A DNA stretch of 64,000 bases, from assembly GCF_031834595.1 (NCBI RefSeq), contig NZ_CP115541.1, positions 3,156,501 to 3,220,500 of the forward strand, given 5' to 3'. The notes below the pieces were generated by a model. It made no database searches. It saw nothing but the letters and a program-made list of their open reading frames with translations, and had not been told where the DNA came from. The translations under genes were made by a program, and so were the position numbers. The first letter of the stretch is position 1. Each line of letters starts with the position of its first letter. Positions 1 through 64,000 of the stretch are shown here, in pieces. Source of the DNA: Stenotrophomonas oahuensis. GTDB lineage: Bacteria > Pseudomonadota > Gammaproteobacteria > Xanthomonadales > Xanthomonadaceae.

Positions 1-2
1 AC

Positions 3-2252
3 CCGCATCCGCAGGCCACCAGCCGCAGCTATGACGACCCCTTCGCCGCGCGCGAGGCCGAGCGCTACGCCCAGCCCATCGCCAGCCGCGAAGCCATCCT
101 GCAGTTGCTGGACCGCTGCGACGGCCCCCAGACCGCCGAGGAAATCGGCGCGCAGCTCGGCCTGACCGAACCCGACCGTGCCGACGCGCTGGGCAAGCGC
201 CTGGGCGCGATGGTGCGTGACGGCCAGCTGGTGCAGAACCGCCGCGGCGGCTTCGCCCCGGTGCAGGCCACCAACCTGATCACTGGCGTGGTCATCGCCA
301 ACCCGGAAGGGTTCGGCTTCCTGCGCCCGGTGGAGGGCGGCGACGACCTGTTCCTGGCCCCGTATGAAATGCGCAAGGTGCTGCACGGCGACCGTGTGCT
401 GGCCAACGTGACCGGCATCGACCGCCGTGGCCGCCGCGAGGGCAGCATCGCCCGCGTGCTCGAGCGTGGCATGACCCGTCTGATCGGGCGCTTCAGCGTC
501 GAGTTCGGCATCAGCTACGTGGTGCCGGATGACAAGCGCATCCAGCGCAACGTACAGATTCCGCCCGACCAGACCGGCGACGCCCGCGATGGCCAGCTGG
601 TGGTGTGCGAACTGACCCAGGCCCCGGACACGCGTCGGCCGCCGATCGGCCGCATCATCGCGGTGCTCGGCGACAAGCTGACCGCCTCGCTGGTGGTGGA
701 AACCGCCATTCACGGCCATGAGCTGCCGTTCGAGTTCCCGCAGGAAGTGCTGGACGAAGCCGCGGCGGTGCCGTTGACGGTGGAGCCGGGCATGATCGGC
801 GGTCGCGTCGATCTGCGCAGCACGCCGCTGGTGACCATCGACGGCGAGGACGCCAAGGACTTCGACGACGCGGTCTACTGCGAGCCGAACGAAGATGGTT
901 TCCGTCTGATCGTGGCCATTGCCGACGTCTCCAACTATGTCCGCCCCGGCACCCCGCTGGACGAGGAAGCGCAGAAGCGCGCCACCTCGGTGTACTTCCC
1001 GGGCTTCGTGGTGCCGATGCTGCCGGAGACGCTGTCCAACGGCATCTGCTCGCTGATGCCGAAGGTCGACCGCATGTGCTTCGTCTGCGACATGCAGGTG
1101 GGGCGCGATGGCGAAGTGGCACACTCGCGCTTCTACGAAGCGGTGATGAATTCGCATGCACGCCTGACCTACACCCAGGTCTGGCAGGCGGTGGGCGAGA
1201 ACGATCCGGCCGCGCGTGCGGCCATCGGCCCGCTGCTGCCGCAGGTGGAACGCCTGCACCAGCTGTACAAGGTGTTTGCCAAGGCCCGGACCAAGCGCGG
1301 CGCGATCGAATTTGAAAGCTCGGAAGTGCGCTTCATTCTCGACAACACCGGTCAGGTCACCCAGGCCGGCATGCTGGTGCGCAACGACGCGCACAAGCTG
1401 ATCGAGGAATGCATGATCGCCGCCAACGTGCAGGCGGCGCGCTACCTGATCAGCAAGCATGTGCCGGCTCCGTACCGTGACCATGAGAAGCCGCCGGAAT
1501 CGAAGTTTGAAGACCTGCAGGAGTTCCTGAAGGAATTCAAGCTGAGCCTGCCGCCGTATGCCAAGGTGCAGCCGGGCGACTACACCAAGCTGCTGAAGAA
1601 GGTGCGCGAGCGCCCGGATGCGGCGCTGCTGGAATCGGTGCTGCTGCGCAGCCAGAGCCTGGCGGTGTATTCGGCCGAGAACCTGGGCCACTTCGGCCTG
1701 GCGCTGGACGCCTACGCCCACTTCACCTCGCCGATCCGCCGCTACCCGGACCTGCTGGTGCATCGCGCGATCAAGTACGCGCTGACCGGCAAGCCGGTCG
1801 ACAAGTATCTGTACACCCAGCGCGAAATGGCCAAGCTGACCCTGCTGTGCTCCGAACGCGAGCGCCGTGCGGACGAGGCCGAGCGCGAGGTCGACGAGCG
1901 CTACCGCGCGGCGTGGATGGAAAAGCACGTCGGCGGCAAGTTCGACGGCGTGATCAGCGGCGTGACCAGCTTCGGGCTGTTCGTGGAGCTGGACGAGTCC
2001 AAGGTCAACGGGCTGGTGCATGTCACCCAGTTGCCGCACGACTATTACCAGTTCGATGCCACCCGCAAAACGCTGACCGGTGAACGCCGTGGCACCAGCT
2101 ACCGTCTGGGTGACCGGGTGCGCATCCTGGTGCTGAAGGCCAGCATGGAAGAGCGCAAGATCGACTTCCGCCTGGTCGAGGAAAAGGACGATTCGGTGCC
2201 GGAGCTGCCGCCTCGCGGCCAGCCGGCCAAGCGGCAGAAGCAGAAATATTGA
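3..2252 (+). CDS. rnr: Ribonuclease R (5' end outside window)
   Basis: 3'-to-5' exoribonuclease of the RNase II/RNB family that degrades structured RNA and takes part in rRNA and mRNA turnover. The frame is open from the first bases of the window, so the true start lies upstream; a TTG at 105 is internal. About 749 residues are visible, against roughly 800-plus for the family. Order: N-terminal winged-helix segment (SREAILQLLDR), two cold-shock-like domains, the RNB catalytic domain with the acidic motif GEDAKDFDDA that binds Mg2+ and the motif HFTSPIRRYPDL, then a C-terminal S1 domain (GVISGVTSFGLFVEL) and a short basic tail typical of RNase R rather than RNase II. It is followed by a small zinc protein gene and rlmB; rnr-rlmB proximity is common in gammaproteobacteria. 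Confidence 0.97.
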   Translation, partial: PHPQATSRSYDDPFAAREAERYAQPIASREAILQLLDRCDGPQTAEEIGAQLGLTEPDRADALGKRLGAMVRDGQLVQNRRGGFAPVQATNLITGVVIANPEGFGFLRPVEGGDDLFLAPYEMRKVLHGDRVLANVTGIDRRGRREGSIARVLERGMTRLIGRFSVEFGISYVVPDDKRIQRNVQIPPDQTGDARDGQLVVCELTQAPDTRRPPIGRIIAVLGDKLTASLVVETAIHGHELPFEFPQEVLDEAAAVPLTVEPGMIGGRVDLRSTPLVTIDGEDAKDFDDAVYCEPNEDGFRLIVAIADVSNYVRPGTPLDEEAQKRATSVYFPGFVVPMLPETLSNGICSLMPKVDRMCFVCDMQVGRDGEVAHSRFYEAVMNSHARLTYTQVWQAVGENDPAARAAIGPLLPQVERLHQLYKVFAKARTKRGAIEFESSEVRFILDNTGQVTQAGMLVRNDAHKLIEECMIAANVQAARYLISKHVPAPYRDHEKPPESKFEDLQEFLKEFKLSLPPYAKVQPGDYTKLLKKVRERPDAALLESVLLRSQSLAVYSAENLGHFGLALDAYAHFTSPIRRYPDLLVHRAIKYALTGKPVDKYLYTQREMAKLTLLCSERERRADEAEREVDERYRAAWMEKHVGGKFDGVISGVTSFGLFVELDESKVNGLVHVTQLPHDYYQFDATRKTLTGERRGTSYRLGDRVRILVLKASMEERKIDFRLVEEKDDSVPELPPRGQPAKRQKQKY

Positions 2253-2253
2253 G

Positions 2254-2319
2254 GTAGTGCCGGCCGCTGGCCGGCAACCGCATGAATCCCGGTAGGTACC
2301 GACCGTTGGTCGGTACGCC
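2254..2319 (+). repeat. Two SMAG-type GTAG palindromes in tandem
   Basis: Two short palindromes, each opened by GTAG: GTAGTGCCGGCCGCTGGCC at 2254 and GTAGGTACCGACCGTTGGTC at 2292. Both point the same way. They fill the gap between rnr and the GFA gene. The layout matches the SMAG/REP elements known from Stenotrophomonas, which fold as RNA hairpins and often sit at 3' ends of genes. Confidence 0.8.
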
Positions 2320-2339
2320 ACGAAACGGAGGCCTCACCC

Positions 2340-2810
2340 ATGAACCCCGTTCCCGAATTCTCCGGCGGCTGCCAATGCGGCGCGATCCGCTTCCACGTCC
2401 GCGGCGCGCTGCCAGACCGTTCCATCTGCCACTGCCGCATGTGCCAGAAAGCCTTCGGGGCCTACTACGCCCCCTTGGTGTCGGTGCGCGGCGCGGATTT
2501 CCAGTGGACCCGTGGCGAGCCCCGCCGCTTCCAGTCCTCCAACCACTTCCGCCGTGGCTTCTGCGCCGACTGCGGCACTCCGCTGACCTACGAAGGGGAC
2601 GACGGCATGGCCGTGGCCGCCGGGGCCTTCGACCAGCCTGAACGGCTGCCGCCGACCGTGCAGTACGGCACCGAGTCCAAACTGCCCTTCGTGGACCAGC
2701 TGGGCGGGCTGGAGGTGATCCTGGCCGAGGACGACCCGGATGCCGAGCGCTTGGCCACGTTGGTGTCCCATCAGCATCCAGACCGGGATACGGCCCGTTG
2801 GCCGCGGTGA
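2340..2810 (+). CDS. GFA family (glutathione-dependent formaldehyde-activating-like / CENP-V) zinc protein
   Basis: A 156-residue protein with the GFA fold. Visible zinc ligands are the N-terminal GGCQCGAIRF (Cys11, Cys13), the CHCRMC cluster (Cys30, Cys32, Cys35) and the later FCADCGTPL pair. The founding member was proposed to speed formation of S-hydroxymethylglutathione, but most members, including this one, have no proven substrate. The start ATG is preceded by a good GGAGG. It lies between rnr and rlmB on the same strand and may be co-transcribed, although SMAG hairpins separate it from rnr. Length is normal for the family. The family call is firm; the activity is unknown. Confidence 0.9.
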   Translation: MNPVPEFSGGCQCGAIRFHVRGALPDRSICHCRMCQKAFGAYYAPLVSVRGADFQWTRGEPRRFQSSNHFRRGFCADCGTPLTYEGDDGMAVAAGAFDQPERLPPTVQYGTESKLPFVDQLGGLEVILAEDDPDAERLATLVSHQHPDRDTARWPR

Positions 2811-2871
2811 CGGGCACCCCGCCCGCCGATGCTCTACCATTACCACCCCCTGACCGGTTCTGCCCCCTGCA

Positions 2872-3615
2872 ATGAGCAAACAAAGCCAGTGGATCGTCGG
2901 CGTCAACGCCGTCGCCTCCTCGATTGAAAACGATGCCGAGAACGTCCGCGAAGTGCTGATCGAGGCCGGCGCGAAGAATCCGCGGCTGACCGAAATCGAG
3001 GAAAACGCGCGCCGCAAGGGGATCGACGTGCGCCGGGTGAACACCCAGGCGCTGGACGGCGTGGGCGGCTCGGTGCGCCACCAGGGCGTGGCCGCGCGCT
3101 ATGCCGCTGCCCGCACCTACAGCGAGAACGAGCTGGAAGGGCTGGTCACCGCTGCCGAGGGCAAGGCGCTGCTGCTGATCCTCGACGAGGTCCAGGACCC
3201 GCACAATCTGGGCGCGTGCCTGCGCAGCGCCGCCGCCGCAGGGGCCACGGCGGTGATCATTCCCAAGGACAAGTCGGCCACCGTGAACGCCACCGTGCGC
3301 AAGACCTCGGCCGGTGCCGCCGACCGCATTCCGGTGGTGGCGGTGACCAACCTGTCGCGCTGCCTGAAGGACCTGCAGAAGCAGGGCGTGTGGATCTACG
3401 GCCTGGCCGGCGAAGCCACCGCGTCGCTGTATTCGCTGGATCTGAAGGGCAACGTCGCACTGGTGCTGGGCGGCGAAGCCGATGGCCTGCGCCGCCTCAC
3501 CCGCGAAAACTGCGACGGCCTGGTCAAGATTCCGATGCCGGGCGACATTGAAAGCCTGAATGTATCCGTGGCCGCCGGTGTGAGTTTGTTTGAAGCGGTG
3601 CGTCAGCGCGGTTGA
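2872..3615 (+). CDS. rlmB: 23S rRNA (guanosine-2'-O)-methyltransferase RlmB
   Basis: SpoU/TrmH-class (SPOUT) methyltransferase that methylates the ribose of G2251 in 23S rRNA (E. coli numbering) using S-adenosylmethionine. The 247-residue length is typical. The N-terminal substrate-binding domain (WIVGVNAVASSIE) is followed by the knotted catalytic domain. Its motif 1 is LDEVQDPHNLGACLRSA, motif 2 LVLGGEADGLRRL and motif 3 IPMPGDIESLNVSVAAG. The ATG at 2872 begins MSKQSQWIVG, as expected for the family. It is the last gene on the plus strand before a convergent efflux operon; SMAG palindromes and a perfect inverted repeat lie in the gap. Confidence 0.96.
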   Translation: MSKQSQWIVGVNAVASSIENDAENVREVLIEAGAKNPRLTEIEENARRKGIDVRRVNTQALDGVGGSVRHQGVAARYAAARTYSENELEGLVTAAEGKALLLILDEVQDPHNLGACLRSAAAAGATAVIIPKDKSATVNATVRKTSAGAADRIPVVAVTNLSRCLKDLQKQGVWIYGLAGEATASLYSLDLKGNVALVLGGEADGLRRLTRENCDGLVKIPMPGDIESLNVSVAAGVSLFEAVRQRG

Positions 3616-3637
3616 AGCGCGTTCGGGCATGGCCGGG

Positions 3638-3756
3638 TGACGCGCATGGCGCGTCACTACGCGCCATGTGTGTCCGAAGCCCCGCCGGGCGTGCCCGGCG
3701 AACGGCGCGATCGTCCTGCGCACGTAGCAATTCGTAGTGACGCGCCATGCGCGTCA
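3638..3756. repeat. Inverted pair of SMAG palindromes downstream of rlmB
   Basis: A TGACGCGCATGGCGCGTCA palindrome followed by CTAC (3638-3660) faces a GTAG-led copy (GTAGTGACGCGCCATGCGCG, 3734-3756). The two have opposite orientation, so single-stranded RNA or DNA could form one large cruciform as well as two small hairpins. Confidence 0.75.
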
Positions 3757-3797
3757 ACCGCGCGCAGCGCGGCACAAGCATCCGAAGCCCAATCCAC

Positions 3798-3821
3798 GTC
3801 GGTCAGGTCAACCTGACCGAC
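3798..3821. terminator. Possible bidirectional hairpin between rlmB and the efflux operon
   Basis: A 24-base perfect inverted repeat with arms GTCGGTCAGGT / ACCTGACCGAC lies between two convergent genes. There is no strong T-run on either side (only GTTTAG), so a terminator role is inferred from position. Confidence 0.45.
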
Positions 3822-3846
3822 GTTTAGACCAGACCGAAGCGCCCCA

Positions 3847-5268
3847 TCACCCCGCGCTTCCCCCCAGCGCCTTGAACAACGTCACATCATTGATCAACTG
3901 CCGCTGCTTGATCGACGCCAGCGACAATTCCGCATCACGCCGGGTCTGCTGCGCCTCCAGCCACGTACGCAGGTCGGTCGCACCTACGCGATAACGCACC
4001 TCGTACATCCGCTCGATCTCCACCGCCTCGTCATACGACGCCTGCGACGCCGCCACCTGCGTGGCGAACTGGGTGCGCGCCGACAACGCGTTGTCCACCT
4101 CGGAAAGTGCGGTGTACAACGTGCTGCGGAAGCTGTTCGCGGCAATCTGGTAATCCGTGCCCGCCACCTTGGTATCCAGCTGCGCCTGGCGGATGTTGAG
4201 AAACGGCAGTGACAAGCCAGCGCCCAGCGTGGCCACCGGATTCCTCAGCACATCCGACAGCGAGGTCGCACTGCTGTTCACGCCGCCACTCAGGCTCAGC
4301 GCCGGGTAGTAGCTGGTCGCGGTGACCTTGATGTTCTTCAAACTGTTGCGCAGTCGCAGTTCGGCCGCGCGCAGGTCCGGGCGGCGGCCGAGCAGCTCGG
4401 CCGGCAGGCCCTCGGCCAGCGGCGGGCTGCCGATGCTTTCCAGCACCTGCGGCTCATCCGCCTGCGGCCACGGCTGGCCATCCAGCAACACGGTCAGTGC
4501 GTTGCGCGCCACCACCCGCTGCTGCTCCAGTGCACTCTGCGCCGAACGCTGTGCTTCCAGGCTCTGGCTGGCCTGACGCACTTCCAGCCGTGACACCGCA
4601 CCGGCATCGAAGCGCGCCTGGACCAGGTCGCGGGTGCGCTCCAGCCGCTCCAGGTTGGCTTGGCCGGCGGTGATCGACTGGTTGAGGAAGGCCAGCGTCC
4701 AGTACTGCGTGGCGACGTCGCTGACCACCAGCAGGGCGGTGTTCTGCAGGTCTTCTTCGGTGGCCTGTGCCTCCCACTGGGCAATGTCGCGCTGGGTGCG
4801 AAGGCGGCCCCACAGGTCGATTTCCCATTGCAGCGACACACCGGCCGAGCTGCCGCGGTTCCAGTCCGCGCTCTGGTCGATGGCGCGGCTGCCGCTGCTG
4901 CTGACACTGCCCGAGGGTTGTGGCCACAGGTTGTTGTCGGCCAGTCCGGCCTGCAGGCGGGCACGCTGCACTGCCAGCCCGGCCGAGGCCAGGTCGGTGT
5001 TGGCCTGCAGGGCACGGGCGATCATGCGGTCCAGGCGCGGGTCCTGGAAGCCGGTCCACCAGGTGTCCTGGCGCACATCGGTGCGCGCGACCTCGGTGCT
5101 GTCGACGCTGGCTTCGGTAGGCGCATTGATCTGCGCATCGCCCCGGCCATACGCGGCCGGCACCGTCGGCGCATCCACCTGGTAGTGACCGGTGCTGGCA
5201 CAGGCCGACAGCAGCAAGGCGAGAGAGCCAGCCAATACGGTTTGCATCGGAATACGGGACATGTTCAT
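3847..5268 (-). CDS. macC: Outer membrane efflux lipoprotein, TolC/NodT family (MacC-like)
   Basis: Outer-membrane channel of a tripartite efflux pump. The 473-residue protein starts with a lipoprotein signal peptide (LLLSACAS, lipidated Cys23) and has the two OEP (outer membrane efflux protein) repeats of the NodT family, with the typical [13 protein letters not shown] and [11 protein letters not shown] segments. Its ATG overlaps the macB stop by four bases (ATGA), so it is translationally coupled to the MacB-type transporter. It is the third gene of a macA-macB-OMF operon. In S. maltophilia a MacABC pump of this make-up has been linked to macrolide and other drug resistance and to stress tolerance; substrates here are inferred by analogy. 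An ATG six bases inside the chosen start is an alternative. Confidence 0.9.
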
Positions 5269-7235
5269 TCGCGGGCCAACGCCTCCACGGGATCAAGTTG
5301 GGCTGCATTGCGAGCCGGAAGGAAACCAAACGCCACGCCGATCAGACTGGAGCAGGCAAACGCCGCCACGATTGACGCGGTCGAGAACAGCATCTGGAAG
5401 TCCGGCGCGAACTTGCCGAACAGCCAGCCGACCAGCAGCGACAGCCCCACGCCCAGCAGGCCGCCGAGCAGGCACACCAGCACCGCCTCGATCAGGAACT
5501 GCTGACGGATGTCGCTCTGCCGCGCGCCTACCGCCATGCGGACGCCGATCTCACGCGTACGCTCGGTGACCGACACCAGCATGATGTTCATCACCCCGAT
5601 CCCGCCCACCAGCAGCGCGATGGCGGCGATGGCGCTGATCAGCAGGGTCATGGTGCGGGTGGTCTGCTCGATGGTTTCGCGGATCTCGGCGCTGTTGCTG
5701 AGGAAGAAGTCCTCGGTACCGTGACGCATGATCAGCAGCTTGGAAATGGCCGCCTGCGCCGCATCCATCGGGGTGGTGTCGTCCACCCGCACGGTGATGC
5801 TGGAGACATGACTCTGGCCGAGCATGCGCGACATCACCGTGGTGTACGGCACCCACACGCTCAGGTTGGTGCTGCCGCCAAAGCCGAAGCTCTGCGGCTT
5901 GGCCACGCCGACCACGCGCACCGGTACGTTGCCGAGCAGGATCACCTGACCGATCGGATCGTCGCCGTTCGGGAAGAACTGGGTACGGGTGTTTTCATCG
6001 ATGACCGCCACCTGGGCCAGGCTTTTGATCGCGTCGGCTTCAAAGAAGCTGCCGGCGCTCAAGGTCACGCCTTTGACCCGGAAGTACTGCTCGCCCACGC
6101 CGCTGACCTGGGCGGTGGCCGACTGGTTGCGGTAGCGCGCCGTCACCGACGAGGACACGCTGGGCGTGGCGCTGTCGATGTAGCTCTGCTTTGCCAGCGC
6201 ATCGGCATCGCTGGCCTTGAGCGTCTGCACGCGGCCGGAGCGCATGTCGCCGAAACCACGACCGGGGTAGACGTCGATGGTGTTGGTGCCCAGTGCGCTG
6301 ATGTTCTGCAGGATCTGCTGCTGCGAGCCGTTGCCCAGCGCCACCACCGAGACCACCGAGGCGATGCCGATGATGATCCCGAGCATGGTCAGGAAGGTGC
6401 GCAGGCGATGTGCGTTCATCGCCAGCAGGGCCATGCGGAACGCTTCGGTAAAACGGTCGCGGGCGGCCCGCCAGCTGTTGCCCTTGCCGGCGGCCACGGT
6501 GGCGTTGCGCTGCGCACGGTAGTGCGGAGCCTTGTCATTGGCACGGTCGGCAATGATCTCGCCGTCGCGGATCTCGATGATGCGCTGGGCGTGCTCGGCC
6601 ACGCTCATATCGTGGGTGACGATGATGATGGTGTGGCCTTCGGCATGCAGCTCGCCGAGGATGCCCATCACTTCCTCGCCGGATTTCGTGTCCAGCGCAC
6701 CGGTCGGTTCGTCGGCCAGGATCACCTCGCCACCGTTCATCAGTGCACGCGCAATCGAGACACGCTGCTGCTGACCGCCCGACAGCTGGCCCGGCTTGTG
6801 CTGCATGCGGTCACCCAGGCCCAGCCGTTGCAGCAGCTGTTCGGCGCGCGCGCTGCGCACCGGCGCGGGGCTGCCGGCGTACACCGCCGGCACTTCCACG
6901 TTGCCGCGTGCATCCAGGTCACCCAGCAGGTGGTAGCGCTGGAAGATGAAGCCGAAGTGCTCGCGGCGCAGTTCGGCCAGCTCGTCCGGCAGCATGCGCC
7001 CGGTCTCGCGCCCGGCGACCTGGTAGCTGCCCCGGGTGGGGCGGTCCAGGCAGCCGAGGATGTTCATCAGCGTCGACTTGCCGGAGCCGGACTGGCCGAC
7101 AATGGCAACCATCTCGCCCGCGGCGATGTCCAGGTTGACGTCGCGCAGCACCGCGATGGTCTCGTCGCCTGCCGGAAACTCGCGGCGCAGGTCGCGCAGC
7201 TGCAGCAGCGGCGTAGCGGGGGAGGGGCCTTTCAT
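5265..7235 (-). CDS. macB: MacB-type ABC transporter (ATPase fused to permease)
   Basis: Inner-membrane ABC protein that drives a type VII (MacB-fold) tripartite pump. Residues 9-235 form the ATPase: Walker [10 protein letters not shown] (47-55), signature [15 protein letters not shown], Walker [13 protein letters not shown]. There follow a first membrane helix near 285-305 ([21 protein letters not shown]), a large periplasmic MacB_PCD domain and three C-terminal helices (approximately 535-645). At 656 residues it is full length. Its ATG overlaps the macA stop and its stop overlaps the outer-membrane factor start, both as ATGA. MacB pumps act as mechanotransmitters moving macrolides, peptides or lipids from periplasm to outside; the substrate here is not shown by sequence. 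Confidence 0.95.
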
Positions 7236-8464
7236 CGGCGCGGCCCCATGCCCGGGCCGCCCATGCGCATCTGCGGGCCGCGGTTGCCGCTGCCGCTGCC
7301 GGAGGCAGTGCCACCTTCGCCGACCACGACCTTGTCGCCTTCCTCCAGGCCGGACTGCACTTCGGCGTTGGCCCCGTTGTTGATGCCGATCTTGACCTTG
7401 CGCGGTTCCGGCATGCCGTCGGCATTGACCACCCGCACCATGTACTGGCCGTCGCGGCTCTTCGGGCCCAGTGCCACCGACGGCACGGTCAGCACGCCCT
7501 TGGCCTGCTTGAGCATCACCGACACCTGCGCGGTCATGTCGATGCGCAGGGTGCCGTCCGGATTTTCCACGTCGAACAGCGCGTTGTAGTACACCGCCGA
7601 ACTGGAGCTGGAACTGGACGAGCTGGAGCTGCTCGAGCTTTCGTTGGCAATCGACGACGGGGCCGGATTGATCTGGCGCAGGGTGCCGTGGTACTTGCGG
7701 TCCGGGTCACCCAGGGTGGTGAAGTACACCGGCATGCCCGCCTTGATCTTGACCACATCGGCTTCGGACACTTCGGCATTGACCGTCACCAGGTCCAGCC
7801 GCGCCAGCATCACGATGGTCGGCGCGGTCTGGTTGGCGTTGACGGTGCGGCCTTCCTCGGCCACCACCGCGACCACGGTGCCGTCCATCGGGGCGGTGAT
7901 GCGGGTGTAGGCCAGGTTGGCGCGCGCGGTGCCCAGCTCGGTTTCGCGGCCCTTGATCTGCGCGTCATACGACTGGATCTGCGCACGCGCGGTCTTCAGC
8001 TGGGCCTCGGCGGTGTCGTACTCGGCGCGCGAGGTGGCTTCGGCTTCCAGCATCTGCTTCTGCCGCGCGAATTCCAGCTCGGCCTCACGCAGGCTGGCCT
8101 GCTGCACGGCGCGCTGTGCGCGGACCTGTTCCAGCGATGCCTCGGCGTTCTGCACCTGGTTCTGCTGGGTGGTGGCGTCGATTTCGGCGATCAGGTCACC
8201 TTCCTTCACCGTGTCGCCCAGCTGCACCTTCAGTGACTTGATCTGGCCTGAGGCCTGCGCACCGACGCTGACCAGCTTGTAGGCATCAATCACGCCGGTG
8301 GCTTCGACCGTCTGTTCCAGGTCGCCACGGGTGACCGGGCTGGTGGCCAGGGTGGGGGCGGCCGGCTTGCGCAGGGTCCATGCGACAATCCCGGCCACGA
8401 CGAAGGCGGCAATGATCAGCAGCAGCACGCGGCCGCGGCGGGTGGTGGGCAGGCGGGGCTTCAC
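7232..8464 (-). CDS. macA: MacA-type periplasmic adaptor (membrane fusion protein)
   Basis: Membrane fusion protein linking MacB to the outer-membrane channel. An N-terminal membrane anchor (about residues 13-30) is followed by a split lipoyl domain ([24 protein letters not shown]), a coiled-coil hairpin (Gln/Glu/Ala-rich, roughly 105-180), the second lipoyl half ([14 protein letters not shown]), and beta-barrel and membrane-proximal domains ([18 protein letters not shown]). Oddity: fourteen consecutive serines at residues 276-289, encoded by mixed AGC/AGT/TCG/TCC codons, sit in the loop just before [10 protein letters not shown]. The C-terminus is Gly/Met/Arg-rich. First gene of the operon; it reads away from the two-component genes across a roughly 200-base control region. 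Confidence 0.94.
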
Positions 8465-8545
8465 GATGGGGGCTCAACTCGGCAGGCCGACATGCGGCGT
8501 TGTCAGCATTGTGAAGAGCGCATCCGGCCGGCTCAACGCTCACCG

Positions 8546-8559
8546 TGTAACCGCATGTA
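8546..8559 (-). promoter_or_regulatory. RstA-box-like operator between macA and the two-component genes
   Basis: On the minus strand the site reads TACATGCGGTTACA; on the plus strand it is a direct repeat, TGTAACCGC at 8546 and again at 8556, with ten-base spacing as is usual for OmpR-class regulator half-sites. It differs at one informative base from the E. coli RstA consensus as I recall it (TACATNTNGTTACA). It lies in the divergent region serving both macA and the response regulator. Nearly the same word occurs at 18703-18716. Confidence 0.5.
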
Positions 8560-8666
8560 ACCGCCGCCGGAGAAAAACATGTCAGCGTGTATCCGGCGCA
8601 TGGCTTGAAACACGACGACGCAAACCCGAGGATGCGGTTCAGCTCCCGACAGGGGATCATGGACGC

Positions 8667-9395
8667 ATGGAGACCATACCCACGATGCAACGCCTGTTGA
8701 TCGTCGACGACGACAATGACATCCGCCAGTTGCTGGCCGAACAGCTCGGCCGTGCCGGCTACCAGGTCAGCACCGCCAGCGACGGCCACGGCATGCGCCA
8801 GGTGCTCGACCGCGAGCACGTGGACCTGATCGTGCTGGACCTTAACCTGCCGCGCGAAGACGGACTCACCTTGTGCCGTGATCTGCGCGCGCGCTCCAGC
8901 ACGCCGGTGATCATGCTTACCGCACGCAGCGAGCCGATCGACCGCGTGCTGGGCCTGGAGATGGGCGCGGACGACTACCTGGGCAAGCCGTTCGAGCCGC
9001 GCGAGCTGCTGGCGCGGATCCGCAACGTGCTGCGCCGGACTGAAGCACTGCCGGCCAACCTGGAGCCGCTGGCGATCCGCCGCGCGCGCTTCTCGCAGTG
9101 GACCTTCGACCTGGAGCACCGCCACCTGGTCGACCCGGACGGGCGCGTGGTGGTGCTGTCCGGGGCCGAGTTCCGCCTGTTGCGGGTGTTCGTCGGACAC
9201 GCCAACAAGGTGTTGTCGCGTGAGCAGCTGGTATCGCTCAGCAGCGGCCGCAACTACGAGTCGCAGGACCGCGCCATCGACCTGCAGGTCAGCCGCCTGC
9301 GCAACAAGCTGGGCGGTGACGGCGGCAGCGACGGGCTGATCAAGACCGTGCGCAACGAGGGCTATGTGCTGGCCACGGCGGTCACCCTGGAATGA
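8667..9395 (+). CDS. OmpR/PhoB-family response regulator (MacR/RstA-like)
   Basis: DNA-binding response regulator of 242 residues. Receiver domain: acidic pocket Asp14-Asp15 (LLIVDDDND), phospho-acceptor Asp58 (VLDLNLP), and conserved Lys in LGKPFEPREL. C-terminal winged-helix Trans_reg_C domain: GAEFRLLRVFVGHANKVLSREQL and DRAIDLQVSRLRNKL, ending in IKTVRNEGYVLA. The ATG at 8667 was chosen because AGGGGA lies about ten bases upstream and the protein then begins METIPTMQRLLIVDD; an ATG at 8685 is possible. The stop overlaps the kinase start (ATGA). It is divergent from the macABC-type operon, the position of macR in S. maltophilia. Direct control of the pump is not proven by position, and I recall a report that MacRS had little effect on macABC expression. 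Confidence 0.92.
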   Translation: METIPTMQRLLIVDDDNDIRQLLAEQLGRAGYQVSTASDGHGMRQVLDREHVDLIVLDLNLPREDGLTLCRDLRARSSTPVIMLTARSEPIDRVLGLEMGADDYLGKPFEPRELLARIRNVLRRTEALPANLEPLAIRRARFSQWTFDLEHRHLVDPDGRVVVLSGAEFRLLRVFVGHANKVLSREQLVSLSSGRNYESQDRAIDLQVSRLRNKLGGDGGSDGLIKTVRNEGYVLATAVTLE

Positions 9396-10804
9396 AACGT
9401 CTGCGCGGCTTCTTCGCCTCGATGGTGGGGCGTCTGTTTGTGATCCTGCTGCTGGGCATGAGCGTGGCCGCCATTGGCGCGACCATGCTGGCCGGTGCCA
9501 AGCGCCAGCAGGAGTTCGAGCGACAGAACCTCAATCGCCTGGCCGACCGGCTGCAGGGTTTCGTCAACCTGCTCGACGGCGATCCGGAGCTGCGCGGCCG
9601 GCTGCTGCAGGTCGGGGGCCCGGCGGTGCGCAGCCTGCCCGAGGACGCGCGCCTGGGGCGCGAGGACACCGCGTTCATGGCAGTGCTGGAAGACCGCCCC
9701 GGTGCGGTGGCGCATGCCACGGTGCACTTCACCTCGTTCCGTTCCTGCCTGCCCAAGGCGCAGGAGCTGCTGCCGCCGCCCCCGCCGCCGCAGGCGCGGC
9801 GCAAGCCGCCGCACGAGCGCGATCCCGCCTTCATTCCGCCCAAGTGCCGGGCGGTGCAGTTGCCGCTGAGCGACGGCACCCAGCTGTCGCTGGCGCTGGA
9901 GTCGCCGGCGGTCGCCCATAACGGCATCCTGGCGGTGGACCCGCTGTTCCTGACCCTGCTGGTGCTGGCGATCGGCGTGCTGGCCTATGTGGTCGCGCGC
10001 ATGGCCAGCGCACCGCTGCAGCGGCTGGCCGCGGCCGCCACCGCGCTGGGCGACGACCTGCAGCGTGAGCCGATTCCGGTAACCGGCCCACTGGAGGTGC
10101 GGCGCGCTGCTGAAGCCTTCAATGCCATGCAGACCCGCCTGCAGCGCACGCTGGGCGAACGCACCCAGATGCTGGCGGCGATCACCCATGACCTGCAGAC
10201 CCCGGTGACCCGGCTGCGCCTGCGCCTGGAAAACGTGACCGACGACGCCCTGCGTGAGCGCCTGATCGGCGATCTGGCCGCCATGCAGGCGCTGATCCGC
10301 GAGGGCCTGGAGCTGGCCCGCAGTGCCGAGAGCGCCGAGCAGCGCGCCGCGCTGGACCTGGACTCGCTGCTGGAAAGCATCGTAGAAGACGCCGCCGAGG
10401 CCGGTGCCGAGGCGCACTTCGAGCAGGGCAGTGGCGCGGTGCTGATGCTGCGCCCGCTGGCCATGCACCGGCTGTTCTCGAACCTGGTCGACAATGCGGT
10501 CAGCTACGGCCACAGCGCCCAGGTGCGGGTCGAGCAGGGCGCGGACGGGGTCACCGTACGGGTCCGCGACCAAGGCCCTGGCTTGGCCGAGGACGAACTG
10601 GAGGCGGTGTTCGACCCGTTCGTGCGGCTGGAGACCTCGCGTTCGCGCGAAACCGGCGGGGCCGGGCTCGGCCTGACCATTGCCCGCGCACTGGCCGAAA
10701 AGGATGGCGCGCGGCTGATGCTGCGCAACCACCCGCAGGGCGGGCTGGAGGCGGTGGTGCACTGGCCGGCACCGGCCTGGGCCTCGGCCCAGCGCCCGGG
10801 CTGA
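9392..10804 (+). CDS. Sensor histidine kinase partner of the OmpR-type regulator
   Basis: Inner-membrane histidine kinase, 470 residues. A first transmembrane helix (about 12-34) and a second (about 184-204) flank a periplasmic sensor region of some 150 residues that has a proline run (about 128-133) and two cysteines (119 and 152) that could form a disulfide. HAMP domain about 205-258; HisKA box AAITHDLQTPVTRLR with phospho-accepting His266; then an ATP-binding domain with N box (LFSNLVDNAVSYG), G1 box (RDQGPGLAEDEL) and G2 box (TGGAGLGLTIA). It overlaps the regulator stop by four bases, so the two are a translationally coupled pair. The stimulus is unknown; RstB and MacS-like kinases are the nearest families I can suggest. 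Confidence 0.92.
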   Translation: MKRLRGFFASMVGRLFVILLLGMSVAAIGATMLAGAKRQQEFERQNLNRLADRLQGFVNLLDGDPELRGRLLQVGGPAVRSLPEDARLGREDTAFMAVLEDRPGAVAHATVHFTSFRSCLPKAQELLPPPPPPQARRKPPHERDPAFIPPKCRAVQLPLSDGTQLSLALESPAVAHNGILAVDPLFLTLLVLAIGVLAYVVARMASAPLQRLAAAATALGDDLQREPIPVTGPLEVRRAAEAFNAMQTRLQRTLGERTQMLAAITHDLQTPVTRLRLRLENVTDDALRERLIGDLAAMQALIREGLELARSAESAEQRAALDLDSLLESIVEDAAEAGAEAHFEQGSGAVLMLRPLAMHRLFSNLVDNAVSYGHSAQVRVEQGADGVTVRVRDQGPGLAEDELEAVFDPFVRLETSRSRETGGAGLGLTIARALAEKDGARLMLRNHPQGGLEAVVHWPAPAWASAQRPG

Positions 10805-10942
10805 GATTCACGGAGCAAAGGACTGCGGTTTTGCCTACTATTGGCATCCCCACGCCAGCATCTGCTGCATGAGTGCGCCCTTTGCCGACGGCTGCCCGCA
10901 CCGCGTGACGTCTCTCTTCCGTCTTTCGCCCGGTTCGTGCGG

Positions 10943-13900
10943 ATGTCGGTAAGCGGGGGCGACACCCGGTGGCGGCCGGTACAACCCGACAGCCTCTGGC
11001 AGCGCCTGCTCACGGCGCTGCTGTTGGCGTGCCTGTGGTGTGGGCTGCCCGGTGCCGTACTGGCCCAGGACGGGCCGCCGCCGCTGCGCGACTACGCCAT
11101 CGACGTATGGACCTCGCGCAACGGCCTGCCGCACAACTCGTTGCGGGATATCGCGCAGACCCCGGAAGGCCACCTCTGGTTCGCCACCTGGGAAGGCCTG
11201 GTGCGCTACAACGGCCTGGATTTCACCGTGTTCGACCGGAGCACCCGCCCGGGCCTGCGTGACAACGGGGTCGGCGCGCTGTACGTGGACCGCAACGGCG
11301 GGCTGTGGATCAGCGATTCGCGCGGCAATGTCACCCGGCGCAGCGCGGACGGCCGCTGGCAGGTGTTCGAGCGCCGGCCGCCGGCACCGCAGGTGCTGAT
11401 CCAGGCCATGCAGATGGACAGCCACGGCAAGCTCTGGCTGCTGTACGAGGGCAACGGCATCGGCACCCTGGCCCCGGATGGCCAGTTCCACTACCAGGCT
11501 CCGCCGCCCGGCGTGCCGATGGCGCTGAGCTTCACCAAGCTGGTGGTCGATGCGCAGGACCGGGTCTGGGTGGGCACCCTGGATGGGCTGGTGGTGCGTG
11601 GCACCGACGGCGTGCTGCGACGTGCGCCGGAAAGTTTCGGGCTGGGCCGTGGCCTGGTCTGGCCGTACCGGGGACCGGACGGCGTGCTGTGGATCGTGGC
11701 CGGCGACCGCATCTACCGCATGGTGGACGGGGTGCCGGAACTGCAGCATCAGCTCAGCGGCATCCAGCACATCACCGCCATGCTGCAGGACCGCCACGGC
11801 GATCTGTGGCTGGGCACCGAGAACCAGGGCCTGGTGCGCTTGTCCCGGCACGGCCTGGAACGGTTGCCGGCCGGCTTGAACCTGCCCGGCGGCCGGGTGG
11901 TCAGCCTGCGCGAGGACGCCGAAGGCAGCATCTGGGTAGGGGCCAACGGCGGCCTGTACCGCCTGCGCGAAACCCTGTTCAGCAGCTTCACCGAGCGCGA
12001 CGGACTCAGCGGCGACTACGTGCGCACCGTGCTCGAAGACCGCCAGCGGCAGCTCTGGGTCGGCAGCGCCAGTGGCCTGGACCGCCGCGACCACCAGGGC
12101 GTGTTCCATCCGGTCGGGCTGCGTAACCAGGGCGGCAAGCCGCCGTCAGTGCTGAGCCTGGCCCAGGGCCGCAATGACGACCTGTGGGCAGGCACGTTCG
12201 GTGACGGCATCTTTCAACTGGACGCGCAGGGTCGCACGCTGCGGCAGTTTGGCGAAGCCCAGGGCGTGCCGGGGGGCAACATCCGGGCGATCGCCGTGGA
12301 CCGCAACGGCGTGGTCTGGGCCGGCACCCAGAAGGGCGTGGCGCGGATCGAGGCCGAACGGGTCAGCGTGCCGACGGTAGCGGGCATGCCGACGGGCCTG
12401 ATCACCGCGCTGGCGCATGACGGCGAGGGTGACCTGTGGATCGGCACCATCGAAGGCGTGCGCGTGCTGCGCGGCGACCACGTGCAGTCCATTGACCTCA
12501 GCGCGCTGGGCGGTGGTCGCAGCGTGTTCGGCTTCCAGCAGGTCGGCGATGCGATGTGGATCAGCACCGACCGTGGCCTGTACCGCTACCAGGACGACCG
12601 TCTGTCGCGGGTCGGGCTGGAGCAGGGCATGCCGGTGGATACGGTGTTCCAGCTGGTGCCCGACCGCGTTGGCAACGTCTGGATCAGCAGCAACCGCGGC
12701 GTATTGCGCACCGACATGGCCATGCTCAATGCCGTCGCCGACGGCACCCAGCGCCGGCTCGACGTCGAGCACTACAACGAAATCGACGGCATGGCCAATT
12801 CGCAGGCCAATGGCAGTTCCGGCCCGTCGGCGATCCTGCGTCAGGACGGCACCTTCTGGGTGGTCACTGCTGGCGGCCTGAGCACGGTCGATCCGCTGCG
12901 CCTGCAGCGCTTCCGTGAGCGTCTGGCTCCGCCAGCGGTGATCGAATCGGTGCTGGTCGACGGCGTGCCGCTGCACTGGCAGGGCAGCAACCACAATGCG
13001 CTCCCGGGTGGCGGGCGGCTGAGCATCAGCTACGTGGGCTTGAGCTACCTGATGTCCGAACGCATCCGTTACCGCACCCGGCTGGATGGCCTGGACAACG
13101 GCTGGATCGAGCGCGGTCAGCAGCGCAGCGTCGAGTTCATTGGTCTGCCGCCGGGCGACTACACCCTGCATGTGTCCGCCGCGCATCCGGGCGGCACCTG
13201 GAGTGGCAGCGAAGCCACCTGGTCGTTCACGGTAAAGCCGTTCCTGTGGCAGCGCCGCAGCGTGCAGATCATCGGCGGCCTGTTGCTGCTGGCGGGGCTG
13301 ATCGCGCTGTACCGTTATCTGATTGACCGCTACAAGGCCAGCAACCTGCGCCTGGCGCGCAAGGTCGACGAGGCCACCCGTGATCTACAGGCGCAGACTG
13401 CCAACCTGCAGGCGTTGAACCAGGAAAAGACCCAGCTGGCCGACCGCCTCAAGCTGCAGTCCGAGCAGTTCGAGCGGCAGGCGCGCGAAGACGCGTTGAC
13501 GGGACTGCCCAACCGTCGCGCGTTCGACGAGACGTTGGCGCGCGACTTCGCCCGTTCGCAGCGCAGTGGCCATCCGCTGTGCCTGGTAGTGCTGGACATC
13601 GATCACTTCAAGGACGTGAACGACACGCACAGCCACAGCGTGGGCGACGTGGTGCTGGTGGAAGTGGCGCGCCTGATCGCCTCGGCCTGCCGCGATTCGG
13701 ACATGCCCGCGCGCACCGGTGGCGAGGAGTTCACCCTGCTGCTCAACGACACCCGCCTCGGTGAAGCCGCGCACGTGTGCGCGCGACTGCGTGGGCTGTT
13801 CCACGATCATCCGGACTGGGCGGGCATTCCCGGTTTGAAGGTGACCTTCAGTGCGGGCCTGGTTGAGCTGGATACCGCTGATCGCACGCCGATGCTGTTG

Positions 13901-13969
13901 TATCAGCGTGCCGACCGGGCGTTGTATCGGGCCAAGAGCGAAGGCCGCGACCGAACGGCGATCGGTTGA
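10943..13969 (+). CDS. Periplasmic two-component-type propeller sensor with GGDEF diguanylate cyclase
   Basis: Large membrane-bound protein likely to make cyclic di-GMP in response to a periplasmic ligand. From the ATG at 10943 it has 1008 residues; an upstream TTG at 10841 would add 34. A signal peptide or anchor (LLTALLLACLWCGLPGAVLAQ) is followed by about a dozen regulator-propeller repeats with the recurring pattern D..G.LW.GT..GL..., a Y_Y_Y domain (SYVGLSYLM, PPGDYTLHVSA), one transmembrane helix (IIGGLLLLAGLIALYRYLI), a coiled coil and a C-terminal GGDEF domain. The active-site motif is GGEEF, with substrate residues in VVLDIDHFKDVND, so catalysis is expected. It resembles hybrid BT-type propeller sensors but ends in GGDEF instead of a kinase. 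It follows the histidine kinase gene on the same strand after about 140 bases. Confidence 0.9.
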   Translation: MSVSGGDTRWRPVQPDSLWQRLLTALLLACLWCGLPGAVLAQDGPPPLRDYAIDVWTSRNGLPHNSLRDIAQTPEGHLWFATWEGLVRYNGLDFTVFDRSTRPGLRDNGVGALYVDRNGGLWISDSRGNVTRRSADGRWQVFERRPPAPQVLIQAMQMDSHGKLWLLYEGNGIGTLAPDGQFHYQAPPPGVPMALSFTKLVVDAQDRVWVGTLDGLVVRGTDGVLRRAPESFGLGRGLVWPYRGPDGVLWIVAGDRIYRMVDGVPELQHQLSGIQHITAMLQDRHGDLWLGTENQGLVRLSRHGLERLPAGLNLPGGRVVSLREDAEGSIWVGANGGLYRLRETLFSSFTERDGLSGDYVRTVLEDRQRQLWVGSASGLDRRDHQGVFHPVGLRNQGGKPPSVLSLAQGRNDDLWAGTFGDGIFQLDAQGRTLRQFGEAQGVPGGNIRAIAVDRNGVVWAGTQKGVARIEAERVSVPTVAGMPTGLITALAHDGEGDLWIGTIEGVRVLRGDHVQSIDLSALGGGRSVFGFQQVGDAMWISTDRGLYRYQDDRLSRVGLEQGMPVDTVFQLVPDRVGNVWISSNRGVLRTDMAMLNAVADGTQRRLDVEHYNEIDGMANSQANGSSGPSAILRQDGTFWVVTAGGLSTVDPLRLQRFRERLAPPAVIESVLVDGVPLHWQGSNHNALPGGGRLSISYVGLSYLMSERIRYRTRLDGLDNGWIERGQQRSVEFIGLPPGDYTLHVSAAHPGGTWSGSEATWSFTVKPFLWQRRSVQIIGGLLLLAGLIALYRYLIDRYKASNLRLARKVDEATRDLQAQTANLQALNQEKTQLADRLKLQSEQFERQAREDALTGLPNRRAFDETLARDFARSQRSGHPLCLVVLDIDHFKDVNDTHSHSVGDVVLVEVARLIASACRDSDMPARTGGEEFTLLLNDTRLGEAAHVCARLRGLFHDHPDWAGIPGLKVTFSAGLVELDTADRTPMLLYQRADRALYRAKSEGRDRTAIG

Positions 13970-13982
13970 CCCCACATTGCGT

Positions 13983-14048
13983 TGACACGCATGGCGTGTC
14001 ACTACGACCCATGGTCGCGCGATCTGTAGTGACGCGCCATGCGCGTCA
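13983..14048. repeat. Inverted pair of SMAG palindromes between convergent genes
   Basis: TGACACGCATGGCGTGTCA followed by CTAC (13983-14005) faces a GTAG-led copy (14026-14048). The pair sits exactly between the convergent GGDEF gene and rnt, so it may serve as a bidirectional 3' end structure. Confidence 0.75.
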
Positions 14049-14056
14049 ACTCGAAA

Positions 14057-14734
<678 letters not shown>

Positions 14735-14773
14735 TTAGCAGAGGCACCCTGACGGCCCCTTTCATCGCACCGT

Positions 14774-15424
14774 TCATGCCGGTGCCTGCTGGGTGTTGCA
14801 GGCCACCAGCAGCAGGACCCCCGCCGCCAGCAGCAGGCCCAGTGCGGCGGCCGGCATCAGCCAGGACAGCGGCAGGGCCACGGCGGCAGCCAGCAGGCCC
14901 CAGCTACGCGGCGTGCTGGCCACGCGCGGCAGCGGATGGCGCTGCCACCACGCATCCAGGCTCAGTGCCCCGGGGCCATTGAGCAGCAACGGCAGCAGCA
15001 TCACCACATACAGCAGCGGCAGTTTGAAGTTGCCAAAGCCCTGGTCGGTGATCGCATAACCCTGGGCCAGCTCGGCCAGCGAATCCCACTGCATGGGCCA
15101 GTGCACGGCTGCGGTGGCCACTACGGTCAGCCCGATCAGCGCCGCCGCCGTGGTCCGCGTGGCCAGCCCCAGCAACAACATCAGTGCGCCGACCAGCTCC
15201 ATCCACGTGGCAAGCTGCCAGTTGAGCGCGGACGGCAGCCAGCGCAGCGGCAGCGGAAAGCCGGCCTGGATGTCATCGAACCAGTTGCTGCCCAGCCACT
15301 TCTCGCGGCCGGACTCGAAGAATTCCCAGGCCAGCAGCAGGCGCAGGCCCAATGGGGCGAGCCAGCGGCCCAGGGCGTGGAGATGGGCGTGCAACGCACG
15401 GGTGGTCTGCAACAGTGAGGTCAT
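14774..15424 (-). CDS. hvfX: DoxX-family membrane protein of the hvf operon (HvfX-like)
   Basis: A 216-residue inner-membrane protein with the DoxX fold: segments such as [32 protein letters not shown] and [15 protein letters not shown] are membrane helices, with two further helices at the C-terminus. The start ATG at 15424 ([14 protein letters not shown]) fits better than the longer open frame. It is the last gene of the sigma-hvfABC operon, 76 bases after hvfC. DoxX genes regularly end operons that encode DUF692/DUF2063 RiPP maturases, and these members are called HvfX-type. The role is unknown; a quinone- or redox-linked membrane step, or export, are possibilities. Confidence 0.85.
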
Positions 15425-15460
15425 CAGCGCAATCTCAGGTAGGAGTGTTCCTACAAGAGG

Positions 15461-15488
15461 GCCGGCGCAGCACGAAGGATGCGCCGGC
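15461..15488. other. Hairpin between hvfC and hvfX
   Basis: Inverted repeat GCCGGCGCA (15461-15469) and TGCGCCGGC (15480-15488) in the 76-base hvfC-hvfX gap. There is no T-run, so it more likely moderates read-through or protects the upstream mRNA than fully terminates. A smaller TAGGAG/TTCCTA palindrome lies nearby at 15440-15453. Confidence 0.4.
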
Positions 15489-15500
15489 TTGCGCGGTTGT

Positions 15501-16253
15501 TCAGCCGGGCGTCGGCAATACCGGTCCAATCACGTCAGCGGCCAGCAGCTGGGCCAGCAACGCGCGCCCGTCGGTTTCAATTTGCGCCGGCGAAAGGCCG
15601 TGTTGCACCGCCAGCGTCTGCAGATGCTCGCCGCCGGTGCGGGGCGGTCCCACATTGATCTGTTCCAGCAACTGCCAGGCCAAGGCGCTGAGTGTGGCGA
15701 ACACCACCTCGCCGCCGGCCACGCGCCGGGCCAGCAGAAAGGTCGGCTGCGCGGGCGGCTGCACGGGCTGGTGATCGCGGCCCAGCTGCTGCACCGGCCA
15801 GTGGTAGCCCAGCGGCCAGGCCAGGCCGGATACCTGCAGGACCGATGTCCACGGATCGGTGCCGGGCGGCACCGGGGGCAACGGTTCAGCCGCGCTGCCC
15901 TGCAGGGCCTGTTCGACCCACTCGTAGTGCGCCAGCTCGGCCAGGAACGGACGTGGCAGGTCGTCGCAGGTCTGCAGCCAGCCCACGAACTCGGCGGCCA
16001 CTTCGGTGAACAGCGGCGAGCTGCAGCGGTGCTCGGCGAAATAGCGCCGGCACAGCGCGTGCCATTCGGCGGTGGCCAGTACCTGCAGCAGCACCGGAAA
16101 GCTACCCGCCAGCAGCGCCTGCAGATTGTTGAACAGCAGATCGCGGTAAACCTGCAGGCGGGTATCATCGAGGCCGGCCGGCGCCGGCCGCTGTTCGGGG
16201 TCGCGCAGATGCGCGGTCAGCGCATGCTGCTGTGCGCGCAGGATGTCGCTCAT
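15501..16253 (-). CDS. hvfC: HvfC family RiPP maturation partner (DUF2063)
   Basis: A 250-residue DUF2063 protein. The N-terminal part ([18 protein letters not shown], then [28 protein letters not shown]) is the conserved domain once called putative DNA-binding. In studied systems this type of partner carries a RiPP recognition element and presents the precursor peptide to the iron oxidase. The C-terminal half ([27 protein letters not shown]) matches the recognition-element part. Its ATG overlaps the hvfB stop (ATGA), implying coupled synthesis of the two maturation subunits. Family assignment is firm; action on HvfA is inferred from the operon and from the H. influenzae oxazolin system. Confidence 0.9.
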
Positions 16254-17125
16254 GCCGCCTCCTGCCGGGGTGCCTGCGCAAGGATGCGGCGCACCTGCTG
16301 CAGTTCCTCGCGCAGCTCGACATAAGGTGGGAAATTGAAGTCGCGTTCCAGCAGGGTCGGGCGCGCGCCGAAGCGGGCACAGGCCTGGCGCAGCAGCGCC
16401 CACACCGGGTCGATCACCGGGCCGCCGTGGGTGTCGATCTTCAGCTGCGGGCTTTCATCAAAATGCCCGGCCACATGCATGCACACCACGCGCTCTGCGG
16501 GCAGGCCATCGATGAAGGCGGCCGCGTCATAGCCATGATTGGTGGCGTTGACGTACACATTGTTGACGTCCAGCAGCAGGTCGCAGTCGGCTTCGGCAAG
16601 CACGGCGCGGGTGAAGTCCAGTTCGCTCATCGCCGCATGCGGGGTCAGGTACGTCGACACGTTTTCCACCGCGATGCGCCGGCCCAGGCGGTCCTGCACC
16701 TGGGCGATGCGCGCGGCGGTGTGGCGCACCGCTTCGTCGGTGAACGGCAGCGGCAGCAGGTCATACAGGTGACCATCGTCGCTGCAGTAGCTGAGGTGTT
16801 CGCTGTACAGCACGGCGTTGTGCTGGCGCAGAAAGGCCCCGACCTGGTCGATGAAGGCCAGGTCCAGCGGCGCGCTGCCGCCCAGTGACAGCGACAGGCC
16901 GTGACAGGTCAGTGGATAGCGTTGGCTGAGCGCCTGCAGGCGTTCGGCCCACACGCCGCCCAGCCCGATCCAGTTTTCCGGCGCGCACTCCAGGAAATCA
17001 AGGTCGCCCGGCGCGGCGCTTTCGAGGTCGTCCAGCAGCGCCCGGCGCAGTCCCAGTCCCACCGCCGCCGCAGGCAGCGGCGGTGGGGCGTGGCGACGCG
17101 GGGGCGTGGCGTCAGTGCGAAGCAC
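16250..17125 (-). CDS. hvfB: HvfB family multinuclear non-heme iron oxidase (MNIO, DUF692)
   Basis: Iron-dependent oxidative enzyme that, in the related H. influenzae oxazolin system, converts Cys in EGKCG motifs to oxazolone/thioamide pairs. The TIM-barrel metal-binding motifs are visible: [46 protein letters not shown] and [10 protein letters not shown] chose the GTG at 17125, which overlaps hvfA by 14 bases, has GAAGG about ten bases upstream and gives 291 residues, the usual family size; upstream frame is only the antisense-like Arg/Pro-rich reading of hvfA. The family's DVNN and HxAGH signatures and the adjacent EGKCG peptide make the role strong by context. Chemistry on this particular peptide is inferred. 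Confidence 0.93.
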
Positions 17126-17459
17126 CGCACTTGCCTTCGCCGCACTTGCCCTCGCTGCCCTTCTTCTGGGCGGCGGGCTTGGGCGCGGCCTTGGCCTTGT
17201 CGACCCCGCACTTGCCTTCACCACACTTGCCCTCGGCATGCTTCTTGTCGGCGGGCTTGGCGTGGCTGGAACCGCACTTGCCTTCACCGCACTTGCCTTC
17301 AGCGGCCTTGGCCTCGGCCTTGGGGGCGGCCTGCGCGGCCAGGGCATAGCCCTGGGCCAGGTCGGTCATCGAGAAGGCCGAGGCGGTGCCCGCCAGGCCG
17401 AGGCCGCCGGCCAGGGCAGCACAGGTCAGCAGGGAAACGCGGGTGTGGGTCTTGCTCAT
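17112..17459 (-). CDS. hvfA: HvfA family RiPP metallophore precursor with six EGKCG motifs
   Basis: A 115-residue secreted precursor. Residues 1-28 form a Sec signal peptide ending TASA; a short conserved leader follows ([15 protein letters not shown]), then a Lys/Ala-rich region with three tandem [10 protein letters not shown] blocks at 54-63, 76-85 and 103-112. That gives six EGKCG motifs, with Cys57, 62, 79, 84, 106 and 111; the only other Cys (13) is in the signal peptide. ATG at 17459 has AAGGAG well placed; the longer open frame is not used. In H. influenzae a peptide of this family is modified on six Cys and binds Cu(I) (oxazolin). Here it is preceded by an ECF sigma gene and followed, overlapping, by hvfB. 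Expected product: periplasmic or exported copper-binding peptide. Confidence 0.93.
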
Positions 17460-17539
17460 GGAAACAACTCCTTGAAAGGTCCGGAAAAGCCGGGGTGGTG
17501 CGGAGGGGAGCATGCCGCAATCGCGGCACGCGGGGAACA

Positions 17540-18049
17540 TCAGGCCAGGTACTCGCGCGCCATGACACGGGCACGATGCAGCCGGGCTTTGATGGTGTCG
17601 GGGGTGGTCAGCAGCTGGTCCGCCATTTCGGCGATGGACAGCCCTTCCAGGTCGCGCAGCAGGATGACTTCGCGGTAGTGCGCAGGCAGTGATTCCAGCG
17701 CGGCGGCGCAGTCGCGCCGCAGTTCCTCGGTATCGCGCGGCGCGGGCGGCAGGATTTCCTCGCGCAGTTCCTCATGCTGCCAGTGGCAGCGGGCGCGCTT
17801 GAGCCGGTTGCACTCGCGCTTGACGATGCGGAAGGCCCACGAGGTGAAGCATTCCAGCACGCGCAGGCCGGTCAGCCGCCGCGACACGGTGATCAGGCTT
17901 TCCTGAACCGCGTCTTCGACGTCGTTGATGACGCAGTGGTACTCGGCATATCGGCGCAGATGCTGGCGCGACTGGCCCAGCACGCGTTCGAGCGCATCCC
18001 GGTCACCGCGATGGGCGGCAGCGAGTTCGAGCGGGCAGAGATGTTGCAT
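17540..18049 (-). CDS. ECF sigma factor of the hvf operon
   Basis: Extracytoplasmic-function RNA polymerase sigma factor of about 169 residues. Region 2 includes [25 protein letters not shown] and [20 protein letters not shown]; region 4 is [26 protein letters not shown] followed by [20 protein letters not shown], a normal helix-turn-helix. ATG at 18049 preceded by CAGGA is preferred; a GTG at 18079 would add ten residues. It lies 80 bases upstream of hvfA on the same strand. Sigma factors of this kind (SigF in Caulobacter) drive related bufferin operons under metal or redox stress with the anti-sigma NrsF. No anti-sigma gene is next to it here. I could not identify a convincing ECF promoter upstream of it or of hvfA. 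Confidence 0.9.
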
Positions 18050-18185
18050 CGCGGCGGAGATCCTGTGTGTCAGCGGCACAGGATAAGAGGCGCAGGGCAG
18101 GGGAATGGATGCGCGCCCCGCACAGGTCCTGACAGCAACGGTTCAGGCAAAAAGAACAGGTGACGAAGCGAGCCGATCCCGTCAA

Positions 18186-18222
18186 AACAAACATCCCGCG
18201 CCGGCACAGGCCGACGCGGGAT
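18186..18222 (-). terminator. Rho-independent terminator after the rcnB-like gene
   Basis: Read on the minus strand: CATCCCGCG, a loop, CGCGGGATG, then TTTGTTTTG. It ends the rcnB-like transcript just before the sigma-hvf operon on the same strand, so the latter probably has its own promoter downstream of this point. Confidence 0.75.
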
Positions 18223-18250
18223 GCAGGGACGAGTGGTACTGGTGCGGACC

Positions 18251-18601
18251 TCAGCGGCCGTTGAGCACCACATTCGCAATCAGGCCGGTGGCGACGGCGA
18301 TCAGCACGTAACGCCCATCCACCTGACGCCATTCCTGGCCGCGCGCTGGCGCGTGCAGACCGTGGCGATGGTAGTCACGCACGTAGCTGCCGCGGTGATC
18401 GCGGGGCAGATAGCCACCGCGCTTCGGCGGGGCCTTGTAGGCGTGGCCATGCGAAGGACCCCGGTGGTCGTCGCGGTGGTCGTGGCGCTGGTCGTGACGG
18501 TCGTAGCGATTGCGGTCGTCATGAGGGCCGGGGGCGGCGAAGGCCGAGCCGGTGGCAGCCAGCAGACTCAGGGCGAGCGAGGCAGCGATCAGTCGTTTCA
18601 T
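18251..18601 (-). CDS. His/Arg-rich periplasmic protein, RcnB-like
   Basis: A 116-residue exported protein. A signal peptide (MKRLIAASLALSLLAATGSAFA) is followed by a striking His/Asp/Arg-rich stretch at about 26-52 (repeated DRHD, DHRD, HGH), then a YLPRDHRGSYVRDYHRHGL segment and GQEWRQVDGRYVLIAVATGLIANVVL, the W..v.d.YvLia...G.I pattern of RcnB-family proteins. RcnB in E. coli affects nickel/cobalt homeostasis; most relatives are uncharacterised. The His-rich stretch could bind metal. The ATG at 18601 begins the signal peptide. It sits between phoU and the hvf operon on the same strand, with its own terminator and an RstA-box-like motif about 100 bases upstream. Confidence 0.8.
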   Translation of the reverse strand: MKRLIAASLALSLLAATGSAFAAPGPHDDRNRYDRHDQRHDHRDDHRGPSHGHAYKAPPKRGGYLPRDHRGSYVRDYHRHGLHAPARGQEWRQVDGRYVLIAVATGLIANVVLNGR

Positions 18602-18673
18602 GGCAATCCCTCTGTGTGCGACGCGTCGGTTGGAACGCAGGTCCAGAGTGGGATTTTTTAGCTGAATAGGCAA

Positions 18674-18702
18674 TTAAAAAGGCCGATACCGCGGTATCGG
18701 CC
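18674..18702 (-). terminator. Rho-independent terminator of the pst-phoU operon
   Basis: A 22-base perfect palindrome GGCCGATACC/GGTATCGGCC (18681-18702) followed on the minus strand by TTTTTAATT. It lies 34 bases after the phoU stop. Confidence 0.9.
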
Positions 18703-18716
18703 TGTAACAGCATGTA
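18703..18716 (-). promoter_or_regulatory. RstA-box-like motif upstream of the rcnB-like gene
   Basis: Minus-strand TACATGCTGTTACA, i.e. plus-strand TGTAACA repeated with ten-base spacing. It matches the site at 8546-8559 in the mac/two-component intergenic region at all but one base, in the same orientation relative to the minus-strand genes. It directly abuts the phoU terminator and lies about 100 bases before the rcnB-like start. Confidence 0.45.
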
Positions 18717-18736
18717 ACACGCCACTGGAAGGTGGG

Positions 18737-19444
18737 TCAGATCTGCCCGGCGCTGCTGGTCTCGTCGCGCTTCTCACGCGGCGGCAATGCCTGCTCGCCA
18801 TGCACCAGGAACCACACGTTTTCGGCGATGTTGGTGGCATGGTCGCCCACGCGCTCCAGGTTCTTGGCCATGAACAGCAGATGCGTGCACGGAGTGATGT
18901 TGCGCGGATCTTCCATCATGTAGGTCAGCAGCTCGCGGAACAGCGCGGTGTACTGCGCGTCCAGGCGGGCATCGTCATCGCGAAGGGCCAACGCGGCCAC
19001 GGCATCGTTGTCGCGATAGGCTTCGATGGCACGGCGCACCTGCTGCGCGGCCAGCCGACCCAGCGCCCGCAGGCCCTGGATCTGCGGCAGCGGCGGGGCC
19101 TTGCTGAGCGCGATCGAACGCTTGGCGACGTTGGCCGCGTAGTCGCCGATGCGCTCGATGTCGGCGGGAATGCGCAGCCCGGCCAGGATTTCGCGCAGGT
19201 CGCGCGCCATCGGCCCGCGCAGCGCCAGGCGCATCACGTCGTGGCTGATCTGCTGTTCCAGCGCATCGATGGCTTCGTCGTTGGCGATGATGCGCTGGGC
19301 GGCGTGGTCATCACGCTTCTCGATGACGTCCATCGACGCTTCCAGCTGGGCGACGGCCATCTCGCCCATGCGCACGATCTCGGCCACCAGCCGCTGCTGT
19401 TCTTCGTCGTAGCTCTTGACGATGTGGTCGTTGGGAATGCTCAT
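18737..19444 (-). CDS. phoU: Phosphate signalling protein PhoU
   Basis: A 235-residue helical protein with two three-helix PhoU repeats, each with the metal-binding type pattern: DVIEKRDDHAAQRIIANDEAIDALE plus RIPADIERIGDYAANVAKR in the first, and NLERVGDHATNIAENVWFLV in the second. It restrains PhoR/PhoB signalling when the Pst transporter senses enough phosphate. It is the last gene of pstSCAB-phoU, 50 bases after pstB with a SMAG palindrome between them, and is followed by a strong terminator. Confidence 0.97.
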   Translation of the reverse strand: MSIPNDHIVKSYDEEQQRLVAEIVRMGEMAVAQLEASMDVIEKRDDHAAQRIIANDEAIDALEQQISHDVMRLALRGPMARDLREILAGLRIPADIERIGDYAANVAKRSIALSKAPPLPQIQGLRALGRLAAQQVRRAIEAYRDNDAVAALALRDDDARLDAQYTALFRELLTYMMEDPRNITPCTHLLFMAKNLERVGDHATNIAENVWFLVHGEQALPPREKRDETSSAGQI

Positions 19445-19455
19445 GATCGGTTTCC

Positions 19456-19477
19456 GTAGAGCCGGGCTTGCCCGGCT
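19456..19477 (+). repeat. SMAG palindrome between pstB and phoU
   Basis: A single GTAGAGCCGGGCTTGCCCGGC element in the 50-base pstB-phoU gap. An intra-operon hairpin here could set the phoU:pstB ratio; that role is inferred. Confidence 0.75.
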
Positions 19478-19494
19478 GAATGATGGGGGATGCC

Positions 19495-20352
19495 TTAACC
19501 AAACCGCCCGGTGATGTAATCCTCGGTCTGCTGCTTGTTCGGCTGCGAGAAGATCACTTCAGTACGGTCGTGCTCGATCAGGTCACCCAGGTACATGAAG
19601 GCGGTGTAGTCGGAAACGCGCGCCGCCTGCTGCATGTTGTGGGTGACGATCACGATGGTGTAGTCGTGCTTGAGCTCCTCCACCAGCTGCTCGATGCGGC
19701 TGGTCGAGATCGGGTCCAGCGCCGAGGTCGGTTCGTCCAGTAACAGCACGTCCGGGCGCAGCGCCACCGCACGGGCGATACACAGACGCTGCTGCTGGCC
19801 GCCGGACAGACCCAGCGCGCTCTGGTTGAGCTTGTCCTTCACCTCGTCCCACAGCGCGCCCTGGCGCAGCGCCTGCTCGACGCGCACGTTCATGTCTGCC
19901 TTGGACAGCTTCTCGTGGTGGCGGATGCCGTAGGCGACGTTCTCGAAGATGGTCATCGGAAACGGCACCGGCTTCTGGAACACCATGCCGACCTTGCTGC
20001 GCAGGCGGTTCATCGGGTACTTCGGCGACAGGATATTCTCGCCGTCCAGAAGCACTTCACCCTTGGCTTCCAGCTTCGGGTACAGCGCGTAGATGCGGTT
20101 GAAGATGCGCAGCAGGGTCGACTTGCCGCAGCCGGAGGGGCCGATCAGCGCGGTGACGCGCTTTTCCGGAATCTCCAGATGGATGTCCTTCAGCGCGTGG
20201 AACTTGTCGTAGTAGAAGTCCAGGCCGCGCGCGGCCAGCTTGATCGGGGCCGGGTTGCCCAGCGATTCGTGCGAAGCCGGCACCGCGATGCGCTGCATCG
20301 ACACGGCATTGGTGAGATCGTTCATGGCGATGTCCGCGGAAAAGTCAGTCAT
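19495..20352 (-). CDS. pstB: Phosphate ABC transporter ATP-binding protein PstB
   Basis: ATPase of the high-affinity Pst phosphate importer, 285 residues. Walker [11 protein letters not shown]-loop in [22 protein letters not shown], signature [14 protein letters not shown], Walker [13 protein letters not shown], switch His in [13 protein letters not shown]. An N-terminal extension of about 30 residues precedes the ABC core; internal ATGs at residues 10 and 19 could be the true start. It overlaps pstA by eight bases, indicating coupled translation. Confidence 0.97.
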
Positions 20353-21208
20353 GGGAGATACGGTTGCGCAGCAGGATGCCGCGCGCCGAAAGGCTTACCA
20401 GCAATACGAAGACGGTCAGCACCAGGGCACCGGCCCAGGCGAGGGTCTGCCAGGATTCATACGGGCTGCCGGCAAACTGGTTCATCACCACCGGCACGCT
20501 GGCCATCGGCTGGAACACGTTGCTGTTCCAATACTGGTTGCCGAACGCCGTGAACAGCAGCGGAGCGGTTTCACCCGAGATTCGGGCCAGCGCCAGCAGG
20601 ATGCCGGTGACGATGCCGGCCGAGGCGCTGCGGTACAGCACCTGCACGGTCACCTTCCACTGCGGGATACCCAGCGACAGCGCGGCTTCGCGCATCTGCG
20701 AGGGCACCAGGCGCAGCATTTCGTCGGTCGTACGCACCACCACCGGCAGCACGATGAACGCCAGCGCCAGCGCACCGGCAAAAGCCGAGAACTGGCCCCC
20801 CGTCTGCATCACGAACAGGGTGTAGACGAACAGGCCGAGCACGATCGACGGGGCCGAGAGCAGGATGTCGTTGACGAAGCGGACCACGGTGCCGGCCTTG
20901 CGGGCGTTGCCATACTCGGCCAGCCAGGTACCGGCCAGCACGCCCAGCGGGGTGCCGATGGCAATGGCCAGCACACACATCACCGCGCTGCCGAAGAAGG
21001 CATTGGCCAGGCCACCTTCCTGCATCGGCGGCGGGGTCATCTGGGTGAAGAGGTTCCAGTTGATGCCGGCCAGGCCCTTGGCCGCCAGCGTCCACAGGAT
21101 CCAACCCAGGAAGAACAGGCCGAACAGCGCGGTGGCCACCGACAGGGTGATGGCAACGACGTTGCCGATACGGCGACGCAGGTACAGCGAATCAGCGGCG
21201 GTGGACAT
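20345..21208 (-). CDS. pstA: Phosphate ABC transporter permease PstA
   Basis: Inner-membrane permease subunit of the Pst transporter, 287 residues, with about six membrane helices (for example [18 protein letters not shown] near the N-terminus and [20 protein letters not shown] at the C-terminus). The coupling-loop (EAA-type) segment is [28 protein letters not shown]. Its ATG overlaps the last base of the pstC stop (TGATG) and its end overlaps pstB, as in a tightly packed operon. Confidence 0.96.
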
Positions 21209-22176
21209 CAGTTGCCCTCCTTGCGGGCCAAGCGCATCAGCATCAGGCGGGCAATTGCCAGCACCACGAAGGTCACGATGAACAGCACGAAGCCGAGCAG
21301 CAGCAGCGCCGAACGGTAGGTCTCGGTGGCTTCACCAAAGTCGTTGGCGATCAGCGCGGCAATGGTGGTCCCCGGTTCCAGCAGCGACGGCGACAGGCGC
21401 ACGCTGTTGCCGATCACGAAGGCCACCGCCATGGTTTCACCCAGGGCGCGGCCGAGGCCGAGGAAGACGCCGCCAATCACCGCCGAGCGGGTGTAGGGCA
21501 GCACGATGTCCCAGCTGACTTCCCACTTGGTGGAGCCCAGCGCGTAGGCCGATTCCTTCAGGCGGGTCGGCACGGTCAGGAACACTTCACGCATCACCGA
21601 GGAGATGAACGGAATGACCATGATCGCCAGCACGAAGCCGGCGGTGAGCACACCGATACCCAGCGGCGGACCCTGGAACAGCGGGCCGATCAGCGGCCAC
21701 TCGCCCAGGGTTTCGTTGAGGGTAGGGGTGACATATTCGGTCATCACCGGCACCAGCACGAACAGGCCCCACATGCCGTAGATGATCGACGGAATGCCGG
21801 CCAGCAGTTCAATGGCGGTACCGACCGGGCCGCGCATCCAGCGCGGAGCCACCTCGGTGAGGAAGAAGGCGATACCGAAGCTTACCGGTACGGCGATCAG
21901 CATTGCGATCAGCGCGGTGACCAGGGTGCCGTAGATCGGCGCAAGCGCACCGAACTTGTTTTCCACCGGATTCCAGTCGGAGGAATAGAAGAAGCTCAGG
22001 CCCTGCTCCTGCAGGGCATGACGGCCGCCCCACAGCATCGACAGTGCCGCGCAGGCCAGCGCGATCAGGACCAGGACAACGGTGGCGACCAGCACCCCTT
22101 TGAAGATCTTGTCGTTGCGGGCATCACGCAGGTCGCGCGTGGACGGTGCAGGTACAGGCTGGGCGATGGCATTCAT
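21208..22176 (-). CDS. pstC: Phosphate ABC transporter permease PstC
   Basis: Partner permease of PstA, 322 residues. Six helices, including [21 protein letters not shown] and the last [21 protein letters not shown], plus the coupling loop [31 protein letters not shown] at 22176 ([13 protein letters not shown]) was chosen over a longer open frame that reads through SMAG repeats. It is about 145 bases downstream of pstS1; the gap holds an inverted SMAG pair that probably lowers expression of pstCAB relative to the binding protein. Confidence 0.95.
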
Positions 22177-22226
22177 GGGAAAGGCGAGGGCCCGGGGTTG
22201 TGGTGCGATGCGGGGAATGACGCTTT

Positions 22227-22296
22227 GTAGAGCCGGGCTTGCCCGGCTGCACGCGGTGTTGCGGTGGTCCGCAATGCCGGGCAAGCCCGGCACTAC
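22227..22296. repeat. Inverted SMAG pair between pstS1 and pstC
   Basis: GTAG-led AGCCGGGCTTGCCCGGCT (22227-22248) faces TGCCGGGCAAGCCCGGCA-CTAC (22275-22296). In RNA the two copies can pair with each other or fold separately. Binding-protein genes are often followed by such stabilising structures. Confidence 0.78.
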
Positions 22297-22321
22297 GCAA
22301 ATGGCCCCAAGGGCCGCGTTT

Positions 22322-23413
22322 TTACTTGAACTCAGTCGACCAGTAGCCTTCGATCTGGGTCACCAGTTCCGCCGGCAGCGGCACGTAGTGCAGTTCGTTG
22401 GCCTGGGCCTGGCCGTTCTCGAAGGCCCACTTGAAGAACGCCAGGGTGTCCTTGCTGCGCTTGGCATCCTTGGGCTGCTTGTGCATCAGCATGAAGTTGG
22501 TGGCGGTGATCGGCCATGCCTGGTCGCCCGGGGCATTGGTGATGACCAGGTTGAAGTCCTTGGCGCTGGCCCAGTCGGCGCTGGCAGCGGCAGCGGCGAA
22601 GGTTTCGGCGGTCGGCTGCACCCAGTTGCCAGCGGCGTTCTGCATCGAGGCGTACGGCATGCCGTTCTGCAGGGCGTAGGCCAGTTCGACGTAGCCGATC
22701 GAACCCTTGATCTGCTTCACGTACGAGGCCACGCCTTCGTTGCCCTTGCCACCCACGCCGTCCGGCCACTGCACCGAGGTGCCTTCGCCGACCTTGCTCT
22801 TCCAGTCCGGGCTGACCTTGGACAGGTAGTTGGAGAAGTTGAAGGTGGTGCCCGAACCGTCGGAACGGTGGACCAGGGTGATCTTGCCGTCGGGCAGCTT
22901 CACGCCCGGGTTGGCGGCGACGATGGCCGGGTCGTTCCAGGTCTTGACCTTGCCCAGGAAGATGTCGGCCAGCAGCGCGCCGCTCAGGCGCAGCTTGCCG
23001 GCTTCCAGGCCTTCAATGTTGACCACCGGAACCACGCCGCCGATGGCGGACGGGAACTGGCCGAGGCCGGCCTGGGCCAGCTCTTCGCTGGACAGCGGCT
23101 TGTCGGAGGAACCGAAGTCGACGGTGCCGGCCTTGATCTGGGCGATACCGCCACCCGAACCGATCGACTGGTAGTTGACCTTGGCACCGGTGGCGGCGTT
23201 GTAGTCAGCCGACCACTTGGACACCAGCGGGAAGATGAAGGAAGCGCCGGCACCGGAGATTTCGGCGCTGATCTTGTCGCCAGCCGCCGGGGCAGCAGCG
23301 GGGGCGTCGGCCGCCGGAGCGGTGGCCTGGCCTTCAGCAGCCGGCTTGCAGGCGGACAGGCCCAGGGCGATGGCCAGGGAAAGGGCGGCGAAGCCGGCCG
23401 ATTGCAGTTTCAT
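22322..23413 (-). CDS. pstS: Phosphate-binding lipoprotein PstS (first copy)
   Basis: Phosphate-binding component feeding PstCAB, 363 residues. It has a lipoprotein signal (IALGLSACKP, lipidated Cys22) and an Ala/Pro-rich tether of about 25 residues. The mature PBP_like domain follows, with phosphate-contact motifs SGAGASFIFPLVSKW, GSGGGIAQI, DFGSSDKPLS and VHRSDGSGTTFNFSNYLS. It is thus membrane-anchored, unlike the second copy next to it, which has a cleavable Sec signal and no tether. A Pho-box-like array lies about 55 bases upstream. It heads the pstS-C-A-B-phoU cluster. Confidence 0.96.
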   Translation of the reverse strand: MKLQSAGFAALSLAIALGLSACKPAAEGQATAPAADAPAAAPAAGDKISAEISGAGASFIFPLVSKWSADYNAATGAKVNYQSIGSGGGIAQIKAGTVDFGSSDKPLSSEELAQAGLGQFPSAIGGVVPVVNIEGLEAGKLRLSGALLADIFLGKVKTWNDPAIVAANPGVKLPDGKITLVHRSDGSGTTFNFSNYLSKVSPDWKSKVGEGTSVQWPDGVGGKGNEGVASYVKQIKGSIGYVELAYALQNGMPYASMQNAAGNWVQPTAETFAAAAASADWASAKDFNLVITNAPGDQAWPITATNFMLMHKQPKDAKRSKDTLAFFKWAFENGQAQANELHYVPLPAELVTQIEGYWSTEFK

Positions 23414-23467
23414 GCGTCACTCCATAGCGGGAAAAGGGCCGGTCTGGCCGGCTGACGCTGCTATGAA

Positions 23468-23496
23468 ATGATGTTTTTGTTACAGCCGTATGACGC
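23468..23496 (-). promoter_or_regulatory. Pho-box-like array upstream of pstS1
   Basis: On the minus strand three 7-base units at 11-base steps: GCGTCAT, CTGTAAC and ACATCAT, separated by four bases, approximating the PhoB half-site CTGTCAT. It lies about 55 bases from the pstS1 start. A further similar pair (CAGTCAT-N4-CCATCAC) at 23505-23522 is not in phase. Confidence 0.6.
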
Positions 23497-23587
23497 ACCC
23501 GTCGGTGATGGGGTAATGACTGTTGGAACAAGGGCTTACGTGGATAAATGGCTGGAAGCGAGAGGCGGTCGGGCGGGTCTCTGAAAC

Positions 23588-23615
23588 AAAAAAGCGCGGA
23601 TCAGATGATCCGCGC
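23588..23615 (-). terminator. Terminator after the second pstS
   Basis: Minus-strand hairpin GCGCGGAT / ATCCGCGC followed by TTTTTT. It separates the second pstS from the pstS1-phoU operon, so the two are transcribed independently. Confidence 0.88.
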
Positions 23616-23672
23616 CCGGGGGTGCCGGCAGGGGGAGAGAGGACCTGCCGGCACCGCTGCTTCGTCCCGTCA

Positions 23673-23777
23673 GTGCCGACCAACGGTCGGCACCTACCGC
23701 TGATTGACCCGGTGAGGATTCACCGGTCATTGCCGCGGTGTGGAATCACCGGTAGGTCACGACCGTTGGTCGTGACC
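23673..23777. repeat. Inverted SMAG pair downstream of the second pstS
   Basis: GTGCCGACCAACGGTCGGCAC-CTAC (23673-23697) and GTAGGTCACGACCGTTGGTC (23752-23777) in opposite orientation, in the 371-base pstS1-pstS2 gap. The gap otherwise holds the pstS2 terminator and the pstS1 Pho-box-like array; I see no gene in it. Confidence 0.78.
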
Positions 23778-23784
23778 GGGTCGA

Positions 23785-24804
23785 TCAGTACTTCAGGTTC
23801 TGCGACCAGTAGGTGTCGATCTGCTTCACGAGCGAGTCCGGCAGCGGCACGTAGTCCAGCTGCTTGGCCTGTGCGTCGCCGTTCTTGTAGATCCAGCGGA
23901 AGAACTCCTGGCTGGCCTTGGCACCGGCGGCGTTCTTCGGCTGCTTCTGCATCAGGATGAAGTTGGTGGCGGTGATCGGCCACGCTTCAGCACCCGGGGC
24001 GTTGGTCATCACCAGGTAGAAGTCCTTGGCGTTGGCCCAGTCGGCGCTGGCAGCGGCGGCCGAGAACGAGGCGTCGCTCGGCTGCACGATCTTGCCGGCG
24101 GCGTTCTTCATGGCGGTGTAGGACAGCTTGTTCTGCAGGGCGTAGGACAGTTCGACGTAGCCGATGCCGCCCTTGATCTGCTTCACGTAAGCGGCGACGC
24201 CTTCGTTGCCCTTGCCGCCGATGCCGGCCGGCCACTGCACCGAGGTGCCTTCACCGACCTTGCTCTTCCACTCCGGGCTGACCTTGGACAGGTAGTTGAC
24301 GAAGTTGAAGGTGGTGCCCGAACCGTCGGAGCGGTGCACGACGGTGATCTTCTGGTTCGGCAGGGTGACGCCCGGGTTCAGCGCGGCAATGGCCGGGTCG
24401 TTCCAGGTCTTGACCTTGCCCTGGAAGATGTTGGCCAGGGTGGGGCCGTCCAGCTTCAGCGCGCCCGGGGCGACGCCTGCCACGTTGACCACCGGCACCA
24501 CGCCGCCGATCACCGACGGGAACTGGGCCAGGCCGGCAGCGGCGAGTTCTTCCGGCTTCAGCGGGGCATCGGACGAACCGAAGTCCACGGTCTTGGCCTT
24601 GATCTGGGCAATACCACCGCCGGAACCGATGGACTGGTAGTTGACCTTCTTGCCGGTGGCGGCGTTGTAGTCGGCCGACCACTTCGACATGACCGGATAG
24701 ATGAACGATGCGCCTGCGCCGGTGACATCGGCGGCATTGGCGGCAAACACGGACGACGCGGCGATGACGGCAACGGCAAGGCGCGACTTGAAGGCGTGGA
24801 TCAC
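23785..24804 (-). CDS. pstS: Phosphate-binding periplasmic protein PstS (second copy)
   Basis: A second PstS-family protein, 339 residues, with a Sec signal peptide (MIHAFKSRLAVAVIAASSVFAANA) and no lipobox. The mature sequence starts ADVTGAGASFIYPVMSKW and keeps the contacts GSGGGIAQI, DFGSSDAPL and VHRSDGSGTTFNF, aligning end to end with the lipoprotein copy. It is therefore a clear tandem paralogue, probably a free periplasmic pool feeding the same PstCAB. Five 11-base-spaced Pho-box units lie just upstream and a terminator follows. It lies between the phosphate porin gene and pstS1, all on one strand. Confidence 0.95.
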   Translation of the reverse strand: MIHAFKSRLAVAVIAASSVFAANAADVTGAGASFIYPVMSKWSADYNAATGKKVNYQSIGSGGGIAQIKAKTVDFGSSDAPLKPEELAAAGLAQFPSVIGGVVPVVNVAGVAPGALKLDGPTLANIFQGKVKTWNDPAIAALNPGVTLPNQKITVVHRSDGSGTTFNFVNYLSKVSPEWKSKVGEGTSVQWPAGIGGKGNEGVAAYVKQIKGGIGYVELSYALQNKLSYTAMKNAAGKIVQPSDASFSAAAASADWANAKDFYLVMTNAPGAEAWPITATNFILMQKQPKNAAGAKASQEFFRWIYKNGDAQAKQLDYVPLPDSLVKQIDTYWSQNLKY

Positions 24805-24859
24805 GGGGTGGCTCCTGGGATGGATGACGGTGCGGGGTGTCCCGCCCGGCGCTCATTCC

Positions 24860-24910
24860 ATAACGGTTCCGTGACAGCGCAGCGACTGTCATATGAAAGA
24901 CCTATGACAG
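24860..24910 (-). promoter_or_regulatory. Extended Pho box array (five 11-base repeats) upstream of the second pstS
   Basis: Minus-strand units CTGTCAT, CTTTCAT, CAGTCGC, CTGTCAC and CCGTTAT, each separated by exactly four bases (AGGT, ATGA, TGCG, GGAA). This is the 11-base PhoB period, giving at least two overlapping Pho boxes. The proximal end is 56 bases from the ATG. TATGGA overlapping the last unit may be the -10. Confidence 0.8.
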
Positions 24911-24933
24911 CGCGCTGCGCTGTCCACGCATGT

Positions 24934-24990
24934 CACCTTATCCCCCCGCCTTCGGCGCGCCCCCTTCAACAAGAAGGGGGCTCTTCCCCA
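24934..24990 (-). repeat. 57-bp dispersed repeat, copy A
   Basis: A 57-base segment identical, in inverted orientation, to 28737-28793. It contains a strong hairpin (GCCCCCTT / AAGGGGGC around CAACAAG) flanked by CTTATCCCCCCGCC and CTCTTCCCCA. It does not start with GTAG and is distinct from SMAG. Coding potential is absent. Confidence 0.85.
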
Positions 24991-25012
24991 GATGGCACAA
25001 GGGCTTGTGGAG

Positions 25013-25072
25013 GGGTAGCGTCGGTCGCAAGACGACGGCCGTGAACGGCTCAACGCCCGGTGACGCATGACC
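25013..25072 (+). repeat. About 60-bp dispersed repeat, copy A
   Basis: Begins GGGTAG, carries an imperfect palindrome (GTCGGTCGCAAGACGAC) and ends GGTGACGCATGACC. Roughly 50 of 60 positions match 55927-55986 by eye. It is longer than a SMAG unit because similarity extends about 35 bases past the palindrome. It occupies part of the 337-base gap between the porin and the second pstS. Confidence 0.65.
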
Positions 25073-25088
25073 CCAAATCGGAAACGCA

Positions 25089-25118
25089 AAAAGGGCGCAG
25101 CCCAAGCTGCGCCCTTTT
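25089..25118. terminator. Terminator of the phosphate porin gene
   Basis: Perfect stem AAAAGGGCGCAG / CTGCGCCCTTTT with a six-base loop. On the minus strand it is followed by a T-run (CCCTTTTTGCG); it is symmetrical enough to work both ways. Confidence 0.88.
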
Positions 25119-25141
25119 CTATTACAACCAACTACCCGTTC

Positions 25142-26353
25142 TTACCAGAAGAACTGCAGACGCGCTTCCAGAATGTTCGGATCGTCATTGACGAACGTAC
25201 GCGCGGTCGAGCTGTACTTCTTGCTGTCCACCATCACGTAGTTCAGCATGAACTTGGTGTTGGAGCGCCAGTAGTAGTTCACGCCCACGGTCCAGATGTC
25301 CATCTTGCCACCCAGCACGCCGTCCACGATCGGCGGGCGACCGGCGACCGGGTTGGCGGTCAGGTTGCCATCGTCCAGGTTCATCGAGTCGTAACGCGCG
25401 CCCAGCTGCCACATGCCGCGGCCCGGTTCGTCCGGCAGGCCGGTGCTCGGCACGCCGCTCTTGTAGCCCCAGGTTTCGCCGGTGATGTTCCACACGCCGC
25501 TGACGTAGAAGCCGTCGCTGGTGTAGTTGTCGCGCGTCATGCGCTTGGCCTTGCTGGTGTAGTACTCGGCCTGGGCCTTGAACGGACCGCCGATGTACAT
25601 CGCTTCAGCACCCAGGGTGCTGACCTTGTCGGTGTCGGTCATGTTGCCGCTGTCGACCAGACGCGCGGTGGCAAGGTCGGCATTCGGACGGGCACGCACG
25701 CGCAGGGTGTCGGCGTCGGTGTCGTAGTCGACATAGCTCAGGCCGAAGTGCAGGACCTGGCCCTTTTCATTGATCGGAGCCCAGGTGCCACGCGCACCGT
25801 AGCCGCTGCCGTGGGCCAGGTTGCGGGTCAGTTCGCGGCCGAAGGCGGAGGCGGTGATCGACCAGTTGTTGTCACCGTAGCTGTAGGCACCACCCAGACG
25901 ACGGGCGACCGCATAGGTGTTGGTGACCGCTGCCTTGGAAATGAAGTCGTTGTTCTTGGTGCTGGACAGTTCTTCCAGGCTGTTCGGCTGCTTGAACTGG
26001 CCGGCCTGGATGAAGTGGTTGGAGTTGCCGCCCAGCTTGTACTTGACGTTGGTGTCGAGGAACTTGTCCGCCTTGGCGTCGTAACCGACGACCCATTCCA
26101 CGTTGCCCGGGCCCTTGCCCTTGAGCACCAGTTCGGCGCGGCGCAGTTCGAATTCGCTGTCCTTGCCGTTAGCTGCGTCGCCGCCGTTGAGGTCGGTCAC
26201 ATCGTTGTCGAACCAGTTGCCGTCGGCCTGGACCAGGCCTTCAAACGTGATCTCCGAACCACCGATCACGTCGATGGCCACTTCGGCGTGAGCGGCCGGC
26301 ACGTACAGCGCGGCGACCACGGCCGCAGTGAGGAGTTGGCGATGCAGTTTCAT
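25142..26353 (-). CDS. Phosphate-selective porin (OprO/OprP family)
   Basis: Outer-membrane beta-barrel of 403 residues of the porin O/P family, which forms anion or phosphate/polyphosphate-specific channels. A signal peptide (LLTAAVVAALYVPAAHA) precedes GSEITFEGLVQADGNWFDND, and the C-terminus is FVNDDPNILEARLQFFW, ending in the aromatic residue needed for BAM insertion. ATG at 26353 was chosen over the upstream open frame because it starts the signal peptide. Neighbouring pstS genes and a Pho-box-like site upstream fit phosphate-starvation control. Selectivity (phosphate versus pyrophosphate) cannot be read from sequence. Confidence 0.92.
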   Translation of the reverse strand: MKLHRQLLTAAVVAALYVPAAHAEVAIDVIGGSEITFEGLVQADGNWFDNDVTDLNGGDAANGKDSEFELRRAELVLKGKGPGNVEWVVGYDAKADKFLDTNVKYKLGGNSNHFIQAGQFKQPNSLEELSSTKNNDFISKAAVTNTYAVARRLGGAYSYGDNNWSITASAFGRELTRNLAHGSGYGARGTWAPINEKGQVLHFGLSYVDYDTDADTLRVRARPNADLATARLVDSGNMTDTDKVSTLGAEAMYIGGPFKAQAEYYTSKAKRMTRDNYTSDGFYVSGVWNITGETWGYKSGVPSTGLPDEPGRGMWQLGARYDSMNLDDGNLTANPVAGRPPIVDGVLGGKMDIWTVGVNYYWRSNTKFMLNYVMVDSKKYSSTARTFVNDDPNILEARLQFFW

Positions 26354-26407
26354 GGAGAGGAGCCTTGCAGGCAGGTGGGAAGATGCTGCGCAGGCTAGAT
26401 CGTGAAG

Positions 26408-26436
26408 ATTGCGTAAATGTGACAGTTCCAGACAAT
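26408..26436 (-). promoter_or_regulatory. Weak Pho-box-like site upstream of the porin
   Basis: Minus-strand units ATTGTCT, CTGTCAC and ACGCAAT at 11-base steps; only the middle one is close to consensus CTGTCAT. It lies about 55 bases from the porin ATG, the same distance as for both pstS genes. Confidence 0.45.
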
Positions 26437-26535
26437 ACGGCACCGGCACGGAGCCACGCGCCGTCAAGGGCTGCCATTGATGCCAGAGCCAGATGACTGC
26501 GCGATTGCGCGCAGATGGCAGTCACGCCGCCGCGT

Positions 26536-27210
26536 TCAGGCGGCGGTTTTCTGCTTGAAGCGGCACAGGTCGCGGATCACGCACTGCGGGCAGTCCGGCT
26601 TGCGCGCCTTGCACACATAGCGGCCGTGCAGGATCAGCCAGTGGTGGGCGTCGAGCAGGAACTCGGCCGGAATCACCTTGACCAGCAGGTCTTCGACCGT
26701 GCGCACGTCCTTGCCCGGGGCCAGGCCGGTGCGATTGGCTACGCGGAAGATGTGGGTGTCCACGGCCATCACCGGCTCGCCGAAGGCGGTGTTGAGCACC
26801 ACGTTGGCGGTCTTGCGACCCACGCCGGGCAGTGCTTCCAGCGCGGCCCGGTCGCGCGGCACTTCACCGCCGTGCTGTTCGATCAGCAGGCGGCAGGTGG
26901 CGATCACGTTTTTCGCTTTGGCGTTGAACAGGCCGATGGTGGCGATGTATTTCTTCAGGCCATCTTCGCCCAGTGCCAGGATCGCCTGAGGCGTGTTGGC
27001 CACGGGGAACAGCTTGCGGGTGGCCTTGTTCACGCCGACGTCGGTGGCCTGCGCGGACAGCGCAACGGCGACCAGCAGTTCGAACGGCGTGGTGTACTCC
27101 AACTCGGTTTTCGGATGCGGATTGAGCTCACGCAGGCGGGTGAACATCTCCACCACGTCGGCTTTGGGCATGCGCGCGCTGCGCGGCGCTGCCTTGGTTG
27201 CAGGGGGCAT
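26536..27210 (-). CDS. nth: Endonuclease III
   Basis: DNA glycosylase/AP lyase that removes oxidised pyrimidines in base excision repair; 224 residues. The helix-hairpin-helix LPGVGRKTANVVL holds the catalytic Lys and is followed by the catalytic Asp in MAVDTHIFRVANR. The C-terminal [4Fe-4S] ligands have the canonical spacing C-X6-C-X2-C-X5-C (CKARKPDCPQCVIRDLC). The stop and the upstream small gene overlap by one base at the nth start, so nth is second in a two-gene unit. Confidence 0.97.
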   Translation of the reverse strand: MPPATKAAPRSARMPKADVVEMFTRLRELNPHPKTELEYTTPFELLVAVALSAQATDVGVNKATRKLFPVANTPQAILALGEDGLKKYIATIGLFNAKAKNVIATCRLLIEQHGGEVPRDRAALEALPGVGRKTANVVLNTAFGEPVMAVDTHIFRVANRTGLAPGKDVRTVEDLLVKVIPAEFLLDAHHWLILHGRYVCKARKPDCPQCVIRDLCRFKQKTAA

Positions 27211-27575
27211 CAGGACGGCTTTCCGGCGGCCTTGGCCTTCGCCCGCGCCAGAATGGCGGCGGCAGCGGCGGGCAGGGCGGGTTTGAGGTCGGGGGTGGGG
27301 GCCGGTGGGGCGCGCCGGGCGTCGCGTTCAGCGGCGCGCCGGCCCAGCCGCACCGCACGCTGGCGGTAGCGCTCGCGGGCGTCCCAGGCACGGCGCAGTT
27401 GCTGCTGCGCCGCCAACAGCCGGGCGGGCAGGTCGGGGTGATCCGGCATCAGGCGCTCATCGCCGGCAGCAGGCACATAATCCATCAGCCCGGCCTCCAG
27501 CGCGGCGTCGAGGTTATCGGCCAACACCTGCTGCAGCAGCTGAACGGGCAGGGGAAGGTGAACCACGAAAACCAC
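27210..27575 (-). CDS. Small uncharacterised protein upstream of nth
   Basis: A 121-residue open frame with a GTG start at 27575. It overlaps the nth start by one base, which supports a real gene. The N-terminal third (LPVQLLQQVLADNLDAALEAGLMDYVP) is not low complexity; the rest is Arg/Ala/Pro-rich with a helical segment (LLAAQQQLRRAWDARERYRQRAV). I recognise no domain. In enterobacteria nth follows rsx/rnf genes and Xanthomonads have an RnfB-like gene there; I see no Fe-S Cys motif, so this is not RnfB. It could be a short Xanthomonad-specific protein. Confidence 0.5.
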   Translation of the reverse strand: MVFVVHLPLPVQLLQQVLADNLDAALEAGLMDYVPAAGDERLMPDHPDLPARLLAAQQQLRRAWDARERYRQRAVRLGRRAAERDARRAPPAPTPDLKPALPAAAAAILARAKAKAAGKPS

Positions 27576-27733
27576 CCGGAAAACGTTAAAAAAAAGTGAT
27601 ATTGAACTCTTGAAACCCAGACGGGTCAGAGCCTGCGTCGTTAGTGGCGATTCAACGTTGCGGCGGCTATCCTAACCCGTCGCCTCAGGGCGACCAAATT
27701 CGTCCTGAGTTACCACCCCTGGAGAAATGTTTG

Positions 27734-28435
27734 ATGAAGTTGCGTGCTATCGCGGTCGCCGTCGCGGCCCTGGCCCTGACGGGCAATGCCTTCGCCCAGG
27801 ACACCTCGTCCGAAAAGGGCAAGCTGAGCTATTACTTCGGTTACGACTACGGCAACAACCTGGCCGAGCTGACCGCGCGTGGTGAACAGCTGGATATCAA
27901 CTCGGTGGTGAAGGGTCTGCAGGACGCCTACGCCAAGAAGCAGCCGGCGATCACCGCCGAGCAGCTGAAGCCGGCGGTTGAAGCCTTCCAGAAGCGCGAG
28001 CAGGGTCGTGCGCAGGCCGCCAAGGCCGAGTACGACAAGGCCGCTGCTGACAACAAGACCAAGAGCACCCAGTTCCTGACCGCCAACAAGGCCAAGGCCG
28101 GTGTGCAGGCGCTGCCGAGCGGCGTGCAGTACCGCGTGATCGAAGCCGGCAAGGGTGCCAAGCCGACCCAGGCCAGCACCGTGCAGCTGGAAGTGGCCGG
28201 TCCGTTCCCGTACGGCAACCGTCCGCAGGAAGCCCGCCCGGCCCAGCAGATTCCGTCGATCAAGGTCAGCGAAGTCGAAATGAAGGCCATGCGCGAAACC
28301 CTGCTGCAGATGCCGGCCGGCTCGAAGTGGGAAGTCACCCTGCCGCCGGAACAGGCGTACGGTGCCGACCCGCGCACCCCGTTCCCGCCGAACGTCGCCG
28401 TCCAGTTCGAAATCAAGCTGGTCAGCGTCAAGTAA
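27734..28435 (+). CDS. FKBP-type peptidyl-prolyl isomerase-like periplasmic protein, with a reduced catalytic domain
   Basis: A 233-residue exported protein. A signal peptide (MKLRAIAVAVAALALTGNAFA) is followed by an FKBP N-terminal dimerisation domain (KLSYYFGYDYGNNLAEL ... AVEAFQKREQGRAQA), a helical linker and a C-terminal FKBP-like part: LPSGVQYRVIEAGKGAKPT, then LLQMPAGSKWEVTLPPEQAYG, ending NVAVQFEIKLVSVK. The usual DGTVFDSS and P-V-F-P loops are replaced by FPYGNRPQEARPAQQIPS, so isomerase activity may be weak and a chaperone role is plausible. ATG at 27734 was chosen because it opens the signal peptide. A strong terminator follows. Confidence 0.9.
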   Translation: MKLRAIAVAVAALALTGNAFAQDTSSEKGKLSYYFGYDYGNNLAELTARGEQLDINSVVKGLQDAYAKKQPAITAEQLKPAVEAFQKREQGRAQAAKAEYDKAAADNKTKSTQFLTANKAKAGVQALPSGVQYRVIEAGKGAKPTQASTVQLEVAGPFPYGNRPQEARPAQQIPSIKVSEVEMKAMRETLLQMPAGSKWEVTLPPEQAYGADPRTPFPPNVAVQFEIKLVSVK

Positions 28436-28453
28436 TCAGCTACGGAAACACCC

Positions 28454-28488
28454 AACGCGCCGATGGAAACATCGGCGCGTTTTTGTTT
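28454..28488 (+). terminator. Rho-independent terminator after the FKBP-like gene
   Basis: Stem AACGCGCCGATG / CATCGGCGCGTT with a GAAA loop, then TTTTGTTT, 18 bases after the stop. Confidence 0.92.
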
Positions 28489-28495
28489 GCTTTGC

Positions 28496-28517
28496 GTAGA
28501 GCCGGGCTTGCCCGGCT
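28496..28517 (+). repeat. Single SMAG palindrome
   Basis: GTAGAGCCGGGCTTGCCCGGC directly after the FKBP-gene terminator. The 492-base gap to the Nudix gene also holds a GC-rich stretch with a GCCGCATCCATGCGGC palindrome near 28624-28640 and the 57-bp repeat; I see no gene in it. Confidence 0.75.
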
Positions 28518-28736
28518 GCTGTTGGTTTCAGGCGAAAAGCCGGTGTTCACGGGTTCCCTGGTTTGGCGGGTCGGGGCGGGCGTTCCGGCGGACGCTGCAA
28601 GTACGTCCCTGTAAGCTCGATCGCCGCATCCATGCGGCTCACGCCCCCTCCAGCCCACCCCAACCCACCTTCGAGAGAAGGTCGGTGGCCACAGGAAATC
28701 AAATGCGACGCGCTTTCCGGTTGCAACATGCCCAAA

Positions 28737-28793
28737 TGGGGAAGAGCCCCCTTCTTGTTGAAGGGGGCGCGCCGAAGGCGGGGGGATAAGGTG
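28737..28793 (+). repeat. 57-bp dispersed repeat, copy B
   Basis: Identical, inverted copy of 24934-24990, with the AGCCCCCTT / AAGGGGGC hairpin. It lies about 130 bases upstream of the Nudix gene. Flanking bases do not match those of copy A, so the unit boundary is sharp. Confidence 0.85.
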
Positions 28794-28927
28794 TAATGCG
28801 CGGGTATCGCGAACCGCAGTTTCGGGATACCCCGGAGCGAGGGCGTCCGGCCCCCTCCCTACACGGAACAACTGAAACGCTGCAGTTCGCGACCAACCAA
28901 TGCGCTACTGTTACAGACTGCACGACC

Positions 28928-29731
28928 ATGGAAGACCCCTCTCATGCCATACCCACTCCCTGCATCGGCATCTGCGCGCTGGATCGCGCCGGGCTGTGTA
29001 CGGGCTGCCTGCGCACGATGGACGAGATTGCAGGGTGGCGTGACATGAGTCGCGAACAACAGCACCACGCCATGCAGCACACGCTGCGGCTGCGCGAGCA
29101 GTTGCGGCAATCGCTGCACGGTTCGCTGGCCGACCACGAGCGCCTGTTGCGTGCATTGCATCCGCTGGATGCGCCGCCGTCCGGCGATGGCTGGAACCGC
29201 AGTGAGCTGATCGACCTGTTGCCGCCCGGGCCACCGGTGGAAGCGGCGGTGCTGGCCGGCATCGTGCCGCGCGCCAGTGGTGCCCAGGTCATTCTGACCC
29301 GGCGCACCGAGACCCTGCGCCAGCACGGAGGCCAGGTCGGCTTTCCGGGCGGGCGTACCGAACCCGATGATCGCGATGCGGTGGCCGCCGCCCTGCGCGA
29401 AAGCAACGAGGAAATCGCGCTGCCCTTCGATCGCGTGCAGCCACTCGGCTATCTCGACCCCTTCGTCACCATCACCGGGTATCGCGTGATGCCGGTGGTG
29501 GCGGTGATTGATCCGGACTTCGTCGCGGTGCCGCAACCGGCCGAAGTGGCCGAGGTCTTTGAAGTACCGTTGGATTATCTGCTCGACCCCGCCAATCTGC
29601 ATCAGGTGGAAATCGAACACCGCGGACGCATCCGCCACGTGCTGGAGTACGGCTGGCCCGGCCAGCGCATCTGGGGAGCCACCGCCGCCATGCTGTACAA
29701 CCTGCGACGCCGACTGGAGCAGCTTGCATGA
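28928..29731 (+). CDS. DUF1289-Nudix fusion, CoA pyrophosphatase-like (NudL)
   Basis: A 267-residue protein in two parts. Residues about 8-55 are a DUF1289 module with four Cys (PCIGICALDRAGLCTGCLRTMDEI), possibly a metal or Fe-S site. The rest is a NudL-type Nudix hydrolase: VILTRRTETLRQHGGQVGFPGGR, the Nudix helix RESNEEIAL and the NudL-specific VTITGYRVMPVVAVIDP. NudL enzymes cut CoA and its derivatives to 3',5'-ADP and 4'-phosphopantetheine. In many proteobacteria DUF1289 is a separate small protein, so the fusion is worth noting. ATG at 28928 gives MEDPSHAIPTPC. The stop overlaps the sulfurtransferase start (ATGA). Confidence 0.88.
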   Translation: MEDPSHAIPTPCIGICALDRAGLCTGCLRTMDEIAGWRDMSREQQHHAMQHTLRLREQLRQSLHGSLADHERLLRALHPLDAPPSGDGWNRSELIDLLPPGPPVEAAVLAGIVPRASGAQVILTRRTETLRQHGGQVGFPGGRTEPDDRDAVAAALRESNEEIALPFDRVQPLGYLDPFVTITGYRVMPVVAVIDPDFVAVPQPAEVAEVFEVPLDYLLDPANLHQVEIEHRGRIRHVLEYGWPGQRIWGATAAMLYNLRRRLEQLA

Positions 29732-30627
29732 CCCTCTCTGCCAACTTCACCCCACTGATCGATGCTGCGACGCTGGCAGCGATGCTCGGCCAGGACAAAC
29801 CGCGCCTGCTCGATGCGCGTGCCACCGCCAGCGCGCCGCGGGTGCTGGATGCCCGCTTCTCGCTCGCCGACCCGCAGTCCGGGGCGGCCGCGTACGCGCA
29901 AGGGCATATCGAAGGCGCCGTCCACGCCGACCTCAATCGTGATCTGGCCGACCTGGATAAAGTCGGCGAGGGCCGCCATCCATTGCCCGACAGTGATGCG
30001 TTTGCCGCCCAGCTCGGCCGCTGGGGCATCCGCCCGGACACCCCGGTGGTGGTCTATGACGCCGGTGACGGCAGCATGGCCGCCGCGCGCGCCTGGTGGA
30101 TGCTGCGCCTGATTGGCCACACCCGTGCCGCCGTGCTGGATGGCGGTCTGGCGGCCTGGCAGGCCGCCGGCTACCCGCTGACCACGGAAGTACCCGCGTT
30201 ACTCGAAGAGCAACCCTATCCCGGCCGCTTCGACCGCGACCAGATCGCCTCGGTGGAAGAAATTTCCGCCCGCCTCAAGCATGCTCCGGGCTGGCTGCTG
30301 GATGCTCGCGCCGGCGAGCGCTTCCGTGGCGAAGTGGAACCGCTGGATCCGGTGGCCGGGCACGTGCCCGGTGCGGTCAACCGCCCGTTCGCCCTGAACG
30401 TCCACGAGGGTCGCCTGCGCCCGGCCGCCGACCTGCGCGCGGCGCTGCAACCGCTGATCGGCACGCACGATCCACAACAGGTGGTGCTGATGTGCGGTTC
30501 CGGCGTCACCGCCTGCCATCTGCTGCTGGCGATGGAAGTGGCCGGGCTGACCGGCGCGCGTGTCTACCCTGGCTCGTGGAGCGGCTGGGTCAGCGATTCC
30601 AGCCGCCCGGTCGCCACCGGCCCGTAA
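29728..30627 (+). CDS. Two-domain sulfurtransferase (thiosulfate/3-mercaptopyruvate type)
   Basis: Rhodanese-fold enzyme of 299 residues with two tandem domains. The N-terminal domain (LLDARATASAPRVLDARF ... GHIEGAVHADLNRDLAD) is inactive. The C-terminal one (WLLDARAGERFRGEVEPLDPVAGHVPGAVN) carries the catalytic Cys in LMCGSGVTACHLLLAM. The CGSGVTA loop is of the 3-mercaptopyruvate sulfurtransferase kind rather than the basic CRKGVTA loop of rhodanese, so mercaptopyruvate is the likelier donor. It is translationally coupled to the Nudix gene. Confidence 0.92.
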   Translation: MTLSANFTPLIDAATLAAMLGQDKPRLLDARATASAPRVLDARFSLADPQSGAAAYAQGHIEGAVHADLNRDLADLDKVGEGRHPLPDSDAFAAQLGRWGIRPDTPVVVYDAGDGSMAAARAWWMLRLIGHTRAAVLDGGLAAWQAAGYPLTTEVPALLEEQPYPGRFDRDQIASVEEISARLKHAPGWLLDARAGERFRGEVEPLDPVAGHVPGAVNRPFALNVHEGRLRPAADLRAALQPLIGTHDPQQVVLMCGSGVTACHLLLAMEVAGLTGARVYPGSWSGWVSDSSRPVATGP

Positions 30628-30690
30628 TGCCGGGCTTGCCCGGCAACCCGCAATGACGCACCCAATGTAGTGCCGGGCTTGCCCGGCAAC
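30624..30690 (+). repeat. Two SMAG-type palindromes between convergent genes
   Basis: A variant led by GTAA (GTAATGCCGGGCTTGCCCGG, 30624) partly overlaps the sulfurtransferase stop. A normal GTAG copy (30667-30690) lies next to the end of the amidase gene. Both point the same way. Confidence 0.7.
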
Positions 30691-30693
30691 GGG

Positions 30694-31263
30694 TCAGCCG
30701 GTCAACGTCTGCAACCGCACCGCCGCCAGCACCCGCGGCCACGGGAACAACGGACCGGGGTCGCGCTTGCGCGGCACCTGGCGCTCGGCATCGTCGCTGG
30801 CTTCAACCTGCCGCGTGTCCAATGCTTCATGGCCGGCAATGAACTGCAGCCCGGGCAGGGTGTCGCACAGGTGCTGCAGCAGGTCGATCAACGCGGCGAT
30901 CTGCTTATCGGGATAAGGCTCATCCATCGCCTGGTGGCGCGAGTCCAGCCAGTGCGGGTAACGCCCGGTGTTGACCAGTTCGATCCCGATCGAGCGCGGA
31001 TTGAATCCACTCACGTGGTGGGCCATCCGCTCCACCGGGACGTACTCCACGATGCTGCCATCGCGGTCGATGTAATAGTGCCCACTGTTGCCGCTGCCGC
31101 TGTCATACAGCACGCGCTCACCGTACTCGCGGGCCATCGCCAGATCCGGCAGCTCCGTGCAGTGGATTACCACCAGGTCGATGTCCTCGCGCGGCCGGTG
31201 GGACAGCTTTGCCACATAGGGCAGCGGCTGAAGGTCGATGGAGGGCAGGGCACGGTGGGACAT
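30694..31263 (-). CDS. N-acetylmuramoyl-L-alanine amidase, AmpD-like
   Basis: A 189-residue Amidase_2 zinc enzyme. Zinc ligands fit IDLVVIHCTE (His), FIAGHEALDTRQV (His) and the Asp of PRKRDPGPLFPW; the fold motif SGHYYIDRDGSIVEYVPVERMAHH is typical. It cleaves the amide between N-acetylmuramic acid and L-Ala of peptidoglycan or anhydro-muropeptides. I see no signal peptide, so a cytoplasmic AmpD-like recycling role is plausible. In Stenotrophomonas and relatives AmpD homologues control AmpR-dependent beta-lactamase induction, and more than one is usual; which one this is cannot be told here. Confidence 0.88.
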   Translation of the reverse strand: MSHRALPSIDLQPLPYVAKLSHRPREDIDLVVIHCTELPDLAMAREYGERVLYDSGSGNSGHYYIDRDGSIVEYVPVERMAHHVSGFNPRSIGIELVNTGRYPHWLDSRHQAMDEPYPDKQIAALIDLLQHLCDTLPGLQFIAGHEALDTRQVEASDDAERQVPRKRDPGPLFPWPRVLAAVRLQTLTG

Positions 31264-31333
31264 GCGGCGATGCTAGCATTCAGGCCATGAGCGCAACCAA
31301 CACTGCCCCTGTTTTTCCCCGCGTGGTCCCGGC

Positions 31334-31861
31334 ATGAGCCGCGGTCACTGCATTCTGTCGCACGGCTTTGAGAGCGGCCCCGATGCGACCAAGGTGACCG
31401 CCTTGGCCGAGGTCGCCGAACGCCTGGGCTTCACCCATGAGCGGCCGGATTACACCGACCTGGATGCCCGCCGTGAGGTGAGCAACGTCGGCGATGTGCC
31501 GGCCCGCCTGCAGCGGCTGGTCGGCCTGGCCGCTGCCGCTGCCGCCCGCGGTCCGGTGGTGCTGGCCGGCTCCAGCCTGGGTGCCTACATTTCAGGCATT
31601 GCCTCGCTGCAGGTGCCGACCCAGGCCCTGTTCCTGATGGTGCCGCCGACCCGGATGGGACCCATGCCGGCGTTGGACGCCGCGCCGGTACCGACCAGCG
31701 TGGTGCATGCCTGGCAGGACGAGCTGATTCCTGCGGCGGATGTGATTGCCTGGGCCCAGGCCCGCTCGGCGCGGCTGCTGCTGGTGCAGGACGGCCACCG
31801 CCTGGAACGCCATGTGGAGGCCTCCGCCCGCGCCTTCGAGGAACTGCTGGCGGGGCTGTAA
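31334..31861 (+). CDS. Small alpha/beta-hydrolase (YqiA/UPF0227-like esterase)
   Basis: A 175-residue alpha/beta-hydrolase with a complete triad: nucleophile Ser in [12 protein letters not shown], Asp in [13 protein letters not shown], His in [13 protein letters not shown], and an oxyanion-type [12 protein letters not shown] near the N-terminus. It lacks a signal peptide or lid domain. Substrate is unknown; short esterases of this size cleave small acyl esters. It is divergent from the amidase gene and upstream of rlmKL with SMAG palindromes between. Confidence 0.82.
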
Positions 31862-31883
31862 CGCCGGGCCATGGCTGGCCAAC

Positions 31884-31948
31884 GTAGAGCCGGGCTTGCC
31901 CGGCTGGGACGTACCGGTAAGGCTTCAGCGGGGCAAGCCCCGCTCTAC
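31884..31948. repeat. Inverted SMAG pair
   Basis: GTAGAGCCGGGCTTGCCCGGC (31884-31905) faces AGCGGGGCAAGCCCCGCT-CTAC (31927-31948). The second arm has compensatory changes (CGGGG/CCCCG) that keep its stem, which suggests selection on the hairpin. Confidence 0.78.
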
Positions 31949-32018
31949 GGAGCGTTGCCGGGCGCTTGCCGCCGGGTCACGTACAATGCGCGGTCCGCTG
32001 ACCTGTGTACCCGCCCCC

Positions 32019-34163
32019 GTGAAATTCTTTGTTTCCTGCGCCAAAGGCCTGGAGTATCTGCTCGCCGACGAACTGCTGGCGCTCGGCCTGCCCAAGGCCA
32101 CCGCCACCATTTCCGGCGTGAACGCCGAGGGCGAGCTGGCGCAGGCGCAGCGGGTGGTGCTGTGGTCGCGACTGGCCAGCCGCGTGCTGTGGCCCATCGC
32201 CGAGTTCGACTGCCCCGACGAAGCCTCCCTGTACCAGGGCGTCAGTGCCATGCCCTGGGAGCAGCACATCGCCCCGGAACTGACCCTGGCCGTGGACGCC
32301 CACGTCTCCGGCACCGAGATCACCCACGCGCGCTTCGCCGCCCAGCGGGTCAAGGACGGCGTGGTCGACAGCCTGCGTGCGCAGGGCCTGGAGCGGCCGT
32401 CGGTGAACGTGGAGTTCCCGGACGTGCGCCTGAACCTGTCGCTGCGCAAGGGCCGCGCCACGATCTCCATCGACCTCGGCGGCGGCCCCATGCACCGCCG
32501 CGGCTGGCGCATGGCGCAGAACGATGCGCCCTTGAAGGAAAACCTGGCCGCTGCCGTGTTGCTGCGTGCCAACTGGCCGAAGATCCACGCGCAGGGCGGC
32601 GGTCTGCTGGACCCGATGTGCGGCAGCGGCACGCTGCTGATCGAAGGCGCGCTGATGGCTGCCGACGTGGCCCCGGGGCTGCAGCGCCACGGCAGCATTC
32701 CGCCCAGCCGCTGGCTCGGCTTTGACCGTGACAGCTGGAAGGCACTGCTGACCGAAGCGCGCGAACGCGAGCAGGTCGGGCGCGCCGCGCTCAAGCAGGT
32801 GATCCACGGCAGCGACATCGATCCGCTGGCGATCCGCGCGGCCAAGGAAAATGCCGAAGTGGCCGGTGTGTCCGACGCCATCTGGTTCGGCGTGCGCGAC
32901 GTCGCCGATGTGCAGGTGCCGCCGCAGGAAACCGGCTGCGTGGTCTGCAATCCGCCTTACGACGAGCGCTTGGCCGCTGACGCGGTGCTGTACCGCCGCA
33001 TTGGCGATGCGCTCAAGCGCGCGGTGCCGCAGTGGCGCGCCAGTCTGCTGTGCGGCAGTGCCGACCTCGCCTTCGCCACCGGCCTGCGCGCCAGCAAGAA
33101 GTACCAGCTGTTCAACGGTGCCATCGAATGCGCGCTGATCGTGTGCGACCCGATTGCGGTGCCGCAGCGCGAGAACAGCGGTGAGCCGCGCGAGCTCAGC
33201 GAAGGCGCGCAGATGGTGGCCAACCGCCTGCGCAAGAACATCCGCAAGTACAAGACCTGGCGCAGCAAGGCCCAGGTCACCTGCTACCGCGTCTACGACG
33301 CCGACCTGCCTGAGTATGCCGCCGCCATCGACGTATATGAGGAGGACGGCGGTGCCGGTCGCACGTTCCTGCATGTGCAGGAATACGCCGCACCGGCCAC
33401 TATTCCCGACGTGGATGTGCGCCGTCGCCGCAACGAGCTGCTGTCGGCTGCGCGCGAGGTGTTCCAGGTGCCGGCTGAGCAGGTCGCATTGAAGTCGCGC
33501 GAGCGCGGCAAGGGTGGCAGCAAATACGGACGCTTCGAGCAGCGTGGCGAGTTCATCATGGTCCGCGAGAACGATGCACTGTTGCGCGTGAACCTGTTCG
33601 ACTACCTCGACACCGGCCTCTTCCTCGACCATCGCCCGCTGCGTTGGCACATGGGCCAGGTGGCCGAGGGCCAGCGTTTCCTCAATCTGTTCTGCTACAC
33701 CGGCGTGGCCAGCGTGCAGGCCGCCGTGGCCGGTGCCGCGTCAACCACCAGCGTGGATCTGTCCGGCACCTATCTGCAGTGGTGTGCCGACAACCTGGCC
33801 TTGAATGGCAAGGGCGGCAGCCAGCACACCTTGGTGCAGGCCGATGCGCTGGCCTGGCTGGAAGCCGAACGTCACCGTTTCGATGTGATCTTCTGCGACC
33901 CGCCGACGTTCTCGAACTCGGCCCGTGCCGAAGACTTCGATGTGCAGCGCGAACATGTGCGGCTGCTGCGGGCGGCGGTCAACCGGCTGACTCCGGAAGG
34001 CGTGCTCTACTTCTCCAACAACTTCCGTCGTTTCAAGCTGGACGAGGAAGCGGTAAAGGAGTTCGCGCAGTGCAAGGAGATCACCGCCGATACCATCGAC
34101 GAGGATTTCCAGCGCAATCCGCGCATCCACCGCGCGTGGGAGCTGCGCCGCTACGGCGCGTGA
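32019..34163 (+). CDS. rlmL: Bifunctional 23S rRNA methyltransferase RlmKL
   Basis: A 714-residue fusion of two methyltransferases that make m2G2445 (RlmL half) and m7G2069 (RlmK half) in 23S rRNA. THUMP domain at about 50-155; RlmL catalytic motifs [16 protein letters not shown] and [11 protein letters not shown]; RlmK motifs [16 protein letters not shown] and [16 protein letters not shown] chose GTG at 32019, which starts [19 protein letters not shown] as in other Xanthomonads; an ATG at 31986 would add eleven residues. Full length, no defects seen. Confidence 0.95.
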
Positions 34164-34172
34164 TGTCCGTGC

Positions 34173-34290
34173 GCCACGACCAACGGTCGTGGCCTACCGC
34201 TGAACCGCAATATGTCGATTCGCCACGACCAACGGTCGTGGCCTACCGCGGAATCACAATGCCTGGGTAGGGCACGACCGTTGGTCGTGC
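34173..34290. repeat. Cluster of three SMAG palindromes
   Basis: Two CCACGACCAACGGTCGTGG-CTAC elements (34173-34197 and 34222-34246) in the same orientation, then a GTAG-led copy (34267-34290) facing them. They fill the gap between the convergent rlmKL and DUF3325 genes. Confidence 0.8.
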
Positions 34291-34296
34291 CGCCGG

Positions 34297-34626
34297 TTAC
34301 AGCACCGCGGCCACCAGCCCCAACACCGGCAACCCACACGCCAGCGGCTTCAACCACCGCTGCCGCCACGGATACAACCCGAACGCGATCGGCAGTCCGG
34401 CAATGGTCAACGTGCCCAGCCACAACACAGGGCCCGCAGCCCAGCCGTGGTCCACCACAGTCAGCGCGAACGATACACACAGCAGCGCCCAACCCAGCAC
34501 GCGCCACCGCGTACGCACGCTGGCACTCGCCGCGGCTTTGCCGTGAAGTTCCAGCTGATGCTTTTCCATCGCCAGCGACAGCGCGGTGAACGCGGCGAAA
34601 CTCAAGGTCACGGCCAGCAGCATCAT
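34297..34626 (-). CDS. DUF3325 membrane protein of an iron-uptake operon
   Basis: A 109-residue protein with three to four membrane helices (LLAVTLSFAAFTALSLAM, VLGWALLCVSFALTVVDHGW, GTLTIAGLPIAFGLYPW, LACGLPVLGLVAAVL). DUF3325 proteins co-occur with DUF3649 and PepSY proteins beside TonB-dependent receptors. Function unknown. Its ATG overlaps the PepSY stop (ATGA); third gene of the operon. Confidence 0.85.
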   Translation of the reverse strand: MMLLAVTLSFAAFTALSLAMEKHQLELHGKAAASASVRTRWRVLGWALLCVSFALTVVDHGWAAGPVLWLGTLTIAGLPIAFGLYPWRQRWLKPLACGLPVLGLVAAVL

Positions 34627-36269
34627 GCGCTGGCCTCCGCCGGCACCGGCGGTTTCGCCGCCGCCGCCGCAGCAGCAGCGGCCTGACGCTTCTTCTTCTC
34701 GGCCGCGCTCAGCGCCGGCTGCCAGCGCTGCATGCGCAGGCCGCAGTAGGCCAGCATCGCGCCGAACGCCAGCATCATCAGATCAAAGCCGGCCAGTACC
34801 CAGTCGCCGGCCAGCAGGGTGACGCCCAGATGCGCATGCGTGGTCAGCGCGTTCACCACCGGAATCAGCGCGAACAACGCGGCACCCACGTACAGCTGCG
34901 CCGCCCACATCAGCCGCTTGGGCCACAGGAAGGCCGCCAGCAGGGCCGCGCCCCAGGCATAGAAGAACACATTGGCCTCAGCAGCCGGGCGCTCGGCCAG
35001 CTCAAGTGGCAACAAACGATTGCCCCAGAAATAGGCCGCAAACGCGATCGGCAGGCCGGCCACCGCACCGATATTGAGCGCGTCGACCAGGCGCAGGCCA
35101 AAGCCGGTCCTGCCCGATTTGGCATGCTTGGGCCGTTCCTTCACCGCCCACAGCACCACGCCGCTGGCCACCATCAGGCAGCCGACCAGGCCGGACAGGA
35201 AGAACAGCGCACGCAGCCCCCAGTCGGCAAAGTGGGCCAGGTGCAGGCCGTACATCACGCCGCGGGTCTGGGTGGCACCGCCCGGTACCGGGCTGGCCTG
35301 CACCAGCTCGCCGGTGACCGCATTGAAGCGCAATGAAGGCGCATCGCTGGACAGGCGACGGACATCACGCTGGTACACATCGACCACCGCATTGGCGGCA
35401 CCGGGGCGGGATACCACGAAGCTCCCCACATCCGCGCCCTTCCATTCGCGCCGCGCGCTGTCGAGCAGCTGCTGGATCGGCACCGGTGTGGCGCTGCCTT
35501 CGCCAGGCCCTTCCACGTCGGCCATGCGTGCAAAGGCTTCGCTGTAGAACGCCGCTTCGTCGTTCGGGTACGCCTTGTTCATGCCCCACGGCAGGTACAT
35601 GAACATCAGGGTGACGATGCCGGTGTAGGTGATCATCGCGTGGTAGGGCAGGGCCATCACCGCGCTGACGTTGTGGAAGTCCAGCCACGAACGCAGACCC
35701 TTGTCCGGGCGGAAGGTGAAGAAGTCCTTGAAGATCTTCTTGTGGGTGATCACCCCGGTGATGATCGCCACCAGCATGAACATGGCGCAGAAGCCGACCA
35801 GGTAGCGCGCCCACAGCACCGGAATGTAGTGCAGGTCGAAATGCAGGCGGTAGAAGAAATCGCCGCCACGGGTCTCACGTGCGCTCACTTCGTTGCCGGT
35901 GTTCGGATCCACCGTGGCGTCGCCGAAGCGACCGCCACCGCGACGGCGCTTCTCGCCTTCGGCCGGCGGTTTCACCATCGACTCGGGGTTGCGCCAGAAC
36001 ATGCGCATGGCCGGGTTGCGCGGGCTGGGCAGGGTGATGTTCCAGCTTTCAGCCTGCGGAGCCTTGTGCTGCAGGAAGGTGAGCGCGCGCTGCGCGGCCA
36101 CGTCGCTGCTGACCGTGCTGCGCGGCAGCTCCGGACGCATCCAGCGGCTGATCTCGTCGCGGTAGTAGCTGGCGGTGCCCGCCATAAAGATCAGCAGCAA
36201 CAGCCAGCCGACCAGCAGGCCGGTCCAGGTGTGCAGCCAGGCCATCGACTGGCGGAAGCCGTTCTTCAT
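34623..36269 (-). CDS. PepSY-associated transmembrane protein (PiuB/FpvG-like, ferri-siderophore processing)
   Basis: A 548-residue inner-membrane protein with a PepSY_TM architecture: first helix MAWLHTWTGLLVGWLLLLIFMAGTASYY, large periplasmic PepSY segments, DFHNVSAVMALPYHAMITYTGIV, and further helices. Conserved His residues in LHTWTG, DFHN, PYHAM and LHLAHFADW are of the sort that bind heme or pass electrons. Relatives such as FpvG in Pseudomonas reduce iron in ferri-pyoverdine in the periplasm. ATG at 36269 (MKNGFRQSM) was chosen over a long out-of-context upstream frame. The C-terminus has an Ala/Lys-rich tail. Fur-regulated by context. Confidence 0.88.
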   Translation of the reverse strand: MKNGFRQSMAWLHTWTGLLVGWLLLLIFMAGTASYYRDEISRWMRPELPRSTVSSDVAAQRALTFLQHKAPQAESWNITLPSPRNPAMRMFWRNPESMVKPPAEGEKRRRGGGRFGDATVDPNTGNEVSARETRGGDFFYRLHFDLHYIPVLWARYLVGFCAMFMLVAIITGVITHKKIFKDFFTFRPDKGLRSWLDFHNVSAVMALPYHAMITYTGIVTLMFMYLPWGMNKAYPNDEAAFYSEAFARMADVEGPGEGSATPVPIQQLLDSARREWKGADVGSFVVSRPGAANAVVDVYQRDVRRLSSDAPSLRFNAVTGELVQASPVPGGATQTRGVMYGLHLAHFADWGLRALFFLSGLVGCLMVASGVVLWAVKERPKHAKSGRTGFGLRLVDALNIGAVAGLPIAFAAYFWGNRLLPLELAERPAAEANVFFYAWGAALLAAFLWPKRLMWAAQLYVGAALFALIPVVNALTTHAHLGVTLLAGDWVLAGFDLMMLAFGAMLAYCGLRMQRWQPALSAAEKKKRQAAAAAAAAAKPPVPAEASA

Positions 36270-36715
36270 GCGCGGCTCTCCAGCAACAGCGTGCCCAGCC
36301 AGAACAGCGCGGTCGGCAGCGCGATGCCGATCCAGGCGCGCAGCGCGGTGCGGGTGGCAAACGCCCACAGCGCAGCACAGGCGCACAGCACGATGCCGAC
36401 CAGCATGCCGGTCAGCACGGCCTGCGAGCGCGCGCCGGGCTGGGCCACGGCGAAGAACATCGAGCAGGTCGCGGCCAGCGCATAGCCGCCGAAGATTGCC
36501 GCCAGACTGCGTGAGAGCACGCCCAGCCAGGGGCGGGCGAAGAAGCGGCCCACAGGGGCGAGCCAATGTGCGTCAGGCGTGCTGTCCACAAGGTCCTGCA
36601 AAGTCGAAGTTCCAACGGCAATCGCCCACTGCGGGGCGCAGCAGGCAGCAAGAGAGGCCATCCTTGGCCCAGCCACTGTTTGGCGCAGCGGTATCCCTGG
36701 AGCTCGTCCCGTCAT
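36266..36715 (-). CDS. DUF3649 membrane protein of an iron-uptake operon
   Basis: Up to 149 residues from ATG at 36715. The recognisable DUF3649 part starts around residue 55 (LSRSLAAIFGGYALAATCSMFFAVA) with three helices. The first 50 residues look less conserved, so a start further in (for example the Met at residue 19) is possible. First gene of the three-gene operon; its stop overlaps the PepSY start (ATGA). The Fur-box-like site lies just upstream. Confidence 0.8.
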   Translation of the reverse strand: MTGRAPGIPLRQTVAGPRMASLAACCAPQWAIAVGTSTLQDLVDSTPDAHWLAPVGRFFARPWLGVLSRSLAAIFGGYALAATCSMFFAVAQPGARSQAVLTGMLVGIVLCACAALWAFATRTALRAWIGIALPTALFWLGTLLLESRA

Positions 36716-36742
36716 GTCGTATTCGACACGTCGGATCGCGGC

Positions 36743-36763
36743 GAATGATAGTCATTATCATTT
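36743..36763. promoter_or_regulatory. Fur box between the DUF3649 operon and the TonB-dependent receptor
   Basis: GAATGATAGTCATTATCATTT closely follows the 19-base Fur consensus (GATAATGATAATCATTATC). It lies 28 bases from the DUF3649 start and about 140 from the receptor start, so it could control both directions. Confidence 0.85.
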
Positions 36764-36905
36764 CGTTCTTCAAGTCATCAGGGTGCCTGTCATCTGATGC
36801 GGTGCACAGCGTCATCTTCACGACATCCCAGCTGAACAGACTGCGCCCCGCGCGCTGGAGCGGAGGGTCCACGCGTCCCCCTTTCGAGTTGACCTGGAGT
36901 TGCTG

Positions 36906-39293
36906 GTGAAGCGTTGTGCGTTGGCGGTTGCCGTTGTGTCCGTTGTTTCTCTCGTCATGGCTGCCGAAGGGCATGCCCAGACCGCTCCGGCAGGGACTGC
37001 CGCGGCCCCCACCACTCTGGACACGATGGTCGTCACCGGTACACGCGGCAGCAACCGCACCCAGTTCGACACCCTGGCTCCGGTCGACGTGTTCTCGCAG
37101 GAAGAGATCCAGGCCATCGAGTCGAGTGATCTCAACGACGTGCTGGCGCAGCTGGTGCCGTCGTTCGTGGTGCAGCGCATGCCGATGAACGACGGCCTGG
37201 TGTTCGTGCGTCCGGCCACGTTGCGCGGCCTGTCGCCCGACCAGACCCTGGTGCTGGTCAACGGCCGCCGTTTCCACCGTTCGGCACTGCTCGGCGCGCG
37301 CGGCGCGCAGGGCCCGGACCTGGCACAGATTCCGGTGCACGCCATCCAGCGCATCGAAGTCCTCCGTGACGGTGCCTCGGCGCAGTACGGCTCCGACGCC
37401 ATTGCCGGCGTGATCAACATCATCCTGGACGATCGCGTCGGGGGTGAAGTGTCGCTCGGGCTGTCCGAGTACAGCGAAGGCGACGGTCGCGGCCGCAAGG
37501 TCGGTGCCCGCCACGGTTTCGCGCTGGGGGATTCCGGCAGCCTGTCGCTGTTCGCCGACTGGGACAAGTCCGATGCCACCTCGCGCAGCCGTCAGCGTGC
37601 CGATGCGATCGCCTTCCAGAACGCACATCCGGAACTGGATGTGCCCGATCCCGTGCAGCGCTGGGGCCAGCCGGACCTCGAAAACCGTCATGCGGGTTTC
37701 AATCTCAACCTGGCGCTTCATGACAGCCTCGACCTGTATGGCTTCGGTCTGTTTGGTCACAGCGAGGGCATGAGCGACTTCAACTGGCGTAATCCGGACG
37801 GCACCGCCTCGGTCTACAACCCGAGCAGCGTGTTCCCGGGCTGGGATGCACGTTCGCTGTATCCCACGGGCTTCAGTCCGCAGTACGGCAACGAGCAGGA
37901 CGACCTGCAGACCGTGCTCGGCCTGCGCGGCTACATCGGCGAGCGCTGGCGCTGGGACGTGAGTGCTTCATACGGGCGCAACGAAATCGACTACACCATC
38001 GACAACGCGATCAATGCCTCGCTGGGTCCGGACAGCCCGACCTCGTTCTACTTGGGGCGCTTGTCGCAGACCGAGAAGAACGTCAATGCCGATGTGGTCT
38101 ATTCGCTGCCCGTGTCCGCGCTGGAAGGTCCGATCAACATCGCCTTCGGTGCCGAGGCGCGCGAGGAAACCTATGCAGTGAAGGCTGGCGACCCAGCCTC
38201 CTACGCGATCGGCCCGGGTGCAGCGACCGGTCTGGCCGGCGGTGCCAACGGCGCGCCGGGTTTCAGCGACACCAACGCCGGCAGCTGGAGCCAGCGCAGC
38301 CGCGCCGCCTACATCGACGTGGAAGCGCCGATCACCGCGCGCTGGACGGTGGGTGCGGCGACCCGCTACGAGCACTTCTCGGCGTTCGGCGAGAGCATCG
38401 ACGGCAAGCTGTCCACGCGCTTCGCGTTCACTCCGGATATCGCGATCCGCGGTTCGGTGTCGACCGGCTTCCGCGCACCGACGCCGGGCCAGCTGTACAC
38501 CCAGAGCACCCAGCAGGGTTTGGATACGGTGACCCTGCAGGTGTTCACCACCGGCCGCCTGTCGCCCAGCGATCCCCTGGCCGTGCAGCTGGGTGCACAA
38601 CCGCTCAAGCCCGAACAATCGCGTACCGCTTCGCTCGGCCTGACCTGGAAGACCGATGCCGGTTTCTCCGGCTCGGTGGACGTGTATGACATCAAGGTTA
38701 CCGACCGCTTCAGCCAGTCGGCCGCCTACGCCGTGCCGGCCGGCACGCCGAACCCGCTGCGCTTCACTTCGGTGAGCTTCTATACCAATGACTTCGACAC
38801 CACCACGCGGGGTGTGGATGTGGTGGGCAGCTATGTCACCGGCCTCGGCGCAGGGCGGTTGAACACCACGCTGGGCTACAACTACAACCAGACCACCGTC
38901 GACAGTGGCCGCACCGGCGTGGCGACCAACGACAGCCAGCGCCGCATCTTTGAAGAGCGCCTGCCCGAGCACAAGGCCACGCTGAGCAGCCAGTATGAGA
39001 TCGGGCGCTGGAGTGTGCTCGGCAAGCTGCGATACTACGGGGCATGGACCGACTCTTCCGGCAATGCCACCGGCGACATCTTCCAGCGCTTCGGTGCGAT
39101 GAGCTTCTTCGACCTGGCGCTCAGCTACAAGGTCACCGATCAGCAGACCCTGCGCATCGGCGCGGACAACCTGTTCGACCGCTATCCCGACGAAGCCACG
39201 TTCCAGGCCAGCCGCGGCCTGATCTACTCGCGGAACGCGCCGTATGACACCGATGGCCGCAACGTTTACGCCGAATACCGGATCCGTTACTGA
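36906..39293 (+). CDS. TonB-dependent outer membrane receptor (probable siderophore receptor)
   Basis: A 795-residue TonB-dependent transporter. A signal peptide (KRCALAVAVVSVVSLVMAAEGHAQ) is followed by a TonB-box-like LDTMVVTGTRGS, a plug domain (LVLVNGRRFH, IQRIEVLRDGASAQYGSDAIAGVINI) and a beta barrel ending DGRNVYAEYRIRY with no extra N-terminal signalling domain, so no FecA-type sigma regulation. GTG at 36906 was preferred because GGAG lies six bases upstream; TTG at 36900 is an alternative. The substrate is not readable; the Fur box and the divergent PepSY/DUF operon indicate an iron complex. Its stop overlaps the next start by one base (TGATG). Confidence 0.92.
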   Translation: MKRCALAVAVVSVVSLVMAAEGHAQTAPAGTAAAPTTLDTMVVTGTRGSNRTQFDTLAPVDVFSQEEIQAIESSDLNDVLAQLVPSFVVQRMPMNDGLVFVRPATLRGLSPDQTLVLVNGRRFHRSALLGARGAQGPDLAQIPVHAIQRIEVLRDGASAQYGSDAIAGVINIILDDRVGGEVSLGLSEYSEGDGRGRKVGARHGFALGDSGSLSLFADWDKSDATSRSRQRADAIAFQNAHPELDVPDPVQRWGQPDLENRHAGFNLNLALHDSLDLYGFGLFGHSEGMSDFNWRNPDGTASVYNPSSVFPGWDARSLYPTGFSPQYGNEQDDLQTVLGLRGYIGERWRWDVSASYGRNEIDYTIDNAINASLGPDSPTSFYLGRLSQTEKNVNADVVYSLPVSALEGPINIAFGAEAREETYAVKAGDPASYAIGPGAATGLAGGANGAPGFSDTNAGSWSQRSRAAYIDVEAPITARWTVGAATRYEHFSAFGESIDGKLSTRFAFTPDIAIRGSVSTGFRAPTPGQLYTQSTQQGLDTVTLQVFTTGRLSPSDPLAVQLGAQPLKPEQSRTASLGLTWKTDAGFSGSVDVYDIKVTDRFSQSAAYAVPAGTPNPLRFTSVSFYTNDFDTTTRGVDVVGSYVTGLGAGRLNTTLGYNYNQTTVDSGRTGVATNDSQRRIFEERLPEHKATLSSQYEIGRWSVLGKLRYYGAWTDSSGNATGDIFQRFGAMSFFDLALSYKVTDQQTLRIGADNLFDRYPDEATFQASRGLIYSRNAPYDTDGRNVYAEYRIRY

Positions 39294-40585
39294 TGGACCG
39301 GCAACGACGTCACCTGCTGCGCGGGGCGCTGGCCCTGCCGCTGGCGGCCGGCCTGGCGGGCAACGCCATGTCGGCTGAGCCGGCGGTGCTGCCCACGCTT
39401 GACGGTCGAACCCCGGCGCAGCTGGCCGGGGACGAGGGCTGGTGGGGCCAGGTGCGCGCGCTGTACGACCTCACCGACGAGGTCGTCATGCTCGACAACG
39501 GCTACTGGGGGGCGATGGCGCGCCCCGTGCTGCAGTCCTATCAGCAGGCCACCGCCACGGTGAACGCCGGCAATGCCTGGTTCGGACGGCGGGCGTTCCC
39601 GTCGCTGTTCGAGCAGGCGCGCCTGCGGCTGGTCGAGGTGCTGGCGGTGGATGCAGACGAACTGGTGCTGACCCGCGGTGCCACCGAGGCCATGCAGGTG
39701 CTGATCGGGGGCTACCGCCGGCTGCAGCCCGGCGACACCGTGCTGTACGCCGATACCGACTACGACAGCATGATCGACGCCATGCAATGGCTGCAGGCGC
39801 GGCGTGGCGTGATCCCGGTACGCATCGCTTTGCCTGAGCCGTTCGACCACGACGGCATCGTGGAAACCTACCGGCAGGCACTGGCGCAGCATCCGCGTAC
39901 GCGTCTGCTGCTGCTCACCCAGGTCAACCACCGCAATGGCATGCTGCTGCCGGTGGCGCAGATCAGTGCCATGGCCCGCGCCGCTGGCGTGGATGTGGTG
40001 CTGGATGCGGCGCATGGGATCGGCCAGGTCGATACGCCGCTGCGCGATCTCGGCGCGGACTTTGTCGGCATCAACCTGCACAAGTGGATCGGTGCACCGG
40101 TAGGGCTGGGGGCCGTGTACGTAAAGCGGGGCAGGGTGCGTGATCTGGACCCGTACATGGGCGAAGCGGACGGCGACGACCTGCGCACCCGCGTACACAC
40201 CGGTACGGTCAATTTCGCTGCGGTGATGGCATTGCCGGTGGCATTGGACCTGCACCAGCGCATTGGCGTGGCCAACAAGCGCGCGCGCTTGTTGCACCTG
40301 CGAAACCGCTGGGTGGATGCCGTGCGTGACGACGAACGGATCCAGCTGCTGGCCTCGCCGGACGAGCGCCTTGCCAGCGCCATCGCCGGCTTCCGTCTGC
40401 GCGGCCAGACCGGCATGGCGGCGAACGCCGCCACCGCCGAGCGCATGGTCAAGCAGTCCGGCGTGTTCGTCGTCCCGCGCGACGGCCTGGCCTCCGGTGC
40501 CTGCCTGCGCGCTACCCCGGGCATCTTCAGCACGCCTGCGCAGATGGACGCGCTGGTGGCCGCGATCCGCGCGGTTGCGGGGTAG
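39293..40585 (+). CDS. Tat-exported class V aminotransferase-like PLP enzyme (PvdN/isopenicillin N epimerase-like)
   Basis: A 430-residue fold-type I PLP enzyme. The N-terminus DRQRRHLLRGALALPLAAGLAG is a twin-arginine signal, so it is probably folded in the cytoplasm and exported to the periplasm. The class V motifs are present: VLTRGATEAMQVLIGG, DVVLDAAHGIGQV with the PLP-contacting Asp, and the Schiff-base Lys in INLHKWIGAPVGLGAVYV. The close analogue by design is PvdN, a periplasmic Tat-exported PLP enzyme acting in pyoverdine maturation. Here it is translationally linked to the TonB-dependent receptor with no siderophore synthesis genes in the window, so it may modify an imported ligand. 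Confidence 0.88.
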   Translation: MDRQRRHLLRGALALPLAAGLAGNAMSAEPAVLPTLDGRTPAQLAGDEGWWGQVRALYDLTDEVVMLDNGYWGAMARPVLQSYQQATATVNAGNAWFGRRAFPSLFEQARLRLVEVLAVDADELVLTRGATEAMQVLIGGYRRLQPGDTVLYADTDYDSMIDAMQWLQARRGVIPVRIALPEPFDHDGIVETYRQALAQHPRTRLLLLTQVNHRNGMLLPVAQISAMARAAGVDVVLDAAHGIGQVDTPLRDLGADFVGINLHKWIGAPVGLGAVYVKRGRVRDLDPYMGEADGDDLRTRVHTGTVNFAAVMALPVALDLHQRIGVANKRARLLHLRNRWVDAVRDDERIQLLASPDERLASAIAGFRLRGQTGMAANAATAERMVKQSGVFVVPRDGLASGACLRATPGIFSTPAQMDALVAAIRAVAG

Positions 40586-40590
40586 CGGCG

Positions 40591-40989
40591 TCAGCGCTTT
40601 GCACAAGCCTTGGCCATGTCTGCCTGGACGCTGTCCGGCGTCTTGCGGCCGAAGATCTCGGCGATTTCCGAGCGGGTCTTGAGGTCTTCGCACTTTTCCG
40701 GATCCATCGAACCGTCAATGACGGTACCGCGTACCGGTTCCTGGTAGCGGCCGGCGGCGACCTGCTGCTGACGGCGGGCATCGTAGAGGTTGCGTTCGGC
40801 GCGGGTGCGGTCTTCCCAGGTCAGATTCGGATCGCGGGTGATCGGCCGGGTGACGCCGGTGTCCTGCTCGGGCGGGCAGGGCACGGTCTGGTAGATGGTC
40901 TGGCCCTTGTCCGCGCATTTGTACACGCGCTGGGCGTGGGCGCTGCCGGCCAGCGCGCATAGCGCCAGCATCATGATGATCCGTTTCAT
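40591..40989 (-). CDS. DUF4124-containing secreted protein
   Basis: A 132-residue protein with a signal peptide (MKRIIMMLALCALAGSAHA) and a DUF4124 segment (QRVYKCADKGQTIYQTVPCPPEQ), followed by a charged C-terminal region with three further Cys-containing patches (PEKCEDLK, AKACAKR). The family is common in Xanthomonadaceae and has no known function. It ends five bases after the convergent aminotransferase stop. Confidence 0.88.
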   Translation of the reverse strand: MKRIIMMLALCALAGSAHAQRVYKCADKGQTIYQTVPCPPEQDTGVTRPITRDPNLTWEDRTRAERNLYDARRQQQVAAGRYQEPVRGTVIDGSMDPEKCEDLKTRSEIAEIFGRKTPDSVQADMAKACAKR

Positions 40990-41088
40990 GGCGGCCCCCT
41001 GTGAGCCTGTGTGTTCCTGAATGGGCGGCAGAATACGCGAACCCCATCACAAAAACACCCGGGCAAAGTGTCAACCGAGGGTCAACGC

Positions 41089-41161
41089 GGCACGACCAAC
41101 GGTCGTGCCCTACCGATCGAACATTTCACGGCCCGGTAGCTCACGACCGTTGGTCGTGAGC
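41089..41161. repeat. Inverted SMAG pair upstream of DUF4124 / downstream of DUF445
   Basis: GGCACGACCAACGGTCGTGCC-CTAC (41089-41113) faces GTAGCTCACGACCGTTGGTC (41136-41161). Confidence 0.78.
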
Positions 41162-41164
41162 CGT

Positions 41165-42457
41165 TTACCAGTGCAGCCACACGGTCAACGCATGCAGGGC
41201 CAGTCCGATCAGACCGCCCACCAGGGTGCCGTTGAAGCGGATGAACTGCAGGTCGCGGCCCACGCTGAGTTCCAGCTGCTCCACGAGATGGCGCTCGTCC
41301 CACCCCTTCACGGTCTGCGCGATGTGCGTGGTGACCCCCTCGCGCAGCCGGCTGGTCAGGCGTTCGGCCCCGTCCATCAGGTGCTGGTTCAGTGCTTCCC
41401 GCAGTGCAGGGTCGTTCTGCAGCGCTTCGCCTACCCCACTCAGGCTGCGCCGCAGGTGGCCAGCCAGCGCGGAGTCCTCGCTGGACAGGTCTGCCCGCAG
41501 CGCGGCGTGGATGCGCGCCCACAGGCCCTGCACATAGTCCTGCACGGCCGGGTGCTCGATCACGCGCCGCTTGATCTGCTCGATCTGCGCGGCCAGTGCG
41601 GGATCCTCGCGCAGACGGCGGATGTAGTCGGCCAGCCAGGTTTCGTAGTCGCGCCGCAGCGGGTGTTCGGGTTCGGCCAGGATCTGCTGCAGCTCGCCCA
41701 GGATCGCGTGGGCGAGGCGTTCGGCCAGGCTGTCGCCGATCTCGTCGATGGGTTTCACCCAGTTCACCGTACTGGCCAGCTTTGGCCATTCGCGCTGGAT
41801 GTAGCGCACGATCAACTCGGACGCACGTTCTTTCACCGCAGGCTTGTCCAGCCATTCGCTGACCCGGGTCAGCCCTTCGTCCAGCACGCGCTGGTGGCGG
41901 TTGTCGGCGGTAAGCAGGCCCAGCAGTTCGCCTGCAGTGGCCGCCGCATTCCATTGCCGCAACTGCTGGATCACGAAGCTCTGGATGCTGCGGCGGACAG
42001 CGGCTTCATCCAGGAAATCCAGCGCCTGCAGCGCCCAGCCGCGTGCCATGTCGGCCAGCATCCGCGAACGCACCGGGTCGGCCAGCCAGCAGCCCAGCCG
42101 GCTGGCCGGATCGAACACCTGCAGCCGGGCCAGCAATGCCTGCGGTTCCAGGAACTGGTCGCGCACGAACACCGCCAGGCTGTCGGCGATGCGGTCCTTG
42201 CTGTGCGGAATGATCGCGGTATGCGGAATCGGCAGGCCCAGTGGCCGGCGGAACAGCGCCACCACCGCGAACCAGTCGGCCAGCGCGCCGACCGCGGCGG
42301 CTTCGCAGAAGGCCGAGACCCAGGCCCAGATGCCGCGCTCGCCGTTGAGGTGGCTGATGACGAAACCGGCCAGCATGGCCAGCAGCATCAGCAGCGCGAT
42401 GGCTTTGAGGCGGCGCAGCTGGGCGCGGCGCGGGTCGGGTTGGGAGCTTGAGGTCAT
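41165..42457 (-). CDS. DUF445 family membrane protein
   Basis: A 430-residue protein with one N-terminal helix (LKAIALLMLLAMLAGFVISH), a second near GALADWFAVVALFRRPLGLPIPHTAIIPHSKDRI (the DUF445 signature), a long mostly helical soluble body and a C-terminal helix (VGGLIGLALHALTVWLHW). Function is unknown; it is similar to YjiN of E. coli. ATG at 42457 gives MTSSSQPDPRRAQL. It is in the same direction as the ParB-like gene upstream, with a SMAG palindrome between. Confidence 0.88.
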   Translation of the reverse strand: MTSSSQPDPRRAQLRRLKAIALLMLLAMLAGFVISHLNGERGIWAWVSAFCEAAAVGALADWFAVVALFRRPLGLPIPHTAIIPHSKDRIADSLAVFVRDQFLEPQALLARLQVFDPASRLGCWLADPVRSRMLADMARGWALQALDFLDEAAVRRSIQSFVIQQLRQWNAAATAGELLGLLTADNRHQRVLDEGLTRVSEWLDKPAVKERASELIVRYIQREWPKLASTVNWVKPIDEIGDSLAERLAHAILGELQQILAEPEHPLRRDYETWLADYIRRLREDPALAAQIEQIKRRVIEHPAVQDYVQGLWARIHAALRADLSSEDSALAGHLRRSLSGVGEALQNDPALREALNQHLMDGAERLTSRLREGVTTHIAQTVKGWDERHLVEQLELSVGRDLQFIRFNGTLVGGLIGLALHALTVWLHW

Positions 42458-42505
42458 GTCCGCAGTCTATCGGGCGTTCGATGATTGCGGCCTGCACGCA
42501 ATCCG

Positions 42506-42529
42506 GTAGTGCCGGCCGCTGGCCGGCAC
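42506..42529 (+). repeat. Single SMAG palindrome
   Basis: GTAGTGCCGGCCGCTGGCCG, nearly identical to the copy at 2254, lies just beyond the ParB-like gene stop. Confidence 0.75.
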
Positions 42530-42534
42530 CCCGA

Positions 42535-43404
42535 TCAGCCGTTCGCCGCGCGCAATTCGGCCAACTGCTTGCGCAACGCGTCGTTCTCCAGCGTCAGCGC
42601 AATCACCCGCTGGCGCAGTTCGGCCGGACCTTCGCCCAGCGCCTCCAACGCTTCGGCAATTTCCGCTTCACGGCTGGGGTCGGCTTCGAAATCGGCTTCG
42701 GCCGTGGCCAGCACCTCCTGCACTGGCTTGCGCGGCTTGCGCTTGGCCTCGCGCACGCGCTTGGCCGCCTGCTTCAGCTCGTCCTTGCCACCCACGGCGG
42801 CGGCGCGCTGTTCCTCTTCCGGCAGGTCGGCCACCGCAGCGGCGGCGCTGATCGAGATCACGCCGGTCTTCACCGCTTCCACCAGCTCCGGCGCGGCCTG
42901 CTTGTGGATGCGCTCGATCATGCCGACCTGGCTGCTGCTCAGGCGGGCCTCGCGGGCCATGTCAGCGCGGCTGACCTTGGGCGCGGGTGCCCACGGCGGG
43001 CTGTCTTCGTCGCCCGCACTGGGGGCTTCGGCGATCTCACCGTCGCTTTCCTGCTGCAACAGCGCCTGTTCGGCGCGATGGCGCTCGGCCAGGATGTCGC
43101 GCTTGCGCAGCGCCAGCACGCCGCGCTGGAAGTCGGACACGCTGCGCCGGCCCAGGTGCTGCTCGATCATCCACAGGTGCACGTCGTCCATCGACTGGAA
43201 ACGGGTGTTCTGCACGGTCTGGAACGGCAGGCCGTGCTTCTGGCAGATGCCGAAGCGGTTGTGGCCGTCCACCAGCACGTCGTTCCACAGCACCAGCGCA
43301 TCGCGGCAGCCTTCGGCGAGGATGCTGCGTTCGAGCGCCTCGTGCTCGTCCGCGGTCAGCGGGTCGATATAGGCCTTGAGTTCTTCTTTGACGACGATTT
43401 CCAT
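42535..43404 (-). CDS. ParB-like nuclease-domain protein (plasmid replication/partition-related family)
   Basis: A 289-residue protein. The N-terminal ParB/Srx-type domain includes DPLTADEHEALERSILAEGCRDALVLWNDVLVDGHNRFGICQ; a helix-turn-helix-like segment follows (VSRADMAREARLSSSQVGMIERI), then Ala/Glu-rich helices and a C-terminal coiled coil (LRQRVIALTLENDALRKQLAELRA). It is not the chromosomal ParB: no parA lies beside it and I see no parS-like site. Similar orphan genes are common on Xanthomonad chromosomes. A DNA-binding or CTP-using switch role is possible but unproven. Confidence 0.82.
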   Translation of the reverse strand: MEIVVKEELKAYIDPLTADEHEALERSILAEGCRDALVLWNDVLVDGHNRFGICQKHGLPFQTVQNTRFQSMDDVHLWMIEQHLGRRSVSDFQRGVLALRKRDILAERHRAEQALLQQESDGEIAEAPSAGDEDSPPWAPAPKVSRADMAREARLSSSQVGMIERIHKQAAPELVEAVKTGVISISAAAAVADLPEEEQRAAAVGGKDELKQAAKRVREAKRKPRKPVQEVLATAEADFEADPSREAEIAEALEALGEGPAELRQRVIALTLENDALRKQLAELRAANG

Positions 43405-43447
43405 GCAATCCGGTACGCGGGCGGGACGTGACCGACCATTGTACCGG

Positions 43448-44800
43448 TCACCCGGTGGCCCGGATCATCTCGCCCAGCACGTCCACGATCCGGTCGATCT
43501 GGTCGGTATCGATGATCAGCGGCGGCGACAGCGCGATTACATCGCCGGTACAGCGCACCAGCAACTGGCCGTCGCGGAAGCAGCGCTCGAACACCTCATA
43601 GCCGCGGCTGCCGGGGGCGTCCTTGCGCGCGGCCAGCTCGATCGCGCCGATCAGCCCGAAGTTGCGGATGTCGATTACGTTGGGCAGCCCGCGCAGGCTG
43701 TGCAGCCGGGTCTGCCAGTACTCGCCCAGCTCGATGGCACGATCGAACAAGCCCTCCGCGGCGTAGGTGTCCAGCGCCGCCAGCGCCGCCGCACAGGCCA
43801 GTGGATGCGCCGAATAGGTATAGCCATGGAACAGTTCGATGGCTCCGGGCGGCCCCTGCATGTAGGCACTGTGGATGGCGTCGGAGACCAGGACCGCCCC
43901 CATCGGCACCGCCCCGTTGGTCAGGCCCTTGGCCATCGTCAGCAGGTCCGGGGTGACCCCGAAACGCTGCGCGGCGAAGGCGTTGCCGACCCGGCCGAAA
44001 CCCGTGATCACCTCGTCGAACACCAGCAGGATGCCGTGCTGGTCGCATATCTCGCGCAGCCGTTGCAGGTAGCCCGGGGCGGGCAGGATCACGCCGGCCG
44101 AGCCGGCGATGGGTTCGACGAAAACCGCGGCAATGGTCGAGGCGTCGTGCAGCGCGATCAGTCGTTCCAGGTCCTCGGCCAGCTCGGCACCGTGGCGGGG
44201 CAGGCCGGGGCTGAACGCATTGCGTGACAGATCCAGGGTGTGGCGGAGGAAGTCGCTGCCCGCCAGCAGGGGGCCAAACGCCTTGCGGTTGTTGGGCAGG
44301 CCGCCGATCGACAGGCCGCCGAAACCGACCCCGTGATACGCCTTCTCGCGGCCGATGAAGCGGGTGCGCTGGCCTTCGCCGCGCAGGCGGTGGTAGCCCA
44401 GCGCGATCTTCATCGCGCTATCCACCGCTTCGGAGCCGGAATTGGTGAAGAACACATGGTTGAGCGAGGCCGGTGCCAGCGCCGCCAGCCGCTGCGCCAG
44501 CACGAAGGGCAGCGGCGTGCCCATCTGGAACGGCGGGGCGAAATCCAGCTGCGCGGCCTGCTCCTGGATCGCCTGCACGATGCGCGGGCGGGCATGGCCG
44601 GCGTTGCAGCACCACAGCCCGGCCGCGCCATCCAGGATTGGGCGGTCGTCGACGTCGTGGTAGTACATCCCCTCGGCACGGACCAGCAGACGCGGCGCGG
44701 CCTTGAACTGGCGGTTGGCGGTGAACGGCATCCAGAACGCCTCCAGTGAATCGGGGCGCTGCCGGGACAGCGTGGACAGCGGGGTCTGCACGGACGCCAT
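43448..44800 (-). CDS. aptA: Omega-amino acid:pyruvate aminotransferase (class III, beta-alanine-pyruvate type)
   Basis: A 450-residue class III PLP aminotransferase. The N-terminal FWMPFTANRQFKAAPRLLVRAEGMYY is characteristic of beta-alanine:pyruvate transaminases. The PLP-binding Asp lies in LLVFDEVITGFGRVG and the Schiff-base Lys in LTMAKGLTNGAVPMG. It transfers an omega-amino group (beta-alanine, putrescine, GABA or similar) to pyruvate. It is divergent from a puuC-type dehydrogenase at 108 bases, the usual pairing of aminotransferase and aldehyde dehydrogenase for amine breakdown, so here GABA or putrescine are reasonable substrates. Confidence 0.88.
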   Translation of the reverse strand: MASVQTPLSTLSRQRPDSLEAFWMPFTANRQFKAAPRLLVRAEGMYYHDVDDRPILDGAAGLWCCNAGHARPRIVQAIQEQAAQLDFAPPFQMGTPLPFVLAQRLAALAPASLNHVFFTNSGSEAVDSAMKIALGYHRLRGEGQRTRFIGREKAYHGVGFGGLSIGGLPNNRKAFGPLLAGSDFLRHTLDLSRNAFSPGLPRHGAELAEDLERLIALHDASTIAAVFVEPIAGSAGVILPAPGYLQRLREICDQHGILLVFDEVITGFGRVGNAFAAQRFGVTPDLLTMAKGLTNGAVPMGAVLVSDAIHSAYMQGPPGAIELFHGYTYSAHPLACAAALAALDTYAAEGLFDRAIELGEYWQTRLHSLRGLPNVIDIRNFGLIGAIELAARKDAPGSRGYEVFERCFRDGQLLVRCTGDVIALSPPLIIDTDQIDRIVDVLGEMIRATG

Positions 44801-44908
44801 CGGTCACTCCGGTCTTGAACGGGGTGCTCACGACTCTATCGCAGCTGCATCACGGCGTACCGTGACGGAACCGGTATAACGGGGCCAGATTGTCCAGGTG
44901 GAGGGCCG

Positions 44909-46426
44909 ATGAGCATTCTGCATGAACGGGCCGTGCGCAGCCGCGCCGAATGGCAGCAGCAGGCCGACGCGCTGCGCCCGCAGGGTCAGGCGTTTATCGA
45001 CGGGCGCTATGTGGACGCCGCCGACGGCGCGCGTTTCGACTGCATCAGCCCGGTCGACGGGCGGCTGCTGGCCCAGGTGGCCGATTGCAGTGTGGCCGAT
45101 GTGGATCGCGCCGTGGTCGCGGCGCGACGCAGCTTCGAGGCGGGTCACTGGTCGCGGGCATCGCCCGTACAACGCAAGCGGGTGCTGCTGCGGCTGGCCG
45201 ATCTGGTCGAGCAGCACGCGGACGAACTGGCGCTGCTGGAAACCCTGGACATGGGCAAGCCGGTGCGTGACGCGCGCAATGACGATCTGCCAGGGGCCGT
45301 GCGCTGTCTGCGCTGGACCGCCGAAGCGGTCGACAAGGTGTATGGCGAGATCGCACCGACCGGCGTCGACACGCTGGGCCTGATCAGCCGCGAGCCGGTC
45401 GGCGTGGTGGCGGCGATCGTGCCGTGGAATTTTCCACTGTTGATGGCGGCCTGGAAGATTGCTCCCGCGCTGGCGGCGGGCAACTCGGTCATTCTGAAGC
45501 CGTCGGAGCGGTCGCCGCTGAGCGCGGTGCGCCTGGCCGCATTGGCGGCCGAAGCGGGCATTCCGGATGGGGTGTTCAATGTGCTGCCGGGGCACGGGCA
45601 GCGCACGGGCGAGCCGTTGGCCCTGCATATGGACGTGGACGCACTGGCGTTCACCGGCTCCACCGCCGTCGGCCGCACCCTGCTGCAATGCGCAGGGCGT
45701 TCCAACCTCAAGCGGGTGTGGCTGGAGTGTGGGGGCAAAAGTCCCAACCTGGTCTTCGCCGATGCGCCCGATCTGGACGCCGCCGCGAAGGCCGCTGCTG
45801 CCGGCATTTTCTACAACCAGGGTGAAGTCTGCACGGCCGCGTCCCGACTGCTGGTGCAGCGATCGGTGCAGGCCGAGTTCGTGCACCGGGTGCTGGCTCA
45901 TGCCGAGCACATACAGCCGGGCCATCCGCTGGACCCGCAGGCATCGATGGGGGCGCTGGTGGACGGCGCGCATGCGGGACGCGTGCTGGATTACATCGCC
46001 CGCGGCCAGGCCGAGGGCGGGCGGCTGCTGCTGGGCGGCAAGCGTGTCGAGGTGGTGGCCGGCGGCAACTACGTGCAGCCGACGGTGTTCGATGAAGTGG
46101 ATGCCCGCCATACCCTGGCGCGCGAGGAGGTGTTCGGGCCGGTGCTGGCGGTGCAGGGTTTCGACCGCGAAGAGGAAGCGCTCCGGCTGGCCAATGATTC
46201 GGTGTACGGGCTGGCTGCGGGCGTCTGGACGCGCGACCTGAGCCGTGCGCACCGCGTGGCACGGCAGCTGCGCGCCGGCAGTGTGTGGGTCAATCAGTGG
46301 GATGGCGGCGACATGACTGCGCCGTTTGGGGGCTATAAACAGTCCGGCATCGGGCGCGACAAGTCATTACATGCGTTCGACAAGTACACCGAGTTGAAGG
46401 CGACCTGGATTCATCTGGGCACCTGA
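44909..46426 (+). CDS. puuC: NAD(P)-dependent aldehyde dehydrogenase, PuuC-like
   Basis: A 505-residue aldehyde dehydrogenase of the gamma-glutamyl-gamma-aminobutyraldehyde dehydrogenase kind: PWNFPLLMAAWKIAPALAAGN, catalytic Glu in WLECGGKSPNLV, catalytic Cys in NQGEVCTAASR, and the C-terminal WVNQWDGGDMTAPFGGYKQSGIGRD. It would oxidise the aldehyde made by PuuB. GGAGGG sits well before the ATG; TATAAC at 44875 may be its -10. puuA and puuB lie about 5 kb on, separated by signalling genes. Confidence 0.88.
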   Translation: MSILHERAVRSRAEWQQQADALRPQGQAFIDGRYVDAADGARFDCISPVDGRLLAQVADCSVADVDRAVVAARRSFEAGHWSRASPVQRKRVLLRLADLVEQHADELALLETLDMGKPVRDARNDDLPGAVRCLRWTAEAVDKVYGEIAPTGVDTLGLISREPVGVVAAIVPWNFPLLMAAWKIAPALAAGNSVILKPSERSPLSAVRLAALAAEAGIPDGVFNVLPGHGQRTGEPLALHMDVDALAFTGSTAVGRTLLQCAGRSNLKRVWLECGGKSPNLVFADAPDLDAAAKAAAAGIFYNQGEVCTAASRLLVQRSVQAEFVHRVLAHAEHIQPGHPLDPQASMGALVDGAHAGRVLDYIARGQAEGGRLLLGGKRVEVVAGGNYVQPTVFDEVDARHTLAREEVFGPVLAVQGFDREEEALRLANDSVYGLAAGVWTRDLSRAHRVARQLRAGSVWVNQWDGGDMTAPFGGYKQSGIGRDKSLHAFDKYTELKATWIHLGT

Positions 46427-46514
46427 ACATCCAATCGATTGCGCGTGCAACTATCCCCCCGCGCACTGCAACCCGCGTGGCAGAATCCGGCAGCTGCCTT
46501 TCTTAGTGTGCCCG

Positions 46515-47810
46515 ATGTCGACCACCGCCGCCGCAACGCCCGTCAATTCGCCCCGCCGTGTGCTGGCTGCCAGCCTGATCGGCACCACCATCGAGTTCTT
46601 CGACTTCTACATCTACGCCACCGCGGCGGTGCTGGTGTTCCCCCACCTGTTCTTCCCGCAGAGCAGTGAGGGGGCCGCCCTGTTGCAGTCGCTGGCGACG
46701 TTCGCGGTGGCTTTCATCGCGCGCCCGGTTGGCTCGGCGGTGTTCGGCCACTACGGCGATCGCATCGGCCGCAAGGCCACCCTGGTCGCCGCACTGCTGA
46801 CCATGGGTGTATCCACCGTGGCCATTGGTCTGCTGCCCACCCACGCCAGCATAGGCCTGGCCGCTCCCGCGCTGCTGGCGCTGTGCCGGTTCGGTCAAGG
46901 CCTGGGGCTGGGCGGAGAGTGGGGCGGGGCGGTGCTGCTGGCCACCGAGAACGCACCACCTGGCAAGCGCGCCTGGTACGGCATGTTCCCGCAGTTGGGG
47001 GCACCGCTGGGTTTCCTGCTCTCAGCCGGTATCTTCCTGCTGCTGGGCCGGCTGATGAGCGATGCCGATTTCCTGCAGTGGGGCTGGCGCGTGCCGTTCC
47101 TGGCCAGTTCGCTGCTGGTCGCGGTGGGGCTGTGGGTACGCCTGAACATCCACGAGACGCCGCAATTCCAGGCCGCATTGGACCGCAACGAGCGCGTGCG
47201 GCTGCCGATGTGGACAGTGCTGCGCCATCACCCGCTGACCCTGCTGCTGGGCACGCTGGGCGCGTTTGCGACGTTTGTGCTGTTCTACCTGATGACCGTG
47301 TTCACCCTGGGATACGGCACCACCGTGCTGCACTACAGCCGTGAGCAGTTCCTGCTGATGCAGATGGTTGGCATCCTGTTCTTCGCCGCCGGCATTCCGC
47401 TGTCGGCAATGTACGGTGACCGCTGGGGCACGCGCCGCACCATGATCGTGGCCAGTGGGTTGATTCTGGGTTTCGGTGTGGTGTTCGCGCCGCTGTTCCA
47501 GGCTGGCAGCCCGTGGATGGTGATCGGCTTCCTGTCGCTGGGGCTGTTCCTGATGGGGCTCACCTATGGCCCCTGCGGCACGTTCCTGGCGGAAATCTAC
47601 CCGGTGCAGGTGCGCTACACCGGGGCGTCACTGTCGTTCAACATCGCCGGCATTCTGGGTGCCGCGCCGGCCCCGTATGTGGCCACCTGGCTGGCCGAAC
47701 GCTTCGGCCTGCTGGCGGTGGGCTTCTACCTGTGCCTGACCGCGCTGGTCACCCTGTTGGCGCTGCTGGCCATGAGCCGGCGCGCCGCCCTCAGCCGAAC
47801 AGGCGCTTGA
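46515..47810 (+). CDS. MFS transporter (metabolite:H+ symporter family, ShiA/ProP-like)
   Basis: A 431-residue twelve-helix transporter. Family features: [22 protein letters not shown] in helix 1, [19 protein letters not shown] between helices 2 and 3, [20 protein letters not shown] in the helix 4-5 region, and [11 protein letters not shown] between helices 8 and 9. This group carries shikimate, proline/betaine, alpha-ketoglutarate and similar acids. ATG at 46515 is preferred over GTG at 46506. Following puuC on the same strand it might import or export an amine-pathway acid, but substrate is unknown. Its last 20 bases overlap the convergent bacteriohemerythrin gene. Confidence 0.88.
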
Positions 47811-48252
47811 CCGTCCGGCTGAGCCAGCCGCCCTGTTCGTGTTCGCGTGCGAACTTGTTCAGATGCGCTTTCACCGCCGGCGCATAGGCCTGGTCGTCGC
47901 CGCGGATGTGGTTGAACAGCCAGCGTGACAGCATGTTGCGCAGTTCATCGGTGACATCTTCGCCGGCCTGGAAGCGCATCCGGTACTCGAGCACGCGCTT
48001 GCCGAATATCTCGTGCACGCGCTTGTGCGCCGCGCAGAACGGATAACCGGCTTCCTCCATCAGCTCTTCTTCGAACGCGAAGTGCGACATGGTGTAGTCG
48101 ATCAGCTCGTCGATGACTTCGGCTACCGCCAGTCGATGCATGCTGGTCTGCGCCGCGTGCAGATGGTTGAGCATCTCCACGATCCGCATATGCTGGTGAT
48201 CGATGACGTCGATCCCCGTGTTGAGATCGTCCTGCCAGACCAGAACTGCCAT
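47791..48252 (-). CDS. Bacteriohemerythrin
   Basis: A 153-residue four-helix di-iron O2-binding protein. Ligands: His in [15 protein letters not shown], His and Glu in [27 protein letters not shown] (HxxxE then HxxxH), and the final His/Asp in [10 protein letters not shown]. The full seven-ligand set is present. Such proteins store or sense oxygen, NO or iron and often sit beside signalling genes, as here (a REC-REC-GGDEF gene lies 71 bases upstream on the same strand). The C-terminus overlaps the MFS gene. Confidence 0.93.
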
Positions 48253-48323
48253 GTCGCGCTCCCTGTGCGATTGCCTTTGGGAGCCACTCTAGGCAGGGGG
48301 CAGCGCCCCCGCGTTGATCTGGA

Positions 48324-49664
48324 TCAAGGCACTGCTTCGGCAACCCGGGCGGGGGTGGCGCTGTTGCTGCTGCTCACCCGGTTGCGGCCGCCGGCCTTGG
48401 CCAGATAGAGCTGGCGGTCGGCTTCGGAGATCAGCAGGTGCAGCGAATCGCGCTGTGGCGTCAGGCAGCACACGCCGATGCTGACCGTCATGCGCAGGAT
48501 GGTCGGGCCCAGATGCACCTGCAGCGAGGCGATGCGCTGGCGCAGGAGTTCGAAGTAACCCAGCGCTTCGTCTTCCTCCAGCCCCGGCACCAGCAGGCAG
48601 AATTCCTCGCCACCGAAGCGGGCGGTCAGGTCCTGGTCGCGCGCATGGTCGGCCACGGTGGCGGCCACCGCGCGCAGCGCGTCGTCGCCCGCTTCGTGGC
48701 CGTAGGTGTCGTTGATGTGCTTGAAGTGGTCGATGTCGATCATCGCCACGGCCACCTTCTCGCCGCTGTGCTGCAGTGCCGGCAGCTGGCGCTGGCTCTG
48801 CTCCAGGAAGGAGCGGCGGTTGGGCAGGCCGGTCAGGAAGTCGCGCGTGGCCAGGTCCTGCAGGGTGCCGATCAGTTCCAGCTGGTCGACGTTCTGCGAT
48901 ACACGGCAGAAGAACTCCTCGCGCGAGAACGGCTTGCGCAGGAAGTCATTCGCGCCGTTCTTCAGGAAGCGCGGAATCAGGGTCTGGTCGGTGTTGCCGG
49001 AAATGCCGATTACCGCCACCTTGTCGCGCGAGCGCAGGGTGCGCAGGCGGCGGGTGAACTCCACGCCCTCCATGCCCGGCATCTCCTGGTCCACCACGGC
49101 CAGACGAATGGCCGGATGCGCCTCGATGGCCTTCAGGCCTTCGGCTCCGTCGGCAGCTTCGTAGACGTCGTGGCCGTACATGCGCAGCAGCGAGGCCGCG
49201 TACATGCGTGCGGACATCGAGTCGTCCACCACCAGCGCAGCGATGCGACGGTTGCGTTCCAGACGCTGCACCAGCCACACCAGGTAGTCGACGCTGCCGG
49301 GGGTGTTCTTCAGCACGTAGTCGATGATCTGCTGCTGCAGCACGCGCTTGCGCAGGTCTTCGTCGTACACGCCGCTGACCACCACGGTGCGCAGTCCGCG
49401 CGACAGGAAGTACTCCACGACCTGGTCGCGGTCGCCGTCAGCCAGGACCAGGCCGGTGAGGACCAGGAACCAGCCATCTTCCTCATCCAGCAGGCGTCCG
49501 GCCTCGGCCAGACTGGTGGCCACCGATACTGGCAGCTCCAGCCGCTGCTCGATGGCTTCCTTCAACATGGTGGTGAACGTGCGCGAGTTTTCCACCAGCA
49601 GAATGCGCTGGGGAAGTGCATCACCGGGGCTGCTGTCAAAAGCGCCCTGCAACAGTGCCGGCAT
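48324..49664 (-). CDS. REC-REC-GGDEF response regulator (PleD-like diguanylate cyclase)
   Basis: A 446-residue regulator. REC1 (about 20-130) is degenerate: the acidic pocket reads LLVENSRT and the phospho-Asp position is Thr in LVLTGLVLADG. REC2 (about 140-260) is intact: ALVVDDSMS, phospho-Asp in LAVVDQEMPGMEG, and Lys in DFLRKPFS. The GGDEF domain has the active motif GGEEF, DIDHFKHINDTYGHEAGDD and FLTGLPNRR. The architecture is that of PleD, where the modified receiver helps dimerise. ATG at 49664 (MPALLQGAF) was chosen over a longer frame. It may share a transcript with the bacteriohemerythrin gene downstream. Confidence 0.9.
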   Translation of the reverse strand: MPALLQGAFDSSPGDALPQRILLVENSRTFTTMLKEAIEQRLELPVSVATSLAEAGRLLDEEDGWFLVLTGLVLADGDRDQVVEYFLSRGLRTVVVSGVYDEDLRKRVLQQQIIDYVLKNTPGSVDYLVWLVQRLERNRRIAALVVDDSMSARMYAASLLRMYGHDVYEAADGAEGLKAIEAHPAIRLAVVDQEMPGMEGVEFTRRLRTLRSRDKVAVIGISGNTDQTLIPRFLKNGANDFLRKPFSREEFFCRVSQNVDQLELIGTLQDLATRDFLTGLPNRRSFLEQSQRQLPALQHSGEKVAVAMIDIDHFKHINDTYGHEAGDDALRAVAATVADHARDQDLTARFGGEEFCLLVPGLEEDEALGYFELLRQRIASLQVHLGPTILRMTVSIGVCCLTPQRDSLHLLISEADRQLYLAKAGGRNRVSSSNSATPARVAEAVP

Positions 49665-49773
49665 GTTTGGTTCGCTCGATTCCGGGTGGTTCAGGTTTGG
49701 TAGCGGCCAGCCGGCGGGGGACTTTAGGGGCAAATTCTGAATCTGCGCAGGCTTTCACATTTCTCACTGAAGC

Positions 49774-50082
49774 TCACGGAATGTATCGTGTCGAATCGAA
49801 ATCCGGCTGCTCGACCGACCAAACGGGCACCTTGCCGTCGTCGTACAGCACCAGCGAGAAGCGCGGATTGCGATAGACAACAATCGGCACCGCGTCCGGC
49901 GAAGTCTTCAATCGCCATGACGGCAGCGAGGTGCGCGCAGAAACCGCGCCCGCCGGAATAGCCCAGAACAGATGGCCCGCGTTGGCGAAATACACAATCA
50001 CCCGGCCGGTTGCGTCCTTGACCTGGTAGTACGCGATTTCATCGCTCTGGAACCCGCACACACGTAAGTCGTCCACCGTCAC
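49774..50082 (-). CDS. Uncharacterised small protein downstream of the MASE1 gene
   Basis: From GTG at 50082, with GGAGG eight bases before it, the frame gives 102 residues (TVDDLRVCGFQSDEIAYYQVKDATG ... VPVWSVEQPDFDSTRYIP). It is not low complexity and contains several beta-strand-like segments (GRVIVYFANAGHLFWAIP, AVPIVVYRNPRFSLVLYDDG). No domain recognised; no signal peptide from this start. The same frame stays open upstream, through DEHGIRAARTFRG into the 3' end of the MASE1 gene, without an obvious ATG; so the real protein may be longer or may have lost its original 5' end. It is 71 bases after the MASE1 stop on the same strand. Confidence 0.5.
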   Translation of the reverse strand: MTVDDLRVCGFQSDEIAYYQVKDATGRVIVYFANAGHLFWAIPAGAVSARTSLPSWRLKTSPDAVPIVVYRNPRFSLVLYDDGKVPVWSVEQPDFDSTRYIP

Positions 50083-50153
50083 GCCGGCTGCCTCCACGGG
50101 GCCTCTGAATGTCCGCGCGGCACGGATGCCGTGCTCGTCGCGTGAAATAAAGG

Positions 50154-51713
50154 CTAATCCCGCGTGTGGCTGACGGCTTTGAAACGATTCTGATATTCGT
50201 GCGAGGACATCGCGGGGACCCGCACGGGCTCCTGCAGCACCACCCGGATGCAGCGCCCCCTGCACTCGATCCGACCACCACAGGCCCGGATGCGAGCGCT
50301 GAGCCGCTCGATCGCCAGCACGGTGGTTGCCGTGCTGATGGTCTGCGCCGGATCAAGCAGGCGCAGCGTCATCACCAGTCCCTGCATCTGCCGCTGTTGC
50401 CCGCACCGCACGCGCACCCGCAGCTGGCCCGGCTCGTGCTCCAGCAGCAGCGACACTGCATCGGTCAGGGTGCGGTAGGCGGCCAGCTGCAGGTCCACGC
50501 TCAGCCGACACGGGTCACCGCCGAAGCGCGGCGGCAGTACGCGGTAGCTGCGTTCCCATTCCTGGCCGATGCCGCTGGTCTGCAGCGCCAGGTACAGGCC
50601 GATCTGCTCCAGCGCGGCGGGGTACACCATGCTGGTCTGCGCACGGAACTGCCTTGAACAGACTTCAGCGGTGTGCAGCAGGCTGTCCGCCAGTCGCGAA
50701 TGGCCATGTGCCCGCAGCCACTGCACCATCTGCGCGTGCGAGAGATCGATGCCTTCGCCGACCCGTCGCATCTGCTGCGCACGGTGGCGCAACGCCACTT
50801 CGCTTGCATGCAGTGCCGCGCGTGACTGCGCCAGCACCTGCTGTTCGCTTCGTGTGCGCGTCCGGTATTGCCGGTGGTAGTAGCTGAGGCTGGCACCCAG
50901 GCTGAGCAGGGCCACGCCGTACAGCGACAGGTGCTGCTGCCAGGCGTAGGTACTGGCGTCGAAGGAACCCGGCAGGCCGGTGCTGTGCATGCTGAGGGCG
51001 GTGACGATGCTCCAGAACGGCACCGCGATGGCCGCGCCACGCCAACCATGCAGCACGGTCAGGGCAATCGCGGGCAGGGCCATGAGCAGCAGCAGGCCCC
51101 CGCGCAACTGGGCAAGATTGGCCGGCAGCAACGCGGCGGCCAGGCCCATCCCCAACAGGATGCAGGCGGCTGCGGCGCTGCGCGGGGCGATCCGTCGCGA
51201 CCGCGCCGTGCCTGTGCGCCGCATCCACAACAGCGCGAGCGGGGCCAGAGTCAGAATCGCGGTGAAATCGCCGATCAGGTACACGGTGGCCTGATGCAGC
51301 ACCGGCGTGTCCGGGGGCGTCGGCCATAGCAGGTGAATGGACAACAGCTTCAGCACACAGGTGACCGCCGATGCCAGTGCCGCCACCGAAGGCAACCACA
51401 GTTCGTTGCGGGTCGCGATCATGCGGCGGTGCAGGTGCACAACTGCCATCACCGCCGGCATCAGCACCGCTGATCCCGCCACGGCCCAGGCCAGTCCATG
51501 GGTGTCCACCATTGGCCCGCGCAGGCGTGCGAAGTAGGCGTACTCACCCAGCAGCAGATAAGGCCACAGGCGCGGTGGCACCACGATCAGCGCCGCCACC
51601 CGCAGCCCGGCGGGAAGGAAGAACTGGTCCACCGACAGGTGCCACAGCCCCCAACAGGCCATGGCGTACACCCCGGCCAGTAACAGTCCCTGCTTCACGT
51701 TGCCTGACTTCAT
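50154..51713 (-). CDS. MASE1-domain membrane sensor with a degenerate kinase-like C-terminus
   Basis: A 519-residue protein with an N-terminal MASE1 region of about eight helices (LLLAGVYAMACWGLWHLSV, PPRLWPYLLLGEYAYFA, WAVAGSAVLMPAVMAVVHL and more, to about 300). A coiled-coil and histidine-kinase-like region follows: LHASEVALRHRAQQMRRVGEGIDLSHAQMVQWLRAHG. The C-terminal 120 residues look like a HATPase fold without clear N, G1 or G2 boxes, and I see no conserved phospho-His, so catalysis is doubtful. ATG at 51713 preceded by CAGGA was preferred over ATG at 51728. MASE1 senses unknown small ligands. It lies between puuB and the GGDEF genes. Confidence 0.8.
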   Translation of the reverse strand: MKSGNVKQGLLLAGVYAMACWGLWHLSVDQFFLPAGLRVAALIVVPPRLWPYLLLGEYAYFARLRGPMVDTHGLAWAVAGSAVLMPAVMAVVHLHRRMIATRNELWLPSVAALASAVTCVLKLLSIHLLWPTPPDTPVLHQATVYLIGDFTAILTLAPLALLWMRRTGTARSRRIAPRSAAAACILLGMGLAAALLPANLAQLRGGLLLLMALPAIALTVLHGWRGAAIAVPFWSIVTALSMHSTGLPGSFDASTYAWQQHLSLYGVALLSLGASLSYYHRQYRTRTRSEQQVLAQSRAALHASEVALRHRAQQMRRVGEGIDLSHAQMVQWLRAHGHSRLADSLLHTAEVCSRQFRAQTSMVYPAALEQIGLYLALQTSGIGQEWERSYRVLPPRFGGDPCRLSVDLQLAAYRTLTDAVSLLLEHEPGQLRVRVRCGQQRQMQGLVMTLRLLDPAQTISTATTVLAIERLSARIRACGGRIECRGRCIRVVLQEPVRVPAMSSHEYQNRFKAVSHTRD

Positions 51714-51740
51714 GTCGCGTCCTGTCATCCCATTCCAAAG

Positions 51741-53036
51741 TCACCACAACACATCACGCAGTTTGTACCAGGACATTGCCGCAACCAGCAGCGGCGTGCG
51801 CAGCAGTGGTCCCCCCGGGAAGCGACGGTGCGGGATACGCGCGAAGGCATCCAGACGCTCATTCTGCCCGGCTATCGCTGCGGCGATCACCTCGCCGGCC
51901 AGGCCCGTGGCGGCCACGCCATGTCCGGAGAAACCCTGGGCGAAGTACACGTTCGGGGTCAACCGGCCCCAATGCGGGGCGCGGTTGCGGGTGATGTCGA
52001 CGAAGCCGCCCCAGACCTGTTCCAAGCCCACGTCTCTCAGCTGCGGGAACACATGATGCATGCGTCGGGTCATCACCCCGCGCAGGCCGGGCGGGGGCAG
52101 GGCGGAATAGCTGGCGCGTCCGCCAAACAGCAACCGGTGGTCGGCACTCAACTTGAAATAGTCCAGCGCCCAGCTGACATCGGCCACGGCCATGTCATTG
52201 CGGATCAGCCGACGTGCGCGTTCCTCGCCCAGCACCGGCGTCGCGCCGATGTAGGTCCCCACCGGCATGATCCGCGATTCCAGCTCCGGTGCGATGCCAG
52301 CCAGCAGTGCATTGCCGGCAATCACCACGTGGTCGGCACGGACGCTGCCGTCGGCGGTGCGCAGTTGCGGGCGGGGTTCGCGCAGCAGTTGCTGTACGGG
52401 ACTGGCTTCGTGAATGACGACGCCGAGACTCTCCGCCGCCCGCGCCAGGCCTTGGGCGTAGGCGAGCGGATGCAGATGACCGCTGGCCACATCGAACATC
52501 GCCCCGCGATAGCGCGGGCTGTCCAGTTGCCCGCGCAGCTGCGTCCGGTCCCACCATTGCAGCGGGTAGTCGTAGTGCTCCACCAACCGCTGCATGCCGC
52601 GTCGCAGTTCGCGCTCCTGGCGGCCATTGATCGGTACGCTGGCATGCCCATCGCGCCAGTCGCAGGCGATCTGGTAGTGCTGCAGGCGTCGGCGCAGCAG
52701 GGCCATGCCCTCGCGCGAATAGTCGAACAAGGCGCGCGCGTTGAACTTGCCGACCAGCCGTTCCAGCGTGTCCACTTCACAGCCGAACCCCACGATGGCC
52801 TGGCCGCCATTGCGCCCGGAGGCTCCCCAGCCCACCCGCTGCGCCTCCAGCACGGTGACCCGGTAGCCGCGCTCGGCCAGCGACAGCGCTGCGGAAAGCC
52901 CGGTGTAGCCGGCTCCCAGCACGCACACATCGGCCTGGGTGTCGCCGCGCAGGGCAGGGCGCAAAGACACCTCCGGCACGCTGGCGGCGTACCAGCTGGG
53001 CGCATGTGGCTGCCCGGCGGGACGTGCCAGGGTCAT
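51741..53036 (-). CDS. puuB: Gamma-glutamylputrescine oxidase-like FAD oxidoreductase
   Basis: A 431-residue DAO-family flavoenzyme. The dinucleotide-binding motif is VCVLGAGYTGLSAALSLAERGYRVTVLEA, followed by the PuuB/OrdL motif GWGASGRNGGQAIVGFG and a C-terminal FAD motif (VYFAQGFSGHGVAATGLAGEVIA). It would oxidise gamma-glutamylputrescine to the aldehyde, releasing ammonia and H2O2. ATG at 53036 (MTLARPAGQ) was chosen; the much longer open frame upstream runs antisense to puuA and is spurious. It is divergent from puuA, 114 bases apart, a shared control region. Confidence 0.92.
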   Translation of the reverse strand: MTLARPAGQPHAPSWYAASVPEVSLRPALRGDTQADVCVLGAGYTGLSAALSLAERGYRVTVLEAQRVGWGASGRNGGQAIVGFGCEVDTLERLVGKFNARALFDYSREGMALLRRRLQHYQIACDWRDGHASVPINGRQERELRRGMQRLVEHYDYPLQWWDRTQLRGQLDSPRYRGAMFDVASGHLHPLAYAQGLARAAESLGVVIHEASPVQQLLREPRPQLRTADGSVRADHVVIAGNALLAGIAPELESRIMPVGTYIGATPVLGEERARRLIRNDMAVADVSWALDYFKLSADHRLLFGGRASYSALPPPGLRGVMTRRMHHVFPQLRDVGLEQVWGGFVDITRNRAPHWGRLTPNVYFAQGFSGHGVAATGLAGEVIAAAIAGQNERLDAFARIPHRRFPGGPLLRTPLLVAAMSWYKLRDVLW

Positions 53037-53150
53037 GCAGCGGGGGCAGGGGGGCGGCTCATGCCGACAGCATGCCAGCAACAGACGCGAAGAGGAGGTC
53101 AGCGCGGCGATGCTTGCCTGGCTCGCCCGGGCGGGGTTACCGTGCCGGAC

Positions 53151-54569
53151 ATGACCACCCGACCGCGCCCGCGAAAACCCGCCACTACCGCGCGCAGGAC
53201 CGCCGCCGCATCGCCGGCACCGGAAGAGAGCGCGCTGCTGCGCTGGCTCAAGGAGCGGCGGATCACCGAGGTGGAGTGCCTGGTACCGGATATCACCGGC
53301 AATGCTCGTGGCAAGATCATTCCGGCCGACAAGTTCTCGCACGATTACGGCACGCGGCTGCCGGAGGGTATTTTCGCCACCACCGTCACCGGTGAATTCC
53401 CGGACGATTATTACGAGCTGACCTCGCCGTCGGACTCGGACATGATCCTGCGCCCGGACCCGGATACGGTGCGCATGGTGCCGTGGGCTGCAGACCCGAC
53501 CGCGCAGGTCATCCATGACTGCTACACCAAGCACGGCGAGCCGCACGAGCTGGCCCCGCGCAACGTGCTGCGGCGGGTATTGGATGCCTACGCCGAACTG
53601 GGCCTGCGCCCGGTGGTCGCGCCGGAGCTGGAGTTCTTCCTGGTGCAGAAGAACACCGACCCGGATTTCCCGTTGCTGCCGCCGGCCGGGCGCTCGGGCC
53701 GCCCGGAAACCGCACGACAGTCGTACTCCATCGATGCGGTCAACGAGTTCGACCCGATCCTCGACCTGATGTACGACTACTGCGACGCAATGAAGCTGGA
53801 CGTGGACACGCTGATCCACGAATCCGGCGCGGCGCAGCTGGAAGTCAATTTCACTCACGCCAATGCGATGGACCTGGCCGACCAGGTATTCCTGTTCAAG
53901 CGCACCATGCGTGAGGCTGCGATGCGCCACGGCGTGTACGCCACCTTCCTGGCCAAGCCGATGGAAACCGAGCCGGGCAGCGCCATGCACATCCACCAGA
54001 GCCTGCTGCGGATCAGCGATGGGCACAATGTGTTCAGTGGCGATGCGGGCGGCGAGGAGTTCAGTCCGATCTTCGGCCACTATCTGGCCGGCCTGCAGAA
54101 GTATGTACCGATGGCGATGGCGTTCTTCGCGCCGAATGTGAATTCCTACCGTCGCCTGGTGTTCGGTGAAGTGTCCCCCAGCAACGTGCACTGGGGCTTC
54201 GACAACCGCACCTGCGGCCTGCGTGTGCCGATGGACACGCAGGAAAACATGCGCGTGGAAAGCCGCTTCGCCGGTTCCGACGCCAACCCGTACCTGGCCA
54301 TGGCCGCCACGCTGGCCGCAGGCCTGCTCGGCATTCGCGAGCAGGGCGCGCCGACGGCACCGGTCAGCGGTAGCGCCAAGGAGCTGGGCTACGACCTGCC
54401 GCGCTCGCTGGGCGAGGCGCTGGACGGGCTGGAAGGCTGTCCTGCCCTGCGGCAGATGCTGGGCGAACGCTTCTGCCGCGCCTACGTGTCGGTCAAGCGC
54501 AAGGAATACGAGACCTTCTTCCGGGTGATCAGCTCCTGGGAGCGCGAGTTTCTGCTGCTGAATGTGTAG
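53151..54569 (+). CDS. puuA: Gamma-glutamylputrescine synthetase (glutamine synthetase family)
   Basis: A 472-residue glutamine-synthetase-fold ligase. Motifs: VECLVPDITGNARGKIIPADKF near the N-terminus, PELEFFLV, KPMETEPGSAMHIHQSLL (metal-binding Glu/His), NSYRRLVFGEVSPSNVHWGFDNRT and the C-terminal Arg/Glu segment MRVESRFAGSDANPYLAMAA. The family joins glutamate to putrescine with ATP, the first step of the Puu pathway. ATG at 53151 begins MTTRPRPRKP, with a basic 20-residue tail before the domain. Upstream open frame is antisense to puuB. potF follows in the same direction. Confidence 0.93.
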   Translation: MTTRPRPRKPATTARRTAAASPAPEESALLRWLKERRITEVECLVPDITGNARGKIIPADKFSHDYGTRLPEGIFATTVTGEFPDDYYELTSPSDSDMILRPDPDTVRMVPWAADPTAQVIHDCYTKHGEPHELAPRNVLRRVLDAYAELGLRPVVAPELEFFLVQKNTDPDFPLLPPAGRSGRPETARQSYSIDAVNEFDPILDLMYDYCDAMKLDVDTLIHESGAAQLEVNFTHANAMDLADQVFLFKRTMREAAMRHGVYATFLAKPMETEPGSAMHIHQSLLRISDGHNVFSGDAGGEEFSPIFGHYLAGLQKYVPMAMAFFAPNVNSYRRLVFGEVSPSNVHWGFDNRTCGLRVPMDTQENMRVESRFAGSDANPYLAMAATLAAGLLGIREQGAPTAPVSGSAKELGYDLPRSLGEALDGLEGCPALRQMLGERFCRAYVSVKRKEYETFFRVISSWEREFLLLNV

Positions 54570-54675
54570 CCGCCGGCCCTCCGGGCTGGGAAAATGCGTA
54601 CTTGGCCGTTAGGCTGACCCCGTTCCTGCCGGTCCACCCGGTTCCCCCACTTTGCTTCGACCCGTGGAGACCCCG

Positions 54676-55782
54676 ATGAAGCTGCGAATCCTGACCCTCG
54701 GCATTGCCGTTTCCCTGCTCAGCGCCTGCGGTGGCGGTGCCAAACAGGAAGACAGCAAGGTGCTCAATGTCTACAACTACAGCGATTACATCGCCGAAGA
54801 CACCATTCCGAACTTCGAGAAGGCCACCGGCATCAAGGTGACCTACGACGTGTTCGACAGCGACGAGATGGTGGAAACCAAGCTGCTGGCCGGTGACAGC
54901 GGCTACGACGTGGTCGTGCCGACGCTGAACTTCTTCGGTCGCCAGATCCAGGCCGGCGTGTTCCTGCCGCTGGACAAGAGCAAAATCCCGAACCTGGCCA
55001 ATCTTGATCCGGACATGATGAAGCGCATCGCGCAGCAGGATCCGGACAACAAGTACGGCGTGCCGTACATGATCGGCACCACCGGCATCGGTTACAACGT
55101 GGACATGCTGAAGGAGCGTTTCGGTGGCAGCACCGAGATCGCCAACAGCTGGGATCTGATCTTCAAGCCTGAAAACATCGCCAAGATGAAGGACTGCGGG
55201 ATCACCATCCTCGACACGCCGGCGGACATGATTCCGGTCGCGCTGCATTACCTGGGCGAAGATCCGCACAGCCACGACCCGGCAGTGATCCAGAAGGCGG
55301 CTGACCTGCTCAAGAGCATCCGTCCGTACGTACAGCAGTTCCACTCCTCGCAGTACGTGGGCTCGCTGGCCAACGGTGGTACCTGCCTGGTGGTGGGCTG
55401 GTCGGGCGACATCATCCAGGCGCGTGACCGTGCCGAGGAGGCCGACAACGGTGTGACCGTGGCCTATTCGATTCCGAAGGAAGGCGCACCGCAGTGGTTC
55501 GACATGCTGGCCATTCCGAAGGATGCCAAGCACCCGGAAGCGGCCTACGCGTTCATCAACTACCTGCTCGATCCGAAGGTCGCCGCGGCCAACACCAATT
55601 TCATTCACTATGCCAACCCGGTGAGCGCGGCCACGCCGCTGGTGGACGAGGCGATCCGCAACGACCCCACCATCTACCCGCCGGCCGACGTGGCCGCGAA
55701 GATGTTCACCTATTCGGTCAATCCGCCGGACGTGGACAAGCTGTACACCCGTCTGTGGAACGACGTGAAGACCGGGCGTTGA
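54676..55782 (+). CDS. potF: Putrescine-binding protein (PotF-like, predicted lipoprotein)
   Basis: A 368-residue type I polyamine-binding protein. It starts MKLRILTLGIAVSLLSACGG with a lipobox (Cys18), so it is probably tethered to the inner membrane, unlike soluble E. coli PotF. Binding-site strings are typical: LNVYNYSDYIAEDTIPNFEKATGIKV, YDVFDSDEMVETKLLAGDSGYDVVVP and TTGIGYNVDML. It would deliver putrescine to PotGHI. A terminator follows it, and about 460 bases separate it from potG, so binding protein and permease are likely to be expressed at different levels. Confidence 0.93.
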   Translation: MKLRILTLGIAVSLLSACGGGAKQEDSKVLNVYNYSDYIAEDTIPNFEKATGIKVTYDVFDSDEMVETKLLAGDSGYDVVVPTLNFFGRQIQAGVFLPLDKSKIPNLANLDPDMMKRIAQQDPDNKYGVPYMIGTTGIGYNVDMLKERFGGSTEIANSWDLIFKPENIAKMKDCGITILDTPADMIPVALHYLGEDPHSHDPAVIQKAADLLKSIRPYVQQFHSSQYVGSLANGGTCLVVGWSGDIIQARDRAEEADNGVTVAYSIPKEGAPQWFDMLAIPKDAKHPEAAYAFINYLLDPKVAAANTNFIHYANPVSAATPLVDEAIRNDPTIYPPADVAAKMFTYSVNPPDVDKLYTRLWNDVKTGR

Positions 55783-55790
55783 GGCTGAGG

Positions 55791-55820
55791 GGCCCATGGA
55801 GCGCTGTTCCATGGGCCTTT
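55791..55820 (+). terminator. Rho-independent terminator after potF
   Basis: Stem GGCCCATGGA / TCCATGGGCC with a seven-base loop, then TTT. The rest of the 463-base potF-potG gap holds a dispersed repeat, GGGCATCCC direct repeats (56080-56122) and a TAGAAT at 56199 that may be the potG -10. Confidence 0.85.
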
Positions 55821-55926
55821 GCGTTGAACGCGAATCTGCGATCTTCGGTGATCGTTTGCGGCACTACGTTGGCCGCCAATCCTTCGACAGATGGCGTTGA
55901 CTGGCATCCGTTCGCGGAACTACTCG

Positions 55927-55986
55927 CGGGTAGGGTCGGTCGACAGACGACCGCCATGAAACGATCAAGGCCCGGTAACGCATGAC
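55927..55986 (+). repeat. About 60-bp dispersed repeat, copy B
   Basis: GGGTAGGGTCGGTCGACAGACGACC followed by about 35 bases ending GGTAACGCATGACC; aligned by eye with 25013-25072. A facing partner of the palindrome only, in opposite orientation (GTCGACTGTCGTGCGACCCTAC), lies at 56061-56083, giving a cruciform-capable pair. Confidence 0.65.
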
Positions 55987-56245
55987 CATTGAATGGAACG
56001 CCGCCTTCGTTCCGAGTTCATGCCCCAAAGCAGTACCGACCGACATCGGCGGTCGACTGTCGTGCGACCCTACCGGCATCCCGGGCATCCCGCCATTTCG
56101 GGCATCCCGGGCATCCGGGGACGTGGCCAGACCGCAGGTCGGCTCAACCGCCCGCCCAACCAGCCGGTTCCGTCATCCCCCCGGCCGCCCGGGGCCGCTA
56201 GAATGGGCTGCCCACGTCCCGTAGCCGCGCCTGGAGCTGCTGCCC

Positions 56246-57379
56246 ATGTCCTTTGAAGCCAAGCCGGAAGGCGAGGTCATCCCGGTCCTGGAGCCGGGTT
56301 ATCTGTCCATTCGCGCGCTGCGCAAGGAATTCGACGGCTTCCTGGCCCTCGACGACGTCAACCTGGACGTCCGCAAGGGCGAGATCTTCGCCCTGCTGGG
56401 CGGCTCGGGCAGCGGCAAATCGACCCTGCTGCGCTGCCTGGGCGGTTTTGAAACCCCTACCGCCGGCAGTATCGACCTCGACGGGCAGCGCATCAACGCG
56501 TTGCCGCCGTACCAGCGGCCGATCAACATGATGTTCCAGTCGTACGCCTTGTTCCCGCACATGACGGTGGAGCAGAACATCGCCTTCGGTCTGAAGCAGG
56601 ACGGCCTGGCCCGTGACGCCATCCGCAAGCGGGTTGGCGAGATGCTGGACCTGGTGCAGCTGGGCAAGCTGGCCAAGCGCAAGCCGCACCAGCTGTCCGG
56701 CGGCCAGCAGCAACGCGTGGCGCTGGCCCGTTCGCTGGCCAAGGGGCCGAAGCTGCTGTTGCTGGACGAGCCGATGGGTGCGCTGGACAAGAAGCTCCGC
56801 TCGCAGATGCAGTTGGAGCTTGTCTCGATCATTGAAAATTCGGGCGTGACCTGCGTGATGGTCACCCACGACCAGGAAGAGGCCATGACCATGGCCACCC
56901 GCATCGCGGTGATGGACGCCGGCTGGATCCAGCAGGTCGGCAAGCCCGATGAAATCTACGAGCAGCCGGCGAATCGTTTCGTCGCCGGCTTCATCGGCTC
57001 GGTGAATCTGTTCGAGGGCGTGATCGACGAGGATCTTCCCGAGTATGTCACCGTGCGCACGCCGCTGTTCCCGGCTCCGATCTACGTGGCCCACGGCATC
57101 ACCTGCTACGAAGGCCAGGAAGTGGCGTTCGCGCTGCGCCCGGAGAAGGTGATGATCGGCAAGGACGAACCGGAAGGCGCGACCAACAAGGCCCAGGGCG
57201 TGATTGAGGACATCGCCTATTTCGGCAGCCACTCGGTCTACCACGTGCGCCTGCCCAGCGGAGCCAAAGTGCTGTCCAACTTCGCCAACTCGCAGCGCTG
57301 GGCCAGCGATGGCCTGACCTGGGGCGACGCGGTGTGGGTGCACTGGCGCGACAACGACGGCGTGGTGCTGACCGCATGA
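56246..57379 (+). CDS. potG: Putrescine ABC transporter ATP-binding protein
   Basis: A 377-residue ATPase: Walker [20 protein letters not shown]-loop MMFQSYALFPHMTVEQNIAFGL, signature [15 protein letters not shown], Walker B LLLLDEPMGALD, switch His in VTHDQEEAMTMA, and a C-terminal TOBE regulatory domain (VAFALRPEKVMIG ... AQGVIEDIAYFGSHSVYHV). It powers the PotFGHI putrescine importer. ATG at 56246 has GGAG 11 bases upstream. Its stop overlaps the potH start (ATGA). Confidence 0.95.
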   Translation: MSFEAKPEGEVIPVLEPGYLSIRALRKEFDGFLALDDVNLDVRKGEIFALLGGSGSGKSTLLRCLGGFETPTAGSIDLDGQRINALPPYQRPINMMFQSYALFPHMTVEQNIAFGLKQDGLARDAIRKRVGEMLDLVQLGKLAKRKPHQLSGGQQQRVALARSLAKGPKLLLLDEPMGALDKKLRSQMQLELVSIIENSGVTCVMVTHDQEEAMTMATRIAVMDAGWIQQVGKPDEIYEQPANRFVAGFIGSVNLFEGVIDEDLPEYVTVRTPLFPAPIYVAHGITCYEGQEVAFALRPEKVMIGKDEPEGATNKAQGVIEDIAYFGSHSVYHVRLPSGAKVLSNFANSQRWASDGLTWGDAVWVHWRDNDGVVLTA

Positions 57380-58287
57380 ACGCCACCGGGCTCAAGCGCT
57401 GGCTGCCAGGCACCCGCAGTGCGGTGATCGCCGCGCCCTACCTGTGGCTGCTGCTGTTCTTCGCGGTGCCGTTCGCGATCATCCTGATGATTTCCTTCGC
57501 CCGCACCCAGGTCGGCTCGCCGCCGTACACCTGGCTGCTGGAGTACGTGGACGGGGCATTCTCGCTCAAGCTCAATCTGGGCAGCTATGTTGCGCTGGTG
57601 AAGGACAGCCAGTACGTGGTGGCCTATCTGAGCTCGATCAAGATCGCGGTGATCGCCACGCTGCTGACGCTGCTGATCGGCTATCCCATGGCCTATGTGA
57701 TTTCGCGGATGTCACCGGCCGCGCGCAATGTGGCGATGATGCTGGTGGTGCTGCCGTCGTGGACCTCGTTCCTGATCCGGGTGTATGCCTGGATCGGCAT
57801 CCTCGACCGCAACGGTCTGCTGGACCAGCTGCTGCAGAAGATCGGCATCACCGATGCGCCGCTGAATCTGCTGTACACCCCCACCGCCGCCTACATCGGC
57901 ATCGTGTACTGCTATCTGCCGTTCATGGTGCTGCCGCTGTACGCCAATCTGGTCAAGCTGGATCATCGTCTGCTGGAGGCCGCGTATGACCTGGGTGCAA
58001 AACCCTGGCAGGCGTTCCTGAAGATCACGCTGCCGCTGTCACGGGGTGGCATCATTGCCGGCTGCATGCTCGTGATGATTCCAGCGGTCGGCGAATTCGT
58101 GATTCCGGAAATGCTGGGCGGGCCGGATACGCTGATGATCGGCCGGGTGCTGTGGGGCGAGTTCTTCAACAACCGCGACTGGCCCACCGCTTCAGCGGTT
58201 GCGGTGGTGATGTTGTTGCTGCTGATGGTGCCGATCCTGCTGTTCAACCGGGTGCAGCAGCGCGAGCTGGAAGGGAAGCTGTCATGA
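57376..58287 (+). CDS. potH: Putrescine ABC transporter permease PotH
   Basis: A 303-residue permease with six helices (APYLWLLLFFAVPFAIILMISFA first, AVAVVMLLLLMVPILLF last) and the EAA coupling loop LLEAAYDLGAKPWQAFLKITLPLSRGGI. ATG at 57376 overlaps the potG stop and its own stop overlaps potI (both ATGA), so the three transporter genes are translationally coupled. Confidence 0.95.
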   Translation: MNATGLKRWLPGTRSAVIAAPYLWLLLFFAVPFAIILMISFARTQVGSPPYTWLLEYVDGAFSLKLNLGSYVALVKDSQYVVAYLSSIKIAVIATLLTLLIGYPMAYVISRMSPAARNVAMMLVVLPSWTSFLIRVYAWIGILDRNGLLDQLLQKIGITDAPLNLLYTPTAAYIGIVYCYLPFMVLPLYANLVKLDHRLLEAAYDLGAKPWQAFLKITLPLSRGGIIAGCMLVMIPAVGEFVIPEMLGGPDTLMIGRVLWGEFFNNRDWPTASAVAVVMLLLLMVPILLFNRVQQRELEGKLS

Positions 58288-59123
58288 GCATGGTGCGCAG
58301 CAACCGCTGGCTGGGGTGGTCGGTGCTGGTCCTGGGCTTCGGCTTCCTGTACCTGCCGATCCTGCTGTTGATGATCTATTCCTTCAATTCCTCCAAGCTG
58401 GCCACGGTGTGGGCGGGCTTTTCCACGCGCTGGTACGGTGAGCTGTTCAACAACCGGCAGATTCTGGATGCGCTGTGGGTCAGCTTGAAGGTGGCGTTCT
58501 GGACCGCCACCGCCGCCACCGTGCTGGGGACGATGGCGGCGATGGTGATGACCCGCTTCCAGCGCTTCCCTGGCAAGACCGTGTTCGGTGCCCTGATCAC
58601 CGCGCCGCTGGTAATGCCGGAAGTGATCCTGGGCTTTTCGTTGATGACCCTGCTGGTGGCGATGGGTGGCATTCCCGGCTTCCCGAGCCGAGGCGTGGCC
58701 AGCATCTGGATTGCGCACGTGACCTTCACCCTGTCTTTCGTCACTGTGGTCGTGTCCTCGCGGCTGCGGGAACTGGACCGGTCGCTGGAAGAGGCGGCGA
58801 TGGACCTGGGCGCGAGCCGGCTGAAGGTGTTCTTCCAGATCACCCTGCCGATCATCGCCCCGGCGCTGGTGGCCGGCTGGCTGCTGGCATTCACCTTGTC
58901 GCTGGACGACGTGGTGATAGCCAGCTTTGTCGCCGGACCGAATTCGACCACGCTGCCGATGAAGGTGTTCGCTTCGGTGCGCATGGGCATCAAGCCGGAG
59001 ATCAATGCCTTGGCCACGCTGATGGTGCTGGCGGTGTCGATTGCGGCGGTGGTGGGCTGGTTCATCACCGCACGCAGCGAGAAGCGCCGCCAGAGGGACA
59101 TGCAGCTGGCGCAGAAGGGGTAA
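58284..59123 (+). CDS. potI: Putrescine ABC transporter permease PotI
   Basis: A 279-residue permease with helices such as LGWSVLVLGFGFLYLPILLLMIYSF and LATLMVLAVSIAAVVGWFI, and the coupling loop LEEAAMDLGASRLKVFFQITLPIIAP. It pairs with PotH. ATG at 58284 overlaps the potH stop. A SMAG pair and a weakly organised 270-base gap follow before the dehydrogenase gene. Confidence 0.95.
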   Translation: MSMVRSNRWLGWSVLVLGFGFLYLPILLLMIYSFNSSKLATVWAGFSTRWYGELFNNRQILDALWVSLKVAFWTATAATVLGTMAAMVMTRFQRFPGKTVFGALITAPLVMPEVILGFSLMTLLVAMGGIPGFPSRGVASIWIAHVTFTLSFVTVVVSSRLRELDRSLEEAAMDLGASRLKVFFQITLPIIAPALVAGWLLAFTLSLDDVVIASFVAGPNSTTLPMKVFASVRMGIKPEINALATLMVLAVSIAAVVGWFITARSEKRRQRDMQLAQKG

Positions 59124-59214
59124 AGCCTGCGCTCCATCCGCGGCACGTTCTGCCCGGCCGCGTATGACGTGGACCCGTGGGAAGGTGCTACCCGGCCGCC
59201 AATCACTTGGACCC

Positions 59215-59278
59215 GTAGAGCCGGGCTTGCCCGGCTGCTGTTGGCGCGCAGAAGGCAGCCGGGCAAGCCCGGCTCTAC
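59215..59278. repeat. Inverted SMAG pair between potI and the succinate-semialdehyde dehydrogenase gene
   Basis: GTAGAGCCGGGCTTGCCCGGC (59215-59236) faces its exact reverse complement ending CTAC (59257-59278), making a large perfect cruciform-capable structure with a 20-base spacer. Confidence 0.8.
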
Positions 59279-59392
59279 GTGTTTCACCGCCAGACCAGAC
59301 CGGGCGGGCATCGAGCGTTCACCGCCGGCACCGGCCACATCCGACTCACGGAGAGCGGCGCACAATGACCGCCTGCCTTCCGGAGTTCCCCA

Positions 59393-60757
59393 ATGACCGT
59401 CGAGATCGTCAACCCCGCCACCGGCCTGGTCGTCTACCGCCACGAGCTGCTTCCCGCCGACGAAGTGGAACAGCGCCTGGCCGCAGCCGCTACCGCCTTC
59501 CCACTGTGGGCGGCAAGCTCGCTGCAGGAGCGCGGCAGTGTGCTGCGCGCCATCGCCGCACAGCTGCGCACACGCAAGGATGACCTCCAGCGGGCGATGA
59601 CCTCCGAAATGGGCAAGCTCAAGGTCGAGGCGCTGGCCGAAGTGGAAAAATGCGCGCAGGCCTGCGATTACTACGCCGACCATGCCGCCGACTACCTGAA
59701 GCCGCAGCTGATCGACACCGAAGCCCAGCGCAGCTATGTGCGCTACGAACCGATCGGCTGCGTGTTCGCGGTGATGCCGTGGAATTTTCCGATCTGGCAG
59801 GTGTTCCGCTTCCTGGCACCGGCGTTCATGGCCGGCAACGTGGCCGTGCTCAAGCACGCCAGCAACGTGCCGCAGTGCGCCGATCTGATCCTGGCCGTGT
59901 GCCGTGATGGTGGGCTTCCGGAGGGCGTGTTCGATGTGCTGCACATCAACAACGAGCAGGCTGCCGAGGTGCTGCGCGACAAACGGGTGAAGGCGGTCAC
60001 GCTCACCGGCAGCGAGCGGGCAGGGCGCTCGATCGCGGCCAATGCCGGCGACCAGCTGAAGAAGTGCGTGATGGAGCTGGGCGGCAGTGATGCCTTCGTG
60101 GTGCTGGATGACGCGGACCTCGAAAAAGCCGTTGCAGCCGCAGTGAAGTCGCGTTTCGACAACAGCGGCCAGACCTGCATCGCGGCCAAGCGTTTCATCG
60201 TGGTGGACGCCATTGCTGATGCGTTTGTCGAGAAATTCGTGGCTGCCGCTGCGCAGCGTGTGTATGGCGACCCGCAGGACGAGAAGACCACGCTGGCTCC
60301 GATGGCGCGGGCCGACCTGCGCGAGGAGCTGCACAAGCAGGTGCAGTCCAGCATCGCCAAGGGGGCGAAGCTGTTGCTGGGCGGCGAGCCGGTGGCGGGG
60401 ACGCACGCCGGCTACCCGGCCACGATCCTCGACCTCGTGGTGCCGGGCATGCCGGCGTACGAGGAAGAACTGTTCGGGCCGGTGGCGGCGATCCTGCGTG
60501 TGCGCGATGAGGACGAGGCACTGCGGGTGGCCAATGACACCACGTTTGGATTGGGCGGCAGCGTATGGTCAGGCGACCCGGTGCGCGGCGAAGCGATGGC
60601 CAAGCGGCTGGAATGCGGCGCGGCGTTCGTCAATGCGATCGTCAAAAGCGATGTGCGGTTGCCGTTCGGGGGCAGCAAGCGCTCCGGGTTCGGGCGCGAG
60701 CTGGCCGACCACGGTATTCATGAGTTCATGAACATCAAGACGGTGTACGTGGCCTGA
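59393..60757 (+). CDS. NAD(P)-dependent succinate-semialdehyde dehydrogenase
   Basis: A 454-residue aldehyde dehydrogenase of the short Sad/GabD1 type: MPWNFPIWQVFRFLAPAFMAGN, catalytic Glu in CVMELGGSDAFVVLDDADLEKAV, catalytic Cys in NSGQTCIAAKRFIV, C-terminal LPFGGSKRSGFGRELADHGI. It oxidises succinate semialdehyde to succinate, the last step from putrescine/GABA into the TCA cycle. Its place directly after potGHI supports that role. ATG at 59393 gives MTVEIVNPATG. Confidence 0.9.
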   Translation: MTVEIVNPATGLVVYRHELLPADEVEQRLAAAATAFPLWAASSLQERGSVLRAIAAQLRTRKDDLQRAMTSEMGKLKVEALAEVEKCAQACDYYADHAADYLKPQLIDTEAQRSYVRYEPIGCVFAVMPWNFPIWQVFRFLAPAFMAGNVAVLKHASNVPQCADLILAVCRDGGLPEGVFDVLHINNEQAAEVLRDKRVKAVTLTGSERAGRSIAANAGDQLKKCVMELGGSDAFVVLDDADLEKAVAAAVKSRFDNSGQTCIAAKRFIVVDAIADAFVEKFVAAAAQRVYGDPQDEKTTLAPMARADLREELHKQVQSSIAKGAKLLLGGEPVAGTHAGYPATILDLVVPGMPAYEEELFGPVAAILRVRDEDEALRVANDTTFGLGGSVWSGDPVRGEAMAKRLECGAAFVNAIVKSDVRLPFGGSKRSGFGRELADHGIHEFMNIKTVYVA

Positions 60758-60762
60758 CGGAT

Positions 60763-60847
60763 GTCACGACCAACGGTCGTGACCTACCGGGGTAGGTACC
60801 GACCGTTGGTCGGTACGCGCGGGTAGGTACCGCCGTTGGTCGGTACG
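60763..60847. repeat. SMAG trimer downstream of the succinate-semialdehyde dehydrogenase gene
   Basis: One CTAC-ended copy (60763-60787) faces two GTAG-led copies in tandem (60792-60816, 60823-60847). The last has lost one base (CCGCCGTTGG against CCGACCGTTGG), which weakens its stem; the tandem looks like a recent local duplication. Confidence 0.8.
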
Positions 60848-60851
60848 CCGG

Positions 60852-61856
60852 TCACAACCACCGCGCGCGCTTGAACAACCGGTACAACCCGACACACACC
60901 GCGCCCACGCCCACAATCATCGCTGGATATGCCCATGGCTTGTCCAGCTCGGGCATGTGCGCGAAGTTCATCCCGTACCAGCTGGTGATCAGGGTCGGTG
61001 CCGCCAGCAGTGCCGCCCAGGCACCCAGCCGCTTCACCGTTTCGCCCTGTGCCAGGGTGACCAGCGACAGGTTCACGCTCAACGCGGTGCCCAGCATCTC
61101 GCGCAGGGTATCGATCACATCGCTGATCCGCACCGCATGGTCATGCACATCGCGGATGTACAGCTTGACCTCGTCGGGAATCAGGTCGCCGGGGTAGCGG
61201 CGCAGCTGGGCCAGGACATCCTGCAGCGGGGCCACGGCCATGCGCATCTTGTTGAGCTGGCGCTTCAGTTCATACAGGCGCATCACCGTGGTGCGCTTGT
61301 AGTTCTCGGCGAAGATGTCTTTTTCCAGTGCATCCAGCGTGTCGCGGTAGCCGATGGTGATGGGCAGGTAGTTGTCGACCACGAAGTCCATCACCGCATA
61401 CAGGCAGTACGACGGTCCCATTTTCAGCAGCTGCGGCTCGCGCTCCACCCGCGCACGCACGGGCGCGTACGACAGCGAGGCCCCATGCCGCACCGTGACC
61501 AGGAAGCGCGGCCCGAGGAAGGCATGGGTTTCGCCATACTCGATGCGGTCCTGCACGCTCTGCGCGGTGGTCACCACCACGAAAAGCGAGTTGCCGTACG
61601 CCTCCACCTTGGGGCGCTGGTGGGCATTACGGGCGTCGTCGATGGCCAGGTCATGCAGGCCGAATTCCTCCTGCAGCTTCAGCAGCACCGCGTCGGCCGG
61701 GTCGTACAGACCGACCCAGACGAAGCCGTTGCCGCTGGCGATCACATCACTGATCGCGTCCAGCGCGATGTCATGGCGCTTACCCTGGTCGTCGTAATGA
61801 ACGCAGTTGATGACGCAGGCAGGGTTGCTCGAATCTTTATGTTCCATGGCCGTCAT
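60852..61856 (-). CDS. corA: CorA-family magnesium/cobalt transporter
   Basis: A 334-residue CorA: long cytoplasmic funnel domain, the stalk helix ending in LGAWAALLAAPTLITSWYGMNFAHMPEL with the signature GMN selectivity motif, and the last helix (WAYPAMIVGVGAVCVGLYRLFKRAR) with a basic tail. It forms pentamers for Mg2+ (and Co2+/Ni2+) passage. Start could be ATG at 61856 or 61847 (MEHKDSSNPAC). A corC gene is two genes away on the same strand. Confidence 0.94.
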   Translation of the reverse strand: MTAMEHKDSSNPACVINCVHYDDQGKRHDIALDAISDVIASGNGFVWVGLYDPADAVLLKLQEEFGLHDLAIDDARNAHQRPKVEAYGNSLFVVVTTAQSVQDRIEYGETHAFLGPRFLVTVRHGASLSYAPVRARVEREPQLLKMGPSYCLYAVMDFVVDNYLPITIGYRDTLDALEKDIFAENYKRTTVMRLYELKRQLNKMRMAVAPLQDVLAQLRRYPGDLIPDEVKLYIRDVHDHAVRISDVIDTLREMLGTALSVNLSLVTLAQGETVKRLGAWAALLAAPTLITSWYGMNFAHMPELDKPWAYPAMIVGVGAVCVGLYRLFKRARWL

Positions 61857-61862
61857 GGTGCG

Positions 61863-63134
61863 TCAGCCGGCCGTGACGGACGGGTCACGGCGGCCCAGCA
61901 CCCAGGCCAGCGCAACGTGCACCGGCAGCAGCAGTACGATCCACTGCAGGTTGATCTGCGGCTGCAGGGTCAACCAATGCAGCACCAGGCCCAGGCCGGA
62001 CAGCACCGCGACGCTCCACAGCAGCACACGGAACCATGCGCGCGGCGTGTGCCCGCGCAGCAGGGTGATCGCACCCGGCAGCAGCAGCAGGCACAGCGGC
62101 GACAGCTGCAGCAGGTTGCGGTTGGCCCAGGCGGCGTGGTGCGCGCTGAAGCCCCACAGGAAGGTCAGCAGCCCGCCGGCGATGCCGCACAGCAGCCACA
62201 ACGGCAGGGCAAGCCCGCCGAGCACGCGCCGGCGATGGCGCAGCGCGATCACGCCGCCCGCCAGCACCAGCCCGCACAGCAGCCACGGCCACCAGCGCCG
62301 GGCAAACTCGGCCGGCTCCGGGGCAATCCGGTGCGGCAGCAGTTCCTGTTCGGCCTGCACCAGCGGACGTCCTTCGCTGTTTTTCACCTGGCGCAGGGCG
62401 TCGGCCAGGCGCATCGGCACGAAGGCTTCCTGCCAGCGCGAAAGCGGCTGGTCGGCATACGGCCCCAGGCCGACGTCGAAGCCCAGCCACATCCACGGGG
62501 CCGGCGAGGCCAGCCGCACCGACTCGCTGCGATAGGTGTTCCCACGCGAGCGCCCGGACAACTGAGCATGCAGTCCGCCGCCCAGTGCCTCGTCGATCGT
62601 GTCGCGCACCATGGTGGCGCAGTTGGCGGTGTAGTAGTCGTAGCGGTAGCGCGCATTTTCCGGCTTGGCCCGCTCGGCCAGCGAAGCGGCCAGGGTGCGG
62701 GCCTGCTCCGGGCTCAGGTCGAGCCATTGCAGGTTGGCCCCGCGGCCGGTTTCCGCGTAGTACGACAGGTCCTGTTCCAGCGGCAGCGCCACCAGGTAAT
62801 ACATCATGTCGCCGCGGATGAAGCGGCCGATGAAGTCCTGCTCGGACGGATCGAAGTAGCCGAAGTTGTACGAGATCGCCCGTCCGCTGACCGGATCCTC
62901 GACCACGATGGCGTCATGCCCGAAGCGCTCGAAGAAAATCGAGCCTGGCTGCATGGTGACAATGCCGATGCGCGGAGCAGGGGGCTCGACGGCGGGCGCT
63001 TCGGCGGCAGGTGCAGGAGCCGATTCCTGCGCCAGCGCTGCCATCGGCAGGCTGGACAGGGTGCCCAGCATCAACAGGAACAACAGGCGGCACAGCGGCC
63101 ACCGCATCAGCAGAGGCCGCATGGCGTGGTTCAA
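61863..63134 (-). CDS. DUF4105 membrane protein
   Basis: A 423-residue protein. N-terminal signal or helix (LMRWPLCRLLFLLMLGTLSSLPMAALA), an Ala/Pro-rich stretch, a DUF4105 domain with YDYYTANCATMVRDTIDEALGG (Cys-His-like cysteine-peptidase-style NlpC/lipoprotein context) and IVTMQPGSIFFERFGHDAIVV, then five C-terminal helices. Function is unknown; the NC motif and preceding FGHDAI recall papain-like permuted folds. It lies six bases upstream of corA and its ATG overlaps the corC stop (ATGA), so corC-DUF4105-corA is one unit. Confidence 0.87.
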   Translation of the reverse strand: MNHAMRPLLMRWPLCRLLFLLMLGTLSSLPMAALAQESAPAPAAEAPAVEPPAPRIGIVTMQPGSIFFERFGHDAIVVEDPVSGRAISYNFGYFDPSEQDFIGRFIRGDMMYYLVALPLEQDLSYYAETGRGANLQWLDLSPEQARTLAASLAERAKPENARYRYDYYTANCATMVRDTIDEALGGGLHAQLSGRSRGNTYRSESVRLASPAPWMWLGFDVGLGPYADQPLSRWQEAFVPMRLADALRQVKNSEGRPLVQAEQELLPHRIAPEPAEFARRWWPWLLCGLVLAGGVIALRHRRRVLGGLALPLWLLCGIAGGLLTFLWGFSAHHAAWANRNLLQLSPLCLLLLPGAITLLRGHTPRAWFRVLLWSVAVLSGLGLVLHWLTLQPQINLQWIVLLLPVHVALAWVLGRRDPSVTAG

Positions 63135-64000
63135 CCGTCGTCGGTGCTGTCAGGTGGCAGCACGGTTACATGGAATGCCTGCACGCGGCGGGCATCGGCG
63201 CGTGCGACCCGGAACACGAAACGGTCCAGGGTCAATTCGTCGCCTGTTTCGGGCAGGTGGCCGATAGCCTCCGTAACCAGGCCACCGATGGTGTCGTAGT
63301 CGTCGTCGGCGAAGCTGGCCCCGAAGCGTTCGTTGAAATCGCCGATCGGCGTCAGCGCGTCCACCACGTACTGGCCGTCGGCCTGGATGGCGATCTGCGC
63401 GGTGTGGTCTTCGGCTTCATCGTGCTCGTCGTCGATCTCACCAACGATCTGTTCCAGCACGTCCTCGATGGTGACCAGGCCGGCGACACCGCCGTACTCG
63501 TCAACCACGATGGCCATGTGGTTGCGCGACAGGCGGAATTCCTTCAGCAGCACATTGAGCTTCTTGGCCTCGGGGATCAGCACCGCCGGGCGCAGCAGTT
63601 CGCGCACATTGGCCGGCCCGTTGTCGGCCACCACGCCACGCAGCAGGTCCTTAGCCAGCAGGATGCCGAGGATCTCGTCCTTGTTGTCGCCGTGCACCGG
63701 GAAGCGCGAATGGCCGGATTCGACCACCTGCTTCATCAGTTCCAGGAAGGGGGCCTGCACCGGCAGCGACACCATCTGCGAGCGCGAGATCATCACGTCG
63801 CCCACGGTGAGTTCGGCGACCGAAATGGCCCCTTCCATCATGCGCAGGGTGTCGGCGGCGATCAGGCCGTCTTCGTTCGCGGTGTGCAACACCGCCACCA
63901 GTTCGTCACGGGTGTGGGGTTCGCCGGAGAAGGCAGAGGTCAGGCGTTCCAGCCAGCTGCGCTTCTTCTCGTTCTGCTCCGTCTGGGAGCCACTACTGTC
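63131..64000 (-). CDS. corC: CorC-type CBS-domain protein (5' end outside window)
   Basis: The frame is open to the window edge; 289 residues are visible and the true start is probably only a few codons outside. Motifs follow E. coli CorC: FSGEPHTRDELVAVL, VGDVMISRSQMVSLPV, two CBS domains (ILLAKDLLRG; MAIVVDEYGGVAGLVTIEDVLEQIVGEIDDE) and a C-terminal CorC_HlyC transporter-associated domain (TIGGLVTEAIGHLPETGDEL). It is a soluble accessory protein linked to Mg2+/Co2+ homeostasis and often found near ybeY-lnt. Its stop overlaps the DUF4105 start. Confidence 0.93.
   Translation of the reverse strand, partial: DSSGSQTEQNEKKRSWLERLTSAFSGEPHTRDELVAVLHTANEDGLIAADTLRMMEGAISVAELTVGDVMISRSQMVSLPVQAPFLELMKQVVESGHSRFPVHGDNKDEILGILLAKDLLRGVVADNGPANVRELLRPAVLIPEAKKLNVLLKEFRLSRNHMAIVVDEYGGVAGLVTIEDVLEQIVGEIDDEHDEAEDHTAQIAIQADGQYVVDALTPIGDFNERFGASFADDDYDTIGGLVTEAIGHLPETGDELTLDRFVFRVARADARRVQAFHVTVLPPDSTDDG

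Follow-up and report, generated by a model that had tools for sequence, protein, structure and literature searches.

Four described systems come closest to the locus reported here. The oxazolin operon of nontypeable Haemophilus influenzae has the same three paired motifs and signal peptide in its precursor (HvfA, for which six EGKCG motifs are given; PMC13419390), the same HvfB-type multinuclear iron oxidase (MNIO), DUF2063 partner and DoxX protein, and likewise stands under the control of an ECF sigma factor (RpoE2). However, the RpoE2 gene sits in the msrAB-rpoE2 region, and HrsE, a small protein, serves as its anti-sigma factor. RpoE2 controls msrAB, and HOCl induction of the DoxX/hvf genes depends on it (PMC7907618). 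Fontiphorin (fonABC), the captophorin class and gonophorin show the same EGKCG repeats and pair of an MNIO with PME1, but fon, a minimal cluster, has just three genes and lacks both a sigma factor and a DoxX gene. In the EGKCG class, 5-thiooxazole has replaced oxazolone/thioamide as the assigned modification (PMC13097082, PMC13419390), and a specific molecular function is still to be linked to captophorin peptides (PMC13097082). In the Caulobacter bufferin-1 system, the ECF sigma factor SigF controls precursor, MNIO, DUF2063 and DoxX genes, and a matching promoter also precedes the SigF gene; the precursor is of the DUF2282 type, the anti-sigma factor NrsF is a membrane protein and the promoter reads GTAACC-N16-CGAA (PMC3511200), none of which was found at our locus. 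A further point of comparison is CorE of Myxococcus, an ECF factor that is regulated without an anti-sigma factor and senses copper via a C-terminal Cys-rich domain, with a CXC in the linker (PMC8999054). Our search of an open literature library returned no paper on the operon in Stenotrophomonas or on a sigma-led EGKCG operon, and figure 3f or the supplements of PMC12452194 may show one.

Here we analyse such an operon in a 64,000-nucleotide stretch of the Stenotrophomonas oahuensis genome (the window). We consider it probable that this is a captophorin-class operon in which HvfB and HvfC are predicted to form copper-binding 5-thiooxazoles on the six cysteines of HvfA, and which its own ECF sigma factor likely drives from two promoter-like sites.

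A five-gene array of the EGKCG class

Five open genes, sigma-hvfA-hvfB-hvfC-hvfX, occupy positions 14774-18049 on the minus strand of the window, as the initial annotation had described. The operon begins with the ECF sigma factor gene (17540..18049, minus strand), whose 169-aa product matches Pfam Sigma70_r4_2 (55.6 against a cut-off of 25.7) and falls slightly under the cut-off for Sigma70_r2 (23.5 against 24). It is followed by hvfA (17112..17459, minus strand), encoding a 115-aa precursor peptide in which a Sec-type signal peptide was recognised by eye and which holds six EGKCG motifs arranged as three pairs (17286-17300 and 17271-17285; 17220-17234 and 17205-17219; 17139-17153 and 17124-17138; all minus strand). 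The NCBIfam model KCGExKCG_twice (NF050137) finds three stretches in HvfA (54.7 bits, cut-off 19.5); the strict HvfA equivalog NF050188 stays under its cut-off (58.8 bits against 95), and no Pfam family matched the peptide.

The remaining three genes, also on the minus strand, encode the MNIO (DUF692) maturase HvfB (16250..17062; NF003818, 411.5 bits against 360; PF05114), the DUF2063 or RiPP-recognition partner HvfC (15501..16253; NF050145, 260.3 against 142; PF09836 and PF22106) and the DoxX-family membrane protein HvfX (14774..15424; NF050144, 141.7 against 80; PF07681), which bears out the gene identities proposed initially. Across the EGKCG class a DoxX/HvfX protein occurs often, though not always. 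The hvfB stop and the hvfC start overlap as ATGA; hvfB itself starts at GTG 17062 or at an in-frame upstream GTG at 17125, which would overlap the end of hvfA. For HvfB, the closest solved relative is 3bww, and the alignment retains the motifs DVNN (16547-16570) and DTHGG (16421-16435), which probably hold the equivalents of HvfB N175, D242 and H244. The sole solved relative found for HvfC is 3dee. Downstream of the operon lies rnt (ribonuclease T; 14057..14725, minus strand), and upstream of the sigma gene follow an RcnB-domain gene (18251..18601, minus strand; PF11776, 64.1 against 25.9) and phoU (18737..19444, minus strand; Pfam PhoU, 140.8 against 23.5), and then ABC ATPase and permease genes that we read as pstB and pstA (19495-20352 and 20345-21208; ABC_tran and BPD_transp_1). 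The family scores and the conserved gene order exceed chance, and by its sequence the operon falls into the EGKCG/oxazolin ("captophorin") class, which is widespread in Pseudomonadota.

HvfB is common in the genus and the sigma factor rare

HvfB is present in 79 of the 91 genomes of the window's genus, so the pathway is ordinary there. The operon's sigma factor occurs in 8 of the 91; most examined genus genomes are without it, and since most retain HvfB all the same, the pathway does not need the sigma factor. Beyond the genus, the named relatives with the locus are Lysobacter, Pseudoxanthomonas, Arenimonas, Luteimonas and an unclassified Xanthomonadaceae genome. Among the 29 best-scoring loci from other genera (weaker matches of genomes G033 and G095 left out), hvfA and/or hvfB adjoins the sigma gene in 27, the exceptions being L028 and L031. 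The order sigma-hvfA-hvfB-hvfC-rnt is kept in all 12 named loci whose sigma factor is at least 59% identical, and phoU lies directly upstream of the sigma gene in nine of them; these 12 may partly be the same organisms as the 29. Judged from its neighbourhood, the sigma factor thus belongs to the hvf operon. The breadth of HvfB in the genus and this conserved order leave little of the notability that had been claimed for a virulence-linked RiPP in an environmental genus.

Recent horizontal acquisition of the operon was considered and is not needed, given the rnt and phoU neighbours in the named loci; at megablast level no plasmid match to the operon was obtained. A comparison of 13 genus regions aligned the flanks in every one, with up to 97% identity, whereas the operon stretch shows about 66-88% per 500-base bin where aligned, so local exchange may have occurred. 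In a tree of HvfB and HvfC the window groups with genomes G192 and G146, which favours loss of the sigma factor and hvfX in these sisters.

At the same site, genus loci occur in three states: with their own sigma gene, with an msrB-type element and no sigma gene, or with neither found; the three loci read in the last state are also without hvfX. The msrB-type element precedes hvfA in 49 sigma-less genomes, and the same element precedes msrB, for methionine-sulfoxide reductase (173.1 bits against a cut-off of 113.05); of 35 sites fetched, 16 precede hvfA and the other 19 msrB. Its strict pattern was found in 51 of 83 sigma-less versus none of 8 sigma-carrying genus genomes. A strictly reciprocal switch between sigma factor and element is nevertheless ruled out by a diverged form of the element, which stands before msrB in the 8 sigma-carrying genomes; the difference thus lies solely in how the hvf operon is arranged and not in the msrB site as such.

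Promoter-like sites before sigma and hvfX

Before the sigma gene lies an ECF-type promoter-like site, P1 (18083..18112, minus strand; GCATCC-N17-CTCTTAT), and upstream of it a direct repeat with an 11-bp period (18130..18146, minus strand; CTGAAC-N5-CTGTCA), a candidate activator site. The sigma gene has two candidate starts, of which we prefer ATG 18049, as GTG 18079 would adjoin the predicted transcription start. A second site, P2 (15453..15482, minus strand; GCATCC-N17-CTCTTGT), precedes hvfX. The 4.68 Mb genome contains the pattern GMAHCC-N17-CTCTTRT twice, as P1 and as P2, each time in the direction of the operon, and its reversed control once. Across the genus it precedes the sigma gene in 8 of 8 sigma-carrying genomes and occurs somewhere in the genome in 12 of 83 sigma-less ones (Fisher p 1.5e-6, the rows not being independent). 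The reversed control matches more genomes (71 of 91, versus 20 of 91 for the pattern), so single matches mean little and the weight lies in where they fall.

The exact patterns were written after most upstream regions had been inspected. In 34 dereplicated upstream regions, the top 4-mer pairs, CGCA-N20-CTCT and TAAA-N6-CTGA, each reached 16, compared with 9 for the best pair over 30 shuffled sets. Six dereplicated, previously uninspected named loci yielded the strict promoter once and the direct repeat once, with near-forms in some; the repeat form CTRAAY-N5-CTGAAY has zero matches in the genome of the window.

P2 could instead be an RNA hairpin, an attenuator or terminator whose loop resembles a promoter by chance, with hvfX only read through from P1, because a perfect 9-bp inverted repeat (GCCGGCGCA / TGCGCCGGC; 15461..15488, minus strand) overlaps it and some relatives likewise have inverted repeats upstream of hvfX. 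Such a hairpin would leave unexplained why the genome's only two strict matches both fall in this operon, on its strand, and why the GCATCC and CTCTT blocks hold their 17-nt spacing although the spacer sequence varies. The distribution of the site points both ways: GMAHCC-N17-CTCTT precedes hvfX in 5 of 8 sigma-carrying and in none of the 16 sigma-less genus loci that contain the gene, but it is degenerate in 3 of the 8 and, outside the genus, was found in just one of five named loci that have hvfX, three of which have a short hvfC-hvfX gap despite carrying the sigma gene. We regard the hairpin as a possible but rather unlikely reading, and P2 as a putative promoter of hvfX.

Partner and sensing of the sigma factor

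No anti-sigma gene was found beside the sigma gene at the locus. The likeness to Caulobacter SigF suggested in the initial annotation extends to an ECF sigma factor over related enzyme genes, but not to the DUF2282 precursor or to NrsF (PF06532), which was absent from a genome scan whose control search was positive in Caulobacter. The sigma factor may be an orphan in appearance only, held by an unlinked anti-sigma factor, considering that anti-sigma factors are known for ECF systems of the pathway, namely NrsF in Caulobacter (PMC3511200) and HrsE for the H. influenzae system (PMC7907618). We are inclined to doubt this, since the distance from sigma to hvfA is 49-153 nt in 14 loci examined, the nine named loci with phoU directly upstream share no ORF of at least 40 aa between phoU and sigma, and NrsF itself was not found.

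As with CorE, regulation without an anti-sigma factor is a possibility. The CorE-type (ECF238, former ECF44) features are missing, however: the protein has no C-terminal Cys-rich domain and no CXC, its linker reads RARCHW, it ends right after region 4, and its conserved Cys residues lie inside region 2. H38, C39 and C80 are present in 46 of 46 aligned rows from 37 genomes. In a wider comparison, whose loci were fetched with a pattern that itself holds C80, C39 occurs in 22 of 22 loci L069-L090 and 2 of 57 others, discriminating better than C80, and H38 in just 14 of the 22. C80 is a weak candidate for a special sensor residue, being common in unrelated ECF factors. A single-sequence structure model of the sigma factor (mean pLDDT 44.5) was not used as evidence. 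We would give only a small chance to the full proposal that the sigma factor acts as a one-component sensor without an anti-sigma factor, which would read copper or oxidants via H38, C39 and C80 of region 2 and activate its own operon and hvfX, in a circuit replaced in most genus lineages by the element shared with msrB.

Proposed function and significance

The layout would fit an activator of the OmpR type that binds the upstream direct repeat and starts transcription of the sigma gene, after which the sigma factor would amplify its own operon (P1) and hvfX (P2). By kinship to studied relatives (PMC13097082, PMC13419390, PMC7907618, PMC3511200), HvfB and HvfC would convert the six HvfA cysteines in the cytoplasm, with about -4 Da each, and HvfA would leave via Sec export, bind Cu(I) in the periplasm and protect against excess copper or oxidants. 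This kinship supports the role as a copper-binding RiPP that had been proposed for the operon, while the oxazolone/thioamide chemistry attributed to it has been superseded by the 5-thiooxazole assignment.

Could the peptide mainly buffer thiols or oxidants such as hypochlorite, with copper binding secondary? The element shared by hvfA and msrB in sigma-less genomes would fit, as would the RpoE2 regulon of H. influenzae, with its msrAB and HOCl-induced DoxX/hvf genes. However, copper binding of mature captophorins has been measured, and the authors of that study back copper detoxification (PMC13097082), and we judge the buffer role improbable. That the peptide is a methanobactin-like copper scavenger for uptake, an option in the initial annotation and prompted by the shared enzyme superfamily, is very improbable, given that the MbnB model TIGR04159 scores 47.7 against a cut-off of 325, oxidants or an excess of metal often induce the published relatives (PMC13097082) and no importer is among the five operon genes.

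The peptide pathway as such is already known and frequent; the less expected part is its regulation here, and an ECF factor with no anti-sigma gene linked to it might represent a new sensing mode. The genus offers a natural comparison, in which the operon, at an unchanged site, comes with its own sigma factor, with an msrB-type element instead, or with neither found, and these three states, together with the candidate promoters, make the captophorin response, whether to copper, oxidants or both, directly testable.

The hvf operon and its probable product

The minus-strand order sigma-hvfA-hvfB-hvfC-hvfX proposed in the initial annotation was borne out, with all five genes in place: the ECF sigma factor gene (sigma; 17540-18049), hvfA (17112-17459), hvfB (to 16250), hvfC (15501-16253) and hvfX (14774-15424). 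HvfB, HvfC and HvfX score above their NCBIfam cut-offs, and the Pfam assignments of these three and of sigma agree with NCBIfam. HvfA carries three KCGExKCG_twice stretches (NCBIfam) and reaches 58.8 with the strict HvfA equivalog model, below its cut-off of 95. PF05114 has a single match in the whole genome. The nearest solved structures of HvfB (DUF692, an MNIO) and HvfC (the DUF2063 or PME1 partner) are 3bww and 3dee, respectively; PMC13097082 cites the former as an MNIO and the latter as a PME1 partner.

HvfA contains six EGKCG motifs arranged as three pairs, as PMC13419390 describes for its H. influenzae counterpart. In relatives, each such cysteine is changed by the MNIO together with its DUF2063 partner, and both PMC13097082 and PMC13419390 assign the modification as 5-thiooxazole, which replaces the oxazolone/thioamide pairs named in the initial annotation. 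The operon belongs to a known class, the EGKCG/oxazolin captophorins, and its chemistry is ordinary for that class. Judged from its relatives, the mature peptide would be expected to bind periplasmic Cu(I).

Distribution of the pathway

HvfB is found at E <= 1e-20 in 79 of the 91 genomes of the genus. Roughly half of the reference genomes of Pseudomonadota have MNIO-PME1 clusters (PMC13097082), and PMC12452194 counted ~2,000 such precursors, with core genes in most of their clusters. Given this breadth, the operon is no virulence oddity, which weakens the initial annotation's idea of a notable virulence-linked RiPP in an environmental genus. A second HvfB match (~63-66% identity) lies elsewhere in the genome in 26 of the 91. 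Within 8001-26000, the hvf stretch forms an island of low DNA identity, with flanks of up to 97% identity in genus relatives.

Beyond the genus but within the family, sigma has hvfA and/or hvfB as a neighbour in 27 of 29 fetched loci, these being the best-scoring from a search of 119 genomes. All 12 named loci with sigma at no less than 59% identity (Lysobacter, Pseudoxanthomonas, Arenimonas, Luteimonas and one unclassified Xanthomonadaceae genome) show the order sigma-hvfA-hvfB-hvfC-rnt; in nine of them phoU is the gene immediately upstream of sigma, and hvfX is detectable in five.

Promoter-like sites of the sigma-led locus

All 4-mer pairs were enumerated over 34 dereplicated sigma-upstream regions, with 30 shuffled sets as control. 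CGCA-N20-CTCT and TAAA-N6-CTGA came out on top with 16/34 each, the best shuffled pair reaching 9. The former fits an ECF promoter, GMAHCC-N17-CTCTT, and the latter is a direct repeat of 11-bp period that lies 33-43 bases upstream of the promoter pattern where both match. The exact patterns were written after most sequences had been seen; among six dereplicated, previously unseen named loci, each was matched in one.

In the 4.68-Mb genome, GMAHCC-N17-CTCTTRT has two matches, one before sigma (P1, 18083..18112) and one before hvfX (P2, 15453..15482). It precedes sigma in all eight sigma-carrying genus genomes and occurs somewhere in 12 of the 83 sigma-less ones; its reversed control matches in 71/91 genomes, so that the evidence lies in the place of the matches and not in their number. 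With locus L049 excluded, whose contig starts inside hvfA, GMAHCC-N17-CTCTT stands in the gap before hvfX in 5/8 sigma-carrying and 0/16 sigma-less genus loci with hvfX, and this gap, measured match to match, spans 86-105 nt in loci that carry sigma and 27-45 nt in those that lack it. Among five named loci from other genera that have hvfX, one has the site before it, and three have gaps of 17-41 nt despite sigma. P2 also overlaps a perfect inverted repeat, which counts against it.

Our main reading is that sigma probably drives both P1 and P2. Less firmly, we propose that a putative OmpR-type activator at the direct repeat would act as the switch.

A third match to the promoter pattern precedes a DM13-domain (PF10517) gene in three sigma-carrying genomes, with a like site in a fourth (loci L188, L165, L190 and L194; genomes G122, G123, G124 and G145); GGATCG-N17-CTCT variants were seen by eye before this gene in G173, G186 and G175. 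The window's genome lacks the orthologue and has only a 40% relative. At G133:C4:361-885, in a genome with no HvfB match at E <= 1e-20, three pattern copies lie ~248 bases apart, apparently as a tandem repeat.

Control of the sigma factor

The switch could instead be a cysteine sensor built into sigma. Every one of the 46 aligned sigma rows (37 genomes) has H38, C39 and C80. C80 is common among other ECF factors; the subfamily marked by C39 extends to hvf-less loci (e.g. Mesorhizobium, Asticcacaulis, Chloroflexi). No hvf gene lies near sigma in ten further loci, where its identity is 35-53% (L080-L082, L084-L090); their ECF factors, other phyla included, carry the same C39 and C80 and possibly represent a wider cysteine-marked ECF subfamily. 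Alternatively, an anti-sigma factor might hold sigma in trans. NrsF, the anti-sigma factor searched for, is absent from the window's genome. PMC12452194 links sigma factors and NrsF to the DUF2282 type and reports neither for the Buf2 type. Sigma lies 49-153 nt from hvfA (14 loci), leaving no sizeable gap, and its upstream neighbours in the window are an RcnB-domain gene and phoU. The RcnB-domain (nickel/cobalt) gene (18251-18601), below the cut-off of the NCBIfam CigR model, is directly upstream of the operon in several genus genomes as well.

Three states of the locus in the genus

At E <= 1e-20, sigma is present in only 8/91 genus genomes, each time in front of hvfA (state A). State B is sigma-less, with the element ACGAAA-N2-TTGA-N9-GAGGATTC before hvfA. 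The strict element occurs in 51/91 genomes (control, 0/91); hvfA and msrB sites were told apart by sequence type and position, which assigns an hvfA site to 49 of the 71 genomes with HvfB but without sigma, and msrB sites only to G180 and G182. Of 89 listed sites, 35 were fetched, 16 before hvfA and 19 before msrB (MsrB identified by NCBIfam). A diverged form precedes msrB in all eight sigma-carrying genomes, the window's included. State C comprises the other 22 HvfB-carrying sigma-less genomes, in which the strict element is missing before hvfA. Near-forms stand there in some (L053, L055), and on closer reading three of the 22, G192, G143 and G146, showed neither sigma nor hvfX nor any such element. 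The HvfB+HvfC tree, with 34 rows (30 from the genus and 4 named), requires four changes of sigma label, one of which may be an artefact of L049, where the contig ends before the sigma position.

In four loci (L206, L208, L210, L212), msrB has a signal-sequence-like N-terminus and the promoter element that it shares with hvfA where sigma is lacking. The gene after it in L212 has a DsbD_TM match of 24.9, just below the cut-off of 27.1.

The regulatory arrangement described here was not found in the literature searched. RpoE2 of H. influenzae controls msrAB, and hypochlorite induces the DoxX/hvf cluster there in an RpoE2-dependent manner (PMC7907618). The element that hvfA and msrB share in state B, found independently, reproduces this pairing, which argues that the peptide belongs to an envelope oxidant and metal stress response. 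It is the variation in regulation that is worth following up.
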